From Astropecten irregularis (Eukaryota > Echinodermata > Asteroidea > Paxillosida > Astropectinidae), in contig OZ020254.1 in NCBI GenBank assembly GCA_963971285.1, positions 13,020,001-13,084,000 of the forward strand: a stretch of 64,000 nt of DNA, read 5' to 3'. Under the pieces are notes generated by a model, which had not been told where the DNA came from, searched no databases, and was given only the letters and a program-made list of their open reading frames with translations. Shown here piece after piece: positions 1 to 64,000 of this stretch. The translations under genes and the position numbers were made by a program. Position 1 is the stretch's first letter. Each line of letters starts with the position of its first letter.

Positions 1-164
1 TTTTCTGTCGTTGTTTGACTAATTTCTGGATTAATACACCATTTCAGGCGGAAATATTTTAACGGTAGGTTTATACCAGCACCATCTTCATACCCTGAAA
101 TTTATACATAAATCTGTTAACATTTCTGTTTCGGTTTCTTACCAAAGTATGATACTACCTTTAA
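1..164. repeat. Family A TTAA-type MITE, truncated by window edge
   Basis: Only the right part is in the window. It ends in ACCAAAGTATGATACTACCT followed by TTAA, the same end seen in about 20 other copies here. No coding capacity. Confidence 0.8.
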
Positions 165-1005
165 TGCAATGTAAAAGAGAATTTTCATTGTTAAATGTAG
201 GCACATTTTGAAAAACAAGAAAGCTTGGCTTATTATTCTTATCTTCTCATCTACTGTGCAAATTGCACACCATATAACATGTTTGACCACACATGCAAAA
301 TATACATGCCTTTTTCTGATTACATGTTGCTTTTTTGTCTGATGCAATTTATGTTTACTATGTTTACTATATGTAGGCAACGCACAGTATACTAGATGCA
401 TGAAAATATTATGTGTTAATCAAGAACAGTGCAATTCAAGAATTAGTATTCAAATTGTATAACAGTGATGTGGCTACTTATAATTTCACCAATCATTTTA
501 ATTAAAAAGCACATATCTTGTTGTAATTATGAAGAACACTCATATAACTACTTCATGTATGTTAACAACTGGACCTTAGTTAATATTGCCATTTAGTTTT
601 TGTTCAATTTGTTTTGAAATTCCATATGGTCTTGAGACATGGTGCATAGTATCAATTCAATTCCTGTTTTTGTGTATGTTTGTTTAATATTGGTTTGTTT
701 TTATTTATTTTATTTTTTCAATTAATTCTACTTGCATTTCTCTAATACTTTGAGCATTCATACAGCATAATATGCCACTTTTAGTGGGCCATATTCCACA
801 AATTGATGAACGTTATGGTAAGTCACGTATATCATTAATTGTATCATTCATTACAATTTATGTACATGTATTAAAGTGAGAAACACCATGTACAACTGCA
901 CAGACTGAAAACTCATAAAAAAAGGATTTTTCTGCAGCTGTTAAGTCAGAGATGTAATTGGCCTATGTCAACTGTGTCTAGACACAATGTACTAACTACT
1001 TATAG

Positions 1006-1275
1006 TCATTTGTGCACTATGGGCATTTACGAAACTCAGGCTCAGGCTCAGGCTCAGGCTCAGACTCAGGCTCAGGCTCCAGCACTGACAATCCATGTGC
1101 TGAAAATATAGCTTGTGGGTTTTTCATTGAAGCTGAAACTCTGTTTCCCATTTCAAACCAGAGAATTTATCTTAGAACTGCAACCAAAAGCCTCTATTTT
1201 GGTGCCTGCTATTGTAGAATGGATTCATGAAATGGAGCCCGAGCCGAGCCCGAGCCTCTGTTTCATAAACGGTAA
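1006..1275. repeat. MITE-like element with hexamer-rich inverted ends (family G)
   Basis: The left end carries a (CTCAGG)n-type run at about 1030-1083 and the right end an inverted GAGCCCGAGCC-type run followed by CTCTGTTTCATAAACG. Similar elements with CTCAGG/CCTGAG ends lie at 12.8 and 23.8 kb. The Gly-Ser peptide read from the run is a by-product, not a gene. Confidence 0.55.
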
Positions 1276-1425
1276 AACATAGGTGGTATATGCTGATTCT
1301 GTGCTTATTGTTTATAGGCTGATCAATCCACAACATACATGTAAGGCCAAGGAAAAATGATAAATGTCAATATTCCACAGGTGGATTTAGGATTGGCAGA
1401 ACTGGTGGGTAGTACATTAAAGCAG

Positions 1426-2072
1426 AGCGTACACTGTCAACATTTTAGGTAACAATCTCAGTTACATGTTGACCAGGTACCATGTTGCTGAAAATGTTGT
1501 ACACAGAGCAAAACGAGTTTGGTAATATGTTGCCCAACTGTCCGGCGCTCAGATGTTGCTGGAAGAATGGAAATGCATTTATTTCACGGACATGTTGCCA
1601 CTATTAACCCATCAGGAGTAGGCTTTAGGTCATCTGACACAGGGCCTGTTTGTTTAATGCACAAGATCACTGATCTAGCTGATCTAGATAACATTTTAGT
1701 GTACCCTGCAAAGGAAGTGGATCCGCAGATCTGGGATCCTGTGCGTTGAACAAACAGGCCCTCAGTGTGATCATGCAATTTGGACAAAATGGCAGCTACG
1801 GAGTTATCTAAAACAACATAAAAAACCTAATCAGTTTATGGGTAGCATGTTCCCCTCTGTGGGATGTCGCATGCAAACAAGACAAGACTAAAAAGAAAGT
1901 TGCAATGGCAAGATATATGCCAGATTCTCATTACCTCAGCAACATCTCGGTAACATGTTGGCCAAATGTTGCTAGTGTACACAGGGCGCAAAGTCTTGTT
2001 TCCCTGGTGTGTCGCCCTACCTGAGCAACATGTTACCGAGATTGTTACCGAAAATGTTGACAGTGTACACTC
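1426..2072. mobile_element. Inverted-repeat DNA element, about 650 bp
   Basis: The left end (GCGTACACTGTCAACATTTT and onward for about 45 bp) is mirrored by the right end (AAAATGTTGACAGTGTACAC). There is no transposase ORF. A second small element sits inside it at 1641-1762. A degraded fragment of the same family is recognisable near 21.7-21.8 kb. Confidence 0.7.
1641..1762. mobile_element. Short MITE with AGGGCCTGTTTG ends, nested
   Basis: About 122 bp bounded by AGGGCCTGTTTG and CAAACAGGCCCT, perfect inverted ends, inside the larger inverted-repeat element. It must be the younger insertion. Confidence 0.65.
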
Positions 2073-2145
2073 AGCTTTGAGTATAAGCTATAAAAAGAGC
2101 TTTACGCCATTATCACTGGCCCATGTTAATAGTATCGCTTACATG

Positions 2146-2299
2146 AATAGCGCTTCGCACTAATGACGTCACAAAATCCCCGGATGTCAGACAAACATTG
2201 TCTCACACATGTAGTGTACATGGACGCGCACACCCACACACGTTTGCAATGTTTGTCTGATATCTGGTGCTATTTTTAGCGCAAGTGCGGAGTGCTATT
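2146..2299. mobile_element. Family D MITE (AATAGCGC ends)
   Basis: Bounded by AATAGCGCTTCGCAC and GTGCGGAGTGCTATT. It contains the family signature TGACGTCA next to one end and the CAGACAAACATTG motif. Other copies are at 28.2, 46.2, 53.2 and 55.1 kb, in both orientations. Confidence 0.7.
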
Positions 2300-2719
2300 G
2301 GTTTCATATTCATGCAATGTAAAAATCATTATTATACAAAGTAAACGTTATCCATATTACAATGCATATTTACAACACACTTGACCAAATCTACATTTAA
2401 GTTCATTGTCCAGCATAATAAAAAAACATTGTAAAACATTGTGTCCACATATGTGATTATCATCATCATGTAATTAAGTGTGAAATGATTTCGAAAAATA
2501 AACCAAATCCACTCTTTGGACATTTAGACGTCTATTGGTCATTGTTTTCAAAAGACTTTGGGCAGCTTAGGACATTATGTAAAAGCAATTCTACTGTATG
2601 TACACAATGAAGTTTCATAAAATTTTCATTAGTGAAAATAGAGAAAATTTACACACAAATCTACATGTAGCCTCAACATGACAGAAGATTGCAGTTATGA
2701 CAGCTATGCAATGAATTAC

Positions 2720-3140
2720 CGGTATTGTGTCGAGAACTATTACATGAAAATTAAACTGTTTATCACTTCAAGATTCAGATATGTGATAGAGCTATGTCTT
2801 GGCTATCACCATGTAGAATTTAAGGAAAATCGGGCTGAAAAGGAGGGGAAAAAACTAAAACTGAATTACCCAACCTCAAAACCCGATTTTCATCTTTCTT
2901 TAAATACACATTATGTATGTTTTGACCACTTATTCTGGAATACTGCAAATTTGTTTTTCAAGAGTACTCTTTCAATTGGTCACATTTTCGCCAATTTTAG
3001 CCCAAATATGCTTAAATTCTACATGGTGATAGCCAAGACATGATTTTATCATATAACTGAATCGTGAAGTGATAAACATTTTAATTTTAACATAATGGTT
3101 CCCCGACAAAGTGTTGCGTTTTTTGGGGGACACGCTGTAT
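2720..3140. mobile_element. Long inverted-repeat element, mariner-like right end
   Basis: A segment at about 2720-2840 is repeated in inverse at about 2985-3100 (shared motif CTTGGCTATCACCATGTAGA and its complement). The right end reads GGGGGACACGCTGTATA, resembling Tc1/mariner-type MITE ends. A related fragment is near 21.12-21.23 kb. The superfamily is inference. Confidence 0.5.
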
Positions 3141-4228
3141 ATCAACTTACTAACAGATACATGTATGTACATTAATGAAACATCTAATGTAGTTAACATG
3201 TATGAATACATAATATACAAATCAAGAAGCACATTCATGTGTTGTTGTTTCTATCCAACACTGAGGACAAAGGAAGGGAAAGGATTCCTACAATCAGAAC
3301 TTGATGCTACAACTGGACATTTATACACTTGAATAAGGCTGCAGAGTACAGAACTGGACAGAAGTTTGCTAGTTGGGGAAAATTCTTGCCAAGTCAAGAA
3401 ACTCCAGACAAGTTACCGACTAAAACTGCCTGAAATGTATGCTTGTGTCTGGCCCTCGGGCAATATTAGTCTATGCGATAGACGCACTCGCCGTACAGCG
3501 AGCAAGCCTCTATCACATGCGTGCAGATTTCCTGATTTATTATGCAAGCCAACCCAGCACTGACCTCTCTAAGCTTTGACCAATCAGGGGGCATCTACTT
3601 TCGTATCATATGGCGAGCGCGTCTATCACGCAGATAGCATAGATATAGAATAACATTATTATTTATTCTTTTGATATCTATGGTAGATAGCTGCTGCTGC
3701 GCGGACACGCAAATTTGACCAATCAACACCCTCCATCACGATCCTGACGGAAATGTTCTCAAAACAGATCTGATTGGCTGATGTGCCACGTTGCATAAAA
3801 TGTGCATGCATGCATGTATCAGACGTTCATATACATAGTGACACAGAGAAGAATGGGTGATACTCAGAATAGGTGAATATCTGGTGAACATTAAAATCTG
3901 CTCCGCAAATTTTTTTTCCATGCATCTCTATGAAAATGGCCCCAGTATGAAAAATACCGGTTGTTCCTGTACCTTCTAAACCCCCAATGAGAGGCTTACT
4001 GTTTAAATTCTTTGCAAACATTACAAAAGGCCCTATAAGAAATAGTCACCAATAAATTATTTCAGAGTCTGATAACTGATTTGGCAAGTGCTTCAAACAA
4101 AATACAGTCAGCAAATGTTCATTGGTGAATTTTGTGGGTTATTTCATTTGAAAGCAAATAATCATTCACAATTGTCTATGATTTACTTTTTCAATTTAAA
4201 TTCATTGGCAAAGTAGGTAGTATTCAGC

Positions 4229-4594
4229 TTTAAACGTACTATCATACTTTGGTAGCATACCGAAACAGACATCTTCACAGATTTACATGTACCTATAACT
4301 AATGATGGTAAAAACATACAATTCTGACTGAAATGCTGTATTTATCCAGAAAAGAGTCAAAGAGTCAAACCAATGACCATAACATATTTTGATCATTTAA
4401 AGACCACAAATAACGGTGGAAAGATTTAATTTGAAAAACAATACTGTGGGTGTTTATTTTTTTACTGTTTTATCAAAAAGTGGACACCATATGGGACTGA
4501 AAATTTCACAGATGACTGTTACTGTACATTGATACTTTTGCCCATGAATCTGCATTTCCGTTGACAAAAACCAAAGTATGATATTACCTTTTAA
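4229..4594. mobile_element. Family A TTAA-type MITE, near full length
   Basis: Starts TTAAACGTACTATCATACTTTGG and ends CCAAAGTATGATATTACCTT plus TTAA. It is about 360 bp, with inverted ends and a central GATCTTTTAAAAGATC-type palindromic motif (degenerate here). Confidence 0.75.
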
Positions 4595-5029
4595 GAGGAG
4601 GCTCCACCAATTATGGCTGAATCAATTTGTTTATGGAAGTTACAAAATGTATGCATTTTATTATGAGGCAATCAAAGTCAAGATAAGCAAAGCTTATCAA
4701 GTGGTGCCCTTAAAAATAACAATAAATATTTCAAAGGTAAGAAATCAATCGAAGACAATGGATAATTTAGATATTACAGTACAAAAAAATTTACAATATA
4801 CCTCACAGAGTTTAAAAAATATAAGCGCCCACATCTTTACTCAGTTTTAAAATCGGGGCAAAAAAAAAACCGAGTAATTAAGCAACGAATATAAAATATG
4901 AAAGAGATAATTTGTATTACACGTAATTCTTCCCTTCATTAAATGAGGAAATATGAAGAGGATATGAAAGATCTACAACTCTACAACTACCTTGGTTAGT
5001 CATTGAAAAGTGAAAAAAGAAAAATTTAC

Positions 5030-5125
5030 CGGAGCGGGATTCAAAGCACCAACCCCTGGAATACCGTACAAGTGCTCTACCAACTGAGCTATCCAGCCCT
5101 ACGTTGGTGGTGACCCCAATACGCC
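5030..5125 (-). repeat. tRNA-derived SINE head, degraded copy
   Basis: On the minus strand this reads AGCTCAGTTGGTAGAGC (box A-like) followed by a decayed box B (GCTTTGAATCCCGC). The flanks match the better copy at 8.64-8.77 kb, including the GGTCACCACCAACGTA leader, so this is a dispersed SINE and not a tRNA gene. Confidence 0.55.
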
Positions 5126-6079
5126 ATTAGTCAATTATCTTTGTTTGTTTGGCAGTCAGAAGCCATGAAACCAGTCACATACTGCTGCATACAGGACTAC
5201 AGGTATATCCCAAGGATTATTTACCTGCAGCATTAGTAATACTGCAACCAGAGGAACAGCTAGATTATGTAAATGTCTCTAGCATAAGCAGCACCAACAC
5301 AGGCCCAAAAGCCTCATAGACAATGAGCATGGACCATGAAAAAATTAGAGTTCTCAACCCCGACTAAATCTAAGGTCTGACTTAAGAAATTGATGGAACA
5401 GACCTCAGGGAACATTTCGAAGTACTATGTGGCCTCAAATTGTGGTAACACTTTTGTGTAATATCCCAAAAATTATTGCAATATTCCCCCCCCAAAATTA
5501 AGAAAAACAAAAGAAAATTCAACAAATGGGTTTTAAAAGCTCTTGCTTCTGACTTATTATAAAAAAATTTAATTTCTCTGTGAATGGATAATTAATTATA
5601 TAATCACATAATCATTCACCAAAATACATATCAAGGACTTGGGGGGGCAGAAAATACGACCATGCCCCTTTTTTTTCAGTTGTATTGTGAATCTTGTTAT
5701 TGTTGATCCTCAAACGATGCCACATTTTCTCGAAAGTGATACCACAACTTGAAGCAACATATACTATCTAGCAAAGCTGTTAATGGTATAAACGTCCATT
5801 TTATGAAGTCAAACCATAGATGTAGTGGGTGTTGAGCTAAACACATGAACAAGAGGGTTTTCAGAACTTTGCTCCCTGACTATCACAAGCAAGTTGAAAG
5901 TTGATGCACAAAGAAACTGTCAATGTGTTTATAAAGGCTACCTGTACTCTAAAATAAGTCGGTGGGCAAGAGTGGTGGGAGTTTCAAATTGACGGGAAGG
6001 GCTGTAGTTTGGAGTCTTTTAATTTTGCAAACAGATTTTAGGTTCATGCAATTAGATTTCAGGATATGTCAGTGCACAA
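5126..6079. other. Intergenic or 3' flank of the Ig-TM-NACHT gene
   Basis: No coding exon, RNA gene or clear transposon end was recognised. The part nearest 6080 is expected to be 3' untranslated sequence of the minus-strand gene. No obvious AATAAA was found on the minus strand close to the stop codon. Confidence 0.4.
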
Positions 6080-7335
6080 TTAGCTTGACAGCCAACCTCT
6101 GTCACGAAGATGTGAAACAGCCTCACTGATTTCTGAACTGTTTCCAAGCGCATGACTGTTGGCAGCATAATAACAAGCTGCAAAGTAATCCCGAAAATGG
6201 AATAAAAACTCAACATTTTCTTTCAGTTTGGTCCCAATTGTCACGGTTTCTTTCGACAGAGCACCAATTTTGAAACCATACTCAAGAGCGCTGGTGACAT
6301 CGGAGAAGTCCGAAGGAGAAAAATCTTTCGCTGCAACTAATCCCTCAAATGCGACCTTACCAATGTTCTTCTTGTATTCCCATATTTCGTCCTGATTGAA
6401 CGAGTGACCCTTTTGGGTAGCATGACTTTCCAGTGCCTCTACCACTTTGTTGTAGAGGTCACTGTTTTGCTTTGGGAGGGATTGATTTGAATGCCAGATG
6501 ATGCACAGTAGCAGGAGCATGAATGGTGACTTTGCAAGTGAGGAGATGGCTTCACTTGACTTAATTTCTTCCATGAGTGCATCATTAGTACTTTCGTACA
6601 GCTTTTCGATGTATGTCGCCATCTCTTCGAAATCATAACCTGTTGTCTTGACTACAGAGTAACCGTTGTTAAGTTTTTGAAGGGTTTGAAGTTGATGGGG
6701 GCTCATGGTGATCAGGATTTTACATTTTCTGAGTGCATCTACTGACAACAAATCTTTAAAAGAAAAGTCCTCTTTGGCTATGCTGCCTTTTACTTGCAAG
6801 GATGAGTCTTCCAGCAGAAACAGCACCTTGTCCTGATGTCTGGCGATGAGCTTCTTAATCTGCTGCTTGGTTATATCAGACTCTGCTGGAAGGAGCTTGC
6901 AAATGGCATCGCACACACCGGAGGCACCCTGATTCATGTCTTTCTTTTCTAGAGCGATTACAAACATGAAGTCTTCGCCTAACCTTTCACAGGCCCATTC
7001 ATATGCAATCTTCTTGATGATGGTCGCCCTCCCGATCCCCGCACTCCCGACAAGAGCAACCCGGTGTTTATCACCTAGATAGTTCATGAAATCGCTTACC
7101 GTTTTCAGAGGGGTCTTCTGTTTATTTCGGGGGGAATTTTCGCCTGAGCATTGGCCTTGACTGAATGACTGTTTGGCAGTGATGATGTTATGTCCAAGTT
7201 CATAGAGCGCCGGATGGACATACATGTCATCAATTGTCCTCATACTCAGTTCATCAGCGATGTGGGTAGGTATTTTGTTCAGTTTCTCTTGGTAGAGTGT
7301 CTTCAGGTGGTGCACCAACTCATGTCTAATGGGAT
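6080..7335 (-). CDS. Ig-TM-NACHT gene exon 5 (NACHT-like NTPase, stop codon)
   Basis: A single 1256-base exon after the acceptor TTTGCTCGTAG. Residues 213-305 form a linker with a RTIDDMYVHP motif like the segment before many NACHT domains. Walker A lies at 7022-7048 (GSAGIGRAT) and the Walker B region at 6806-6823 (LFLLED). Both deviate: no Lys and no Ser/Thr in the P-loop, and LEDSS in place of the usual LDGxDE. The FLFHFRDYFAACYYA stretch near the end fits the C-terminal part of the NACHT/winged-helix unit. TAA is at 6080-6082. NACHT membership is well supported; NTPase activity is doubtful. Confidence 0.85.
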
Positions 7336-10300
7336 CTACGAGCAAAGAAAAATAATACCTTTAATTCAGGCATACATACATGTACGTTGAAAAAATGCAA
7401 CAATTACCGTAAGTGATCCATTTCACTTTCTCAGTGTCATCCATATAGCTACATGTATATTACAATTACTAGAGCGCTAGCTCTGCATTCTTTGTGAGTA
7501 TATGCTTTGAAGCCGTCCTGGGCGCAGTCATTTTGAATTTGAGTGCGTGTCTGTGCAGGAATAAGAAAACTTTGACTGAAATGACTATAAAAGAGAGTAG
7601 GGGGCCTACTCTATATGCAACATACAACTATGCGTGAACAGCACCGGTAGCGCGTCTTGATTGATGCATGCAATCATTGCGTGACTGAAATGCAGAGTGT
7701 GTGCGCACTAAACTGCGCAAAATGAAACACTCATTTACCAAAGGTGCATCAGATTTTGGGAGTATTGGGCTTCTATAACACACCTATGTTACAAACGCAG
7801 ACTATTATGCAAATAGATGTACAAGAGACAATTTTGTGTTTTCCATAGGTTTGTGCACAAACATGGATGTGCCCAACAGGCATCACTCTGTACACAGAGC
7901 TAGAGCTCTAATAAGTTTAATATAGCTCTATGGTGTCATCTCATCTGCTTATTATTATAAGCTCCGACAAGGTCCATAGAACAAGCCTCTTGACAATACA
8001 GGGTAAATAAAGGAACAATTTTAACGGTGTGTTTCTACCACCATCATCTTCATATCACCTGTAAGTTATAGGTAAATCTGTGAACATTTCTGTTTTGGTT
8101 TCTTACCAAAGTATGATACTACCTTTAATCTATAACTGAATAAAAATCCCAGCACTAGTACATAAACCTTTATTCCAAAAGATATGTAAGTCTCACCTTC
8201 CTCTCCAAGTTCAATATTTTCATATTTTTTAGCATTCTCACAATTGCATTTCCTCCATATCTGCAAGTCAGAAAAGGAATAAAAAATCGATCAATATTTT
8301 TCTGTATGCATGCTACTTTCCTAATTAAAGGAATACATCATTGGTAAGGTCACAGGACAGCACTCACACTTTGTCTGATCACACATGTACATGAAATAAT
8401 GAACCTGTGAAGATTTGAGCTCAATAGGACATCATGAGTCATGAGAAAATAGCGAAAACCCGACCGACTCAATTTTTCTTATAAAAAATTAAGAATGGTT
8501 TAATTAATACCCCGAGATCAAAACTGTTTTTGGTTTTGGTTTACTCATTTCTGGATAAATTAAAATACAGCATTTCAGGTGAAAATATTTTCGTGAAATA
8601 ACCACAAGGGAAACTGACTGAGTTTTTTTAAGTCATTGAAAAGTGAACAAAGAAAGATTGACTGGAGCGGGATTCGAACCGGCGACCTCCTGAATACCGT
8701 ACAGGCGCTCTACCAACTGAGCCATCCAGCCCTACGTTGGTGGTGACCCCAATAGTCAACTATTGACACACACCGCCACACCCCAGGGATCGTTTCAATG
8801 ATACACGCAACAATGCTGCAACCTGGGAACGGCACATGAAAATATTTCAACGGTATGTTTCTACCAGCAGCATCTGCATACCTTGAGTAAAAGGGGATAA
8901 CTAAAACAACTCAAGTGAGGGTGTCCTTTATGTTCGGATGAACGATCTTTGGAAAAGACACTATTAAAATCTTGATTTCTTTGAAAAAACCCAGCATCTG
9001 ATGAACCAAGAGTTCCCATGGTGACTGTTTGCACTGTTTATGAACTGTTGAGACCAAAAAGATTTTTTGGTCGCTGTTTTACTAATTTCTGGATAAATAC
9101 ACCATTTCAGGCGGAAACATTTTAACGATATGTTTCTACCACCATCACCTTCATACCCTGTAAGTTATACATGAATCTGTGAACATTTCTGTTTTGGTTT
9201 CTTACCAAAGTATGATACTAGCTTTAACAGGTAGGTTCTTGATTTTTATTAACTAGCCCACTGGGCAAACAAGGAAGCGAGTCTAGCTAGCTAGCTAGCA
9301 CGGAGTAATTTTTGCTAGACATTGTACACCATGCTAGTACTACATGTACTTCCACTCTGCCTGCTGTGTAAGAATTTAAACATACGATAAACATGAACAA
9401 TACATTTGAAAAACAAATTTTCACATACCTTGAAATAAAATATAAGAGCGAATATTATGACAGCCACGACAATCACAACGATGATAATGCCTGCAATGTC
9501 TCCTCCACTAAGCCCGTCAGTCTGCTTATCGTTGTCATTTGCATTTGCCATCGTTGGTGCTACTAGTGGTGCTTTGGTCACATCTGCAGTACAACAAATA
9601 CCACATCAAATCAGTGAAACTTCCTTGAACACGGGGGATGACAATGTTTGTGAATTTTGTAATAATAATAATAATAATAATTTAGGCATTTATATAGCGT
9701 TCTTACACACAAGAAGGGTATCATATCACAATGCTTTACACTAATATTATCCCTGGTCATCAGGCCATTTTACATTCTTGAAACAATATCTCAGCTCCCT
9801 TGTACCAGCCAAGACGGCCAATGTTTCATATTGCTCCTCTGAATTCTGGGAATATGTTTTCTTGTTCATGAATATGAATGATTTTTGTCGGGAGATAGAT
9901 ACATCAAATCAGGCTTGCCCTTCACCGACGTGGTACCTGCCACGATATTGGATTCGATTTAAACCGCTGACCCTAGCTAGCTCGGTGGCCTATGCGGTAT
10001 GGAATCTGCACTAGTAAGCAAGAGGTTGTGGGTTCGAATCCCACATGAGTCACTAGTGCATGATTTTTTCATGTGCACTCAACAAGCACTGACAGCATGA
10101 GTATGCATTGCTCACACATCGGTGAAGGGCAAGCCTAATTTGCATGTTTACTTGTTGCATAAATGTGCTGAAAACAACCATCAGACAAATGAAATGACAC
10201 ACGTTTTTAATGCAATTATGTTCAGCGCTGTACATGTATGACTCAACGTCGGAAATTTGGTCTCTACAGTCCGTGACTCGGCCTCGGCCTCGAGGGATTT

Positions 10301-11922
10301 TGACTGATGACTCAGTTTGTGTTTAAAACTGAAACCTGTTTCCCAAAATTTTTGGGGGAAAATTTTCAATTTTGCATTCAATACAGTTACAGAAAGAAAG
10401 TTAAAATCATTCTGATATTGTCTCTTTTTGCACTTGCAAAATGTGGTCGGTTTAATTACGATGAATGTAACAAGCGCAAACAGCGATCTCGATGCGTTGA
10501 ACAGACATACATACGGTACAAAACAGCTCAGACACGCCAGAAGAAAACGCAGCGCCAGAGATTCAGCCGTGTCTGAAACTTTCTAGAACTGCGGCTAGAT
10601 TTTCATTGCAGCGAAGAGTCGAACATGCATAATTGCATACTTAGCCACGGACAAATAGACTGCGCAAAATGGTCTGCGCTGCATGGGTGCCTAAAGCCAG
10701 GGGCCAATTTAAGCACCAAAATTTGCTTAAGCACCAAAACCCTTGGTTACAAATAAAATCAGCATGCCAGCCAAAACTCCTTGTGAATGTTATGCTCAGC
10801 AAACATTGGCCAAATACAAGTCAAAAGCAGTAAACATCACATGAAAATTTGGTTGGCAATCCTGTTTGATCAAGCAAGACTTTTCACGCTTAAGCAAATT
10901 TTGTGCTTAAGCAGCTCTATGAAATTGGTCCCTCGACTTGGATGTGGCCTTGGCCGTGGCCTTGGCCTTGGCCTCGAATGGCTCGGCCTTGGCCTCGGAG
11001 GTTGTGGACTTGAATACAACTCTGCATATGTTTTTGATGATAAACAAGCTATAATAAGCAAATTTTGTGCTTAAGCAGCTCTATGAATTTGGCCCCTGGA
11101 CTCGGATGTGGCCTTGGCCTTGGCCTCGAATGGCTCGGCCTATATGGCCTTGGAGGTTGTGGAATCGAATGCAACACCAAATAAATACTTGATAAACAAG
11201 GAAGATATTATACTTGCCACTTGATGAGACCGATACATTCACCCTGTGTATTTTAAAACTATGGGGGATGCGTTTTATCCGTGCTTCATACGTCCCCTCA
11301 TCTTCATTCGCAACATTATGAATCAGGAGAAAGAACGATGAGACATTCAGGCTGTATTTTGTGGTTGAAATTCCCGGGCCATAGGAGATGCTTCCTTCAA
11401 AGTATGACACCATCAGTCTGCTGTCTCCGTTGGGTCCTTCTTTGTACCAGTACAGACCAGCGACCTCATCTACTGTGTATGTTCCGTCAACAATCCATGG
11501 GCATTGTAAAACTCCGTCTTTGCCCTGTTGCAGGTTTGCTGCTGCGTCTGACGACAATGCGACAGTCAGACATGCACTCACTGCACAGACAAAAAACAAG
11601 AAAAGACAAGTAAATTACAATGGTAAACGTATGTAGTACATTGCTTTGAACAAGACATTGACAACAAGTAGAGATAATGTGAGTTATAGGCAGCGTACAT
11701 AATTTGTAAGGCCTCCAACCAAAATTGATTGAGTTTGAGACAGAAAATGGACTCAACAGTTTGTAAACAGTCACCATGGGAAATCTTGGTTCATCAGATG
11801 CTGGGTTTTTCAAGCAAATCAAGATTTAGTGTCTTTTCCAAAGACTGAAATTTGAAATTTCACTTACACGTACAAGCAAAGACAAAACAAAGCCGTGTCT
11901 GTTTTCCAAGGTGTGTAGCCAT
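6080..11922 (-). CDS. Ig-like / transmembrane / NACHT receptor, complete five-exon gene
   Basis: Exons (minus strand order): 11868-11922, 11221-11580, 9429-9583, 8197-8260, 6080-7335. They join in phase to 630 codons including the TAA stop. Predicted order: signal peptide (about 1-31, hydrophobic LCFVFAC...LTVAL), V-type Ig-like domain (C45, W63, D112-x-G-x-Y116), a linker rich in N and D, one membrane helix (about 168-189), then a cytoplasmic piece with W-R-K-C-N-C (192-197) and a NACHT-like NTPase (about 300-629). Walker A is GSAGIGRAT (308-316), with R and A where K and T are expected. The end carries a FLFHFRDYFAA motif like the NACHT winged-helix end. No LRRs follow; the stop comes soon after. 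By analogy with NLRs it may be an innate immune receptor, but membrane anchoring with an Ig ectodomain is not the usual NLR plan. The join after exon 2 uses a weak donor. A function as sensor or adaptor is inference. Confidence 0.75.
8015..8128. repeat. Family A fragment (right end) in intron 4
   Basis: Ends ACCAAAGTATGATACTACCT plus TTAA, with the GTTTCTACCACCATCATC internal segment. The left half is missing. Confidence 0.65.
8197..8260 (-). CDS. Ig-TM-NACHT gene exon 4 (juxtamembrane tail)
   Basis: 64 bases between the acceptor TGACTTGCAG and donor GTGAGA, coding IWRKCNCENAKKYENIELGEE. Basic residues and two cysteines lie right after the membrane helix; they could be palmitoylated (inference). 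The tyrosine motif KKYENIEL resembles a phosphotyrosine or sorting motif, which is speculative. It ends with one base that joins exon 5's AT to give Asp. Confidence 0.7.
8331..8600 (-). repeat. Family B TTAA-type element, truncated, inverted
   Basis: The CATTGGTAAGGTCACAGGAC, CACTTTGTCTGATCA and GAGATCAAAACTGTTTTTGG motifs match the complement of the full copies at 35.9 and 38.3 kb. The outer ends are incomplete. Confidence 0.55.
8640..8770 (-). repeat. tRNA-derived SINE with near-intact cloverleaf (8660-8731)
   Basis: Read on the minus strand, 72 bases fit the tRNA plan: a 7-bp acceptor (GGCTGGA with TCCAGTC, one G-T pair), box A TGGCTCAGTTGGTAGAGC, a 5-base variable loop and box B GGTTCGAATCC. 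The anticodon loop is ACGGTAT (triplet GGT), with C at position 33 where tRNAs have U, and the T stem has one mismatch. The flanks are shared with the copy at 5.0 kb, so a SINE is preferred over a working tRNA gene. Confidence 0.6.
8890..9046 (+). repeat. Dispersed repeat family K copy
   Basis: Shares long stretches (GATAACTAAAACAACTCAAG, CCATGGTGACTGTTTGC) with 25544-25785 and, inverted, with 11695-11848. No coding capacity was seen. Confidence 0.6.
9047..9227. repeat. Family A fragment (right half) in intron 3-4 region
   Basis: Runs from the AAAGATTTTTTGGTC core to ACCAAAGTATGATACTAGCT plus TTAA; the left half is absent and replaced by family K sequence. Confidence 0.6.
9429..9583 (-). CDS. 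Ig-TM-NACHT gene exon 3 (stalk and membrane helix)
   Basis: The acceptor GTACTGCAG is followed by codons for VTKAPLVAPTMANANDNDKQ, a Gly-Ser turn, then IIIVVIVVAVIIFALIFYF before a Lys and donor GTATGT. The helix has about 20 uncharged residues with a basic residue just after it, consistent with a type I single-pass membrane protein. It is phase 1 at the start and phase 0 at the end. Confidence 0.75.
9661..9681. repeat. (TAA)n microsatellite
   Basis: About seven AAT triplets in a row. Confidence 0.9.
9965..10055 (+). repeat. tRNA-like SINE segment
   Basis: A box A-like TAGCTCGGTGG is followed about 50 bases later by a perfect box B context, TGTGG-GTTCGAATC-CCACA (5-bp T stem). The acceptor stem is not convincing, so this is read as a Pol III SINE head. 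Confidence 0.45.
10695..10932. mobile_element. Family C variant MITE
   Basis: Starts CAGGGGCCAATTTAAGCACC and ends GCTTAAGCAGCTCTATGAAATTGGTCCC, inverted ends like family C at 14.75 kb but with AAGC-type spacing and a different centre. Confidence 0.55.
10893..11210. repeat. Imperfect tandem duplication with GGCCTTGG runs
   Basis: Two consecutive copies (about 10893-11057 and 11058-11210) share GTGCTTAAGCAGCTCTATGA, a GGCCTTGGCC-rich stretch, GGTTGTGGA and TGATAAACAAG. The second copy stops about 10 bases from the Ig exon's donor site, so it lies against the coding exon in intron 2. Confidence 0.6.
11221..11580 (-). CDS. Ig-TM-NACHT gene exon 2 (V-type Ig-like domain)
   Basis: The acceptor is TTTTTTGTCTGTGCAG. 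It encodes residues 19-138. The Ig signature runs LQCPW (C45), LYWYKEG (W63) and NEDEGTYEARI (D112/G114/Y116). In ordinary V domains a Cys lies two residues after the Tyr; here that position (118) is Ala, so the usual B-F disulfide cannot form. One N-glycosylation motif is at N97. The donor chosen (CAA|GTGGCA at 11220) is weak but is the only one that keeps exon 3 open; a stronger-looking donor at 11213 gives a stop in exon 3. Confidence 0.7.
11695..11848 (-). repeat. Dispersed repeat family K copy, inverted, in intron 1
   Basis: The complement of the 25.6 kb copy (GCCTCCAAC, GAGACAGAAAATGGACTCAA and ATCAGATGCTGGGTTTTTC are shared). It lies between exons 1 and 2 of the Ig-TM-NACHT gene. Confidence 0.65.
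11868..11922 (-). CDS. Ig-TM-NACHT gene exon 1 (start codon, first half of signal peptide)
   Basis: The ATG is at 11920-11922. The 18 codons read MATHLGKQTRLCFVFACT and end with one extra base before the donor GTAAGT. The spare T joins exon 2's TG to make Leu, so the hydrophobic stretch continues across the intron and forms a convincing signal peptide. This phase match is the main reason for choosing this start. Confidence 0.7.
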
Positions 11923-12774
11923 GGTCTTGCATCTACATGCAGAATCCCAATCTTTTGCAGTGGAGTCAGGCAGAAACAGTATAAAATCTTTCCCTTCCTG
12001 TGTGTGGCGTTATAGTTAGCACTGGAGCGAAGAGATTTTGTCGACTGCAGACTACACGAGGATTACAAATTGGTGCTGTGGAAGGAAAAACAACAATATA
12101 CTGTACAAATAAAACCCAATGCAATCAGTGATATTCTATATTAAAGGTTCGGTACATGCAAGACAAGTTTCAAGCGCAGCAATTCCCCAAAATGGCTCCA
12201 CCACTATGACCAAGTGCTCAGCCAGAAATGCTTCTTGATCATGTTGATGTCAAAGTAATAAACTTGTGACTCAGCCTCTGTGTTCAGACTTTCATGGTTT
12301 GGGAAATTTACTTTCTTTTTTTTCTTGCGCAACATTTTGGAGCTTGGAAAGTTTTGTAGTGTATAATGCCACTATTTTTGCTTTGCTTATTTCCTTTTCC
12401 TTTTTTGTTTTGTTTTGCCCGCATGAACCCATTTGAATTAGGTGAGGAAAAGTGGGCTTCATAAAATGACAATAGACCGATTGCGCAACCATTGTTTACA
12501 TGCCATCACATGATGCCTTAAGTGGGTATTTTTAAAATCTCATTTTGTGCAGAACAGCAGTGAAATTAACAAGCAAAGAAGACTTGTTTACATCCTTTGC
12601 ATGTTTTCATCATGTGTTGTTCTGCTCAAAATGAAACATAACCACGTAAACATACCCACTAGGCCTATGGGTCACGTGATGGCATGTAAACATTGGTTGC
12701 GCAATCAGTCTCAATTGATTTCTGCACCATTTCTTCTGATTGAACCAAGAAAGTTGGTCTTTAAAACTAGACAC

Positions 12775-12985
12775 AGAGCATTTATGAAACGGAGGCTCAG
12801 GCTCCATCTCAGGCTCCGGCTCCATTTTGTGAATGAAATAACTGGTATCAAAAATCATTTATAACTTAGATTCTCTGGTTTGAAAAGAAAAAACAGAGCT
12901 TCAGCTTCAGTGAAACACCACAACCTTTATTTTCAGCATGTATGTCAGAGCTGGAGCCTGAGCCTCTGTTTAGTAAACGCCCCCA
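12775..12985. repeat. Family G element copy
   Basis: Bounded by GGAGGCTCAGGCTCC-type and GGAGCCTGAGCCTCTGTTT sequences. The internal TCTCTGGTTTGAAAAG and CAGAGCTTCAGCTTC segments resemble the 23.8 kb copy. Confidence 0.5.
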
Positions 12986-14752
12986 GTCGGATTGGAGGGC
13001 GCTGGACTCCCTTTTTAATTTTGGGGTTGACAGTCGGTCTAATGCCCCAGAGAATCTCATAGCGCTTCTCTTTTGGGGGAATTTTTTGGCACAAGTACCG
13101 AGAAGTACAATTTTTTCTGTGTACAACCCATTTAGGGCTATGCATGGGATTCTCTGCGGTGCTCACCGCTGTTTCCGTGGCGAAATCTAGTTAGCTGGCT
13201 GTGCGTGGGCGTTACAGTGGGCGTTCATTGATGAAGCGCGCCCTCTTGTGGTTATCTTTGTCCACTGCTTAATTAGCATGATTTATTTACGCCTTTTTAT
13301 GTAAATTCCTAATGAATATTGAGCATTTTCTTGTAAATGATGTAAAATAAGGTCAACTCTTCCCCTGTTGAACTTAAAATGGGGCGGCCCAGTGTCGAGG
13401 GTTTGGTGTAATTCGAGTTTCAAAACCGCCGTAAATTTTGGTCTTTACACCGAAGTCCCACAGACTGGCCACTTTGCTTGCCTTCCATAATGTCTCTGGA
13501 AGTTTTCCTGGAGAATTGTTAGTATTCAACATGAAGATCTATTCGTTGTCGAGTCATTTGTAACGGAAATGGAGTGCAGAACCCATACACTTTTGCGTTA
13601 GTAAACATTCAATGTTGGTGCGAAACCGTGCAATATGAACATGCCACATACCATCATGCATCACTTTCTCTCTTATTTTGAGGGTTTCCCGCGGCCCTGG
13701 GCCTTTATTTATTTATTTATTTATTTATTTGTATCAGCATTTCAGATGTAAAAAAAAAAAAAAGGCAAACGAACTTCATGTACTGTGTAATTAATTTATT
13801 TGTATAATAAACATGTATGGAAATTCCTAGAGATTATTCCACGCTGGTTAGCTGGTACCCGCCCAGCTTCTACAGAAAACTAACGACTCTTCCCTCCTGT
13901 CACGGTATACGCACTAGGCCTATACTGTACTGTACAGTGCATGTTAAACTGTACAGTACAGTGTGCATGTTGCCTATGGGTGCGTGCACGTTGCACGGGT
14001 GAAAAGCACCCCACGAGCCCCGTTGTATGTCGCATTCTATTCTAATTTCCTACCGGGTGTGGGGGTTATATACTTTAAAAAGGCCCTACTTTTGTAAAGT
14101 AAGAACTGGTTTTAATGGCTATTCCAATCCCCTGATTAGGAAAACTTCCTTTCTTTGAGAAAACATGACTTAAAAACGTACTTTTTCTGGAATCCGTCGT
14201 CTTTCTTGAGAAAAGAGCGCTGCTTGTATTTTTGTATTTCGCGCTACCTGAACCTCCAGAAATTTCTTTCTCGGCGATTTGCCAGCTGAAATATACATAT
14301 GCAACAGTTCCATCACCTTTTTACCAGCCCATAAAGTCTATATTACGAAATTTTGGAGGAGTTTATGACACGTTTTGAGAGCTGGCGTTATGAGGTCACA
14401 CCTCATGAATATGCATTTTTAGTGACCCACCATGAAAAAGTGGCGCATGCGCGAAAACTAGATTTCGCCTATGGAGCCCTTGAAACAGCGGTGTGCTAGA
14501 CTGGCCATCAACGCCACAATAAAAAAAAGGGAGTTCAGAGCCCCAGTTACTGGGTCTACTTTAAAACAATTATTATTTTTTTTTATAACAGCCCCCATTC
14601 CCATGCATGCCATGCAGGGTATATTGGGCTGTCATTAATGAATGGTCAGTTTGTATTTCACAACATCATATAGACCCATTTAACCATTTTAAAGTGGGAA
14701 TTAATTTCCCAAAATGGTCACAATCAGCACTTGCAATACTATGGAATGCATC
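12986..14752. other. Intergenic, no gene recognised
   Basis: Contains a (TTTA)n run near 13710-13730, a poly-A run near 13750 and a small inverted repeat of ACTGTAC/GTACAGT words near 13925-13965. The short ORFs here do not resemble known proteins. Confidence 0.5.
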
Positions 14753-14997
14753 CTGGAGCCAATTTCACGGCGCTGCTTAGCACAAAAATTTGCTTAGCAC
14801 AAAAATGTCTTGCCCAATAAAACAAACCACCGTAAAAAATTTCATTTGATATTCATGGTCAGTGAACAACAGTCAAAGAACAATCACAAGCGATTCACAA
14901 CACATGGAAATTTGGTTGTTAACCCTGTTTTTATTAAGACAGAAATGTCATGCTTAGCAAATTTTTGTGCTAAGCAGCGCCGTGAAATTGGCCCCTG
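14753..14997. mobile_element. Family C MITE, full copy
   Basis: About 245 bp. The ends GCCAATTTCACGGCGCTGCT and AGCAGCGCCGTGAAATTGGC are perfect inverted repeats, extended by TTAGCACAAAA/TTTTGTGCTAA. The internal GTTTTTATTAAGACAGAAAT contains the TTAA used as an insertion site by family A in other copies. Confidence 0.8.
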
Positions 14998-16030
14998 AGA
15001 TTATAAAATCTCAGTACATGTACGGTGACGTATTATATGTATGAGGAGTAACTGCGATGGTAATTAATATATCCTGAATATCCTGAAAGTATGAAATTAC
15101 ATGTAAGCCTCATGATTTGAAGTTATTGCGAATACAGAGCTCTGCCTGAAAGGAAGTGTAGAGTCGGGCACACAATGTACCCATTACTTAGGCAGGGTTC
15201 GAACATGCCAGTCAAAATGCTCACGGACCAGTCACACTCTTGTTAAAATGGTCCGACGGACCAGTCAAAATAATTGCACACCGTCACACATTAGCCCCTT
15301 AAAAAATCATACATTGTCATGATGCCACATTTATGATGACCGCCATGACTGAGCATATTTTTTTGTCAAAAATAATACTGAGAACTGAATCTTTCCATAA
15401 TTAGGTAGTTTAGGCCTATACTGTGCCTAAATTTAATTTGATATTGAAAATTGAGGAGAGAACGAATGAGAGTTTATCTTGCCAAGTAGCGATAAATGAA
15501 AATGCATATGTGTGAATTCACTCACACAAAAAGAGGACCAATAGGCCTAGGCCTATAAACATGTACATGTAACATGGAAAAGTGAAGGCCAATTATTGTG
15601 CCAATACTGAGGTTTATTTTGTTTTGTTTGTGTGAATCTGCATACTCAGATTTCATGAACTTGCAGGAACAGTGCCATACATGTACATAGGCCTATACAT
15701 TTCAGGAAGTGTCCATCCTACAGTACTTTCAGTAAAATAAATACTGGTTCAGTTCACATGTACCGTAACTCATGACAGTGAGTTACGGTATGATCTCATC
15801 ACAACAAAATATCTTGGGAAATCAGCGTCCTAAAATGAATCCAGGAAATGTTTTCCAAGTCTTCCGCAAGAAAGGCACTGTTTTGAAAAATGTTGATCTC
15901 TCCCCTTTGTTTTGAACCTGGCTTTCCTTAAAAGTAGAAACACTAATTTACAGTAGAAACACAGTCAGAAAAAAAAAATTAAAATAAAGGGCAAGCCCTG
16001 ATCGCTATGCTAAGATCCTGAACCTGAGCA
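14998..16030. other. Intergenic, no gene recognised
   Basis: AT-rich sequence with several AGGCCTA words and no recognisable exon, RNA gene or bounded transposon. Confidence 0.45.
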
Positions 16031-16436
16031 TATAGCTCTGAGACAGCTCGACCGCAAAGACAACTCAACTCTGAGACAGCTCGACCGCAAAGACAACTCA
16101 ACTCCGACCCAGCTCGACCGCAAAGACAACTCAACTCCGAGACAGCTCGACCGCAAAGACAACTCAACTCTGAGACAGCTCTACCGCAAAGACAACTCAA
16201 CTCTGAGACAGCTCGACTGCAAAGACAACTCAACTCCGAGACAGCTCGACCGCAAAGACAACTCAACTCCGAGACAGCTCGACCGCAAAGACAACTTGAC
16301 TCCGAGACAGCTCGACTGCAAAGACAACTCGACTCTGAGACAGCTCGACCGCAAAGACAACTCAACTCCGAGACAGCTCGACCGCAAAGACAACTCAACT
16401 CCGAGACAGCTCGACCGCAAAGACAACTCGACTCCG
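16031..16436. repeat. 33-bp minisatellite, about 12 units
   Basis: The unit is 33 bp (GAGACAGCTCGACCGCAAAG then ACAACTCAACTCC with small variation). Because 33 is divisible by 3 and the unit lacks stops on the minus strand, long repetitive ORFs (SCLCGRAVSEL repeats) appear in two frames. No start context, splice signals or conserved flanks suggest a real protein. Confidence 0.9.
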
Positions 16437-18776
16437 ATCGAGACTCCCAATCCCTGTACTTAAGTACAATTTTATTACTACTAATAGGGAGTTAGGCCTA
16501 CTAGGCCTACAATACTAGGCCTATATACTCAGACTACTGACGCCCTGTTTCAGTGTATGATTGACACAAACTGGAGTGTTATTATACATGTAACTTATAG
16601 GGCTTCATGGTCACTGTCAACTCTCCTTCCTCCATGATGACTACGCGAAGTGTTCATTACAGGGTTAGTTAGTTGCAATGATGGTAACCCTAGGTCTGAC
16701 ATGGGGACTGGGACCTAAGACATGGGGCTAAGGTCCCAGTCCCCATGTCAGACCTAGGCAGTGCTTCCACAATCAAAATGACGATTTCCTCATTCGGAGA
16801 CTCAAATTTCCTTATTTTCCTCCCGATTTCCTTATTTTTTCATAATAGCCCCAAAAGCCATGTACTAGACTACTACGTACACTGCTCTATAAATCTTGTT
16901 ATGCTGAGAGTGAGCAGAAATCAGCGCTAAAAACGTACCAGTGACTGACTGCCAATAATATACAGGTAAATGTATATAATAATACAGGCTAGTAGGCACG
17001 CACTGCATTCCATGCCCCAGAAATAATTAATAAAAAAGAAAAGAATGAAAAGCGCCCTCTGCAGCTTTTACTGATAATAGGGCCTCAGACTCCAGATCCA
17101 GGGGAAATTATGCTTGCAAGATATGGCAATTCAATATAATCAGACAACAAACTTTTCGAAAATTATCATAAATTCATATATTTTGCTGCTTATTTGGAAA
17201 ATTATGTATAATTTGCTCAGAATTTAATAATATCCTTACAATTTCTTTAGATTTGGAGGATTTTCTTAAAATTTCCTTGTTTTTTTTCATTTCCTTAAAT
17301 ATTCCTTCAAAAGTAAAAATTTCCTTAAAATGAGGAAATTTCCTTGAATGTGGAAACGCTGGACCTAGCATGCCTAGGGTAACCATCATCGCAACTATCC
17401 TCCATCATGATCATGTACTATAAAGCCTATACTAGCCTAACGTTAGGCCCTAGCTACATGTTGTAGTGAGTAGTATAGTAGTAGTACTACTACTACACTA
17501 CTACTACTACTACTAGTATAAACATGATAAAGATTAAAAGAAGTAGGGTCGACATACAACATACATGAATTTATTTTAAATAAGAACCTACCGTAACCGT
17601 GTGATTTGCTTAACGTAAGCATGGAGGTATAAAACGTAAGCTAATCCCACATCCAATATCGCGTGCGATGGTGTCCGAAGGAAAAGATGGACACTTGCCC
17701 TCTTGATGATGGACACAGAAACACTCGATCAGAATTATAAAATGCTCAATTCATGCAAGAAAATGTGACGTTTAGCGTACCGTTTGCTGCGTAACTGGAA
17801 TAATGATGCCTGTGACTGTGCTGCTGTTTACAATTAAGAGGTGTGTCATGTGTGTGTTGCAACTCGGGTTTACGTTTGGGATTCCCCAGATTGCACCATA
17901 AATTATGCTAGTAGTCTTGATTCAAGACGTTGCCCGCAGTTGAGCATAAACAGGCGCATCCAAGCATCTCTTGTGAAATTTTAAAATCGCGTATCTTCAA
18001 AAGTCGCAAAAAGTCGCAGCCAAATTTTGCTTGAAATTTAACCTGAAGGTCCAGGCTTTAGGAAAATCCATGAGCTGAGGCGGGAATCGGCGGGAATTTA
18101 ATATTGTTTTCCGTTTGAAAAAAAAAGAGCTTATTTTTAACGATTTTTACCTAAGTTTGGAGTTTTCAAGACTTTATTCACAATTTTCACGATGACATCT
18201 TCTCTGTTGCAACCGTGTCAGTCATTTAAACTCATAGAGCTATATTAAAATTAATTAGAGCTCAAGTTTTATTACTTTATTTAGGCCTACTTGGAATTGT
18301 TGTGATTGTTTTTAGTACACTGTACATAGATCGAAATTTCGCCCCCTGTAGGTAAATGAAAGGTTTATGGCCGTTAATTTGTGTATGTAAAGTACACCGT
18401 GGACCATGAGAGAAAAAAAACGCCCCAAAACAATGGTATTGATTTTGGAAAAAGTCGCATTTTTTAATTGCCTATTTTTGCGCAGTTTGATCGACCTTGA
18501 ACTGGCCCTCTGTGTGTTGTTGTGTCGCTACTTCAGTGTCAACATAGTAAACGATCCGAGACCATGTCTACGTCACACACAAAGCACGTCCACACCATGT
18601 TGTCAGTTTTCTTCGGGCTGTGGAATGTTTCAAGACGAGAGATGCTTCTTTTGCCAGCCATAATTAGTTGTTTTGAGGGACTCGCGCATAAACAGCGTCT
18701 TGGACCAAGACTAACCCTAAATTTAAGCAGACAACCCCACCCTTCAAGCGCTTATCATTAAAACATACATTAGTCG
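16437..18776. other. Intergenic, no gene recognised
   Basis: Contains an inverted pair near 16683-16757 (GGTCTGACATGGGGACTGGG and its complement) and TAG/CTA triplet runs near 17465-17515. A TCCTTAAAATTTCC-rich patch at 16790-17350 looks like a low-complexity inverted element. No coding exon was supported. Confidence 0.4.
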
Positions 18777-18820
18777 GGTCTAGAGTCCCTTTATATCAGT
18801 ATAAAGGGACTCTAGTCGGG
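18777..18820. repeat. Short inverted repeat
   Basis: AGAGTCCCTTTATA and TATAAAGGGACTCT face each other across about 5 bases, a hairpin-forming sequence at the left edge of the CCGGAAAACAC array. Confidence 0.8.
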
Positions 18821-18829
18821 TCACACTAA

Positions 18830-19175
18830 ACACCGGAAAACACCTGAAAACTACAACACCGGAAAACACAGGAAAACTACCGGAAAACACACTAAATATC
18901 GGAATACACCGGAAAACACACTAAATACCGGAAAACACCGGAAAACTACAAGAAAACACACTTAATACCGGAAAACTACCGGAAAACACACTAAATACCG
19001 GAAAACACACTAAATACCGGAAAACACCGGAAAACACACTAAATACCGGAAAACACCGGAAAACTACAAGAAAACACACTAAATACCGGAAAACACACTA
19101 TATTTTATACGGAAAACACCAGAAAACACAGGAAAAACATTGGAAAACGCCGGAAAACTACACTGGACGTGCAAT
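18830..19175. repeat. CCGGAAAACAC(TAAATA) irregular tandem array
   Basis: About 30 short units built from CCGGAAAACAC, CCGGAAAACTAC and ACTAAATA. The complementary motif GTGTTTTCCGGTAG recurs at 19335-19415, so the array and its partner may be the subterminal inverted repeats of one element of about 0.6 kb. Confidence 0.7.
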
Positions 19176-19538
19176 AAAGGTATTAAATAAAATAATAGAC
19201 TGGTTCCCGGGCTCTCCTAATATAAAATATAGCCCACAGCAGACCTCATTTTCATTTCACTTATATTTCGATGGGAAAAACAATCCGATGTTTATGATAG
19301 TTTTTCGGTATTTTCAGCGGGTAGTTGTTTTATTGTGTTTTCCGGTAGACAGGTATTTCCCGGTAGTTTCAGGTGAGTGCCAGTAATTTTCTGGTGTTTT
19401 CCGGTAGTTTTTCGTTTATGATGTTTGTTTGTGGGGTTGTGGGGGGGGGGGGGTATTGATAATTATGATTATATCCCACTCCTCTACTAATGCCAGTGCT
19501 TTGGCCTTAATTCAAATCGCAAAATTACAATAAACAAC

Positions 19539-19839
19539 CAGGCGCGGTTCTAGAGTCAAAATTTTTGGGGGGCTAGAAGAGCCATTATTTTTTGGGGGGC
19601 TAGAAGACCCAATATTTTGGGTTCTTCTAACACTCGCTTCTGCTATGTCTTATTAGGGGTCGAAAAACATGCACATTATAGCCCACACAACGCGTTTTGT
19701 TTTCTAATTGGCGCTTAATAACTGAAAAAATCCAGTATTTTCAAGAACTTTTTTTTTTTTCACTTGCATTTTTGGGGGGGGCTAGACAACATTTTGGGGG
19801 GGCTACAGCCCCCCCTAGCCCCCCGTAGAACCGCGCCTG
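19539..19839. mobile_element. hAT-like MITE with 8-bp target duplication
   Basis: The ends CAGGCGCGGTTCTA and TAGAACCGCGCCTG are perfect inverted repeats. The flanks carry the same 8 bases, TAAACAAC, on both sides. The body is rich in GGGGGGCTAGA. The nearly identical copy at 30211 has its own 8-bp duplication. TIR and TSD length fit the hAT superfamily. Confidence 0.85.
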
Positions 19840-19872
19840 TAAACAACACTGACGCACAGTAGCCCTATACTA

Positions 19873-21123
19873 GCTCGGCTGCGTTTTCGTAGTGCAAGTC
19901 ATGCTATACTTGGATTTTTGGGAATGAAACCGAGTATAAATTTGTGCAAAACTGAAATAATCCTGTAGGGAACATCCACGGCTACATTTTGTAAAGGTTT
20001 CAATTCGGTTGCTTCAATATTCAGAAAGAAAATGTCAAACTCTGCCACAAAAATGCACCTAAATACTGTTCCCAATTGCCGCCATTGTAATGCAAGCTCG
20101 GCTGCGTTTCCGTAGTACAAGTCATGCTATACTTGAATTTTTGGGAATGAAACCGAGTATTAATTTGGGCAAAACTGAAATAATCCTGTAGGGAACATCC
20201 ACGTCTACAATTTGTACAAGATTCAGATCGATTGCCTCGATATTCAGAGAATAATTTCCAACTCTAGAACAAATATGCGCCTAAATATTGTTTCCATGCG
20301 GCCATTTTAATGCTAGCTTGGCTGCGTTTCCGTAGTACAAGTCATGCTATACTTGAATTTTTGGGAATGAAACCGAGGATTAATTTGGGCAAAACTGAAA
20401 TAATCCTGTAGGGAACATCCACGGCTACAATAAATATTTGTACAAGTTTCAGATCGATTGCCTCAATATTCAGAGAGTTATTTCCAACCCTAAAACAAAA
20501 ATGCGCCTGACACTGCTCCCGTGCCGCCATTGTAATGCAAGCTCGGCTGTGTTTTCGTAGTACAAGTCATGCTATACTTGGGTTTTTTGGAATGAAACCG
20601 AGTATCAATTGGGGCAAAACTGAAATAATCCTGTAGGGAACATCCACGGCTACAATTTGTACAAGTTTCCGACCGATTGCCTCAATATTCAGAGAATAAT
20701 TTCCAACTCTAGAACAAAAATGCGGCTAAAATTAATACTGTTCCCGTGCCGCCATTGTAATGCAAGCTCGGCTGCGTTTCCGTAGTACAAGTCATGCTAT
20801 ACTTGGATTTTTGGGGAATGAAACCGAGTATTAATTTGGGAAAAACTGAAATAATCCTGTAGGGAACATCCACGGCTACAATTTGTACAAGTTTCAGATC
20901 GATTGCCTCAATATTCGGACAGTTATTTCCAGCTCTAGCATAAAAATGAACCTGACAATGTTCCCGTGCCGCCATTGTTGTAATGCTAGCTCGGCTGCGT
21001 TTTCGTAGTACAAGTCATGCTATACTTGGATTTTTGGGAATGAAACCTAGTATCAATTTGGGCAAAACTGAAATAATCCTGTAGGGAACTTCCACGGCTA
21101 TAATTTGTACAAGTTTCAGATCA
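19873..21123. repeat. Tandem array of about 223-bp units, 5.6 copies
   Basis: Units start near 19873, 20096, 20316, 20541, 20766 and 20989 with GCTCGGCTGCGTTTTCGTAG (or a variant). Each contains GGAATGAAACCGAGTAT and CTGTAGGGAACATCCACGGC. Spacing is 220-225 bp. The short minus-strand ORFs in it are shared by every unit and look incidental. Confidence 0.9.
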
Positions 21124-21592
21124 TGGTGTTAGGCAAGACAATGGCTGTATCAGATATCTGAATCTCGAAGCGATAATTAACAGTTAAATTTTAATTTTTA
21201 AGTGTTTTTTCTGGGACAGCCTGATTTTAATTTCTTGAATAATATAATTCAGTCTTACCTTGCCACCAAGTATACGTCTGCTTGTTATGTCAAGAGATAT
21301 CCACATGAAGAGGCAGTAATGCTATTTATCTAGTCAATGAGTATTCCTACAACTTAACCTGAATGAATCTCTACAGAAAAATTCCTCTGGCATTCCAAAG
21401 CGATAGAAGCCGCGCGTCCTCCAATTTTGGACCAAAGCCAAATTCCCTGCACGTCCGCCCAAAACCGCAATGGTCATTTATACTTAGCAGTGAACCATTA
21501 TATTCCGTGTGAAATAAGTACAAAGCTTTTCTATAAGGTATGGATCCTTTAGTCGGGGGACGGGCAATATAAATTCGAGAACGGTTTATTAA

Positions 21593-21930
21593 AGGGCGTG
21601 TACAACATTGGTAAAGGTGACAGAACGTCACTCCCACTTTGTCTCTAAAGCAGAGTAGTTTGATTTTTTCGGAACGGTTACATGTTGCACAATAATTAAA
21701 GGGCAACACGACTTGGCCAACATGTAAGTTACCGAGATGTTGCTGAGACATTTTACCCAAATCGTTTGGCTGTGTACTGTACAGTGGCAACATGTTTACC
21801 GAATAGCGAAAACCTGACTCAATTTTTCTTATAAAGCATAAGGAAGGATTGATTAATCTTGGCAAGATCAAAAATGATATTGGTGTTTATTTTACTCTTT
21901 CTTGACAAAATACACCATTTCTGGCACAAA
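21593..21930 (-). repeat. Family B copy, inverted and interrupted
   Basis: The ends resemble family B (ACATTGGTAAAGGTGACAG and ACTCAATTTTTCTTATAAAG). A block at about 21660-21800 instead matches the 1.4-2.1 kb inverted-repeat element, so one element inserted into or replaced part of the other. Confidence 0.45.
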
Positions 21931-21935
21931 AAAAA

Positions 21936-22292
21936 TAAAGGTAATTATCATACTTCGGTTTTTTGTCCAAAAAAAATACAGATTCATGGTAAAAAATATC
22001 AAGGACGATACAATAACAGTCATCTGTGAAAATTTCAGTCCCATAAATTATAGTGCCCACTTTTTGAGAAAACAGTGAACGGCCACAGTTTTTCTCTTTT
22101 ATTTTTGATCTTTTAAAAGATCAAAAAGATTTTTGGTCGTTGTTTTACTAATTTTTTTGATAAATACAGCATTTCAGGCGGAAATTTAAACTGTATGTTT
22201 CTACCAGCATCATCTTCATACCCTGAAAGTTATACGTAAATATGTGAACATTTCTGTTTCGGTATGCTACCAAAGTATGATACTACCTTTAA
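21936..22292. mobile_element. Family A TTAA-type MITE, full length
   Basis: Runs from AAAGGTAATTATCATACTTCGG to CCAAAGTATGATACTACCT plus TTAA. It lies about 140 bp upstream of the LHPP start codon. Confidence 0.7.
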
Positions 22293-22434
22293 AGGGACTT
22301 CCAAAACAAATGAAGGACGCCCTCTAGTGTTCATTTTGTTAGTGAAAACACCTGTCCAGCTGAATGCATGCAAGGCACACACTGCATAATGCATACACAG
22401 TGTTCAGTATACGTGGTATGTGCGGAGCACAATA

Positions 22435-22556
22435 ATGACAGCAGGTGGATGGAGGGATGGAGTACAAGGCGTACTTCTTGATATATCAGGTGTCTTGTAT
22501 GACAGCGGGGAGGGTGGTGGAACACCAATACCTGGATCCATCGATGCTGTGAAAAG
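22435..22556 (+). CDS. LHPP: LHPP exon 1
   Basis: Holds the start ATG and the catalytic [10 protein letters not shown] motif (HAD motif I), then [14 protein letters not shown]. The donor is AAAAG|GTCTGA. The split Arg codon (AG|A) is completed by exon 2. Confidence 0.95.
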
Positions 22557-25500
22557 GTCTGACATAATGATCATAGAGATTCCAGAAAATCCAATACTAG
22601 GCGTAGGGCCTACCATGTACCAAGCCTTCGTACGCCTGTTCATTCATTGTTGTAAACAAAATGCCGGAAGTGACACTGACAGCTAAAGTAAACATACATT
22701 TTGCAATTACTTCCTTAGGGCGATTGTGGGTTAACGGGATCCCAAAACACATTGATTTTTTTGGCTCTGAACTAACTTCTACTCCTCAAAAATGATACTT
22801 TTGTCTTTCAGCAAATGTTCCTGGGTCCTTAAAAGCCTAGATTAAAGAAATTTGTTAAACATTTCAGGGTTAAAATTCAATTTTCTTACGCGCTTCTTGT
22901 AAACTTAAAAACAGGCCGTCTGATCGCGTGAGGCCATTTTGTCTGGTCTGGTTAGTCTAGTGCCCAGACCCAACATGTCAAGAGTCCTCAAAATGTCAGA
23001 GTGGAAACCAGACTATTCTCGTGTGCGGCCGTCCGTGCAGCGGTGAAATGTTACAATCTTGGTTACCGTTTTTACCCCATAATTTCCCTCAAAAATCAAA
23101 GCCCTGCCCTCTTTCCAAAAAATCTACCTTGGTAATATAGAGGAGAAGACCAACAAAGTATATGTAGGTAAGTTACTTTTCAAAAAGAAGTTTCCTTTCC
23201 TTTATAGTTTTAGGACCCGTAAAGCTACAATCCCCTTACTTAGGACAGTTGCAAAGAATAATACTAATATTAATATTAAATTAAGTGTATATTTTACCGG
23301 CACCATCATTCTTCTGATTGGCCAATACAATTGAGCTCCGCTCGTGACGTCACATTCAGATGTTCGGACAAACAAGTCGCACGTTGCCTTATTTAATTAT
23401 TAAATTAAATGTAAACATTGTGATATTTGTCCGAACATCCGGGTTTGGGCTGTCGATATAAAGGGCGTATTCTATAAACAGCTCGAGTGCGGAGCCCTAT
23501 TCTCGATAAATCATGCTGGCCTACTTTCTCTTAACTTAAGTTAACTTATTATAATATACATGTAGACTATAGCGCAAATAGCGACCGCGATGAGTTGTGG
23601 GATGCACAAGGGTTGAAAGGGCGCCACCACCTGCTTAATTGTGGTCAGTTCTCTTTTTGCACTGTTTTATGTGAATGTGTAAATTGACCAAGATGTATCC
23701 AACAACTGCTTTGTGGACGCGCCTTAAATGCTAGTTTGCGATAATTATACCTAAGTGGTGGCTTGCAAGTGGAGCTCCAGTTCCGGCTCCATTTCGTCAA
23801 TCCATTCAGGTATCAAAATGGAGACTTTAGGCTGCGGTATCAAAACTTGAAAAGGAAAACTAAGCTTCAGCTTAATAATCAGTTAATGAAAAACTACAAA
23901 GTACAACCTATATTTTCTGCATAATATGGATGACAGAGACGAAGCCGGAGCCAGAGCTATGGTTAGGAAAGGCCACTGGCTTGACAGTGTTCAGAGGCTG
24001 GATGGTTAGGATGACTGTCTTTGGTTACGAATCCTGAATTACGTTAAGGCTGTTCAGCAGCTGTTCCTTAACTGAATGATGGTCATACATGGAGAAATGA
24101 TTTTGTTTTTCTGTCGTAAGATGTAGTCCTCTAAGCTCTAATATGCTGTAAAAGGTAGTAAATAACGGTATCATACTTTGGTAGCATACTGAAACAGAAA
24201 TCTTCAAAGATTTACCTATAACTTACAGAGTATAAAGATGGTGATGGTAGAAACATCCTGTTAAAATTGTTCAGCCTGAAATGGGGTATTTATCCAGAAA
24301 TTAGTAAAACAACGACCGACAATCTTTTGGATCTTTTAAAAGATCAAAAATAAAAGAGAAAAGACTTAAGAAATACTGTGGCTGTTTTTCACTGTTTTCT
24401 CAAAAAGTGGGCACCGCATGGGACTGAAATTTTCACAGATGACTGTTACTGTATCTGTCTTGATATTTTAGCCCATGAATCGTATTTCTTTGACAAAAAC
24501 CAAAGTATGATACTACCTTTAAAGAGTGACTTTCGAGAGAGGTGCACTTTTCAACTGTCCAATCTTTATTTCTCTGTGTTTATATCCATTTTTTGATAGA
24601 TTAAAGGCGTCGAATTTGAAAGTTCGGTTCTGCACCAATGAGACTCAATGCACACGCCAGTATCTTGTGGATAAGTTGAGACGGCTTGGCTTCGACATCG
24701 CTCTTCATGAGGTGTTCTCCCCTGCTCCTGCAGCATGTCAGCTGCTCCGAGAACGGAGGTTGCACCCCTATCTCCTCATTCACCCAGGTTGGTGTCTGTG
24801 TAGTGTTTTTTCTTTAGACTTGTGGGTTCCATTTTGTGTGATCCCTCAGATGAGGAGGGGTTATTCTTAAAGGTAGTATCATACTTTGGTATTAAAGAGA
24901 TCAAAACAGAAATGTTCACAGATTTACCTATAACTTTCAGAGTATGAAGATGGTGCTAGTAGAAACCTACCCTTAAAATATTTCCGCCCGAAATGGTGTA
25001 TTTATCCAGAAATTAATAAAACAACGTCCGGAAATCTTTTTAATCTTTTAAAAGATCAGAAATAAAAGAGGAAAGACTTAAGAAATACTGTGGCCGTTTT
25101 TCACTGTTTTCTCAAAAAGTTGGCACCGTATGGGACTGAAATTTTCACAGATTACTTTTACTGTATCTTCCTTGATATTTTTGCCCATGAATCTGTATTT
25201 CTTTGACAAAAGCCAAAGTATGATACTACCTTTAAAGGTATAAAACATGATTGGTAAAGGTCACAAAACAGCACTCATACTTTGTCTGATCAAACATGTA
25301 CCGGTACATAAAATAATAAACCTGTGAAAATTTGAGCTCAATCGGACATCTGAGTCACGAGGAACTAGCGAAGACCCGACTCAATTTTTCTTATAAAACA
25401 TGAAGAATGGTTTTGATCTTACTCCGAGATCAAAACTGTTTTCGGTCTGTGTTTTAATAAATTGTGGATAAATACAGCATTTCAGGTGGAAATATTTTAA

Positions 25501-28500
25501 CTTGCATGTTTCTTTCTACCAGCACCATCGTCATACCGTGAGTGGAAGGGGATAACTAAAACAACTCAAGTGAGGGTGTCCTTTATGTTTGTTCCAAAAA
25601 ACGTTAGTCCGAACGATCTTTGGAAAAGACACTCAATCTTGATTTCCTTGAAAAACCCAGCATCTGATGATCCAAGATTTCCCATGGTGACTGTTTGCTC
25701 TGTTTACGAACTGTTGAGTCCATTTTCTGTCTCAAACTCAATTTTTGTTTTTTGGAGGCCTTGCAAATCCTATAAGCTCTCTTTAAATAGTTTAATCATT
25801 GATATTATCTGCAATTAATTTGTCGGTAGATGCCACAGACGACTTCTCAGAGTTTGACCTCAAGGCGACCCCAAACTGTGTTGTGATCGGAGATGCCGCC
25901 AGCAGCTTCACATATGAAAACATGAATGCAGCTTTCCGTGTGTTAATCAGTCAGGAACATCCAGTATTGATCTCCATGGGAAAAGGGTAAATTACGAAAA
26001 AGAATGATCAGTATGGTTAAAAAGATTATGATGAGGCCATAAAAAATAAATGTTCGGTCTCTGAAATGCTGTTTTTATCAAGAAAAGAATAAAACCAATG
26101 ACCAAAAACAATGTTGATCTTTAAAAGATAAAAAATAACAGTGCATTTTGTTTTTTTTATATTGTGTCCGTTTTTCAAAACTTTGTCAAAAAAGTGGACA
26201 CCGTATGAGACTGGAAATTTCACAGATTTCACTGTATCGTCCTTGGTATTTTTGCCCATGAATCTGCATTTCTTTGACAAAAACCAAAGTATGATACTAC
26301 TTTTAATCTGCATATTTACAATTCTTCTCAAAATTATAAGTTTGCTGTTACTACAGTACTTGTAGTCTGAACAATAGCCCTGGACACCAAATGGATCTTA
26401 CCCTACATTATTTATTATGTTGCTTTTTGCCATGATTACTTTCAATTTTGCAGGCGTTACTACAAGGAATGTGATGGTCTGAAGATGGACGTTGGGGCCT
26501 TTATGGCAGCTCTGGAGGTAAGATTCAAATTATATTCCAAGAAGGAATTAATCATTTTCCAAAAAGCTGCAGATTGTGCCCTATTAGTACTGGTATCATT
26601 CAAACATCCCGCTTTTCTGTAACAAGGCTTAAATACAGGGTTTTTTCCCTCAAAGCAACAGTTTTGAGACTTGAAACTTTGTGAGAAATTTCTCCACAGA
26701 AATAGGCACTGAAATGAAAATAATATTCTGCCACAGTTTTCTTCTTAGTATTTTTTGCTTCCGTTTTACCAACATTTGAGTGAATGCAGTTTGTAAAGGG
26801 ATTCCATCTGTAACATTTGGAGAGACACTGTACTAGAGGGTTTAACTGTAATTGAGGGCACCAGGGCACTTGGGATGCCTAAGCAACAGCCAGTAGCATC
26901 AAGGCAATGGAATGACCAGGGGCACCAGACAGTAACCCAGGGCAGCAAGGCAAAGACCAGGGACACTAACAAAATTGCTTCCATGGTCCTCTGTCAAAAT
27001 CAAGTCATACCCCCGTCATCAAGACGGCACTCACAGCATTATGTCCACTTTTCTTTTTCTTACCGTCAGTATTCAGCAGGCTGCAAGGCTGAGGTGGTCG
27101 GCAAACCAGACAAGGGATTCTTCCTGGGTGCACTGAAAGATATGGGAATCTTGCCTGAACACGTAGGTCAAATAAATATCCAGCTTTCCCATATTCAATC
27201 CTCTCCAGTCATGATGTGTACGTGCTTCCTATAAAGTGGCAATCTAATACAAATCTTGAGGAAATTAAAGAAAGCAAAGAAGTGAACAATGCAGTTCATG
27301 TACATGATGTAAAGTTAATGTGTCTCTAAAAACATATTAAAGTCCTATCATACTTTGGTAATATACCGAAACAGAAATCTCCACACTGCATTTACCTATA
27401 ACTTACAGGGTATAAAGATGTTGATGGCAGATGGCATTTACATGTAGATATATGGAAGGCCTGTTTAGGGCAGCAACATATTTAAATGAGAAACACAAAT
27501 TTCCCTTTCCAACACAAACTTCAATGTGAGAAATTCAAAAATCTTCTTGATTTTTTTTTTCAAAGTGCAGCATTTGCTAAAAGCATTAGAATATTCTTAC
27601 AGAGCTATCTATTAAGCCAACTTTGTGATGAACAATCGACTTTTGATATTAAGCACTACTTTTATACATTAAGCACTGGGGCCAATTTCAACTGTTAAGC
27701 ACAAAAATTTGCTTAGCACAAAAATGTCTCGCCCTGTAAAACAAACCACCATTGAAAATTCCATTTGATATTCATGGTCAGCGAACAACAGCCAAAGAAC
27801 AATTGCAAGTGATACACAACACGTGGAAATTTGGTTGTTAACCCTGTTTTTATTAAGACAGAAATGTCATGCCTAGAAAATTTGTGTGCTTAACAGTTTT
27901 ATGAAATTGGCCCCAGAAGTACATGTAGTATGCTTAAACTCACCAACACCAATTACATTCAATTTGTGACGCAGCAACGCAACCAGCCATGGGCGGGCAA
28001 GCAAATTTGTATAAAATATGCTTACATGCTTAAGCAATTTTTTTTGCTATAGTAAGCAAAGGAGCATCACCCAATGTAAAGCATCATCGTGAAAGGGGCT
28101 CTATTTTATTAAGAGTACTTAGGAATGTTCCTAACTTTTATGAAATAGAGCCCAGAGCAGTGAGGCAATTGCCCTATGTACCCTCGGTGAATTTGTTGTC
28201 CTAGCTGCTTCCACATGCAATAGCACTCCGCACTTGTGCTAAAAATAACATACTGGATCTCAGACAAACATTGCAAACATGGGAGGCCATGGGTGTGCTT
28301 GTGTTCATGCATGAAGTTTGTCTGACTCGTGTGACGTCATTAGTGCGGAGCGCTATTAAAGGTGGAAAGATAATTAAGATTTGAAGCTTTTGCATGGTGG
28401 AAGTGACGTAATAAGGAAAGGTTTGCGGAGACACCATGTGTAATCTCTTTACTTATCCTGGAAATATAAGTAAAGGGCCCAAATTGTGCTGTGTGCTTTC

Positions 28501-29467
28501 TGTTGAAAGTTCTGAGTAGCAGTTATCAAAATAATGTGTACTGCTGTAGTGTGCAAATTTTCAGCTGCTAATTTCAAATTCCAATTTGAATGTTATATTC
28601 CTAGGCTGTCATGGTTGGTGATGATCTTGTTAATGATGTCGGAGGGGCTCAGAGCTGTGGATTAAAAGGAATTCAAGTCAGAACAGGAAAGTTCAGGTAA
28701 ATTATAAGAACACTGCCCTCTGCTGACAAATGCAAAACCAGTCAGTCCTCAGTAATGGCCATTTTCTTTTCCTTTCAGTAATGTCCGAAATGGACAATGT
28801 AGCTCCGCACATGAGCTATAAATAGAACAGGGGCGGATCCAGGGATGGATCCCCTTTTCTTCCAGCAAAAAAATAAAAAGAAAAAAAATTAGAAAGAAAG
28901 AGGAAAAACGATATATAGGGAGGGAGAAAGACTCAAAAAGAGAAGAAAAAGAGGGGGAGGCAAAATTAGCTAGCTTTGATCACCCCAAAATGCTATTAAA
29001 GGCGCAGGCTCGTCGTGCACGCGACGGACAAAATTCGTGCCACGAAAAGTCACCTTTGCCCTTTGGGTGGCCAGCCAGCTCTTACAATCCCGGAGGGCGG
29101 GCGCCAGTTGGTCTAAAAATAACCCAGTACGCGTATTACACTATGTGGAGAGACGTCGCGAGCCAAACCTCAAAGCACTGTACTGAATATAAAGAGAAAC
29201 ACAGAGACAGAAGGGGCTTACAACAACAAGAATATCTTAAGATGCTTCCCGAAAATAGCCATTGGTTAATTTAATGTTACATAAATTTGAAGGAGGGTCA
29301 CTTACAGACTAAACCATTTGTTGGTTTCTTGAGTCTGATGTGATGTCATTGTTTTCTTGTACAGTCCAGCAGATGAGATGCACCCTACTGTTAAACCAGA
29401 TGACTATGTGGACAATCTTGCTCAAGCTGTAGATATACTCCTCACAGACAACACAGCGAGTCCATAG
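22435..29467 (+). CDS. LHPP: LHPP, phospholysine phosphohistidine inorganic pyrophosphate phosphatase, complete seven-exon gene
   Basis: Exons 22435-22556, 24600-24787, 25830-25986, 26454-26517, 27070-27162, 28605-28696 and 29365-29467 join in phase to 272 codons plus stop; the human protein is about 270. It is a HAD-superfamily phosphatase known to act on phosphohistidine, phospholysine and pyrophosphate in the cytosol. Visible HAD motifs: [10 protein letters not shown] near the N terminus (nucleophile D16; Ser at the +2 position as in LHPP), RFCTNET (T53), VVGKP (K189) and [11 protein letters not shown] (D214, D219). Family hallmarks are [38 protein letters not shown] and [12 protein letters not shown]. 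The start is the first in-frame ATG; the Met falls where the human start lies. All introns have GT-AG borders. HDHD2 is the closest alternative but fits worse. The introns carry many MITEs. Confidence 0.95.
22985..23246 (+). repeat. Dispersed repeat family I copy, LHPP intron 1
   Basis: Shares CAAAGCCCTGCCC-CTTTCC and TTCCTTTCC-TTATAGT segments, in the same order, with 34970-35400, where a foldback element interrupts it. Confidence 0.55.
23320..23530. repeat. Inverted-repeat element in LHPP intron 1
   Basis: CAGATGTTCGGACAAAC and TTTGTCCGAACATCCG face each other, with GTGACGTCAC next to the left arm and a GAGTGCGGAGC tail. It resembles family D in layout but not in detail. Confidence 0.5.
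23765..23970. repeat. Family G element copy, LHPP intron 1
   Basis: The ends GGAGCTCCAGTTCCGGCTCC and GAAGCCGGAGCCAGAGC match the CTCAGG-type inverted ends at 1.0 and 12.8 kb. Confidence 0.5.
24150..24522. mobile_element. Family A TTAA-type MITE, LHPP intron 1
   Basis: Near full length; the left end has an 8-base interruption within the terminal repeat, the right end CCAAAGTATGATACTACCT plus TTAA is intact. It lies just upstream of exon 2. Confidence 0.75.
24600..24787 (+). CDS. LHPP: LHPP exon 2
   Basis: Codes [16 protein letters not shown] (HAD motif II Thr), [20 protein letters not shown] and [10 protein letters not shown]. The acceptor is TTTTTTGATAG and the donor CCCAG|GTTGGT; it ends on the first base of a codon. 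Confidence 0.95.
24867..25235. mobile_element. Family A TTAA-type MITE, full length, LHPP intron 2
   Basis: TTAA at 24867 and 25232 flanks AGGTAGTATCATACTTTGGT and its inverted partner. The right TTAA is shared with a family B element. Confidence 0.85.
25232..25535 (-). mobile_element. Family B TTAA-type element, inverted, LHPP intron 2
   Basis: Starts TTAAAGGTATAAAACATGAT, the complement of the right end of the full copies at 36.3 and 38.6 kb. It abuts the preceding family A copy at a single TTAA. Confidence 0.65.
25544..25785 (+). repeat. Dispersed repeat family K, longest copy
   Basis: Extends from GATAACTAAAACAACTCAAG to TTTTTTGGAGGCCTTGCAAA. The two shorter copies lie in introns of the Ig-TM-NACHT gene. 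This copy ends about 45 bp before LHPP exon 3. Confidence 0.65.
25830..25986 (+). CDS. LHPP: LHPP exon 3
   Basis: Codes [20 protein letters not shown], then [19 protein letters not shown] and PVLISMGK. The acceptor is GTCGGTAG and the donor AAAGG|GTAAAT. It covers the cap-domain region of the LHPP/C2-cap HAD fold. Confidence 0.95.
26036..26306. repeat. Family A fragment, LHPP intron 3
   Basis: The left end is missing; the right end is ACCAAAGTATGATACTACTT plus TTAA. Confidence 0.65.
26454..26517 (+). CDS. LHPP: LHPP exon 4
   Basis: 64 bases coding [20 protein letters not shown] then Glu, matching the RYYKETSGLMLDVGPYMKAL region of the human protein. The acceptor is AATTTTGCAG and the donor GAG|GTAAGA. 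Confidence 0.95.
27070..27162 (+). CDS. LHPP: LHPP exon 5
   Basis: 93 bases coding [20 protein letters not shown], then [11 protein letters not shown]. It carries the HAD motif III lysine (VVGKP). The acceptor is CTTACCGTCAG, the donor CAC|GTAGGT. Confidence 0.95.
27337..27435. repeat. Family A fragment (left end), LHPP intron 5
   Basis: TTAAAGTCCTATCATACTTTGG followed by the usual ACCGAAACAGAAAT segment, then lost. Confidence 0.65.
27676..27914. mobile_element. Family C MITE, LHPP intron 5
   Basis: The ends CTGGGGCCAATTTCA and TGAAATTGGCCCCAG are inverted. The internal TATTAAGACAGAAATGTCAT is uninterrupted, an empty-site reference for the copy at 29.5 kb. Confidence 0.75.
28219..28357. mobile_element. 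Family D MITE, LHPP intron 5
   Basis: AATAGCACTCCGCACTTG at one end, TGACGTCATTAGTGCGGAGC then GCTATT at the other. Confidence 0.7.
28376..28445. repeat. Fragment of the hammerhead-type foldback family
   Basis: GAAGCTTTTGCATGGTGG and GGTTTGCGGAGACACCATGT match the outer arms of the foldbacks at 39.05 and 53.77 kb. The ribozyme-like centre is absent. Confidence 0.45.
28605..28696 (+). CDS. LHPP: LHPP exon 6
   Basis: Codes [20 protein letters not shown], then [10 protein letters not shown]. It carries HAD motif IV (GDDxxxD) that coordinates Mg2+. The acceptor is ATATTCCTAG, the donor TTCAG|GTAAAT. Confidence 0.95.
29365..29467 (+). CDS. LHPP: LHPP exon 7 (stop codon)
   Basis: Codes [20 protein letters not shown], then [14 protein letters not shown] and TAG. 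The acceptor is TTTCTTGTACAG. A family C MITE begins about 17 bases after the stop, so the 3' untranslated region is largely transposon-derived. Confidence 0.95.
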
Positions 29468-29547
29468 CAGTACACAGTGCAGCCAGGGGCCAATTTTATG
29501 GAGCTGCTAAGCACAAAAAATTTGCTTAGCACGAAAATGTCTTGCCC

Positions 29548-29553
29548 AATAAA
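29548..29553 (+). promoter_or_regulatory. Candidate poly(A) signal AATAAA for LHPP
   Basis: The first AATAAA after the LHPP stop, about 81 bases downstream. It is part of the family C consensus (CTTGCCCAATAAAACAAACC is found in other copies), so if used it came from the transposon. Confidence 0.45.
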
Positions 29554-29645
29554 ACAAACCACTGGTCAGTGAACAACAGCCAAAGAACAATTCCAAGTGA
29601 GTACACAACACATGGAAATTTGGTTGTTAACCATGTTTTTATTAA

Positions 29646-29979
29646 AGGTTATATCATACTTTGGTTTTTATCAAAGAAATACAGATTAATGGGCAAATAT
29701 ATCAAGACAGATACAGTGACAGTTATCTGTGGAAATTTCATTCCCATACGGTGCCCACTTTTTGAGAAAACAGTGAAAAACAGCCACAATATTTCTAAAG
29801 TATTTTCTTGTGATCTTTTCAAAGATCAAAAAACATTAATTTCTGCCGGATAAATACACAATTTCAGGCAAAATGTTTTAACGGTATGTTTCTACAACCA
29901 CCATCTTCATACCCTGTAAGTTATACGTAAACCTGTGAACATTTCTGTTTTGGTGTCTTACCAAAGTATGATACTACCT
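29646..29979. mobile_element. Family A TTAA-type MITE inserted in family C
   Basis: TTAA at 29642-29645 and 29980-29983 flanks the element. The uninterrupted family C copies at 14.9 and 27.86 kb carry a single TTAA at this place, so the duplication and the exact ends can be read directly. Confidence 0.9.
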
Positions 29980-30210
29980 TTAAGACAGAAATGTCATGCT
30001 TAGCAAATTCTTTTTTGGTAAGCAACGCTGTGAAATTGGCCCCAGGCCACCAAATCTTCATCAAGCCCAGAATCAAATGTCCAACGTCTGCTGTGACTTC
30101 TTCAAGATGGCAACTAGGCCACATTTTGTAGCGACTTGCAGTGTTGGCTGAAGATTTTGAAAGGCTGGGATAATAGTGGCACATCGTCGAGATACATGTA
30201 CACTCCCAGT

Positions 30211-30512
30211 CAGGCGCGGTTCTAGAGTCAAAATTTTGGGGGGGCTAGAAGAGCCATTATTTTTTGGGGGGGCTAGAAGACCCAATATTTTGGGTTCTTC
30301 TAACACTCGCTTCTGCTATGTCTTATTAGGGGTCGAAAAACATGCACATTATAGCCCACACAACGCGTTTTTTATGTAATTGGCGCTTAATAACTGAAAA
30401 AATCCAGTATTTTCAAGAATTTTTTTTTTTCACTTGCATTTTTTTGGGGGGGCTAGACAAAATTTTGGGGGGGCTACAGCCCCCCCCTAGCCCCCCCGTA
30501 GAACCGCGCCTG
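30211..30512. mobile_element. hAT-like MITE with 8-bp target duplication, second copy
   Basis: Inverted ends CAGGCGCGGTTCTA / TAGAACCGCGCCTG, flanked on both sides by CTCCCAGT. The body is very close to the 19.5 kb copy, which suggests both moved recently. Confidence 0.85.
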
Positions 30513-30591
30513 CTCCCAGTGCTTTTTAGAACCCTGTAAGTAATTCAAAGGAGGGTATTACTGCATGACGCTACTGCAAAACATTACCAGG

Positions 30592-30819
30592 GGTCAATTT
30601 CACCAAACTCATCGTAACTTACTGTCAGTCATAGGACATATGATGCATTATGTGCAGCCCTAGCCCTACGTAGGATACGATGGGTAACTCCCATTTCAGA
30701 CAAAAAGTCTTTCATTGCCGCATTGTTCGTTTGTTTGTAAGCCTAGTTGCACGCCAGTCTGAAATGGGGTCATCCTTCGTAACTCGATCGGTCGTAGGGC
30801 TTCGTGAAATTGACCCCAT
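30592..30819. mobile_element. Family J MITE, full copy
   Basis: The ends GGGGTCAATTTCACCAAACT and CTTCGTGAAATTGACCCC are inverted, with CATCGTAACTTAC and TACGTAGGATACGATGGGTA inside. Copies also at 53.1-54.2 and 57.94-58.03 kb. Confidence 0.7.
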
Positions 30820-31445
30820 GTGTAGCAACCTATTACTAATAATTATGATGAGTATAATGTCATTGAGAGATGTGAAATTTGCTTTATCTTTGTTTAATCA
30901 GTCAAAAGATAATGATATAATAATAAACTGGTCCGTTGCCAGCTATCACCAACCAACCCAAAAAGTGCTGAAATTTCCTGGTCAGTTTATTTTGCGTTTT
31001 ATTTTCATTAAGGCCATAAAACAAAATTGTTGTATTGGCGTAACCCGCCCGACCCAAAAATATGCCCCGACCGTAAAAATTTTTAACCAAAAATAAATAA
31101 ATAAATCGCAAATTTCTATGCAGATTAAAAGCTTAAAAGGAGCAAAAGATGGAAACCAGACTGGTTAAAGTTGTTATGTCATTTCTTGTCTTTATTTGAC
31201 ACGTCAAATACTGTGATATACAGGGGAAAAGCATTTAATACCCCAGGAAAAATTTAATAAAAAAAATAAAAAATCCGCCCGCCCTACCCTATTTTCCAAA
31301 CCTCCATTACGCCAATACAACCATTTTTTTTTATGGCCTAATAAATGACACATCAGCTTTCTTTGTTTGATATCCACGAAATCCAACACAATTATCACAA
31401 GTAATCTTAAACTAATCAAATAGAATGAAGTACTTATCTGTTGTC

Positions 31446-31860
31446 ACACGATGTGGTCAACGGTAGAGATCGTGATGTTTCGTATGCAAGCTGCAATACT
31501 TCATCAGGCGATGGCAGTGGTCACGCTCGTGCTCCTTATCTTCGGTTCCGGGGGATCCTGGGTGCGTGGCGATGTGCCGTGATTGGGCAGTGCAGCCGGT
31601 CGTGCTACTGGCCGATTGGCCCGTGCTGTGGTAGATGCTGCATGCTGTCTCACTGTACGTGTCCACGCCTCAGGGACTTCTATGCCATTATCTCTGTTGA
31701 TGTTGCTGGGATGGAGACGGATCTGGATGGCCTCCTTGACCCGTCGGGTGAATCAGTGATGCTCTCTGTCCACACACGACTCCGTCCCAGTCTGGGGTGT
31801 GTCCCTTCCCCCAGTCATGCTCCCAAACCGCCGAGCCGTCGGTGCGTGCAAGCCTGAAAC
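31446..31860 (-). pseudogene. Decayed Penelope-like (GIY-YIG) retroelement tail
   Basis: The minus strand of this GC-richer block carries, in shifting frames, GSAVWEHDWGKGHTPDWDGV and then RRVKEAIQIRLHPSNINRDN followed by GIEVPEAW. These resemble the C-terminal part of GIY-YIG endonuclease domains in Penelope-like elements (EH-W-KGH-DWD, then R-EAI-I-NINRD-G). Frameshifts and stops break it, and nothing recognisable continues upstream. A hammerhead-like core follows. Assignment is from memory of the motif pattern, not a search. Confidence 0.5.
31471..31507 (-). ncRNA. Hammerhead-ribozyme-like core
   Basis: The minus strand reads CTGATGA, then AGTAT...ATAC (4-bp stem GTAT/ATAC), then GAAAC: the invariant hammerhead boxes in order, at the end of the Penelope-like remnant. 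Penelope-like elements are known to carry such motifs. A complete stem III with a cleavage site is not clear, so activity is unproven. Confidence 0.4.
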
Positions 31861-32510
31861 TCATGTCCAAACTACAGAATCTAAAGTGAATAAGCAGGAA
31901 CTCAATATCTCACATGTATGAAAACTTCACTAAAAACCTGAATGTTCGCCTTTAGAAACTGAGTGGTTACCTTTCCCTATATTTCAAGGGAAATTGTTTT
32001 AATAACAAGATCTTCTAAATAAAGGAACAAAATATAAAATCAAAAATGGCTTCCCTTTGTCTTTTTGGATTATGCATAATATTGAGTTAAGCAAGTAATA
32101 ATCTTTAACAATAAGAGACTTTGGAGAACCGGTCTAAAGTCTGAAAGTCAACAGCGCACGCAAAACAACACGTACATGCTCACAATTGCGCAAGCATGGT
32201 TTGACTCCAGACTGGTTCTCCAAAGTCTCCCATTGAATACCTTCTGCAATGAAAGCTTCTTCTTTTTTCAAATACGGCACATTTTGAAGATCTATATCGC
32301 CCTATATAATAAGAAACTTGGCTTTTGCTTAACTCTGAACTTGGCTGAATACTTTATGCGATTATTGCTTAGTGTTGAAGTTTCCATTTTTTTAGCTTTG
32401 GGTTTGTTATGGGTTTTCCACTTACCGGTACACGTAGTAGTCAAGTCATAGAAATGCCATTTGTTTGAAGATAGTGCCATACCTTTTCCTGAGGGGGCTG
32501 AACACATCAT

Positions 32511-32930
32511 CATACTAGGCATGTTCACACACACTAAAAAAAAAAACGATTATTTTTCTTTGTATCCACAAAGGCAGAAAAATTGCCAACAGGCTAAATC
32601 TAAATTTAATCAAACTGCGCATGCGTGATTCTGTTGTTTGACCGGCACTGCATTCAGACGAACTGAATCGATATGGTAGTTTACACATGCAACATACTTT
32701 GAATTGCGCACGCATTGCATGATGATATATAAAAAAACATGTTTTTTTGGCACACTGTTCACACAGCAAATAATCACCATTATTTGCACAAAAAAACAAC
32801 GCACTTATAGTGTAATTTCAATTGCGATTCACGATTCATGTTGCTATTATTTGTATCCACAAAAAAAGATCAGAAGTCAAACCCCAAAGCAAATAATCAA
32901 GGATTATTTGGGTTTGTGTAAAGGGACCTA
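32511..32930. repeat. Inverted-repeat region with AAATAATC/GATTATTT arms
   Basis: GTTCACACACACT and AAACGATTATTTTTCTTTGT at the left are echoed by CAAATAATCAAGGATTATTT and GTTTGTGT at the right. Internal GTTCACACAGCAAATAATC words repeat the theme. It is probably a non-autonomous DNA element related to 54.66-55.02 kb. Confidence 0.45.
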
Positions 32931-32963
32931 ATGTTGGCAAACTTCTTAAGATCAACATCAAGA

Positions 32964-33187
32964 CAGTGGCGCACCCAGGGGGGGGAGCTCGGGGGGCTTG
33001 AGGCCCCCCCCCCCCCAAGAGGGTCCCTGAAAAAAAAAAAACGAAAAAAAAAAAAAAGAGAGAAAAAAAGGGGGGGGGGAGAGGGAAAGGGAGAGGAGGA
33101 AGAGGGGGGGGGGGAGTCACAAAATGTTTTGTGGGAGAAAATTTTTCTTTGAGCCCCCCCCAAGACAAAATCCTGGGTGCGCCGGTG
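32964..33187. mobile_element. hAT-like MITE (CAGTGGCGCACCCAGG ends) with 8-bp target duplication
   Basis: Starts CAGTGGCGCACCCAGG and ends CCTGGGTGCGCCGGTG; flanked by CATCAAGA on both sides. The body is poly-G, poly-A and purine-rich low complexity. Confidence 0.8.
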
Positions 33188-33195
33188 CATCAAGA

Positions 33196-33954
33196 ATTAC
33201 CTGCATTGTTCACTAGGATTTGCCAAATTGGCAGAAATCTTCCACAGTATTTCTGACGAAGGCTGTCAAGTTTGTTCTTTCGGATAAATTATTTAACAGT
33301 AGTGATTCATTCAAAACAAAATATTTTTATTGCTTTGTAAATTTTATTTCATTATAAATATCTGATTTCAATAAAGTATATGATTATTATAATACAGTTT
33401 AATAGCTTCAGGAGAAAATAAATTATATAGATATATATCAATAATTTATTCAAATTACGAGAAATTCCAAATATAAACCCTTTCAGGAATCATGCAATAA
33501 GTATCAGCCTAAACCTATGTCCTTCCACCTGACAAGACTTTTAATTTTTTTTTCTTACAAAAAAAATGGCCATTGAAATTGTTTTAGATGCAAGTAAACA
33601 TGGTAAATAAGACACATTATGTGATCCAGAAACAAATTGTAGCTGTTTTAGCGTTTTTCTTGAGGGCACTCAATGTGCTTAGAAGTATTGCAATACTGGA
33701 AGATATATTATGGGTTATTCCACCAACGAGCATGATTTGTGACGGTGTCCCTGTTAAATCAGTGAACTCACACCATTCATTATCCCTATAATTACTTGAT
33801 GGTACACGGTGACTGTTCTTATAATGAGAATGAAGTCAATCTGCTCCTTCAACATGTTGAACAGGAAAATACACACATGCTAATTTACTTATACAAATAT
33901 CACATGGTTTGAGGGTGGACAGTCGATTCTAGCTCCCGAGGTGTTGAAAGTTGA
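33196..33954. other. Intergenic, no gene recognised
   Basis: AT-rich, no exon, RNA gene or bounded element seen. Confidence 0.45.
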
Positions 33955-34262
33955 GGGGCCTTTCACACTAGACAAATTCCCCGGGGAATTGGTGGGGCAT
34001 TGCCGGGGTATTTTGGTTGGACCGTTCACACTACCAAAGAGATCCCCGGGGAATAGCTATATATTCCCCGGGGAATGTTCACCCCTGCTCGGGAGTAGGG
34101 TTGAAGCCGAAATCCCCGGGGATTTACGTTTTCCAGGGGAAAATAAACTTCTGAAAAAGTGTCTTCGGGAGTTTCCATGGGCCTAGTGTGAATGGTTGCT
34201 GGGGTGTTGGTGGGGTAAAAATTCCCCGGGGATTTGCTCTGCAGTGTGAAAAAGTGTGAATA
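33955..34262. mobile_element. Harbinger-like MITE rich in CCCCGGGG words
   Basis: Starts GGGGCCTTTCACACTAGAC; the right side has GCAGTGTGAAAAAGTG. Repeated ATTCCCCGGGGAAT palindromes lie inside. Ends of GGGCCTTTTCACACT type are common in PIF/Harbinger-like MITEs; the assignment is inference. Confidence 0.5.
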
Positions 34263-34345
34263 GTTTCCCTTTTTGCAGCAAAAAGAGATTACCATAACTA
34301 ATGTGTTTTTCAACTTATGACATGTTTTCTCAATCAAATTGGAGT

Positions 34346-34951
34346 AAGGGGCCACTCAAAATGTTCAATGTTTTTGAATTTCGACTTTTTTTCGAAATAG
34401 AGGGTGGGTGGGTCAAGGAAATAAATTGAAGTAAATTGTTAATCGAAATTAACTTTTTGTATTAAAATTCAGAATTTTTATCTGACTTGCCTGAGAAAAG
34501 GATCATGATTCTTTCAACAAATATCAATGTTAGGCAAGGTCTTTCTCTGTGACATATTGTTTGACATCTATGACCTCTACTTCCAGTCATACAGGAAGTA
34601 GCTCCTCCTTTAAAAGTGGAAAGAGCTAGGATCATGATTCTTTCACCAAATATCAATGTCAGATAAGGTATTTCTTTGTGGCACATACATTAGATCTAAT
34701 GTTGAATGGATTCATTAATTACTTTAAAAAACATGGAGCGGAAAAGCCCTATGCTCTGTTGCAGACAGACATAGATCTCTAGTTTTAACATGCATTTGAA
34801 TTTATATCAAATGTACAATGTACAGTAGTTGATGAAAAATCAGGGTTTTTTAAATCGAAATTGGGGGTGGGTGGGTGGTTTCAAAACAATTTGGAAAAAA
34901 AAAATTCAAAATCGAAATTCAAAAACATTGAACATTTTGAGTGGCCCCTAA
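34346..34951. mobile_element. Inverted-repeat MITE, about 600 bp (AGGGGCCACTCAAAATG ends)
   Basis: The ends AGGGGCCACTCAAAATGTTC and GAACATTTTGAGTGGCCCCT match for nearly 40 bp. It contains a 130-bp-spaced direct duplication of GATCATGATTCTTTCA at about 34500 and 34630. Confidence 0.75.
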
Positions 34952-34969
34952 CAATTGAAAATGTGCAAT

Positions 34970-35400
34970 TAAATGTCTGTGAAGCCATGAAAAGTCGCGT
35001 CTTCATTACCATTTTTACCCCCATAAATTCCCTAAAAAATCAAAGCCCTGCCCGCTTTCCACAACTGAATGTAACCTTGAATGGGCAAGACTTGCGGTGA
35101 CACCATGTAAAATACTCTTTTAGGAAGATGTGTGGTCCTGAAAAGGACCGATGAGAGTGGATTCTCGACGTTTCGACTAGTGTGCTCTAGTCCTGAAAAG
35201 GGGTTTGAAGTTTTGCATGAGTGGTGGAGAGACTAGAATGAGTATTAGACTTGCAGTGACACCATGTATATTGCTCTTTGAGGAAACCTTACTAATATTG
35301 AAGAAGAAACATCAAACGTATATTTAGGTGAGTCACTTTACAAATAGTTGTTTTCCTTTCCTTATAGTGTTGGAACCGATGAGTAGTCCACAATCCCCAT
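34970..35400 (+). repeat. Dispersed repeat family I copy interrupted by a foldback
   Basis: The outer parts match 22985-23246; the centre (about 35083-35275) has inverted ACTTGCGGTGACACCATGTA-type arms around a hammerhead-like centre. Confidence 0.5.
35161..35200 (-). other. Hammerhead-like half motif in foldback centre
   Basis: The minus strand reads TCAG, then GACTAG-AGCACA-CTAGTC (perfect 6-bp stem), then GAAAC GTCGAGA. The CTGATGA box is degenerate here. Confidence 0.35.
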
Positions 35401-35940
35401 TTTTCTGTTTTCTGTCTTTTCACTGAGACACCCAACACTGCAATTATCTGTCCACACAAGTTCATCCCAAGCTTGTTGGTATAAAAGAGAACTTTTGGAA
35501 AGAGATTCAAAGCAAATGTAATCAAACCCTGAACACTGTATTTTGCATCCAACATCCAACCAGGGGTGTGTTCCACTCCAGCTAACTACGTGCACCGTAC
35601 ATTGTGCACCATCATTTCCAAACCGGAATGCGCTGTTCATCAAACATGAACACAACGTTCACCTAACATAGCTAACGGTGTAGAGGAGGTGTTTGCTGAA
35701 GTTGGCTAACTACATTGAATGAAAGATGGATGCAATACGCAACACAATGTTTGCCAGTGTTGCATGTGTGTTCCACTTCAAACGTCGCAAACATGTTCGC
35801 GCAAGCGGAACGCACCCCAGGATGAATACAAACAGCATTACTTACAGACATGATACCTGTTAGAGTCCAGTACTAGGAACGACATCACATTAATGTCTCC
35901 CACCCCAGCCCTGCAAACTAGCAGATGGTTGAATTGTGAA

Positions 35941-36293
35941 TTAAAGGTACAGTACAGGATTGCTAACATACCCAAACAGAAATGTTCACAGATTTACAAA
36001 TAACTTTCAGGGTATAAAGATGGTGCTGGTAGAAACATACCGTTAAAATATTTCTGCCTGAAATGCTATATTTATAACAAGGACCAAAAACAGTTTTGAT
36101 CTTGGGGTAAGATCAAAACACCATTCTTTATGTTTTATAAGAAAAAAATAGAGTTGGATATTCCATTTTCTCATGACTCAGATGTCCGAATAAGCCCAAA
36201 TTCTCACAGTTGAGTTATTTCATGTACATGTTGGATTAGACAAAGTGTGAGTGCTGTTCTGTGACCTTTACCAATCATGTATTATACCTTTAA
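35941..36293 (+). mobile_element. Family B TTAA-type MITE, full length
   Basis: TTAA plus AGGTACAGTACAGGATTGCT at the left; CAATCATGTATTATACCT plus TTAA at the right. The internal part shares GATTTACAAATAACTTTCAG and the GAAACATACCGTTAAAATAT block with family A, so A and B have a common left half and different right halves. Confidence 0.8.
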
Positions 36294-36724
36294 CAACAGG
36301 TGTCATTTAAAGCTACATTAGGTATTTTAGCCTGCAGCTGCTGCAGGCTATTAACATCTATAAAATAAATTACATAAATCTCTCTTGTGATCGTTAACTT
36401 GAATACAGTTGAACTAATCAATATAATCCATTCACTGTTAACAAAATCAAATGGCAAATTCTTCACAGCTGCTATTAGCGCAGTCGTCTCGCTTAGAAAA
36501 AAAGGAAATTGGCAGGAATATAATATTTTTTACGAAGTAAGACATTTCATGATAAGTAATAAGGTATTTGCGAGTTAAATCTGAATAGCATCTAGTCTGG
36601 CATACAGACTTCTTTCATTGCACATAATTAAACACCCCAGTTTGAATTTTGGCTAAAGACTGTTGCTATATCACATGATTCAAGGCAAAAGCTTTTGCTT
36701 GGCTACATAACATACGTTTTGATT

Positions 36725-37050
36725 TAATTATAGCCTTTGAGAAAGATCCTGCTAGGATCGAAACGCGTCAGGCCCTCCTTACCCCAAGCATTTTATAAAT
36801 TTCAGATCATTTTGGCTGATGAGCAGTTTGCAGCAGTTTATTACTTGTATTGATTTAATTCAATTAGCCTGGAGAGCCCCTTTGACAGGCGGGAATAATT
36901 CCTTTTGGGCAATCCTTCGGGAGCTAATTGGATTCTTATGTAGTTATGTATTTGTTTTGTCCTGTTCTACTGAAAGTGTTAATTGTTGTTCTTGTGCGTT
37001 GTAACTTGTTCTTCCCGAGAAATGAAATAAATACTAAATATTAAATACTA
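36725..37050 (+). repeat. Family E repeat with GATCCT-hairpin-GAAAC motif
   Basis: CCTTTGAGAAAGATCCTGCT then AGGATCGAAACGCGTCAGG forms a GATCCT/AGGATC hairpin followed by GAAAC. It continues through CATTTTGGCTGATGAGCAG to AAATAAATACTAAATA. Copies at 48.33 kb and, inverted, 53.35-53.53 kb. Confidence 0.6.
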
Positions 37051-37890
37051 ATACTGTCCATAATGGATAAGAATAGCACAGAGGAACCAGTCCATTCCAG
37101 AGATGGGTATTGCTATGCAAACGCTTGCCCCGAATCATGTGCCATTATAAGCAACAGTGTCTTTACACTAGGAAATTCAAACTAAGGTGTTTATGTGCAA
37201 TGAAAGAAGTCTGCGTACCAGATACTATTCAGATTGAACTCGCAAATGGCTTATTATCTCATACATGTAGTTGGCAGCAATGTCATGTTACACTGCATTA
37301 TTCATTAATAGACTAGAATGGCGCTATAAAGCCATTTGGGTGGAAACTACAAAATGGCTTCCGAATGTAATGAGCAATCCACTGATAAAAAACTGAATGG
37401 TTGAATAAATTAATCCTTTTAAGAAAGATGGACAAATTTAAATAGACGGATATTTTGGATCAATTTTGTAAAAGAAAGAAGTTCAAAAGCACCATTTAAA
37501 GTAAGAAATAAGTCTTTCAAATGAAAGACTAAGAACTAAAAACTTCAACTAAACCCGTTTTTTTTTCCTCCCTAAAAATCAAAACGGAAAAGCATCTACT
37601 ACCTATTTGACGCTATTTAAGTAATATGGCAAATCACACTTTAGTGGATAGATTTCAAAATTTGGAATTTTCGTCACAAAACAAAATAAATAAAACAAAA
37701 CCAAACAAGACAAAAACAAAAACAATCTCATGACAAACTAGTGGACAAAAGTGTGATTCTGTAAATTGACCAAGCAGAGTTCTGACATGCTGGGCAGAGC
37801 AAAGTGGCGGGGCAGAATCACAGAAGGGCAACGAGTTGGCAAAGGTTTGGCATCTCCCGTGACTGCTGATTAATTATGTATCCTATCTTC
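37051..37890. other. Intergenic, no gene recognised
   Basis: AT-rich with an ACAAAAC/AAACAAAA run near 37677-37720. No exon or bounded element seen. Confidence 0.45.
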
Positions 37891-38255
37891 TTAAAGGTAG
37901 TATCATACTTTGGTAAGAAACCAAAAAAGAAATGTTCACAGATTTACGTATAACTTACAGGGTATGAAGATGGTGGTGGTAGAAACATACCGTTAAAATT
38001 TCTCCACCTGAAATGGTGTATTTATCCAGAAATTAGTCAAACAACGACCACAAATCTTGTTGATCTTTTAAAAGATCAAAAATAAAAGAGAAAAGACTTA
38101 AGAAATACTGTGGCCATTTTTCACTGTTTTCTCAAAAAGTGGGCACCGTATGGGACTGAACATTTCACAGATGACTGTTGCTGTATCTGTCTTGATATTT
38201 TTGCCAAGGAATCTGTATTTCTTTGATAAAAACCAAAGTATGATACTACCTTTAA
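37891..38255. mobile_element. Family A TTAA-type MITE, full length
   Basis: AGGTAGTATCATACTTTGGT at the left, the inverse at the right, TTAA on both sides. The right TTAA (38252-38255) is also the left TTAA of a family B element. Confidence 0.85.
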
Positions 38256-38625
38256 AGGTACAGTTCGGGATTGATAACATACCCAAACAGAAATGTCCAC
38301 AGATTTACGTATAACTTTCAAGGTATGAAGATGGTGCTGGTAGAAACATACCATTACAATATTTCCGCCTGAAATAGTATGTTTATCCAGAAATTAGTCA
38401 AACAAAAACTGAAAACAGTTTTGATCTCAGGGTAAGATCAAAACCGTTTTTATGTTTTATAAGAAAAGTTGAGTCGGGTTTTTGGTATTTTCTTGTGACT
38501 CGGATTTCCGATTGAGCTCAATAATACTCAAATTTTCAAAGGTGTGTTATTTTATGTAAATGCTGGATCAGACAAAGTGTGAGAGCTGTTCTATGAGCTT
38601 TACCAATCATGTAATATACTTTTAA
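38252..38625 (+). mobile_element. Family B TTAA-type MITE, abutting family A
   Basis: TTAAAGGTACAGTTCGGGAT to CCAATCATGTAATATACTTT plus AA; same order as the 35.9 kb copy. Confidence 0.75.
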
Positions 38626-38831
38626 TAAATGTTTCCAACGTTTTTTATTGTTCTGCGTTTCTGAGTGCAAATATCAGACCAGTGATCACTGGCAGACAAC
38701 AACAGTGTTGGTCAATAAATATCCTTAGTAGGTAATTTTTGTTATTTATTTACTTGAATATTTATTTATTTATTTATCTAATATATATATATATTAGGCT
38801 CTCAACAAGGCAATAAACCCATTGCTGATAA

Positions 38832-39006
38832 TCAATAGAGGTTATTTATGTGACGTCATTGGCCGTCAAACACAATGATTGCAAAAAGCTAAACAATACG
38901 AATCAGTGCACACGCAACGTACAGTGTCCGAGTAACCACAGGCAACGTAGAAAAGCTTGACGGCCAATCAGGTGATTTTATGACATTAGTGAATAACCTC
39001 TATAAC
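38832..39006. mobile_element. Inverted-repeat MITE, about 170 bp
   Basis: ATAGAGGTTATTTATGTGAC and TTAGTGAATAACCTCTATAA face each other, with TTGGCCGTCAA/TTGACGGCCAA following inward. It lies upstream of the foldback at 39.05 kb. Confidence 0.6.
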
Positions 39007-39044
39007 AGAACAAAACCAAGACAATAGTAAAATATATATTCTGG

Positions 39045-39345
39045 TACAAGAAATATTTGAGGCTTTGCATGGTGACAATTGGTATGTGGATCGGTTTGCG
39101 GAAACACCATGTAAGAATTGTTCGTAATTTTGCACTTCTTTTACGTTCACACTTCTCGTAAGGTCTCAACATCTCAACTAGCCTGCTCTAGTCTCCTGAG
39201 GACTAGAGCAGGCATAGTCGTAGTCAAAATGTGAACAAAATAGAAGTGCGAAAGTACTAACGATTCTTACATGGTGTTTTTGCAAACCGATCCACATATT
39301 GATATACATACTGTTAACATGACTTCTAGGTTTAAAGGCACGAAG
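39045..39345. repeat. Foldback element with decayed hammerhead-like centre
   Basis: The arms (GTGGATCGGTTTGCGGAAAC, ACCATGTAAGAATTGTTCG and complements) surround the centre at 39165-39225, CTAGCCTGCTCTAGTC / GACTAGAGCAGGCATAG, where the core boxes are partly mutated. Confidence 0.6.
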
Positions 39346-39499
39346 CTTCAAAAAGTGAAGTGAAAACATATAATGCTTACAGCACACACATTCTGGATAG
39401 CACATAATGGATTGGAGGGAATGTATGATTATTTCGGGTATGAACATTTGGGTATGAAAGTTTTGGTATTCAACTTGGAATCGGAGAGTTGATTCTGGA

Positions 39500-40630
39500 A
39501 GCTCTGATATCTCCTTTTCGATCTGTGTTGAAACCAACCCAGATCCACCCTTGTTCAGCCCGGCAAGTTTTTGAACCGGTGTGGCGGTCTCAGCTGACTC
39601 CCCTGACGTAGGGGGACAGTCTCAGCTGTCTCCCCTGACGTAGGGGGATAGTTCAGTCCGACATGTGCACGGTCTCGTTGGTCTCCCGTGCTGAGATGTC
39701 TCCCATGACTAACTATCGCACGGTACCGTGCCTCATATAGCGAGAGATTAGTTGATGTTAATTCAATAATTACTTTAATGAAGTATTCTTTTGGGTAGGT
39801 AGAGTGAGCATTCTCTGGTGAATATTCGTCATTTATTCAAGGGTCTACGGGTCAAATTTCAGGCAAACAGCACTTCGTCCTATATTATATGATGGTCCTA
39901 CATCCTATGATGGGTTTATGTCTACTATGGTCTACCCACTGTTCCATCTGTCAACCTTCAACCTTTTGACTGCGCGAACTATTATAAAACCAAACCACCC
40001 CTCCCCCCCCTCCAATTTCTTTTCCCATCCATGTCTTCAGTATTTCTGTTTCTTCCCTTAGTTACCCCCTCTCCTTTCCTTGACTTCCATGTCCTACGTT
40101 AAATCCCCTGGCTCACAGGTTTTTTGTAGCGTGTCCATTCCTTTCCTGTAGTATTATTGTGTAATAAATCACAGAAGCAATGGCCTTCAAAACAAGGAAA
40201 ACACCTGTGTTGTGAAGCATGGAATGCACAGCTCGACCACAACTCAGTATGCCACTTAAACGGACGACTTTACCGTTGTTGTGCGCAGAGATAGCATGAT
40301 GTATTGGTACTATATTTAGTAAGGGGGACAGCTGAGACGGGGAGTCAGCTGAGACCGCCACACCGGATCGAAGAGACGCAACGACGTTCACACAACGTTT
40401 ATGGTGAACCGGCTCATATACGACACAGATCACGGACAAAAAATGCAGTTTGGAACTGGGTTGACATTTTCAACCCTGCTCCCTACAAGGGCTAATTTTG
40501 ATCCGGTTTTAGACCGTCCTACCCAGGTTGGCTCAGAGTTGAACATTTTCAAGTGTGAAAAGGGTTAAAAAAAAATTTCCTGGCTTGATCCCGTTCCAGC
40601 TCTGAGATTTTAGATAGTGTGAAAAGCATT
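39500..40630 (-). mobile_element. Harbinger-like MITE, split by another element
   Basis: The outer segments match the complement of the element at 46958-47322: GTTGAAACCAACCCAGATCC on the left, AAAATGCAGTTTGGAAC, TTTTCAAGTGTGAAAAGGGT and GAGATTTTAGATAGTGTGAA on the right. The left end is decayed. Confidence 0.6.
39580..40362. mobile_element. DNA element with TGTGGCGGTCTCAGCTGACT ends and CCGG target duplication
   Basis: 783 bp. The ends TGTGGCGGTCTCAGCTGACT and AGTCAGCTGAGACCGCCACA are perfect inverted repeats; CCGG lies on both sides (39576-39579 and 40363-40366). Internal GTCTCCC/GACGTAGGGGGA words repeat near the left end. No transposase ORF. Confidence 0.75.
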
Positions 40631-40767
40631 CAGGGTAAGTCCCGAAGTTAGTCCCGAAGTGCTGAAAAATTGTGTCCCAACGAGGACTTTTGTCAGTGGG
40701 ACTACCCCCATTCGGGAGTACTCCCGAAACCAAACCAACCCCTCATATGAACTTACCCCATAAGACT

Positions 40768-40993
40768 TTAGTTATCTAAGCGTTCAACAAGCACCTGTTT
40801 TTCACCATTCTCCTTGATGCACTTGTCAACAGTTTGAAGAGCAGTTTCCAGTCTGCGGTCTAATGCTTGGAAGTGGCTTTCTGTGATGACTGGTGTAATG
40901 GGATCATTGGACATGGACGAACGTAGCAGGTCGCTTAGCCGTGACTCAGGACGGGTTAGCTCTTTCAAACGTAGGTAGGTTGACCGACGAAGT
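40768..40993 (-). CDS. FAM20-family gene last exon (stop codon)
   Basis: The acceptor TTTTTGTTTCAACAG precedes codons for LRRSTYLRLKELTRPESRLS, then DLLRSSMSNDPITPVITESH, LDRRLETALQTVDKCI and VERLDN, TAA at 40768-40770. This matches the C-terminal helices of FAM20 proteins in order and length. Confidence 0.9.
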
Positions 40994-43900
40994 CTGTTGA
41001 AACAAAAAAAGCATATTCAACTGTCTGATAGACAGCAGTATGTACATCATATCGTCGACGTTTTCACGAACTGACGAATCCGTACACACAGCCACGCAAA
41101 CTATGAACTGAGAAAATCGCGTTTGAAGTTTTAGGTTTTTTTAAATCACCATCTCAGCGACTTTTAAGCTTCAAATCCCAACAATTTTAGCAAGTTTGGA
41201 AAGGACATGAGTTACTTGAGATCTTGAACATACTTTAATATGCAGTTGCTTATTAATTAAGACGCTACTCATTACGGATTCGTCACTGCGCGCGCTCGAT
41301 TTGTCAGTTCATGAAAACGCAAAACCCTGAATTGCACGCGCGCAACACTGATTCGTCTCATACAGCGCATGCGCCCTTCTAACAGGACTGATTTTGTGTT
41401 GCGTGCGTGGCACTCAGGGTTTTCTGTTTCACGAACTGACGAATCGAGCGCGCGCAGTGACGAATCGCAGTGCTCCCATGTGTCAGTCATGGTTTTGCAT
41501 TTTCACAAACTGACGAATCTGTTTCGTAATGAGCAGCGTCTTAATTAATAAGCAACTGCATATTAAAGTACGTTCAAAATCTCAAGTAACTCATGTCCTT
41601 TCCAAACTTGCTAAAATTGTTTGGATTTGAAGCTTAAAATTCGCCAAGATGGTGATTTAAAAAACCTAAAACTTGAAACGCGATTTTCTCAGTTCATAGT
41701 TTGCGTGGCTGTGTGTACAGATTCGCCGGTTCGTGAAAACACAAAGTTCATTTCCAGCACATTCGTCACTTCTTACAATTAGCATAATTAGCAAATTAGA
41801 CGGTTTTTACTAAAACTACTTTCACTAAAACGTAAAGGATGTTAAAGGTACACGCCGGCTTCAAAGTCCAAAAAAATTGAGAGTGCAGAGTATAACACAA
41901 TATTTCTAGAACAATGGATGAAGGTTTTCGTGAAAAAAAAATCAGAAATAAGTCGTTTAATTAGGGTTAATTAACGGAAATCAAAATAAGGTCAAAGGTT
42001 AGCGTATACGCATTTCCAGCCGTATCAAGTGTTAGAAGGATGTGGCACACCAATGGTTTTAGACTGGTGCTCATAGCTGTGACTAAAATGTTGCAGCTGC
42101 AGTATGAGAATTCCAGGAACGCGATACACGTACGTTCAAGCCGTACACGATGGAAAAATCATAGGCAAAACATAAACAATTACTGAATTAGGCGAATCCG
42201 TCTGTCTGTTGAAAACATAAGACTTTTCAGAATTGACGAGTTGACGTAATGTTTGCAAGTTGACGTAATGTTTGCGAGTTAACACAACTTTTGCGAGTTG
42301 ACGCAACAATTGCGAGTTGACATAATGTTTGTGAGTTGACGGCTGGGACACAATGTTGCGAGTTGACGTAATGTTTGCGAGTTGACGTAATGTTTGCGAG
42401 TTGACGTAATGTTTGCAATTTGACGCAACGTTTGCGAGTTGACGCAATGATTGCGAGTTGACGTAATGTTTGTGAGTTGACGGCTGGGACGCAAAGGATT
42501 TTGAGGGCATGATCGATGAAACAGTTTTCGAGGGACCAAAACGATTTCCACATATACACACAATATAATTTTGAGAATCACACAAAAAGGTTTTGATGGC
42601 ATAATATGATTTTCATGTATGACAAGAAATTATCTCGAGGCTTTCGATTCTTGCTCCGCAGCTCCGTCGAAAATCCCCCCCCAAATGCAACGGAGACCGG
42701 GTGAGTGACTCAACGCACGGTCTCGCATCAAAAATGCTACACGTACGGGGTGCGTGGACCGCACTGGCACTACACGGGCCCATGCCTCGGGCTGAATGCG
42801 TCGCAAGACCCCACGGGCTGTGTCTGCAGAGGTGGTAGGGCACCAGCAGTTACTGGTCTTTTATAAATTCTAAATTTGGCATTAAAATGTTGCTTTATCG
42901 CGTTGGAAATTCTTAATTTTAAAGAGGAAATACCAAGGTCGAACAGTTAAGGTTTGGTTAAAAGAAAACCAGCGATTAAACAAAAAGTTATACTAAATTT
43001 TGTATAGTTAAAAAAGCTTTAAAACGACTAGAAGTGAAACTAACACATGATCACGTGGGTTTTCTGAGTCAAAATTTTGACTCAGAAAACCCACGTGACT
43101 TACGGTTTTTCGTATTTATCATGAAAACGGCTCAATTTTACCGTTTATTTGTGTGGAATGTTCTATTTTACTTTTGGAAGACCTTTCCAGTCATGATAAA
43201 GGCATGCATTGGCGCCAAAAAGCGCCCCAAAAAGCGCAACGAGGCCGGCGTGTACCTTTAAGGTATACCGAAATAGCCCAAAAAAGGGAAAATGAAAATT
43301 TGAGTGATTTTCGGCTGATTCGTCAGTTCGTGAAAACGTTGACGATATGGTCTACCATAAGCCAATATAGTTGCTGCAAAACTGAATATAAAGGCATAGC
43401 TTTATTTGGAACCTAGCATACTTGCAGCACTGGTAGACTGGAGCTAGGAAGGTCGTATCATCCGTGACTGGATTGCCAAAACCCTTGCCATTGTCCAGAG
43501 ACATAACGTGGCCAAGTCTCTTGTACTTCCTCAGCATGTCAAAGTGATGCCTGTCATAATTACCTAGAGAGATTGCAACAAAATAAGGAAGGAGATTAAA
43601 AAGAAAATGAGGATTGTATGCTTACATTCTGGTCGGGGTTTAATACCAAATGGTGCCCACTTTTTGAGAAAACAGTGAAAAACAGCCACAGTATTTCTTA
43701 AGTCTTTTCTCTTTTATTTTTGATCTTTTGAAAGATCAAAAAGATTTCTGGTCGTTGTTTTACTCTTTTCTGGATAAATGCACCAACAAAGTGTTTGTAT
43801 CAGCACCATCTTCATACCCTGTAAGCTATACGTAAATCTGTGAACATTTCTGTTTTGGCTTCTTACCAAAGTATGATACTACCTTAAAGACAGAAATGTC

Positions 43901-46900
43901 ATATGCTTAGCAAATATTTGTACTAAGCCGCGTGTGAAAATGGCCCTTGGTTGCCTCAAAGTTGCCTGCAAAGGTTGCCTCGTGTGGCATGGCCCTAATA
44001 CATCAACATTATTATAAGCCAATTGTCTCAGGCTTACGGATTAAGAAGTCAAAGATTCCTTGCTCTACGAGGTCCAGTAAGAATCTCCCTCGACGCCAGA
44101 CAGGATCCTGTAGAAAGAGACATCACCATTAGTAAACTCACTGTGCATGCAATAAGCTACATTGTACTGTATGGCCGGGCAAGGAATTTGGGCTGGATTG
44201 AGAGCCATAAAGTCAAGGAGGAAGAGTTTGAGTCAAGATGAAGGAGTTCAAAAAGAAACTAGACATTTAAGTGTCCATGGACAAACACGGAGCTGTTCCG
44301 ACATATTTAAGCAGCTTTATAAGCTAGCTCTGATGATGGCATGATGACGTCACGGTCAATTTCAAAGCAGCATACATATCTAAAGGATCTAACAAAGCTT
44401 TTGCAAAAAGAATTATTGCCATAGCATTTGTTATTCTCGAGATGGTTACAAAATTTTGCTAATTCAATATTCAAATGACTGTCACGTGACTAATTAATAA
44501 GGAATGTTAACAAACTCAGTCTTTTTAGAAACTTCAGCTTATAAGCTTTCATAAGATACCTCATATAAGCTGATAAGAAGAAGATTAGAAAAGATTAGGA
44601 ATAAACAAACTTACTACACTTAATCTATGGAAGGACGCGGATAAAGAATAATAATAAAAACCAGAACAAAAAGTAAACCTGTTCCAACATCAGAAATATC
44701 GGAAAAAAGAGAGAGGATTTGAGATAACTCATGATATTTGTTAAAGGTAATATCATACTTTGGTTTTTGTCAAAGAAATGCAGATTCGTGAGCAAAACTA
44801 TCAAGGAGGATACAGTAACAATCATCGCTGAAATTCCCAGTCCCATACAGTGCCCACTTTTCTTTTTTTAGAAAACAGTGAAAAGTGCCCACTTTTCTTT
44901 TTTTAGAAAACAGTGAAAAATGCCCACGGTCCTTTTTAAATCTTTTCACCATAATTTTTTATCTTTAAAAGTTCAAAATTGTTTTTGGTGAATTGGTTAT
45001 ACTCTTTTCTGGATAAATACAGCATTTCAGGCAGAAATATTTTCACGGTATTTTCCTACCAACACCATCTTTATACCCTGTAAGTCTTTTCAGTATGCTA
45101 CCATAAGTATGATAATACCTTAATTATCTTATAACATCTGCATAATGGTCATTATTATTTTCTTGAATGTGTCTGATTACGTTTGAAGGTACACTGTTTG
45201 ACAGTTTTGTTTTAAAAATCCCTAAAATCTATCTTGAAAATCTAGTTAATCATCAGGCAAACCTACAACGGTCCAGTTTAAAAAGTTCCCTACGTTAACA
45301 AAACCCTGACACTATGTGCCAATTTGAAATCATTTCTTTGCTATTTGCTGTCGCATTGATGAAACTGGGCGTTCAAACATGGCAGCCCACCTCACACTGA
45401 AAACTTGTGCTGCATAAATTGACAACTTCTGGGGAAAAAAATTGCTGTGGTGGTCAATGTGTGAATGCTATTAAAACCCTGTATTGCCCAATGCAAATTA
45501 TAATTGATATATTGATCAGTGCCAACAGCTGCCAATAATAATTAACCTACGGATAGCAGGATTGTGACAACGCCCTTGAAATCGATTGAAATTTTAAAGG
45601 ACATGTAATTTTCAGCCATGGAACTTGGACTTAACAAAAAAAATGAGGAAATTCAAATCTTTACCTTACTTTGTAGTTGTACAGTGTTTTTCACTTTTCA
45701 ATGGTATACAGTAATTCAAGCACACGGTTTTGAATTGTGCCCTCTTTTGATTAAAACACCAAACTGCGGTGGTGTCAGTATATTATTTTGTACACTGCCT
45801 ATCATCTTTTATTGAAATCTGCGAAGCTGCAAAGCTAATCATGAGCAAAAGACCGGTGGGGAAATCCAGGAGATGTTGTTCATGCCGAATATTCTACTAA
45901 ATCCGTGTTCCTTTCAGGAATAAATCACGTACAACCCCCCAAGCCGGGGTTTTAGTACATTTAGATCGATAAATTACACCACTGCAGTTTCGTGTTTTAA
46001 ACAAAAGATGGCGCCATTCAAAAAATCGTGTGCTCCGATAACTGTATAAGAGTGATGTGGAATAAAAGTTGCACAGCTGAATTTGGCATTCCTTAGCTGA
46101 ATACAAACCTTTAAATAATCCAAACACACATTTCTACCCTTCCACCTGCATAGGCAAAGAAAAACATAAAAAGAGACATTGATGAGGTGACAGAGAAACT
46201 ATCAAAAAGAGTTCACAAATCTGGAAAAGTCTGAGCATTCAAATAGCGCTTCGCACTTGCGCTAAAAATAGCACCGGTTCAGACAAACATTGCAACCATG
46301 CAAACGTGTGTGTGTACCGTGCGCGTCCGTGTTCACTACGTGTGTGAGACATTGTTTGCCTGACATCCGGGGATTTTGTGACGTCATTAGTGGGGAGCGC
46401 TATTGGATCATTTAAAAGAAGAGCATTTCACAGAGGTTCTAGTTCTACTAAGCTATTCAAATCTGACACCCTACATGTACATGTTGGAATAAATTCAAAG
46501 GAAGAGTTAAAAGATTAATGTCATACTTTGGTTTTTGTCGAAGAAATACAGATTCATGGGCAGACATCAAATATCAAGAAAGGTACAGTAACAGTCACCT
46601 GTGAAAATTCCCAGTCCCATACGGTGCCCAATTTTTTAGAAAACAATGAAAAACACCCACGGTATTTTCAAATCTGTTTGCAGGATTTTTGATCTTCCGA
46701 AGATCAAAAATTGTTTTTGGTAAATTGGTCATCTTACTCTTTTCTGGTGTCACCAGACTTTTGAGTCTGGGGGGGCACAAGCAATTGTTGGGGGGGGGGG
46801 CACTACAATAATATATATTATATATTTTTTCACCAACCCAAATCTCAAATGGGGGGGGCACGCGGGGGGCATGAGGTTTTCCAGGGGGCACGTGCCCAGT

Positions 46901-49900
46901 GGTGACGCCACTGGGTTAAGTAATATTTTACAGGTATGTTTCTACCATCACCATCTTTAAAGGGCTTATCACACTATCCAAAATCTCGGAGTCGGAACTG
47001 GATCAAACCCCTGAGATTTGTTTCAACCCTTTTCACACTTGAAAAGTTTCAACCCCGAGCCAACCCGCGGGTAGGAAGGCGGAACCGGATCGAAATAAAC
47101 CCTGTTGGGGACCAGGGATGAAAATCTCAACCCGGTTCCAAAACTGCATTTTTTGCCGTGATATGGCGTGATGCGTGTCATATGAACCGGTTCACAAAGA
47201 ACGTAGTGTGAATGTTGCGTCTCTCCAATCCAGTTCAAAAACTTTCAGGGCTGAACCGGGGTGGATCCGGGTTGGTTTCAACATGGATCGAAACGGTGAT
47301 ATATTGTAGTGTGAAAAGGCCTTATACCCTGTAAGTTATAGGTAAATCTGTGAATATTCCTATTTCGGTATGCTACCAAAGTATGACAGTCAAACTTTAA
47401 AGGTAATATCACACTTTTGTCAAAGAAATACAGATTCATGGGCAAAAATATCAACACAGATACAGTAAAAGTAATATGTGAAAATTTCAGTCCCATAAGG
47501 TGCCCACTTTTTGAGATAACAGTGAAAAACTGCCACAGTATTTCCTAAATCTTTTCTCTTTTATATCTGATCTTTTAAAAGGTCAAAAAGATTTTCGGTC
47601 GTTGTTTGACTAATTTCAGGATAAATACACCATTTCAGGCGGAAAAATGTTAACGGTATGTTTCTACTACCACCATCTTCATACCCTGTAAGTTATACGT
47701 AAATTTGAGAACATTTCTGTTTTGGTTTCTTACTTAAGTATGATACTACCTTTAAAGACAGAAAATAAAAACTAATGATTTGATAGTTACTAATAATCTT
47801 TAGTAACTCACACTAAGGCTTCCTTGATGCCTTGACTCCAGGGATACTCAAGCTCAAAGAGTGGAATACCACCTTCAAAGGAGGGCAGGAATTGGCACAT
47901 GGACATCTCCATGATGTCACCCTTGGCACAAATGGGATGCTCCTTGTTGCAGAACCAAGGCGCGCACTTTCCAATGAAGCACAGGTTCCCATCTGCGGAC
48001 AAGAAGAAAAATAACCCACGGGGACGTAAAAGCAAACGAATATGGCTGAAGGTTCTCCAGCTTGAGGTCAGTAGAATGTACGTGTACTGGACATATATAC
48101 ACGTTTGCTAACTTGCTTGCTATCAAAGTTTATATAGCTGCGCAAGATAGCATAGTCTTTCGAAATCATGCGAAACCAGAGGAAGTATGCAAAGGGGGGC
48201 CATTTTAGTAAGTAAAATTTACTGTTTTCATTTGGTGTTTGATTCTGGCCAAATAAATAATAACAACAGAACTTAATAATGATCCATTTATGTATGCTTC
48301 TTTCACTTGCATGTTCGTGTAGTTCGTCATTATAGCCTTTGAGAAAGATCCTGCTAGGATAGAAACGCATCAGGCCCGGCCTCCTAACTTTAAGCATATT
48401 TTCAGGTCATTTTGGCTGATGAGCAGTTTGCAGCAGTTTATTACTTGTATTGATAATTATCATTATTCAGTGAAAATTTGTCTTACAACACTTGATCTTG
48501 ACTTTTATAACATCGTAAGCTCCGTTACTTACTAAAGTGGTCCCAAACATGCCAAATTATACCTCACTTTTTGGGATGAACAGGCTATCTTGCGCTGAAA
48601 GCGGCGCTATACTTTCTTTGCTCGTTTTGCACCACGGTATTAGATTATGGCATTTCATCGCATGACCAATTCCCAGACATGTAACATAACAGCAGAAGGT
48701 ATTTGACTGAGCACCTAAAAGGTGATGTACCTTGCTACCCTTTCATACGTACATCCAGCACATGTGAATGAACGTTATGTAATTCATTCAAGCATACAAA
48801 AGTTTTGTAGAATTTTGATGGATTCTGAACCATCTACAAAACCACGTACATGAACAAGTTCATAAACTGCAGCAGGATTGCAATTATGATTAGGGCGCCC
48901 CTTTTTATAACTTTGGTTCTCATTTCTTGTTCACCTTGAGGGAGGGTCGCTCAGTCGAAATAAACAAAAGTTTGGTGGAAAAAAAACTTGGCTGAATACA
49001 CAAAATCCTAAAGAAAATGATGTTCATTGTATTCACTGTAATCGCATTAGAATATTTTTGTATTATTTCAGTGATAAAAAGTATAAGAATTGGAGGTCTA
49101 TTGGCAAAAAAAAATTAAAAATCCCAGAATTATTGGAGACAAATTTTGTCTCCAGAAATTCTGGAAATTTTTTGTTTTCATATCTTTTTTTATACGCACG
49201 GGTTTACACCTTGGCGACCATCTTAGATTTCCATCGCAACTTCAAAATGAGACACTTCCACACATATAATCTGCAACCCTGAGATTTGTACGACTTTCCA
49301 TTCCGAATTGATTTCGTGTACAAATGGGCTGTCTTTGTGGTAATTTCCCCACGTTAAAGTTTGTGTGGAATTCTCGGTGGAGCAGATGGGCGCTAGTTTT
49401 AATTATGAATCATCAAGCCACGAATTACAAGCTTGCAGCTGCTAATTTCCATAACCTTGCACAAGTTCCATTACCGCTCAAGGTTTATTGCCTCAAAATC
49501 CAGTGCAGCTAAAGGCCTATGCAACAGTTATATATATGCTAAAAGCTGCATTTACAGCTGTTTTACACCAAACATTCATCAAACAAAATAACATTTATTT
49601 TATTTTTAAAATTTCTCACACTTTCCCAGGTAGACAATTTGTGGTAATGTTCAAAATACCGTCAGGTACCAGTTAAAGGGTTCCTGCAACGCTTTTTTCA
49701 GTCAGGTTATTTTATTGCCTTATACAGAGGATATACTGACAGATAATGAATGGCAAGTCTTATTTTGGTTTCAAACTAGCATTTGGTTTTCATTTCAATG
49801 GCTTTGCAAAATGGGGGATTTTCATGCATGCTCATGTGGGGAACCAACAGCAAAAGTATAATGAAAAAACTTGCCCCACAGAAATGGTTTGGCAAAAACA

Positions 49901-52900
49901 TTATTACACCACCAGTTGATGTATGGTTCACACCAACGGCGCTTTGATGGCGCTTTGATGGCGCTTTAAAGCGGCGTGCAAAGCGGCATCAAAGCGTGAC
50001 AAAGCTTGGTTAACGCAATAGATCGTGGGAAAGCTTGGAGTAAAGCGGGACATTCGGCAAGAGCGCCAACATTTTTTAAACTGTTTAAAAATTTGGGGCG
50101 CTCTGTCACGAATTGATTAAAGCGCCGAGGGCGTATCAAAGCTTAACAAAGCGTAACAAAACTCAGCAAAGCTTGACTCAAAGCGTACGAAAGCTTAACA
50201 GAGCTTGGTTCAAAGCGGGGACCCCAGTCTTTATGTTCTGTCACCACTTGACACGCTTCGTTAACATGTCTCAAGATTTGCTCTGGTACATCTGGAACTT
50301 CTGGATCTTGTTGTTCTGCCATCGTGTTCTGGAGTCAAAGATTCAATGATTGTGTGGATATGCTGCAACTTTATATAGGCTCTGGATCAAAAACGGCATG
50401 AAATCGGTGATCTCGACATTTTCCGAGCGTAACAATGCACAACAGAGCTTGATAATCGTATCAGAGCCTGATTTAAAGCGTCATAATCGCATCAAAGCGA
50501 AATAAAGCGTAATAAAGTTTATCAAAGCGTATCAAAGCGGGATCAAAGCATGAGGAATCGTAACAAGTCGGGAAATAATTCGTCCCAAAGCAGCAACCAG
50601 TTCGTATCAGAGCGTAACATTACTTAGGAGATCGTGATATTTTTGGAAAAGTAAACAAAAATGACGGCGCTTTGCTTGCCGATTTAAAGCGCGGCATGCG
50701 CCGTTGGTGTGAACTAGGCATGAGTGAAAGGAACATATTCGGCACAATAAAACCCATTGAGGATAAAAAGGTCTGTCAGAAAACCTATTAAACAACTCCA
50801 ACTTTCTGTGCACAAATCAATTGGGTTAGATTTGTTTGGTTACGGTTAGTGTACTTCACGGAAGAGTTTTCTTTTTGGTAACGGTAAGCAAAGAATTTCT
50901 GCAGAATGCATACGACAGTGCGTTAGCAAAAATAGTCAAGGTTACCCTAGAAATTCTTCGCTGACCAAAAGTCTTGCTTACAGATTCCATGAAATAGATT
51001 TCACGCATAGCAGTGCCCGTTACCACAAAAAAAAGGCCATAACGGATTCCATGAAATTGGGCCCCGGTTAGGTTTGGGTGGAAAAGAAATATTGGCTGCT
51101 TTCACCTTTCCTGAAGAAGGTGTCAAGTAAATCCTGGTCATTAGATTTGGCCACAACCTCCCGTGTCAGGTTGATGAGTCTACCCGTACATGGAGGCACT
51201 CTCCGAAAACCTAACACCCTGGATAAACAGGAAGGAAGCAAAAGGAAAGAAACACCGTGAAATTTCAAATCTTTGGAATTGGAAAAAGTTGGTTTCAATC
51301 CTAGCTGGATCTTTATCGAAGGGTATTCAAAAGTGTTTAAAGGTACAGTGTAGTATTATACTTTGGTAAGTCACCACCAAAACAGACATGTTCACAGATC
51401 AGATTCACATATAACTTACAGGGTATGAAGATGGTGGTGGTGGTGGAAGAAACATACCGTTAAAATTTTTCCGCCTGAAATGGTGTATTTATCCAGAAAT
51501 TAGTAAAACAACGACCGAAAATCTTTTTGATCTTTTAAAAGATCAAAAATAAAAGAAAAACGACTTAAGAAATACTGTGGCTGTTTTTCACTGTTTTCTC
51601 AAAAAGTGGGCAACGTATGGGACTGAAATTTTCACAGATGACTGTTGCTGTTTCTGTCTTGGTATTTTTGCCCATAAATCTGTATTTCTCTGATAAAAAC
51701 CAAAGTATGACATAACCTTTAAAAGTGGCCAAAGTGGATGTCAGAACGCATGTGTATAAAGTGTATAAGAATTTTGGAAGAAGAAGAGGAAGATGAAGAA
51801 TAAAAAAAAAAACCCAAAACAGAACAGAAACAAAGGCTTTTCCACTTGCTCGGAAAAGCCCCCCCCCCCCCTCCCCAACCCCATAAAAAACAACAAAAAT
51901 GATTCCTGATGCCAAGGATAGCAGCCAGGTTGGCGGCAGACCAGATGGACAGACAAATTAGAATAAACTGATTAAACTGCCCAATTATTCACTTTTTCAT
52001 TTTCAATTAAATTAAAGTCCATAAGCTATTAAGGTAAGGAAGCATCTGGCATCAAATTTGTAATCAAGATCAGTTACAAAAAAAAAGGCAGTGACTGACC
52101 ATGGAGGTAGAAATAGTGTCCACTATACCTCCATGGACGGACTACATGTACATGCTAAACCTGTACATGTGCACATGTAGTGTGTACGTACATTTACAAA
52201 TTTTTGCAGACCTGTCAGTCTACAGTATCCCATTTGAAATTTTAATTGATTTATATTTTACCAGGATATCTCCTATGATGTTATTTCCATAAAATGCAGC
52301 AGAATGTGACATGTGCTTAATGATGATGATAAAAATAATTTGGGAGGCTAATCATCCTTACTCGCAGCTGGGGTGCTGAATTGCGAAGGATGCGGCTACA
52401 ACGTGATCAAGTTGCCGGCATTCATGGGCGCCCTTGGCTGCCAGCCACATCAACCCATTTATAATGATAACTGAGCACAGCCTGAGATCAAAAGTGTTTG
52501 ATTTTTGTGGAGGGAGGAAAACCGGAGAACCCAGAGAAAACCCTCGTAGCATAGGAGAGAACCAATGCACATATGACCCAAGCAGGGATCGAACCCAGGC
52601 CACATTGGTGAGAGGCCAGTGCTTAATACATACTTGCCACCTATCTCAATTTTGACAACAGATTAAAACCATAACCCTGATGACTATGGTAACTGACCCA
52701 AGCCTATTTTTGGTGTCAGAAGATTTCAAATTTTTCAGGAAACGATCCTTTTGTCATTTTTGTAGGCCATGCAGATGGTCATCACCTCTAAGTTGCCTTT
52801 AACATGGCAAAACAACATTCAAATTTAATTTATCTGGTTTTGTTGCCAGATACTACGAGGATTTTGAAGAACTATTTGTGCATGGCTCACTTCCAAGATG

Positions 52901-54421
52901 CATTTATGGGCCTTTACGAAATGAGGCTCGAAGCTAGGCTTGGAATTTATTTTGCTACGGCCATTTTGTGTCCAAAATGAAATGAAGGGCTTGAGATACA
53001 TGGCGAAGCTGGAGCCTTTCTTCGGCTTCATCATGTGGCCCAATCCCTTAGTTTTGTTTTGTGGGCCTCAAATGATGGTAGCAAAATAAGTACCAAGCCT
53101 AGCCTCAAGCCTGGGGTAAATTTCACGAAGCCCTACGATCCATCGTAACTTGAGCTATGAAGGATAACCCATCGTATCTTACTTATCCTATGTGGGGTTT
53201 CAATGCATCACAATAGCGCTCCACACTTGCGCTAAAAATAGCACCGGATCTCAGACAAACATTGCAACCATGCAAACGGGTGTGCGTGTGCGCGTGCATG
53301 TACACTACGTGTGTGAGACAATGTTTGTCTGACATCCGGGGATTTTGTGTATTTAGTATTTAGTATTTATTTCATTTCTCGGGAAGAACAAGTTACAAAG
53401 CACAAGAACAACAATTAACACTTTCAATAGAACAGGACAAAACAAATACAATAACTACATAATAATCCAATCAGCTCCCGAAGGATTGCCCAAAAGGAAA
53501 TATTCCTGTCAAAGGGGCTCTCCAGACTAATTGAATTAAATAAATATAATTGAAATAAATAATCATAAATAATATAAATATAATAATATAATAATATAAA
53601 CAAATAATATAAATAATAAAAATAAAATGCAAAAAATAACCAGAATTCATTATGATAAAGCAAAGGGGTTCTCCAGACAGAAATTAATTACAGGTAAATA
53701 AAAATAAATATAAATAGGAAATAAGAAAAAAAAAAAAAAAAAAAATTAAATAAATAAATACAAGAAAGATTTGAGGCTTTGCATGGTGACAATTGTTATG
53801 TGGATCGGTTTGCAGAAACGCCATGCAATAATCGCTCACACATTTGCACCTCTACACCGCTCGCACCTCCATACTGCTCGCACCCCCGCAACTAGGCCCC
53901 AATGCCTCGACCAGTCCGACCTAGTCCTCATCAGGAGATGATGAGGACCAGAGCAGACCAGTCGAAACGCCGAGATCCAACCACGAGAAGCGCGAACCAC
54001 ATATATAGAAGCGCAAATGATAATAGAAGCACGAACGACCACTACATGGTGCCTCCGCAAGCCAATCCACAGAAATAGATACATAACAAAAAGATTTAAT
54101 TAATATAAAATTAAATATTCAAATAGTCATTAGTGCAGAGCGCTATTCCTACGATTGATAGTAAGTTACGATGAGTTTGGTGAAATCGACCCCTGGTTTC
54201 ATAAAGGCTCTATAATAGGGCTTTACCCTCAACAAGCCAAACTGAGCTAGCCTGAGCCTGTAGGTAGTGACTTCAGATGGACAAGAGTGTAAACATGTAC
54301 ATGTAGCCATATAATTATGTACCTGTCAAGATGAAATGAAGCAACTTCAGCATTATGTCTTTCAGGGTCCAACCAGAATGGTTCCTTGTGGTTATACTTG
54401 TACACATGCTCCCGCTGTAAT
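40768..54421 (-). CDS. FAM20-family secretory-pathway kinase, 3' part of gene
   Basis: Exons (minus order): 54323-54421, 51106-51218, 47812-47992, a candidate 45398-45428, 44038-44107, 43422-43563, 40768-40993. Together they cover the C-terminal kinase domain of FAM20/Fj-type kinases, which act in the Golgi lumen on secreted proteins (FAM20C) or xylose in proteoglycan linkers (FAM20B). Diagnostic stretches: ERHNAEVASFHLDR, VLGFRRVPPCTGRLINLTRE, NLCFIGKC, FDFLI then NYDRHHF (the DRHH catalytic Asp), LDNGKGFGNP (metal-binding Asp) and STYLRLKELTRPESRLSDLL, then ALDRRLETAL. REHVY and LDNGKGFG point toward FAM20A/C, whereas DPITPV and GNP resemble FAM20B, so no paralogue name is given. The 5' exons (signal anchor, nucleotide-binding Lys) were not found. 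The introns are packed with MITEs. Confidence 0.88.
41056..41745. repeat. Large imperfect palindrome, arms about 235 bp
   Basis: The left arm (41056-41290) and right arm (41505-41745) are inverted copies: AACTATGAACTGAGAAAATC / complement, AGTTACTTGAGATCTTGAAC / GTTCAAAATCTCAAGTAACT and others. The 215-bp spacer is rich in CGCGCG and GACGAATC words. Confidence 0.8.
42237..42490. repeat. 19-bp tandem repeat, about 13 units
   Basis: The unit is GTTGACGTAATGTTTGCGA with variants (GACGCAACAATTGC). The ORFs on the minus strand (NSQTLRQLA repeats) are the array read in three frames. Confidence 0.85.
43051..43098. repeat. Perfect 48-bp palindrome
   Basis: The half sites TCACGTGGGTTTTCTGAGTC and AAAA are followed with no spacer by the exact complement. 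Each half has an E-box (CACGTG) and an AP-1-like site (TGAGTCA/TGACTCA). Confidence 0.95.
43422..43563 (-). CDS. FAM20-family gene exon with catalytic DRHH and LDNG motifs
   Basis: Codes NYDRHHFDMLRKYKRLGHVM, then SLDNGKGFGNPVTDDTTFLA and PVYQCC. DRHH holds the catalytic Asp and LDNG the metal-binding Asp of the family. Acceptor ATCTCTCTAG, donor CAA|GTATGC; the split Lys codon fits the last exon. Confidence 0.92.
43646..43887. repeat. Family A copy (left end lost), next to a family C remnant
   Basis: Ends ACCAAAGTATGATACTACCTTAA, directly followed by AGACAGAAATGTCAT, the same family C position hit at 29.98 kb. Confidence 0.7.
43888..43946. repeat. Family C right-end remnant
   Basis: GACAGAAATGTCATATGCTTAGC to GTGTGAAAATGGCCC; the left part of this family C copy is gone. 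Confidence 0.6.
44038..44107 (-). CDS. FAM20-family gene 70-bp exon
   Basis: Codes DPVWRRGRFLLDLVEQGIFD then FLI, equivalent to the LLDIID-x-x-FDYLIG helix of vertebrate FAM20B. Acceptor CTCTTTCTACAG, donor ATCC|GTAAGC. The joined codon with the next exon is CGT (Arg), where vertebrate paralogues have Gly before N-x-DRHH. Confidence 0.8.
44741..45123. mobile_element. Family A TTAA-type MITE with internal duplication
   Basis: TTAAAGGTAATATCATACTTTGG to ATAAGTATGATAATACCTTAA. It has a 33-bp direct duplication of GTGCCCACTTTTCTTTTTTT near 44850-44920. Confidence 0.75.
45124..46241. other. FAM20 intron, mostly unassigned
   Basis: Apart from the candidate micro-exon at 45398-45428, no exon or bounded element was recognised. 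Confidence 0.4.
45398..45428 (-). CDS. FAM20-family gene, candidate 31-nt micro-exon
   Basis: Between the acceptor TTTTTTTCCCCAG and the donor TTCA|GTGTGAG lie 31 bases that take the GT left over from the previous exon (Val), code SCQFMQHKFS and end in phase with the 70-bp exon. The single Cys falls at about the distance from the LLDL helix where FAM20 proteins have their YC motif. Predicted from phase and spacing only. Confidence 0.35.
46242..46405. mobile_element. Family D MITE
   Basis: AATAGCGCTTCGCACTTGCG at the left, GTGACGTCATTAGTGGGGAG then CGCTATT at the right. Confidence 0.75.
46744..46917. mobile_element. MITE with GGTGTCACCA / TGGTGACGCCACTGGG ends, nested
   Basis: About 174 bp with poly-G runs and GGCACGTGCCCAGTGGTGAC at the right; it breaks the host family A after TTTTCTGG. 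Confidence 0.6.
46958..47322 (+). mobile_element. Harbinger-like MITE, nested, TTA target duplication
   Basis: Host sequence CATCTTTATACCC is interrupted so that TTA appears on both sides. The element runs AAGGGCTTATCACACTATCC to GTAGTGTGAAAAGGCC. A 3-bp TTA duplication and GGGC-TT-TCACACTA ends fit PIF/Harbinger. Confidence 0.7.
47397..47755. mobile_element. Family A TTAA-type MITE, abutting the previous family A
   Basis: TTAAAGGTAATATCACACTTTTG to AAGTATGATACTACCTTTAA. The TTAA at 47397-47400 is shared with the element to its left. It ends about 55 bp from a FAM20 exon. Confidence 0.75.
47812..47992 (-). CDS. FAM20-family gene exon (NLCFIGKC region)
   Basis: Codes GNLCFIGKCAPWFCNKEHPI, then CAKGDIMEMSMCQFLPSFEG and LFELEYPWSQGIKEAL. 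The Cys pattern and GDIMEMS match the ICFYG-C...C...GDxxEGS block of FAM20 proteins, where disulfides form. Acceptor TTCTTGTCCGCAG, donor TTAGT|GTGAGT (phase 2). Confidence 0.88.
48329..48462 (+). repeat. Family E repeat, partial copy
   Basis: TTATAGCCTTTGAGAAAGATCCTGCTAGGATAGAAACG and GGCTGATGAGCAGTTTGCAG match 36.73-36.85 kb. Confidence 0.6.
48463..49926. other. FAM20 intron, no feature recognised
   Basis: No exon, RNA gene or bounded element was seen. Confidence 0.4.
49927..50713. mobile_element. Inverted-repeat element full of AAAGCG words, about 790 bp
   Basis: The ends TTCACACCAACGGCGC and GCGCCGTTGGTGTGAA are perfect inverted repeats. Inside, AAAGCG/AAAGC(T/G)T words recur dozens of times on one strand. 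No ORF. TTCACACC ends fit a Harbinger-like group (inference). Confidence 0.75.
51106..51218 (-). CDS. FAM20-family gene exon (LGFRRVPP region)
   Basis: Codes VLGFRRVPPCTGRLINLTRE, then VVAKSNDQDLLDTFFRK, very close to the ILxFRRVPPxxGR(L/M)VN(M/V)T block of vertebrate FAM20 proteins. The acceptor is TGTTTATCCAG and the donor AAAG|GTGAAA. It joins exons on both sides in phase. Confidence 0.92.
51337..51722. mobile_element. Family A TTAA-type MITE
   Basis: TTAAAGGTACAGTGTAGTATTATACTTTGG to CCAAAGTATGACATAACCTTTAA. The left end carries a short family-B-like AGGTACAGT start. Confidence 0.75.
52330..52640 (-). repeat. Dispersed repeat with tRNA-like box B (SINE-like)
   Basis: The minus strand has CCTGGGTTCGATCCCTGC (box B-like); the plus strand has GGAGGAAAACCGGAGAACCC, a sequence I associate with repeats common in marine invertebrates. 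The ends are not defined. Confidence 0.4.
53352..54124. mobile_element. Composite insertion: inverted family E plus hammerhead-type foldback
   Basis: 53352-53530 is the complement of the family E 3' part (TATTTAGTATTTATTTCATT). An AT-rich filler follows, then a foldback (53765-54075) like that at 39.05 kb. It may be one retroposed unit. Confidence 0.5.
53904..53974. other. Inverted pair of hammerhead-ribozyme-like motifs
   Basis: Minus strand: CTGATGAG, GACTAG-GTCGGA-CTGGTC stem, then GAGGC (decayed GAAAC). Plus strand: GATGATGAG, GACCAG-AGCAGA-CCAGTC, then GAAACGCCGAGA. Together they form a palindromic dimer. Confidence 0.4.
54323..54421 (-). CDS. FAM20-family gene exon (ERHNAE region), most 5' exon seen
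   Basis: Codes LQREHVYKYNHKEPFWLDPE then RHNAEVASFHLDR; ERHNAE holds the conserved catalytic-lobe Glu. The acceptor is GTGTTTTTCAG, the donor GACAG|GTACAT. The preceding exon must end two bases into a codon; it was not recognised in 54.4-64 kb and may lie beyond the window. Confidence 0.9.
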
Positions 54422-54485
54422 CTGAAAAACACAGAAATCTTAAAGGTTACCTGTAATAGGGATGAAAGTGCTTCCAGATTATTGC

Positions 54486-54652
54486 TTAAAGGTAATATCA
54501 TACTTTGGTTTTAGTCAAAGAAATACAGATTCATGAGCAAAAATACAAAGACAGATACAGTAACAGTCATCTGTGAAAATTTCAGTCCCATATGGTGCCC
54601 ACTTTTTAAAGTCTTTTCTCTTTTATTTTTGATCTTTTAAAGATCAAAAATA
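54486..54652. repeat. Family A fragment (left half)
   Basis: TTAAAGGTAATATCATACTTTGG to GATCTTTTAAAGATCAAAAA, then cut off where the next element starts. Confidence 0.65.
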
Positions 54653-54657
54653 TATAT

Positions 54658-55022
54658 TGGGTCACGATTTGCAGCCCAACCCAAATAGTCGCGCTTATTT
54701 GTGTGGGGACACAAATAATCAAGATTTGGAGCGCGATTTGCAGCGCGCTCCAAATTTCACTAATAGTGCGTCTTTTTGCTAGACACGATTATTTGCTGTG
54801 TGAATGGTGCACCAAAAAATATCGGTTTTTTATATCTCATCATGCAATGCGGGCGTGCGAGTTTAGGATGCATGCCAACTTCACGCTTCACTGCGTATGC
54901 AGAAATCGTACCGGTGCGATTTGGGTCGCGCTTTTTTGCCTGTGTGGACACGACAAAAAAAGGGCGACTATTTGGGCCACGATTTGGAGCGCGACCCAAA
55001 TAGTCGCGCTTTTTGTTGTTTG
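54658..55022. mobile_element. Inverted-repeat element rich in GCGCGACCCAAATAGTCGCGC words
   Basis: GGGTCACGATTTGCAGCCCA / ATAGTCGCGCTTATTTGTGT at the left is mirrored and repeated near the right (GGCCACGATTTGGAGCGCGA). The internal GAATGGTGCACCAAAAAATA resembles the 32.5-32.9 kb region. Confidence 0.5.
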
Positions 55023-55068
55023 AACATGCCATATGTTTTTGAGAATTCAACAAATATTGATTTGTTGC

Positions 55069-55217
55069 AATAGCGCTGCGCACTTGCACTAAAAATAGCA
55101 CCGAACCTCAGACAAACATTGCAACGTGGCTATGCAATTGTGTGGTGAGTGGAAGCATGCGTGGAAGTATGTGTGCGCGTCGCGCGTGGTGTGACGTCAT
55201 TAGTGCGGAACGCTATT
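55069..55217. mobile_element. Family D MITE
   Basis: AATAGCGCTGCGCACTTGCA to TGACGTCATTAGTGCGGAAC then GCTATT. Confidence 0.75.
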
Positions 55218-55356
55218 GTAAGTGACTTTTTATACATTCCTATTGTTTAATATCGATTGTTACAGCCAATATGGGCTACAGTGCAATTTTTACAGCAATA
55301 TTGATTGTAGTAATGAACATTTTCATGCTGTATGCGCACATACACACAGTGATTAT

Positions 55357-55582
55357 TGTTGTTGATCCCCCTATGAATTGTAGAAATCCGGTACAGATGT
55401 TTGTGTTTACCATCTCCCGTTCGAACCACATTTAGGTTTATTACATTTATACACCTTGGAATTTTGCTCCTTTTAAATTTTTTTCTGCATATAATCTTTA
55501 TCCTCTGAAAGTTTACAATGTTGTTTTTGATCCCCCTATGAATTGTAGAAATCCTGTACAGATGTTTGTGTTAACCATCTCT
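55357..55582. repeat. Direct duplication of about 60 bp, 163 bp apart
   Basis: GATCCCCCTATGAATTGTAG, then AAATCC and GTACAGATGTTTGTGTT, occur at about 55363 and 55529 with few differences. The second copy runs directly into a family A fragment. Confidence 0.75.
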
Positions 55583-55728
55583 GTGGCCGTTTTTCACAAT
55601 TTTCTCAAAAAGTGGGCATTGTATGGGACTTAAATTTTCACAGATGACTGTTACTGTATCCGTCTTGATATTTTTGCCCATGAATCTGTATTTCTTTGAT
55701 AAAAACCACAGTATGATATTACCTTTAA
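55583..55728. repeat. Family A fragment (right half)
   Basis: GTGGCCGTTTTTCACAATTT to CCACAGTATGATATTACCT plus TTAA. Confidence 0.65.
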
Positions 55729-56101
55729 GCATCAGGTATGATCAAGTGACAAAAAAAACAAGTTATAATTTGGCGTCTTGTTGATTTCATTCCTATACAG
55801 GTACATGAATGTGCGTGCACACAGCATACTAATAATAACATAGTATTGATCAGCATTAGACAGAAAGTCAAGGAATAGGCTTGCTTGTGATTTTAGAATT
55901 TGCAGACTTTAATGGTTCTTGACAAAACATCTGTTGTTTTTGCACAATGTAATTGATTGGGCAAACACAAGAGGAGTGTGATTTCAATACCTGATGCTAT
56001 AATATGAAAGCTGTAAAGATGGCCAAACCTATGTAAACAAACTGCAGGATCTGATTGGCCACTGCATTAACTTTCTATACAATTTGTTTGAATGTTGATC
56101 A

Positions 56102-56470
56102 CAGGTACAGTACAGGATTGGTAACATACCCAAACAGAAATGTTTACAGATTTACTTATAACTTTCGGAATATGAAGATGGTGCTGGTAGAAACGTACCG
56201 CTAACACATTTTCGCCTGAAATGGTGTATTTATCCAGAAATGAGTAAAACAAAGACCAAAAACAGTTTTGATCTCGGTGTAAGATCAAAACCATTCTTTA
56301 TGTTTTATAAGAAAAATAGAGTTCGGTTTTCGCTGTTTTCTCGTGACTCAGATGTTTGATTGAACTCAAATTTTCACAGGTTTATCATTTCATGTACACT
56401 GTACATGTTTGATCAGACAAAGTATGAGTGCTGTTCTGTGACCGTTAATACCAATCATGTACATTTTTAA
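56102..56470 (+). mobile_element. Family B TTAA-type MITE, ends decayed
   Basis: AGGTACAGTACAGGATTGGT to ACCAATCATGTACATTTTTAA; the terminal TTAA is not clear on the left. Confidence 0.65.
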
Positions 56471-56628
56471 AGATCAAACAGATTTGTGGTCATTGTTTTA
56501 CTAATTTCTGGATAAATACACCATTTCATGTTTCTACCAACGCCATCTCCATACCCTGTCAGTTATATGTAAAAAAAAATATGTGAACATTTCTGTAAAT
56601 GGTTTCTCTAGTATGATACTACCTTTAA
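56466..56628. repeat. Family A fragment abutting family B
   Basis: Starts at the AAAGATCAAACAGATTTGTG core and ends CTAGTATGATACTACCT plus TTAA. Confidence 0.6.
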
Positions 56629-56999
56629 TGACTTGTACATGTATGCATGACATGTAAACTACACTGTACATGAAAATGTACCATACAGTTCTGTTGTACA
56701 TGTACAATGTGCATGTTTGTAATGTAAATTTAACTACTGTAGCCTCTCAACCACAACTCGTAACCATTTGCCCCAAGGTAATAAATCAGATTCATGAGAA
56801 AGCAAAACGTGTTCAGAAATCCTGTCAATGGAATGGGAACCATTCAAAGTCAAATTCTGTATTCTAAAAAAAATGTATAATGTATTTAGGTACCGGGTAC
56901 TGCATTAGTACAGCATGTACATTGTACAATGTACTGTAAACTGTATGAAGTGTTTCAAACATGTTAAAAGCAGATGATTGACATGATAAAGGGCATGGG

Positions 57000-57058
57000 T
57001 GTAGATCCCGGGGGGGGGGGGGGGGGGGGGGAGGGGGGGGGTGTTGCAACCCCCCCAG
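57000..57058. repeat. Poly-G / poly-C low-complexity tract
   Basis: More than 30 G in near-continuous runs, followed by CCCCCC; the length is likely uncertain in the assembly. Confidence 0.8.
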
Positions 57059-57374
57059 GTTTTCACTTTTTATATATATATAAAAAAAAAATTTGTGCAC
57101 AAACGTATATGGGAGTACGACTCAGCTACATGATCAACCCCCCAAGGTCTGAGGACGTGTCTATGCTACTGATACAGGGCTTTGGCATTTATGAATGTGC
57201 TCTGTAATCACTGCGTAATTATTAATGTATATGACCTTAACATTCAACAACGGGCAGAAAAACATGACAATCATGCACATGTATACAGAATGCAGGCTAA
57301 TAAAATGAAGTGCTTTTTCAAGTCATTTTATTCTATTGCCTTCATACAGAGAATTTACTGATAGATAATGGATG

Positions 57375-57572
57375 GCAAGATCTTTTAAAAGATCAAAAAT
57401 AAAAGAGAAAAGACTTCAGAAATACTGTGGTCGTTTTTCATTGTTTTCTCAAAAAGTGGGCACCGTATGGGACTGAAATTTCCACAGATAACTTTTACTG
57501 TATCTTCTTTGATATTTTTGCCCATGAAGCTGTGTTTCTTTGACAAAAACCAAAGTATGATATTACCTTTAA
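57375..57572. repeat. Family A right half, first of two abutting copies
   Basis: GATCTTTTAAAAGATCAAAA to CCAAAGTATGATATTACCT plus TTAA (57569-57572). Confidence 0.7.
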
Positions 57573-57934
57573 AAGGTAGTATCATACTTTGGTAAGAACC
57601 CAAAACAGAAATGTTCACAGATTTACGTATAACTTTCAGGGAATGAAGATGGTGCTGGTAGAAACCTACCGTTAAAAGTTTTCCACCTGAAATGGTGTAT
57701 TTATACAGAAATTAGTAAAACAATGACCAAAAATCTTTTTGATCTTTTAAAAGATCAAAAATAAAAGAGAAAAGACTTAAGAGATACTGTGGCTGTTTTA
57801 CACTGTTTTCTCAAAAAGTTGGCACCGTATGGGACTGAAATTTTCACAGATGACTGTTACTGTATCTGTCTTGATATTTTTGCCCATGAATCTGTATTTC
57901 TTTGATAAAAACCAAAGTATGATATTACCTTTAA
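57569..57934. mobile_element. Family A TTAA-type MITE, full length, second of two abutting copies
   Basis: TTAAAAGGTAGTATCATACTTTGG to CCAAAGTATGATATTACCT plus TTAA. It shares its left TTAA with the fragment before it. Confidence 0.8.
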
Positions 57935-57937
57935 CTC

Positions 57938-58032
57938 AAGGATAACCCATCGTATTCTATGTATTGCAATGCATCATATGTCCTACGATTCCATAGTAAG
58001 TTACGATGAGTTTGGTGAAATCGACCCCAGGC
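57938..58032. repeat. Family J right part, uninterrupted
   Basis: CAATGCATCATATGTCCTAC across the site that family D occupies at 53.2 kb; ends GTTTGGTGAAATCGACCCC. Confidence 0.65.
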
Positions 58033-59492
58033 TGTCTACAATGCCTCAAGTGGCATAACATGAGCTTTCCAGGGGAACAACAAAACCAGCAAACACAAAA
58101 TCATAGAACAATTTCTCTTTCAGAATACAAGCAAATAAAAGTAAATCAATGAGATTTGAACGGAGTGATTTAGGTAGAGCTATATATGTACAAAACAATT
58201 TGCATCATATTTACTTTGTCAATAAAAACTCAAACTTCCATTTCAAAGTATGTTCCATTAGTCGGTGTAATCAATACAGTATATGCTCACTAGCCACATG
58301 CCAGATGGTCTTTTGAAGTAGGGCTCTTGCTATCATGGCTATATACAGTGTGTATAAAAAAAACACAACAAGATTTAATTTCAAATTTGTGAAGATTGTG
58401 TTAGCTTTACAGCAAAGTGAGTAGTATAAAAAAAAAGCCACATACATGTATATCTCCTCTTTCCAATGATATGTTGTTTTATTCATACACGGTCACGGAC
58501 GGCTGAGTAATCATTCTTTTTGGACAGTGGGACAGAATGGACTTGGGACCAAGTTTTACACACGGCTTAGAGCATCAAACTCATCAATGATTCTTTGTCA
58601 GAGAGTTGCAATTCAAGTTGGATTTTAAAAAGCACTAAGATTAATATTAAGATGAGTTGTCAATTATCACCATAGTGATTTGTATTGTGGCATCCAACTT
58701 TGCTTAGCAATTAAGACAAATTCACACTTAAGATTAATCTTCATGAAATCGGCCCCTGATCATCTCTCGGACATTTTGCAGTTTGCTGTTTGGAACAATA
58801 GAAACAAAATCCATACATCATATGCCAGCTGGCCAGTCCATTCCATTGTCTTCGGTATGATATTACGCATCCCTGTAACCTTCACACCTAATGACATGTA
58901 CATGTACAGCCAGGCAGTGTTTCCCCCGACCATTCAAATGCAAGGTGGCCCGTGTGGCAGTTTTTGAGGCAATTGTTTAGCTATTAGAATTGTCACCTCA
59001 GGTTCTCAGGCTAACAGCAACAACAATACACTGATCCAGTCGGCCACGTCCACCATAGCAACGTCCAAGCAACAACGCACACGTGTACGCACACAACTTG
59101 TCACGATTGCCCACACAAGTAGCATCGCATACTCTCAACCACCGAAAGCACCTATCTCTGATGGACTTTGGTTTTGCAAAAGGCCAAAAATGTACATTTT
59201 CTCTCAGCCAGGGCATCGAGAGACACAAATATAATGAAAATATAAGCACCGCTTGACCATGGTTAAGAATAATGTAATACTCAGATTTGTTACAGAATTG
59301 CCTTGTACATTCAAAGCAAATGTAAACCCAACGAAAAGTGTGCAGTAAAGAATACAAAATTTAAAAAGTTTTATCAGACAAAAATGGCGGCAATTAGAAC
59401 CTTAGATAACGCGTTGTGATTGGTCAAGGGGCCTGGCCTACTGGATCAGTGTATTGTCCATACACAATATGCTGAAAATCACAGAAATGTGT
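58033..59492. other. No gene recognised
   Basis: A MITE-like right end (CATGAAATCGGCCCCTG) lies near 58743-58760. Missing 5' exons of the FAM20 gene were sought here without success. Confidence 0.4.
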
Positions 59493-60468
59493 TGTAATGG
59501 GCATATGACATGTACTGATTTGTCAGGATTAAGCCTCCGTAGATTTGAAGTGTTTTGTTAAGACGGGCAAGGGTTTCCATAGTAACCGTTAAGTACGTGG
59601 ATTTTTCCTTGTAACTTTGCAGAAATCAGTGTTTATGTTCATACAGAATTTTCACTTAATTGAGTGATAGTTTTTAGCCCTTCTCCATTGTTAAAGTTTA
59701 GTTTGGAAGGACGATTATTGTAATGCATTAATGTTAGTCACGTGTGGGTTGGCCCGCCAATCCGCCATTTTCTGCCAGCCTGTTTGTGCAGTCGCCGCAG
59801 TAGTCGAGTAGATTTTGACCTGTTTTTGACTGTTTCGCCGTGAGTATTGCGATTAAGTGATTGTAGTTTTTAATAGACAAATTTGAGAGCGTGATACAAG
59901 TTGTCAGTGCAAATGTTAGACCGTTTTGTTTATGTTATGATTGCATTTTCTCGCACTGTGTTGTAGCGATAATTTGGTACTGAAGTTAATCGTGCACGAT
60001 GGAAGTTGCGTTGGAAATGCATACGGATAAGCTAAGTTTCGGATTGATTTTGTTAATTGATCATGCAGGGAAGAAGCGCATGTTTACATTTTCTATAATT
60101 ATTGCTTTTGGTGAAAGATAACCTTGCAGATCGCCAGGAAAACAGTCGAGATTTAACTACGGAAGCCTAGTTATGCCCTTGTTTTGAAACCAAGTTTTTA
60201 TTAGGAGATAACCTGTGAACATTGTTTGCTGTTTCTATAGTTTATGACTAATTATGTTTCTCATTTTAAGATGTACGAAGTGCATGCCCTTTTAAGGTAC
60301 ATGTACATGTGCTTTATGTTTCAGAAGTTGTACAATTAGTAGTGTCTGTTTGTGTTAATTTTGTTGTAGATATTGTAACTGATTACTGCCCAAGCAACCG
60401 CCGCCCACCTTGCTACGGTAGCCGGGTCAAGCCATTACTGGGGGTGAGCTTAGTTTACATTCTACATG
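59493..60468 (+). repeat. 5' LTR (shared part)
   Basis: Starts TGTAATGGG and matches the 3' repeat to TTTACATTCTACATG. I counted three base differences over about 976 bp and no net gap. After 60468 the sequence runs within a few bases into RNase H codons, so the LTR end and all upstream genes are missing. Confidence 0.88.
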
Positions 60469-60475
60469 TTGCTAA

Positions 60476-62542
60476 GTCTCCGAAAAGTACAGAGACCTCC
60501 TGATTGGCGCCAAATGCACCGTGTACACAGATAACGACCCCCTGAGCTACATACAAACAACCGCAAAATTGGGAGCCACTGAGACGAGGTGGATAGGCCA
60601 GCTGGCACAGTTTGACCTCACGATCAAGCATCGTTCAGGCAAAGTCAATCGCAATGCAGACTCGCTGAGCCGCAAGACAGAGCACTGTGAAGAGGTCGCC
60701 CGACTTGAAGAGATCTCGGTGCAGCAGTTGCAGGACAACACAGCGCCAACAATTGTTCCTACCAGCCTCGTAAAGCAAATTAGGGGTCTGATTGAAGAAG
60801 TTTGGACCAAGGAAGTTGGGGCACCAGCCCAACCACAGCGCATTCCAGCTGAGCCACTGACCGCAACATCATTACCATCCTTTTTAAAGGAGCAACTTGC
60901 TGAGCTGCAAGCCAGTGATCCCGACATCAGACGTCTTAAGGAGCTTTGGCTGACAAAGCGCTTTCCTTTGACAAAATCATTGAAGACAGAGACACAAGCA
61001 GTGAGGAAGCTTCTGTCATCCCGAGACAGGTTGAGCGAAAGTGATGGTGTGTTGTACCGGAGTGTCCAGTTCGATGGCGAATCATTCAAGCAAGTCCTCC
61101 TTCCAGCAGTCCTCAAGCAAGATGTATTAACGTCAGTTCACGACTCCATGGGTCACCAGTGCCCAAAGAGAGTTCTGGGATTGTTGGAAAGGCGTTGTTA
61201 TTGGCCCTACATGGCTCGGGAGGTTACCGAGTACTGTTCGAGATGCAGCCGCTGCCTTCTTGGCAAGTGTGGACAGAACGTGAAAACCAACATCACTTCA
61301 CTGTCTGCACAGAGACCCCTCGACGTACTCGCAATCGACTTCACAGTCCTGGAGCCAGGGACCGGGAATGTAGAGAATGTCTTGGTCTTAACCGACGTGT
61401 TTACCAAGTTCACTCAGGCAGTGCCGACCAGGGATCAAACAGCAAAGACAGTTGCGAAGGTTCTGGTCAGAGATTGGTTCGTGCGTTTTGGAGTTCCATC
61501 CAGATTGCACAGCGACCAAGGGAGGAATTTTGAAGGTAGAGTCATTGAGGAGCTATGTGGCATGTATGGGACCATCAAAACCAGGACCATGCCTTACCAT
61601 CCCGAACAGAACGGACAGTGCGAAAGATTTAACCGCACTTTGCACAACTTGTTGAGCACCCTGCCGCCTGAGAAGAAGAAAAGATGGCCCATACTGCTAC
61701 CAGAAATGGTCTATGCCTATAATGTCACTCCTCATGCAAGCACCGGGTTTGCACCGTACTATCTCTTTTTTGGGAGAGAGCCAAGACTTCCCATAGATGA
61801 GATGCTGAAAGTGGACCCTGAAGGAACCCCTCCAGAAACTGAATGGGTCACTGAGCACCAGCAGAGGCTACAGGATGCATTTGCTCTGGCAAGCGAGCGG
61901 ATGGAACGTGAAGCTCTGAAACGTGCAGCAAGACATAACAAAGAGGGCCAGGAACACCCGTTGCAGCCTGGTGACAGAGTGTTTTTGAGGAACAGAGTCA
62001 CTGGAAGACACAAGATTCAGGATCATTGGCAGTCAGTGCCACACAAGGTCATCAGAAAATCCAGCCACAATGTTTATGTCGTCGAGCCCCTGGATGGACC
62101 TAAAGAGCAGAAGTCATGCCATCGGCAGGACCTGCTAAATGGAAGGGATTTATTGAGCGATATCCAACCAGCGAGTAGTTTGGAAGAGGTTCAGGAAGCA
62201 GCCAGTGAGTTGCAGTCTGGTACTGAAGCAGGATGTGATGACTCCACAGAGTATACCATAATCCTGGGTGATGCAGATGCCGTCGATTTGGAGACTGAAG
62301 GTACGGCTGATGGTACAGCAGGGGAGCCTGAGAGGCCCTCCACAGTCAGTCAGCATACAGGCTTCAGACGGAGCCAAAGAGCAAATGCCGGACATCACTC
62401 CAATCCCCATAGGCTTCCTAAGTCCGCGACCTCACAGGAATGCATAGCTGCAAAGGATCTGGACAGTCCAAACCGCCAAGCATTAGAGGATATGGTGCAA
62501 ACGCAGTTGTTGTTGGCTAAGATGTTGGCTAATTATAACTAA
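60476..62542 (+). CDS. Retroelement pol remnant: RNase H tail and intact integrase
   Basis: The open frame runs from just after a TAA at 60473 to TAA at 62540; there is no natural ATG start, as this is the end of a pol polyprotein. Counting from Val at 60521: the RNase H tail is YTDNDPLSYIQT to NADSLSR (about 1-52). The integrase zinc motif is H207, H212, C239, C242. The DD35E core is D273 (IDFT), D332 (SDQG) and E368 (QCERF), with 35 residues between the last two. A C-terminal HKIQDHW...VYVVEPLDG domain and an acidic tail follow. The frame is intact, without stops or shifts. Integrase joins the element's DNA to the host chromosome. Confidence 0.88.
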   Translation, partial: VSEKYRDLLIGAKCTVYTDNDPLSYIQTTAKLGATETRWIGQLAQFDLTIKHRSGKVNRNADSLSRKTEHCEEVARLEEISVQQLQDNTAPTIVPTSLVKQIRGLIEEVWTKEVGAPAQPQRIPAEPLTATSLPSFLKEQLAELQASDPDIRRLKELWLTKRFPLTKSLKTETQAVRKLLSSRDRLSESDGVLYRSVQFDGESFKQVLLPAVLKQDVLTSVHDSMGHQCPKRVLGLLERRCYWPYMAREVTEYCSRCSRCLLGKCGQNVKTNITSLSAQRPLDVLAIDFTVLEPGTGNVENVLVLTDVFTKFTQAVPTRDQTAKTVAKVLVRDWFVRFGVPSRLHSDQGRNFEGRVIEELCGMYGTIKTRTMPYHPEQNGQCERFNRTLHNLLSTLPPEKKKRWPILLPEMVYAYNVTPHASTGFAPYYLFFGREPRLPIDEMLKVDPEGTPPETEWVTEHQQRLQDAFALASERMEREALKRAARHNKEGQEHPLQPGDRVFLRNRVTGRHKIQDHWQSVPHKVIRKSSHNVYVVEPLDGPKEQKSCHRQDLLNGRDLLSDIQPASSLEEVQEAASELQSGTEAGCDDSTEYTIILGDADAVDLETEGTADGTAGEPERPSTVSQHTGFRRSQRANAGHHSNPHRLPKSATSQECIAAKDLDSPNRQALEDMVQTQLLLAKMLANYN

Positions 62543-62631
62543 GTATTAAGTGACTTGATATTTTTGCATGCGGTATGTAAGGTTACCAAGCTTGTCTAAA
62601 CTGCTGAGACAGCTAGTTTCTAGCAGGGGAG

Positions 62632-63607
62632 TGTAATGGGCGTATGACATGTACTGATTTGTCAGGATTAAGCCTCCGTAGATTTGAAGTGTTTTGTAAA
62701 GACGGGCAAGGGTTTCCATAGTAACCGTTAAGTACGTGGATTTTTCCTTGTAACTTTGCAGAAATCAGTGTTTATGTTCATACAGAATTTTCACTTAATT
62801 GAGTGATAGTTTTTAGCCCTTCTCCATTGTTAAAGTTTAGTTTGGAAGGACGATTATTGTAATGCATTAATGTTAGTCACGTGTGGGTTGGCCCGCCAAT
62901 CCGCCATTTTCTGCCAGCCTGTTTGTGCAGTCGCCGCAGTAGTCGAGTAGATTTTGACCTGTTTTTGACTGTTTCGCCGTGAGTATTGCGATTAAGTGAT
63001 TGTAGTTTTTAATAGACAAATTTGAGAGCGTGATACAAGTTGTCAGTGCAAATGTTAGACCGTTTTGTTTATGTTATGATTGCATTTTCTCGCACTGTGT
63101 TGTAGCGATAATTTGGTACTGAAGTTAATCGTGCACGATGGAAGTTGCGTTGGAAATGCATACGGATAAGCTAAGTTTCGGATTGATTTTGTTAATTGAT
63201 CATGCAGGGAAGAAGCGCATGTTTACGTTTTCTATAATTATTGCTTTTGGTGAAAGATAACCTTGCAGATCGCCAGGAAAACAGTCGAGATTTAACTACG
63301 GAAGCCTAGTTATGCCCTTGTTTTGAAACCAAGTTTTTATTAGGAGATAACCTGTGAACATTGTTTGCTGTTTCTATAGTTTATGACTAATTATGTTTCT
63401 CATTTTAAGATGTACGAAGTGCATGCCCTTTTAAGGTACATGTACATGTGCTTTATGTTTCAGAAGTTGTACAATTAGTAGTGTCTGTTTGTGTTAATTT
63501 TGTTGTAGATATTGTAACTGATTACTGCCCAAGCAACCGCCGCCCACCTTGCTACGGTAGCCGGGTCAAGCCATTACTGGGGGTGAGCTTAGTTTACATT
63601 CTACATG
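62632..63607 (+). repeat. 3' LTR (part shared with 5' LTR)
   Basis: TGTAATGGG to TTTACATTCTACATG. Beyond 63607 an AATAAA at 63925-63930 and TGTTGCTAAGT at 63800-63810, which recurs at the 5' LTR / RNase H junction (60467-60477), suggest that the true LTR continues to at least 63.9 kb. Confidence 0.85.
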
Positions 63608-63924
63608 CAGTTGTAGAGCTTTCGTGTAATCTTCTTACCCTTTTTTTTGTATTCTTTAAAGTTTGAACTTATGACTTATTATCCAATCATTTACATGGCA
63701 AAGCTTGATTGTTGCATGATTTAGTAAATTGTGTTTAGTCTTTGAAGATGTTATTGTTCGACAAAAGATGGGGATGTCTTTCCCAGAGGTAGTCTTAACT
63801 GTTGCTAAGTAACATTCTAGTGATATTTTCTCTGATGTTATTTAGATGTCTGTTTTGTGACTAAATCCAGCTTTGAAATTGTATATTTCGCAGGATTTTC
63901 TGGGGAGTAAACCTGCTCCTTGAC

Positions 63925-63930
63925 AATAAA
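63925..63930 (+). promoter_or_regulatory. Candidate LTR poly(A) signal AATAAA
   Basis: AATAAA about 320 bp after the shared LTR part, in the expected place if the full LTR is about 1.3-1.4 kb. Confidence 0.35.
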
Positions 63931-64000
63931 AGGCGCATCCAAAGAACCTCAAGATGGGAGTCGTCCACCAATTCTGTTGATCGTTCAGTCCTACCCCCTC

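Follow-up and report, generated by a model that had tools for sequence, protein, structure and literature searches.

The locus considered here raises the question of whether an immunoglobulin-like ectodomain and an intracellular NACHT module belong to one membrane receptor and, if so, what such a NACHT module could do. It lies on the minus strand of contig OZ020254.1 of the sea star Astropecten irregularis (assembly GCA_963971285.1), in forward-strand positions 13,020,001 to 13,084,000, a stretch of 64,000 nucleotides that was analysed as a whole and is referred to as the window. As an earlier note on this DNA had proposed, five exons join in phase into a single 1890-nt frame encoding 629 amino acids and a stop codon, with GT/AG at all four introns; the splicing is predicted from the genomic sequence. 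Exon 1 (11868..11922) carries the start codon and signal peptide (MATHLGKQTRLCFVFACT...) and ends in phase 1, exon 2 (11221..11580, phases 1-1) encodes an Ig V-set domain, exon 3 (9429..9583, phases 1-0) a stalk and membrane helix, exon 4 (8197..8260, phases 0-1) a short cytoplasmic tail, and exon 5 (6080..7335, acceptor phase 1) a pre-NACHT segment, the NACHT domain, a winged-helix-like end and the stop codon. The NACHT frame, at 426 amino acids from stop to stop, is the second longest in the window, after one of 688 amino acids. Scored in bits against a consensus matrix, the donors of exons 1 to 4 reach 7.1, 1.0, 9.6 and 10.7, so that the weakness of the exon 2 donor, to which the note had also drawn attention, is borne out. 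Although position 11243 offers a better-scoring donor (6.6 bits), its use would not keep exon 3 in phase, and in a variant model of 631 amino acids the position of the donor is not GT and the neighbouring GTATAA is out of phase; the donor was therefore kept at 11221, a choice further supported by two paralogues on contig C17 whose V-set exons, as judged by eye, have their phase 1 end close to the corresponding residue. The window holds what seems to be an intact animal gene, encoding an Ig receptor of the cell surface whose NACHT lies inside the cell.

The predicted order of signal peptide, V-type Ig domain, membrane helix, tail and NACHT agrees with domain and hydropathy analyses. The V-set domain (11228..11536, minus strand; aa 34-136) scores 31.4 bits against a Pfam gathering threshold of 26 and the NACHT domain (6599..7063, minus strand; aa 303-457) 57.6 bits against 26.7. 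The highest 19-residue Kyte-Doolittle mean, 3.61, falls between them, at a membrane helix IAGIIIVVIVVAVIIFALIFYF (9432..9497, minus strand; aa 168-189) directly followed by basic residues; weaker stretches above 1.6 are found in the signal peptide region, assigned by hydropathy at the N-terminus (up to 2.02), and directly behind the NACHT (up to 1.82), these values having been computed on a version of the protein that is two residues longer after exon 2. The post-NACHT stretch starts about 16 residues after the domain and is common to the aligned NACHTs, and is hence suspected to be a core helix and not a membrane helix. The joined translation of the tail contains YENI (8213..8224, minus strand), which we take to be a YXXPhi-type endocytosis motif and which possibly serves endocytosis of the receptor. 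In what we take to be the B and F strands of the V-set fold, the window domain retains the B-strand cysteine and lacks the F-strand one; in an alignment of five exons from seven V-set places in the genome, the former is present in all five and the latter is absent from four, being present only in L019, so the missing disulphide is common in the group and is not damage peculiar to this copy. Pfam scans of all three minus-strand frames over positions 1-6399 and 7400-16399, at E <= 0.1, matched neither LRRs, whose absence had been noted before, nor a second Ig domain, a search from which short exons could escape; downstream minus-strand LRR exons were considered as candidates and none matched. 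No N-terminal death-fold effector or CARD was found in the window protein (Pfam, E <= 1), where the Ig and membrane segments occupy that place.

Two neighbouring genes, a short-tailed Ig-membrane receptor made of exons 1 to 4 and a separate NACHT protein made of exon 5, could in principle produce the same arrangement, and reading from exon 4 into intron 4 does give 64 residues, counted from the exon 4 start, before a stop. This reading is nonetheless highly improbable, since the exon 5 frame opens merely 25 nt upstream of its acceptor, the exon 4 donor is strong (10.7 bits), and similarity to other NACHTs begins at aa 222 for a paralogue on C17, gene C, and at about aa 218-221 for two NACHTs on C18, all before the first internal methionine at aa 243. 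The recurrence of the same order and phases on C17, which is unlinked to the window, also argues against it. There, at 10.60-10.62 Mb, exons read from the contig form two tandem genes on one strand, B and C, each with a V-set, a second Ig in two exons, a membrane exon and a NACHT exon; they are paralogues of the same order with the second Ig added. The phases at shared boundaries are common to the window, B and C, as judged by eye (V-set 3' end, 1; membrane exon, 1 and 0; NACHT acceptor, 1), whereas the V-set 5' phase is unsettled in B and C, in which a phase 1 acceptor is accompanied by one of phase 2 (B) or phase 0 (C). Both boundaries of the second-Ig exons are in phase 1, which means that the frame survives their gain or loss, and at E <= 1 a C17 second-Ig query had no match within the window. 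In gene B a candidate tail exon with the 0-1 phases of window exon 4 appears at relaxed site thresholds, with none at the first setting, and gene C yielded no convincing candidate even at relaxed thresholds. In Pfam, gene B scores 43.3 for V-set, 23.8 for C2-set_2 (cut-off 21) and 84 for NACHT, and gene C falls below the cut-off for both its V-set (25.0, cut-off 26) and its second Ig (17.2).

The Ig domains of these loci also find one another. A genome search with the window Ig region (aa 1-142; 10 candidates scored) gave six matches: two are exons of the window gene itself and four lie on C17, three of which, at 10.59-10.61 Mb, adjoin two NACHT exons. In the reverse direction, the gene C V-set (8 candidates scored) found seven V-set places, namely that of the window and six on C17, itself included. 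A NACHT follows three of the seven (window, B and C). The existence of V-set loci of the same group with no listed NACHT nearby is a point in favour of two genes: gene A, whose V-set has no Pfam match, comprises candidate Ig and membrane exons with no NACHT among the matches listed before gene B, and the V-set at C17:1.40-1.43 Mb likewise has none nearby among the matches listed. Five V-set queries (tblastn, E <= 0.01) found no V-set at 20 other NACHT loci together with about 6.5 kb upstream of each. The intron phases that these unlinked loci have in common, and the resemblance of their V-sets to each other, support the view that Ig-membrane-NACHT is an inherited gene layout rather than the product of mis-joined exons, and it is most likely, from the exon structure, that the Ig and membrane exons and the NACHT exon form one gene.

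The NACHT domains point in the same direction with less force. The 475.7-Mb assembly holds at least 43 NACHT matches, the window's included. In a tree of 23 rows the window NACHT groups with B and C of C17 at 95/93; addition of two C18 rows lowers this support to 86/80, and the clade is not starred in the 25-row tree. A tree in which only L040 joins the window is rejected (p 0.0004); one that places the window with a C15/C21/C30 group is not (p 0.066). The end branch of the window is long, at about 2 changes per column, the tree carries a warning of joined long branches, and 24 of the at least 42 other NACHT matches were read. Kinship of the window NACHT with those of B and C therefore appears likely, and the one-gene argument is made to rest on the Ig and intron evidence.

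The nucleotide site is where the window NACHT departs from its relatives. It was compared at nine positions with 24 other NACHTs of the genome, out of at least 42 others matched. At seven of them the usual nucleotide-site residues, K, S/T, D, D, E, R and H, correspond to R, A, E, S, S, S and F in the window: the Walker A segment reads GSAGIGRAT (7022..7048, minus strand; K to R and S/T to A), the Walker B segment VLFLLEDSS (6800..6826, minus strand), where most paralogues read have hhhDGhDE, and the sensor 1 segment KILITMSP (6698..6721, minus strand), with S where the paralogues read have R. All 24 of the other NACHTs keep the Walker A K and S/T, the first Walker B D, the E and the sensor R, and 23 of the 24 keep the second Walker B D and the winged-helix H; the P-loop G and sensor-1 P are retained in the window. 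The K, S/T and R losses are independent of alignment choice. Two others depend on it, as BLAST against gene B puts a D near the second acidic Walker B site and a His lies one residue past the winged-helix site. When columns conserved in 23 or more of the 24 rows are counted, the window retains 1/8 site positions compared with 17/22 others, with the sensor P counted among the latter (Fisher p 0.0025; 0.050 for columns conserved in 24/24 rows and 0.006 at 22), p values that are too small because the rows are related. To judge from these residues, the STAND nucleotide site expected of the NLR family, with its Walker A and B motifs and sensor 1, is not intact in the window NACHT, which can hardly use nucleotide.

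A canonical NLR-like switch, in which an outside ligand triggers nucleotide exchange and oligomerisation of the NACHT inside the cell, would account for the NACHT signature (57.6 bits) and for the best PDB sequence matches of the window protein, NAIP and NLRC4, and the acidic ED pair and nearby His that remain at alignment-dependent Walker B and winged-helix positions leave it some room. With the Walker A K and S/T, Walker B DE and sensor-1 R all replaced in the alignment, it is very unlikely. NLRC4 and NAIP are cytosolic and have CARD or BIR and LRR, and their likeness to the window protein lies in the NACHT sequence; of the features of a NACHT-LRR protein, the window protein has the NACHT and lacks the C-terminal LRR and death-fold effector. 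The earlier suggestion that the NACHT is the signalling part is weakened as far as an ordinary ATP-driven module is meant, because substitutions affect the Walker A K and S/T, the Walker B acidic residues, the R of sensor 1 and, probably, the H of the winged helix.

The same losses could mark a decaying pseudogene of an Ig-membrane-NACHT receptor, with the seven missing site residues, the long end branch in the trees, the 1.0-bit exon 2 donor and a short C-terminus all read as decay. Exon 5 ends some 380 amino acids earlier past the winged helix than gene B does, no match to the B or C C-terminus was found in the window at E <= 1, and the related gene C has one in-frame TAA. Set against this are the joined 1890 nt without a stop and the 17 of 22 other conserved positions retained. 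Neutral decay was also simulated, starting from 400 codons taken from gene B's intact exon, with substitutions only and no indels, and at each of eight divergences 0/400 runs lost at least six of the seven site residues without acquiring a stop. Relaxed or directed loss of the site, in a gene that still codes, is a better fit than simple decay, although a recent loss of function following long constraint may be compatible with both the simulation and the kept positions; the pseudogene reading is overall rather unlikely.

The order of domains had been thought to be undescribed, a view that the sea cucumber literature overturns. AjNLRC4 of Apostichopus japonicus (MN607598) is described with Ig outside, a membrane helix, NACHT inside and no CARD or LRR; its Ig part binds microbes, the protein resides at the membrane and dimerises and enters the cell upon Vibrio infection, and its NACHT binds beta-actin with a Kd of 5.87 uM. 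A later paper has caspase-1 bound by the Ig domains of internalised AjNLRC4. A second protein of this species, AjNLR-new (PIK48001.1), is described as combining Ig, membrane segment and NACHT in 1197 amino acids, and the account of the Chiridota heheva genome mentions V-set-bearing NLRs that were not found in sea urchin. By architecture, the window protein is most readily likened to AjNLRC4: it has an Ig behind a signal peptide, a membrane helix between Ig and NACHT, and neither CARD nor LRR. AjNLRC4 differs in having two Ig domains, where the window protein has one, and two reported membrane segments, where the window protein ends soon after the NACHT; the second segment (aa 776-795) begins 19 residues past the NACHT end at 757, comparable to the window stretch about 16 residues past its NACHT. 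AjNLR-new shares the combination of Ig, membrane segment and NACHT in one protein and is reported with the NACHT outside and Ig inside, unlike the window protein, and the Chiridota proteins, as named in the text, share V-set and NACHT. Within the same genome, B and C resemble the window gene in order, V-set homology and phases at shared boundaries and differ in their second Ig, intact nucleotide site and longer C-terminus. Protein searches in a large collection (E <= 0.001 and E <= 0.01) gave no match, which says little because the collection is taken to hold few animal proteins, and an animal Ig-NACHT with a degenerate Walker site was not found in the literature searched, which is weak evidence of absence. 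The Ig-membrane-NACHT architecture is already known, and the window gene represents a new, divergent form of it.

The explanation that we favour, as somewhat probable, is a divergent single-Ig receptor of the AjNLRC4 kind whose NACHT would act as a nucleotide-independent scaffold or dock. The domains, their order, the gene structure common to the paralogues and the loss of nucleotide-site residues are seen in the sequence. One gene would give rise to a type I membrane receptor whose single extracellular V-set may bind a microbial or self ligand, upon which the receptor would cluster or dimerise and be taken up, possibly with the help of the YENI tail motif. By analogy, the cytoplasmic NACHT could offer a static docking surface, for instance for actin as reported for AjNLRC4, and might thereby drive or tune phagocytosis, the actin and uptake roles being borrowed from AjNLRC4.

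A broader and more tentative proposal, which we hold at somewhat below even chances, is that the protein is a surface pseudo-NTPase immune receptor, in which the NACHT fold is kept without nucleotide use, so that the protein would either be a scaffold that works constitutively or, as an inactive partner, pair with and restrain the site-intact C17 receptors. In plants, P-loop-defective NLRs pair with active NLRs in a similar way. With intact and apparently dead versions of the nucleotide site in one genome, Astropecten irregularis offers a natural test of the need for ATP in a membrane NACHT.

Intron 3 of the Ig-NACHT gene holds, on the minus strand, a tRNA-like sequence (window 8659-8731; RF00005, 52.8 bits), of which a second copy, 85% alike, lies at 5028-5098, and the intronic sequence may be a tRNA-derived repeat. 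The window also carries a match to the histone 3' UTR stem-loop (Rfam RF00032) at 35109-35154 on the minus strand, with a score of 36 bits where the cut-off is 34, as well as tandem arrays with units of 33 bases (16036-16437), 225 bases (19872-21122) and 19 bases (42237-42482). In the frame listing of the window, an open frame of 688 aa (60476-62542, plus strand) reads, by eye, as the end of a retroelement polyprotein, including an integrase-like part.

On C17, another contig of the same genome, the NACHT exon of the paralogous gene C (L018, C17:10619411-10621846) contains one in-frame TAA. V-set exons of the window gene's group occur on this contig at 10.590-10.594 Mb (stretch L015) and at 1.40-1.43 Mb (partly stretch L019), in both cases with no NACHT nearby among the matches listed. 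Candidate membrane exons are present as well, in L019 and in gene A of C17, so the family may include Ig-TM forms that lack a NACHT.
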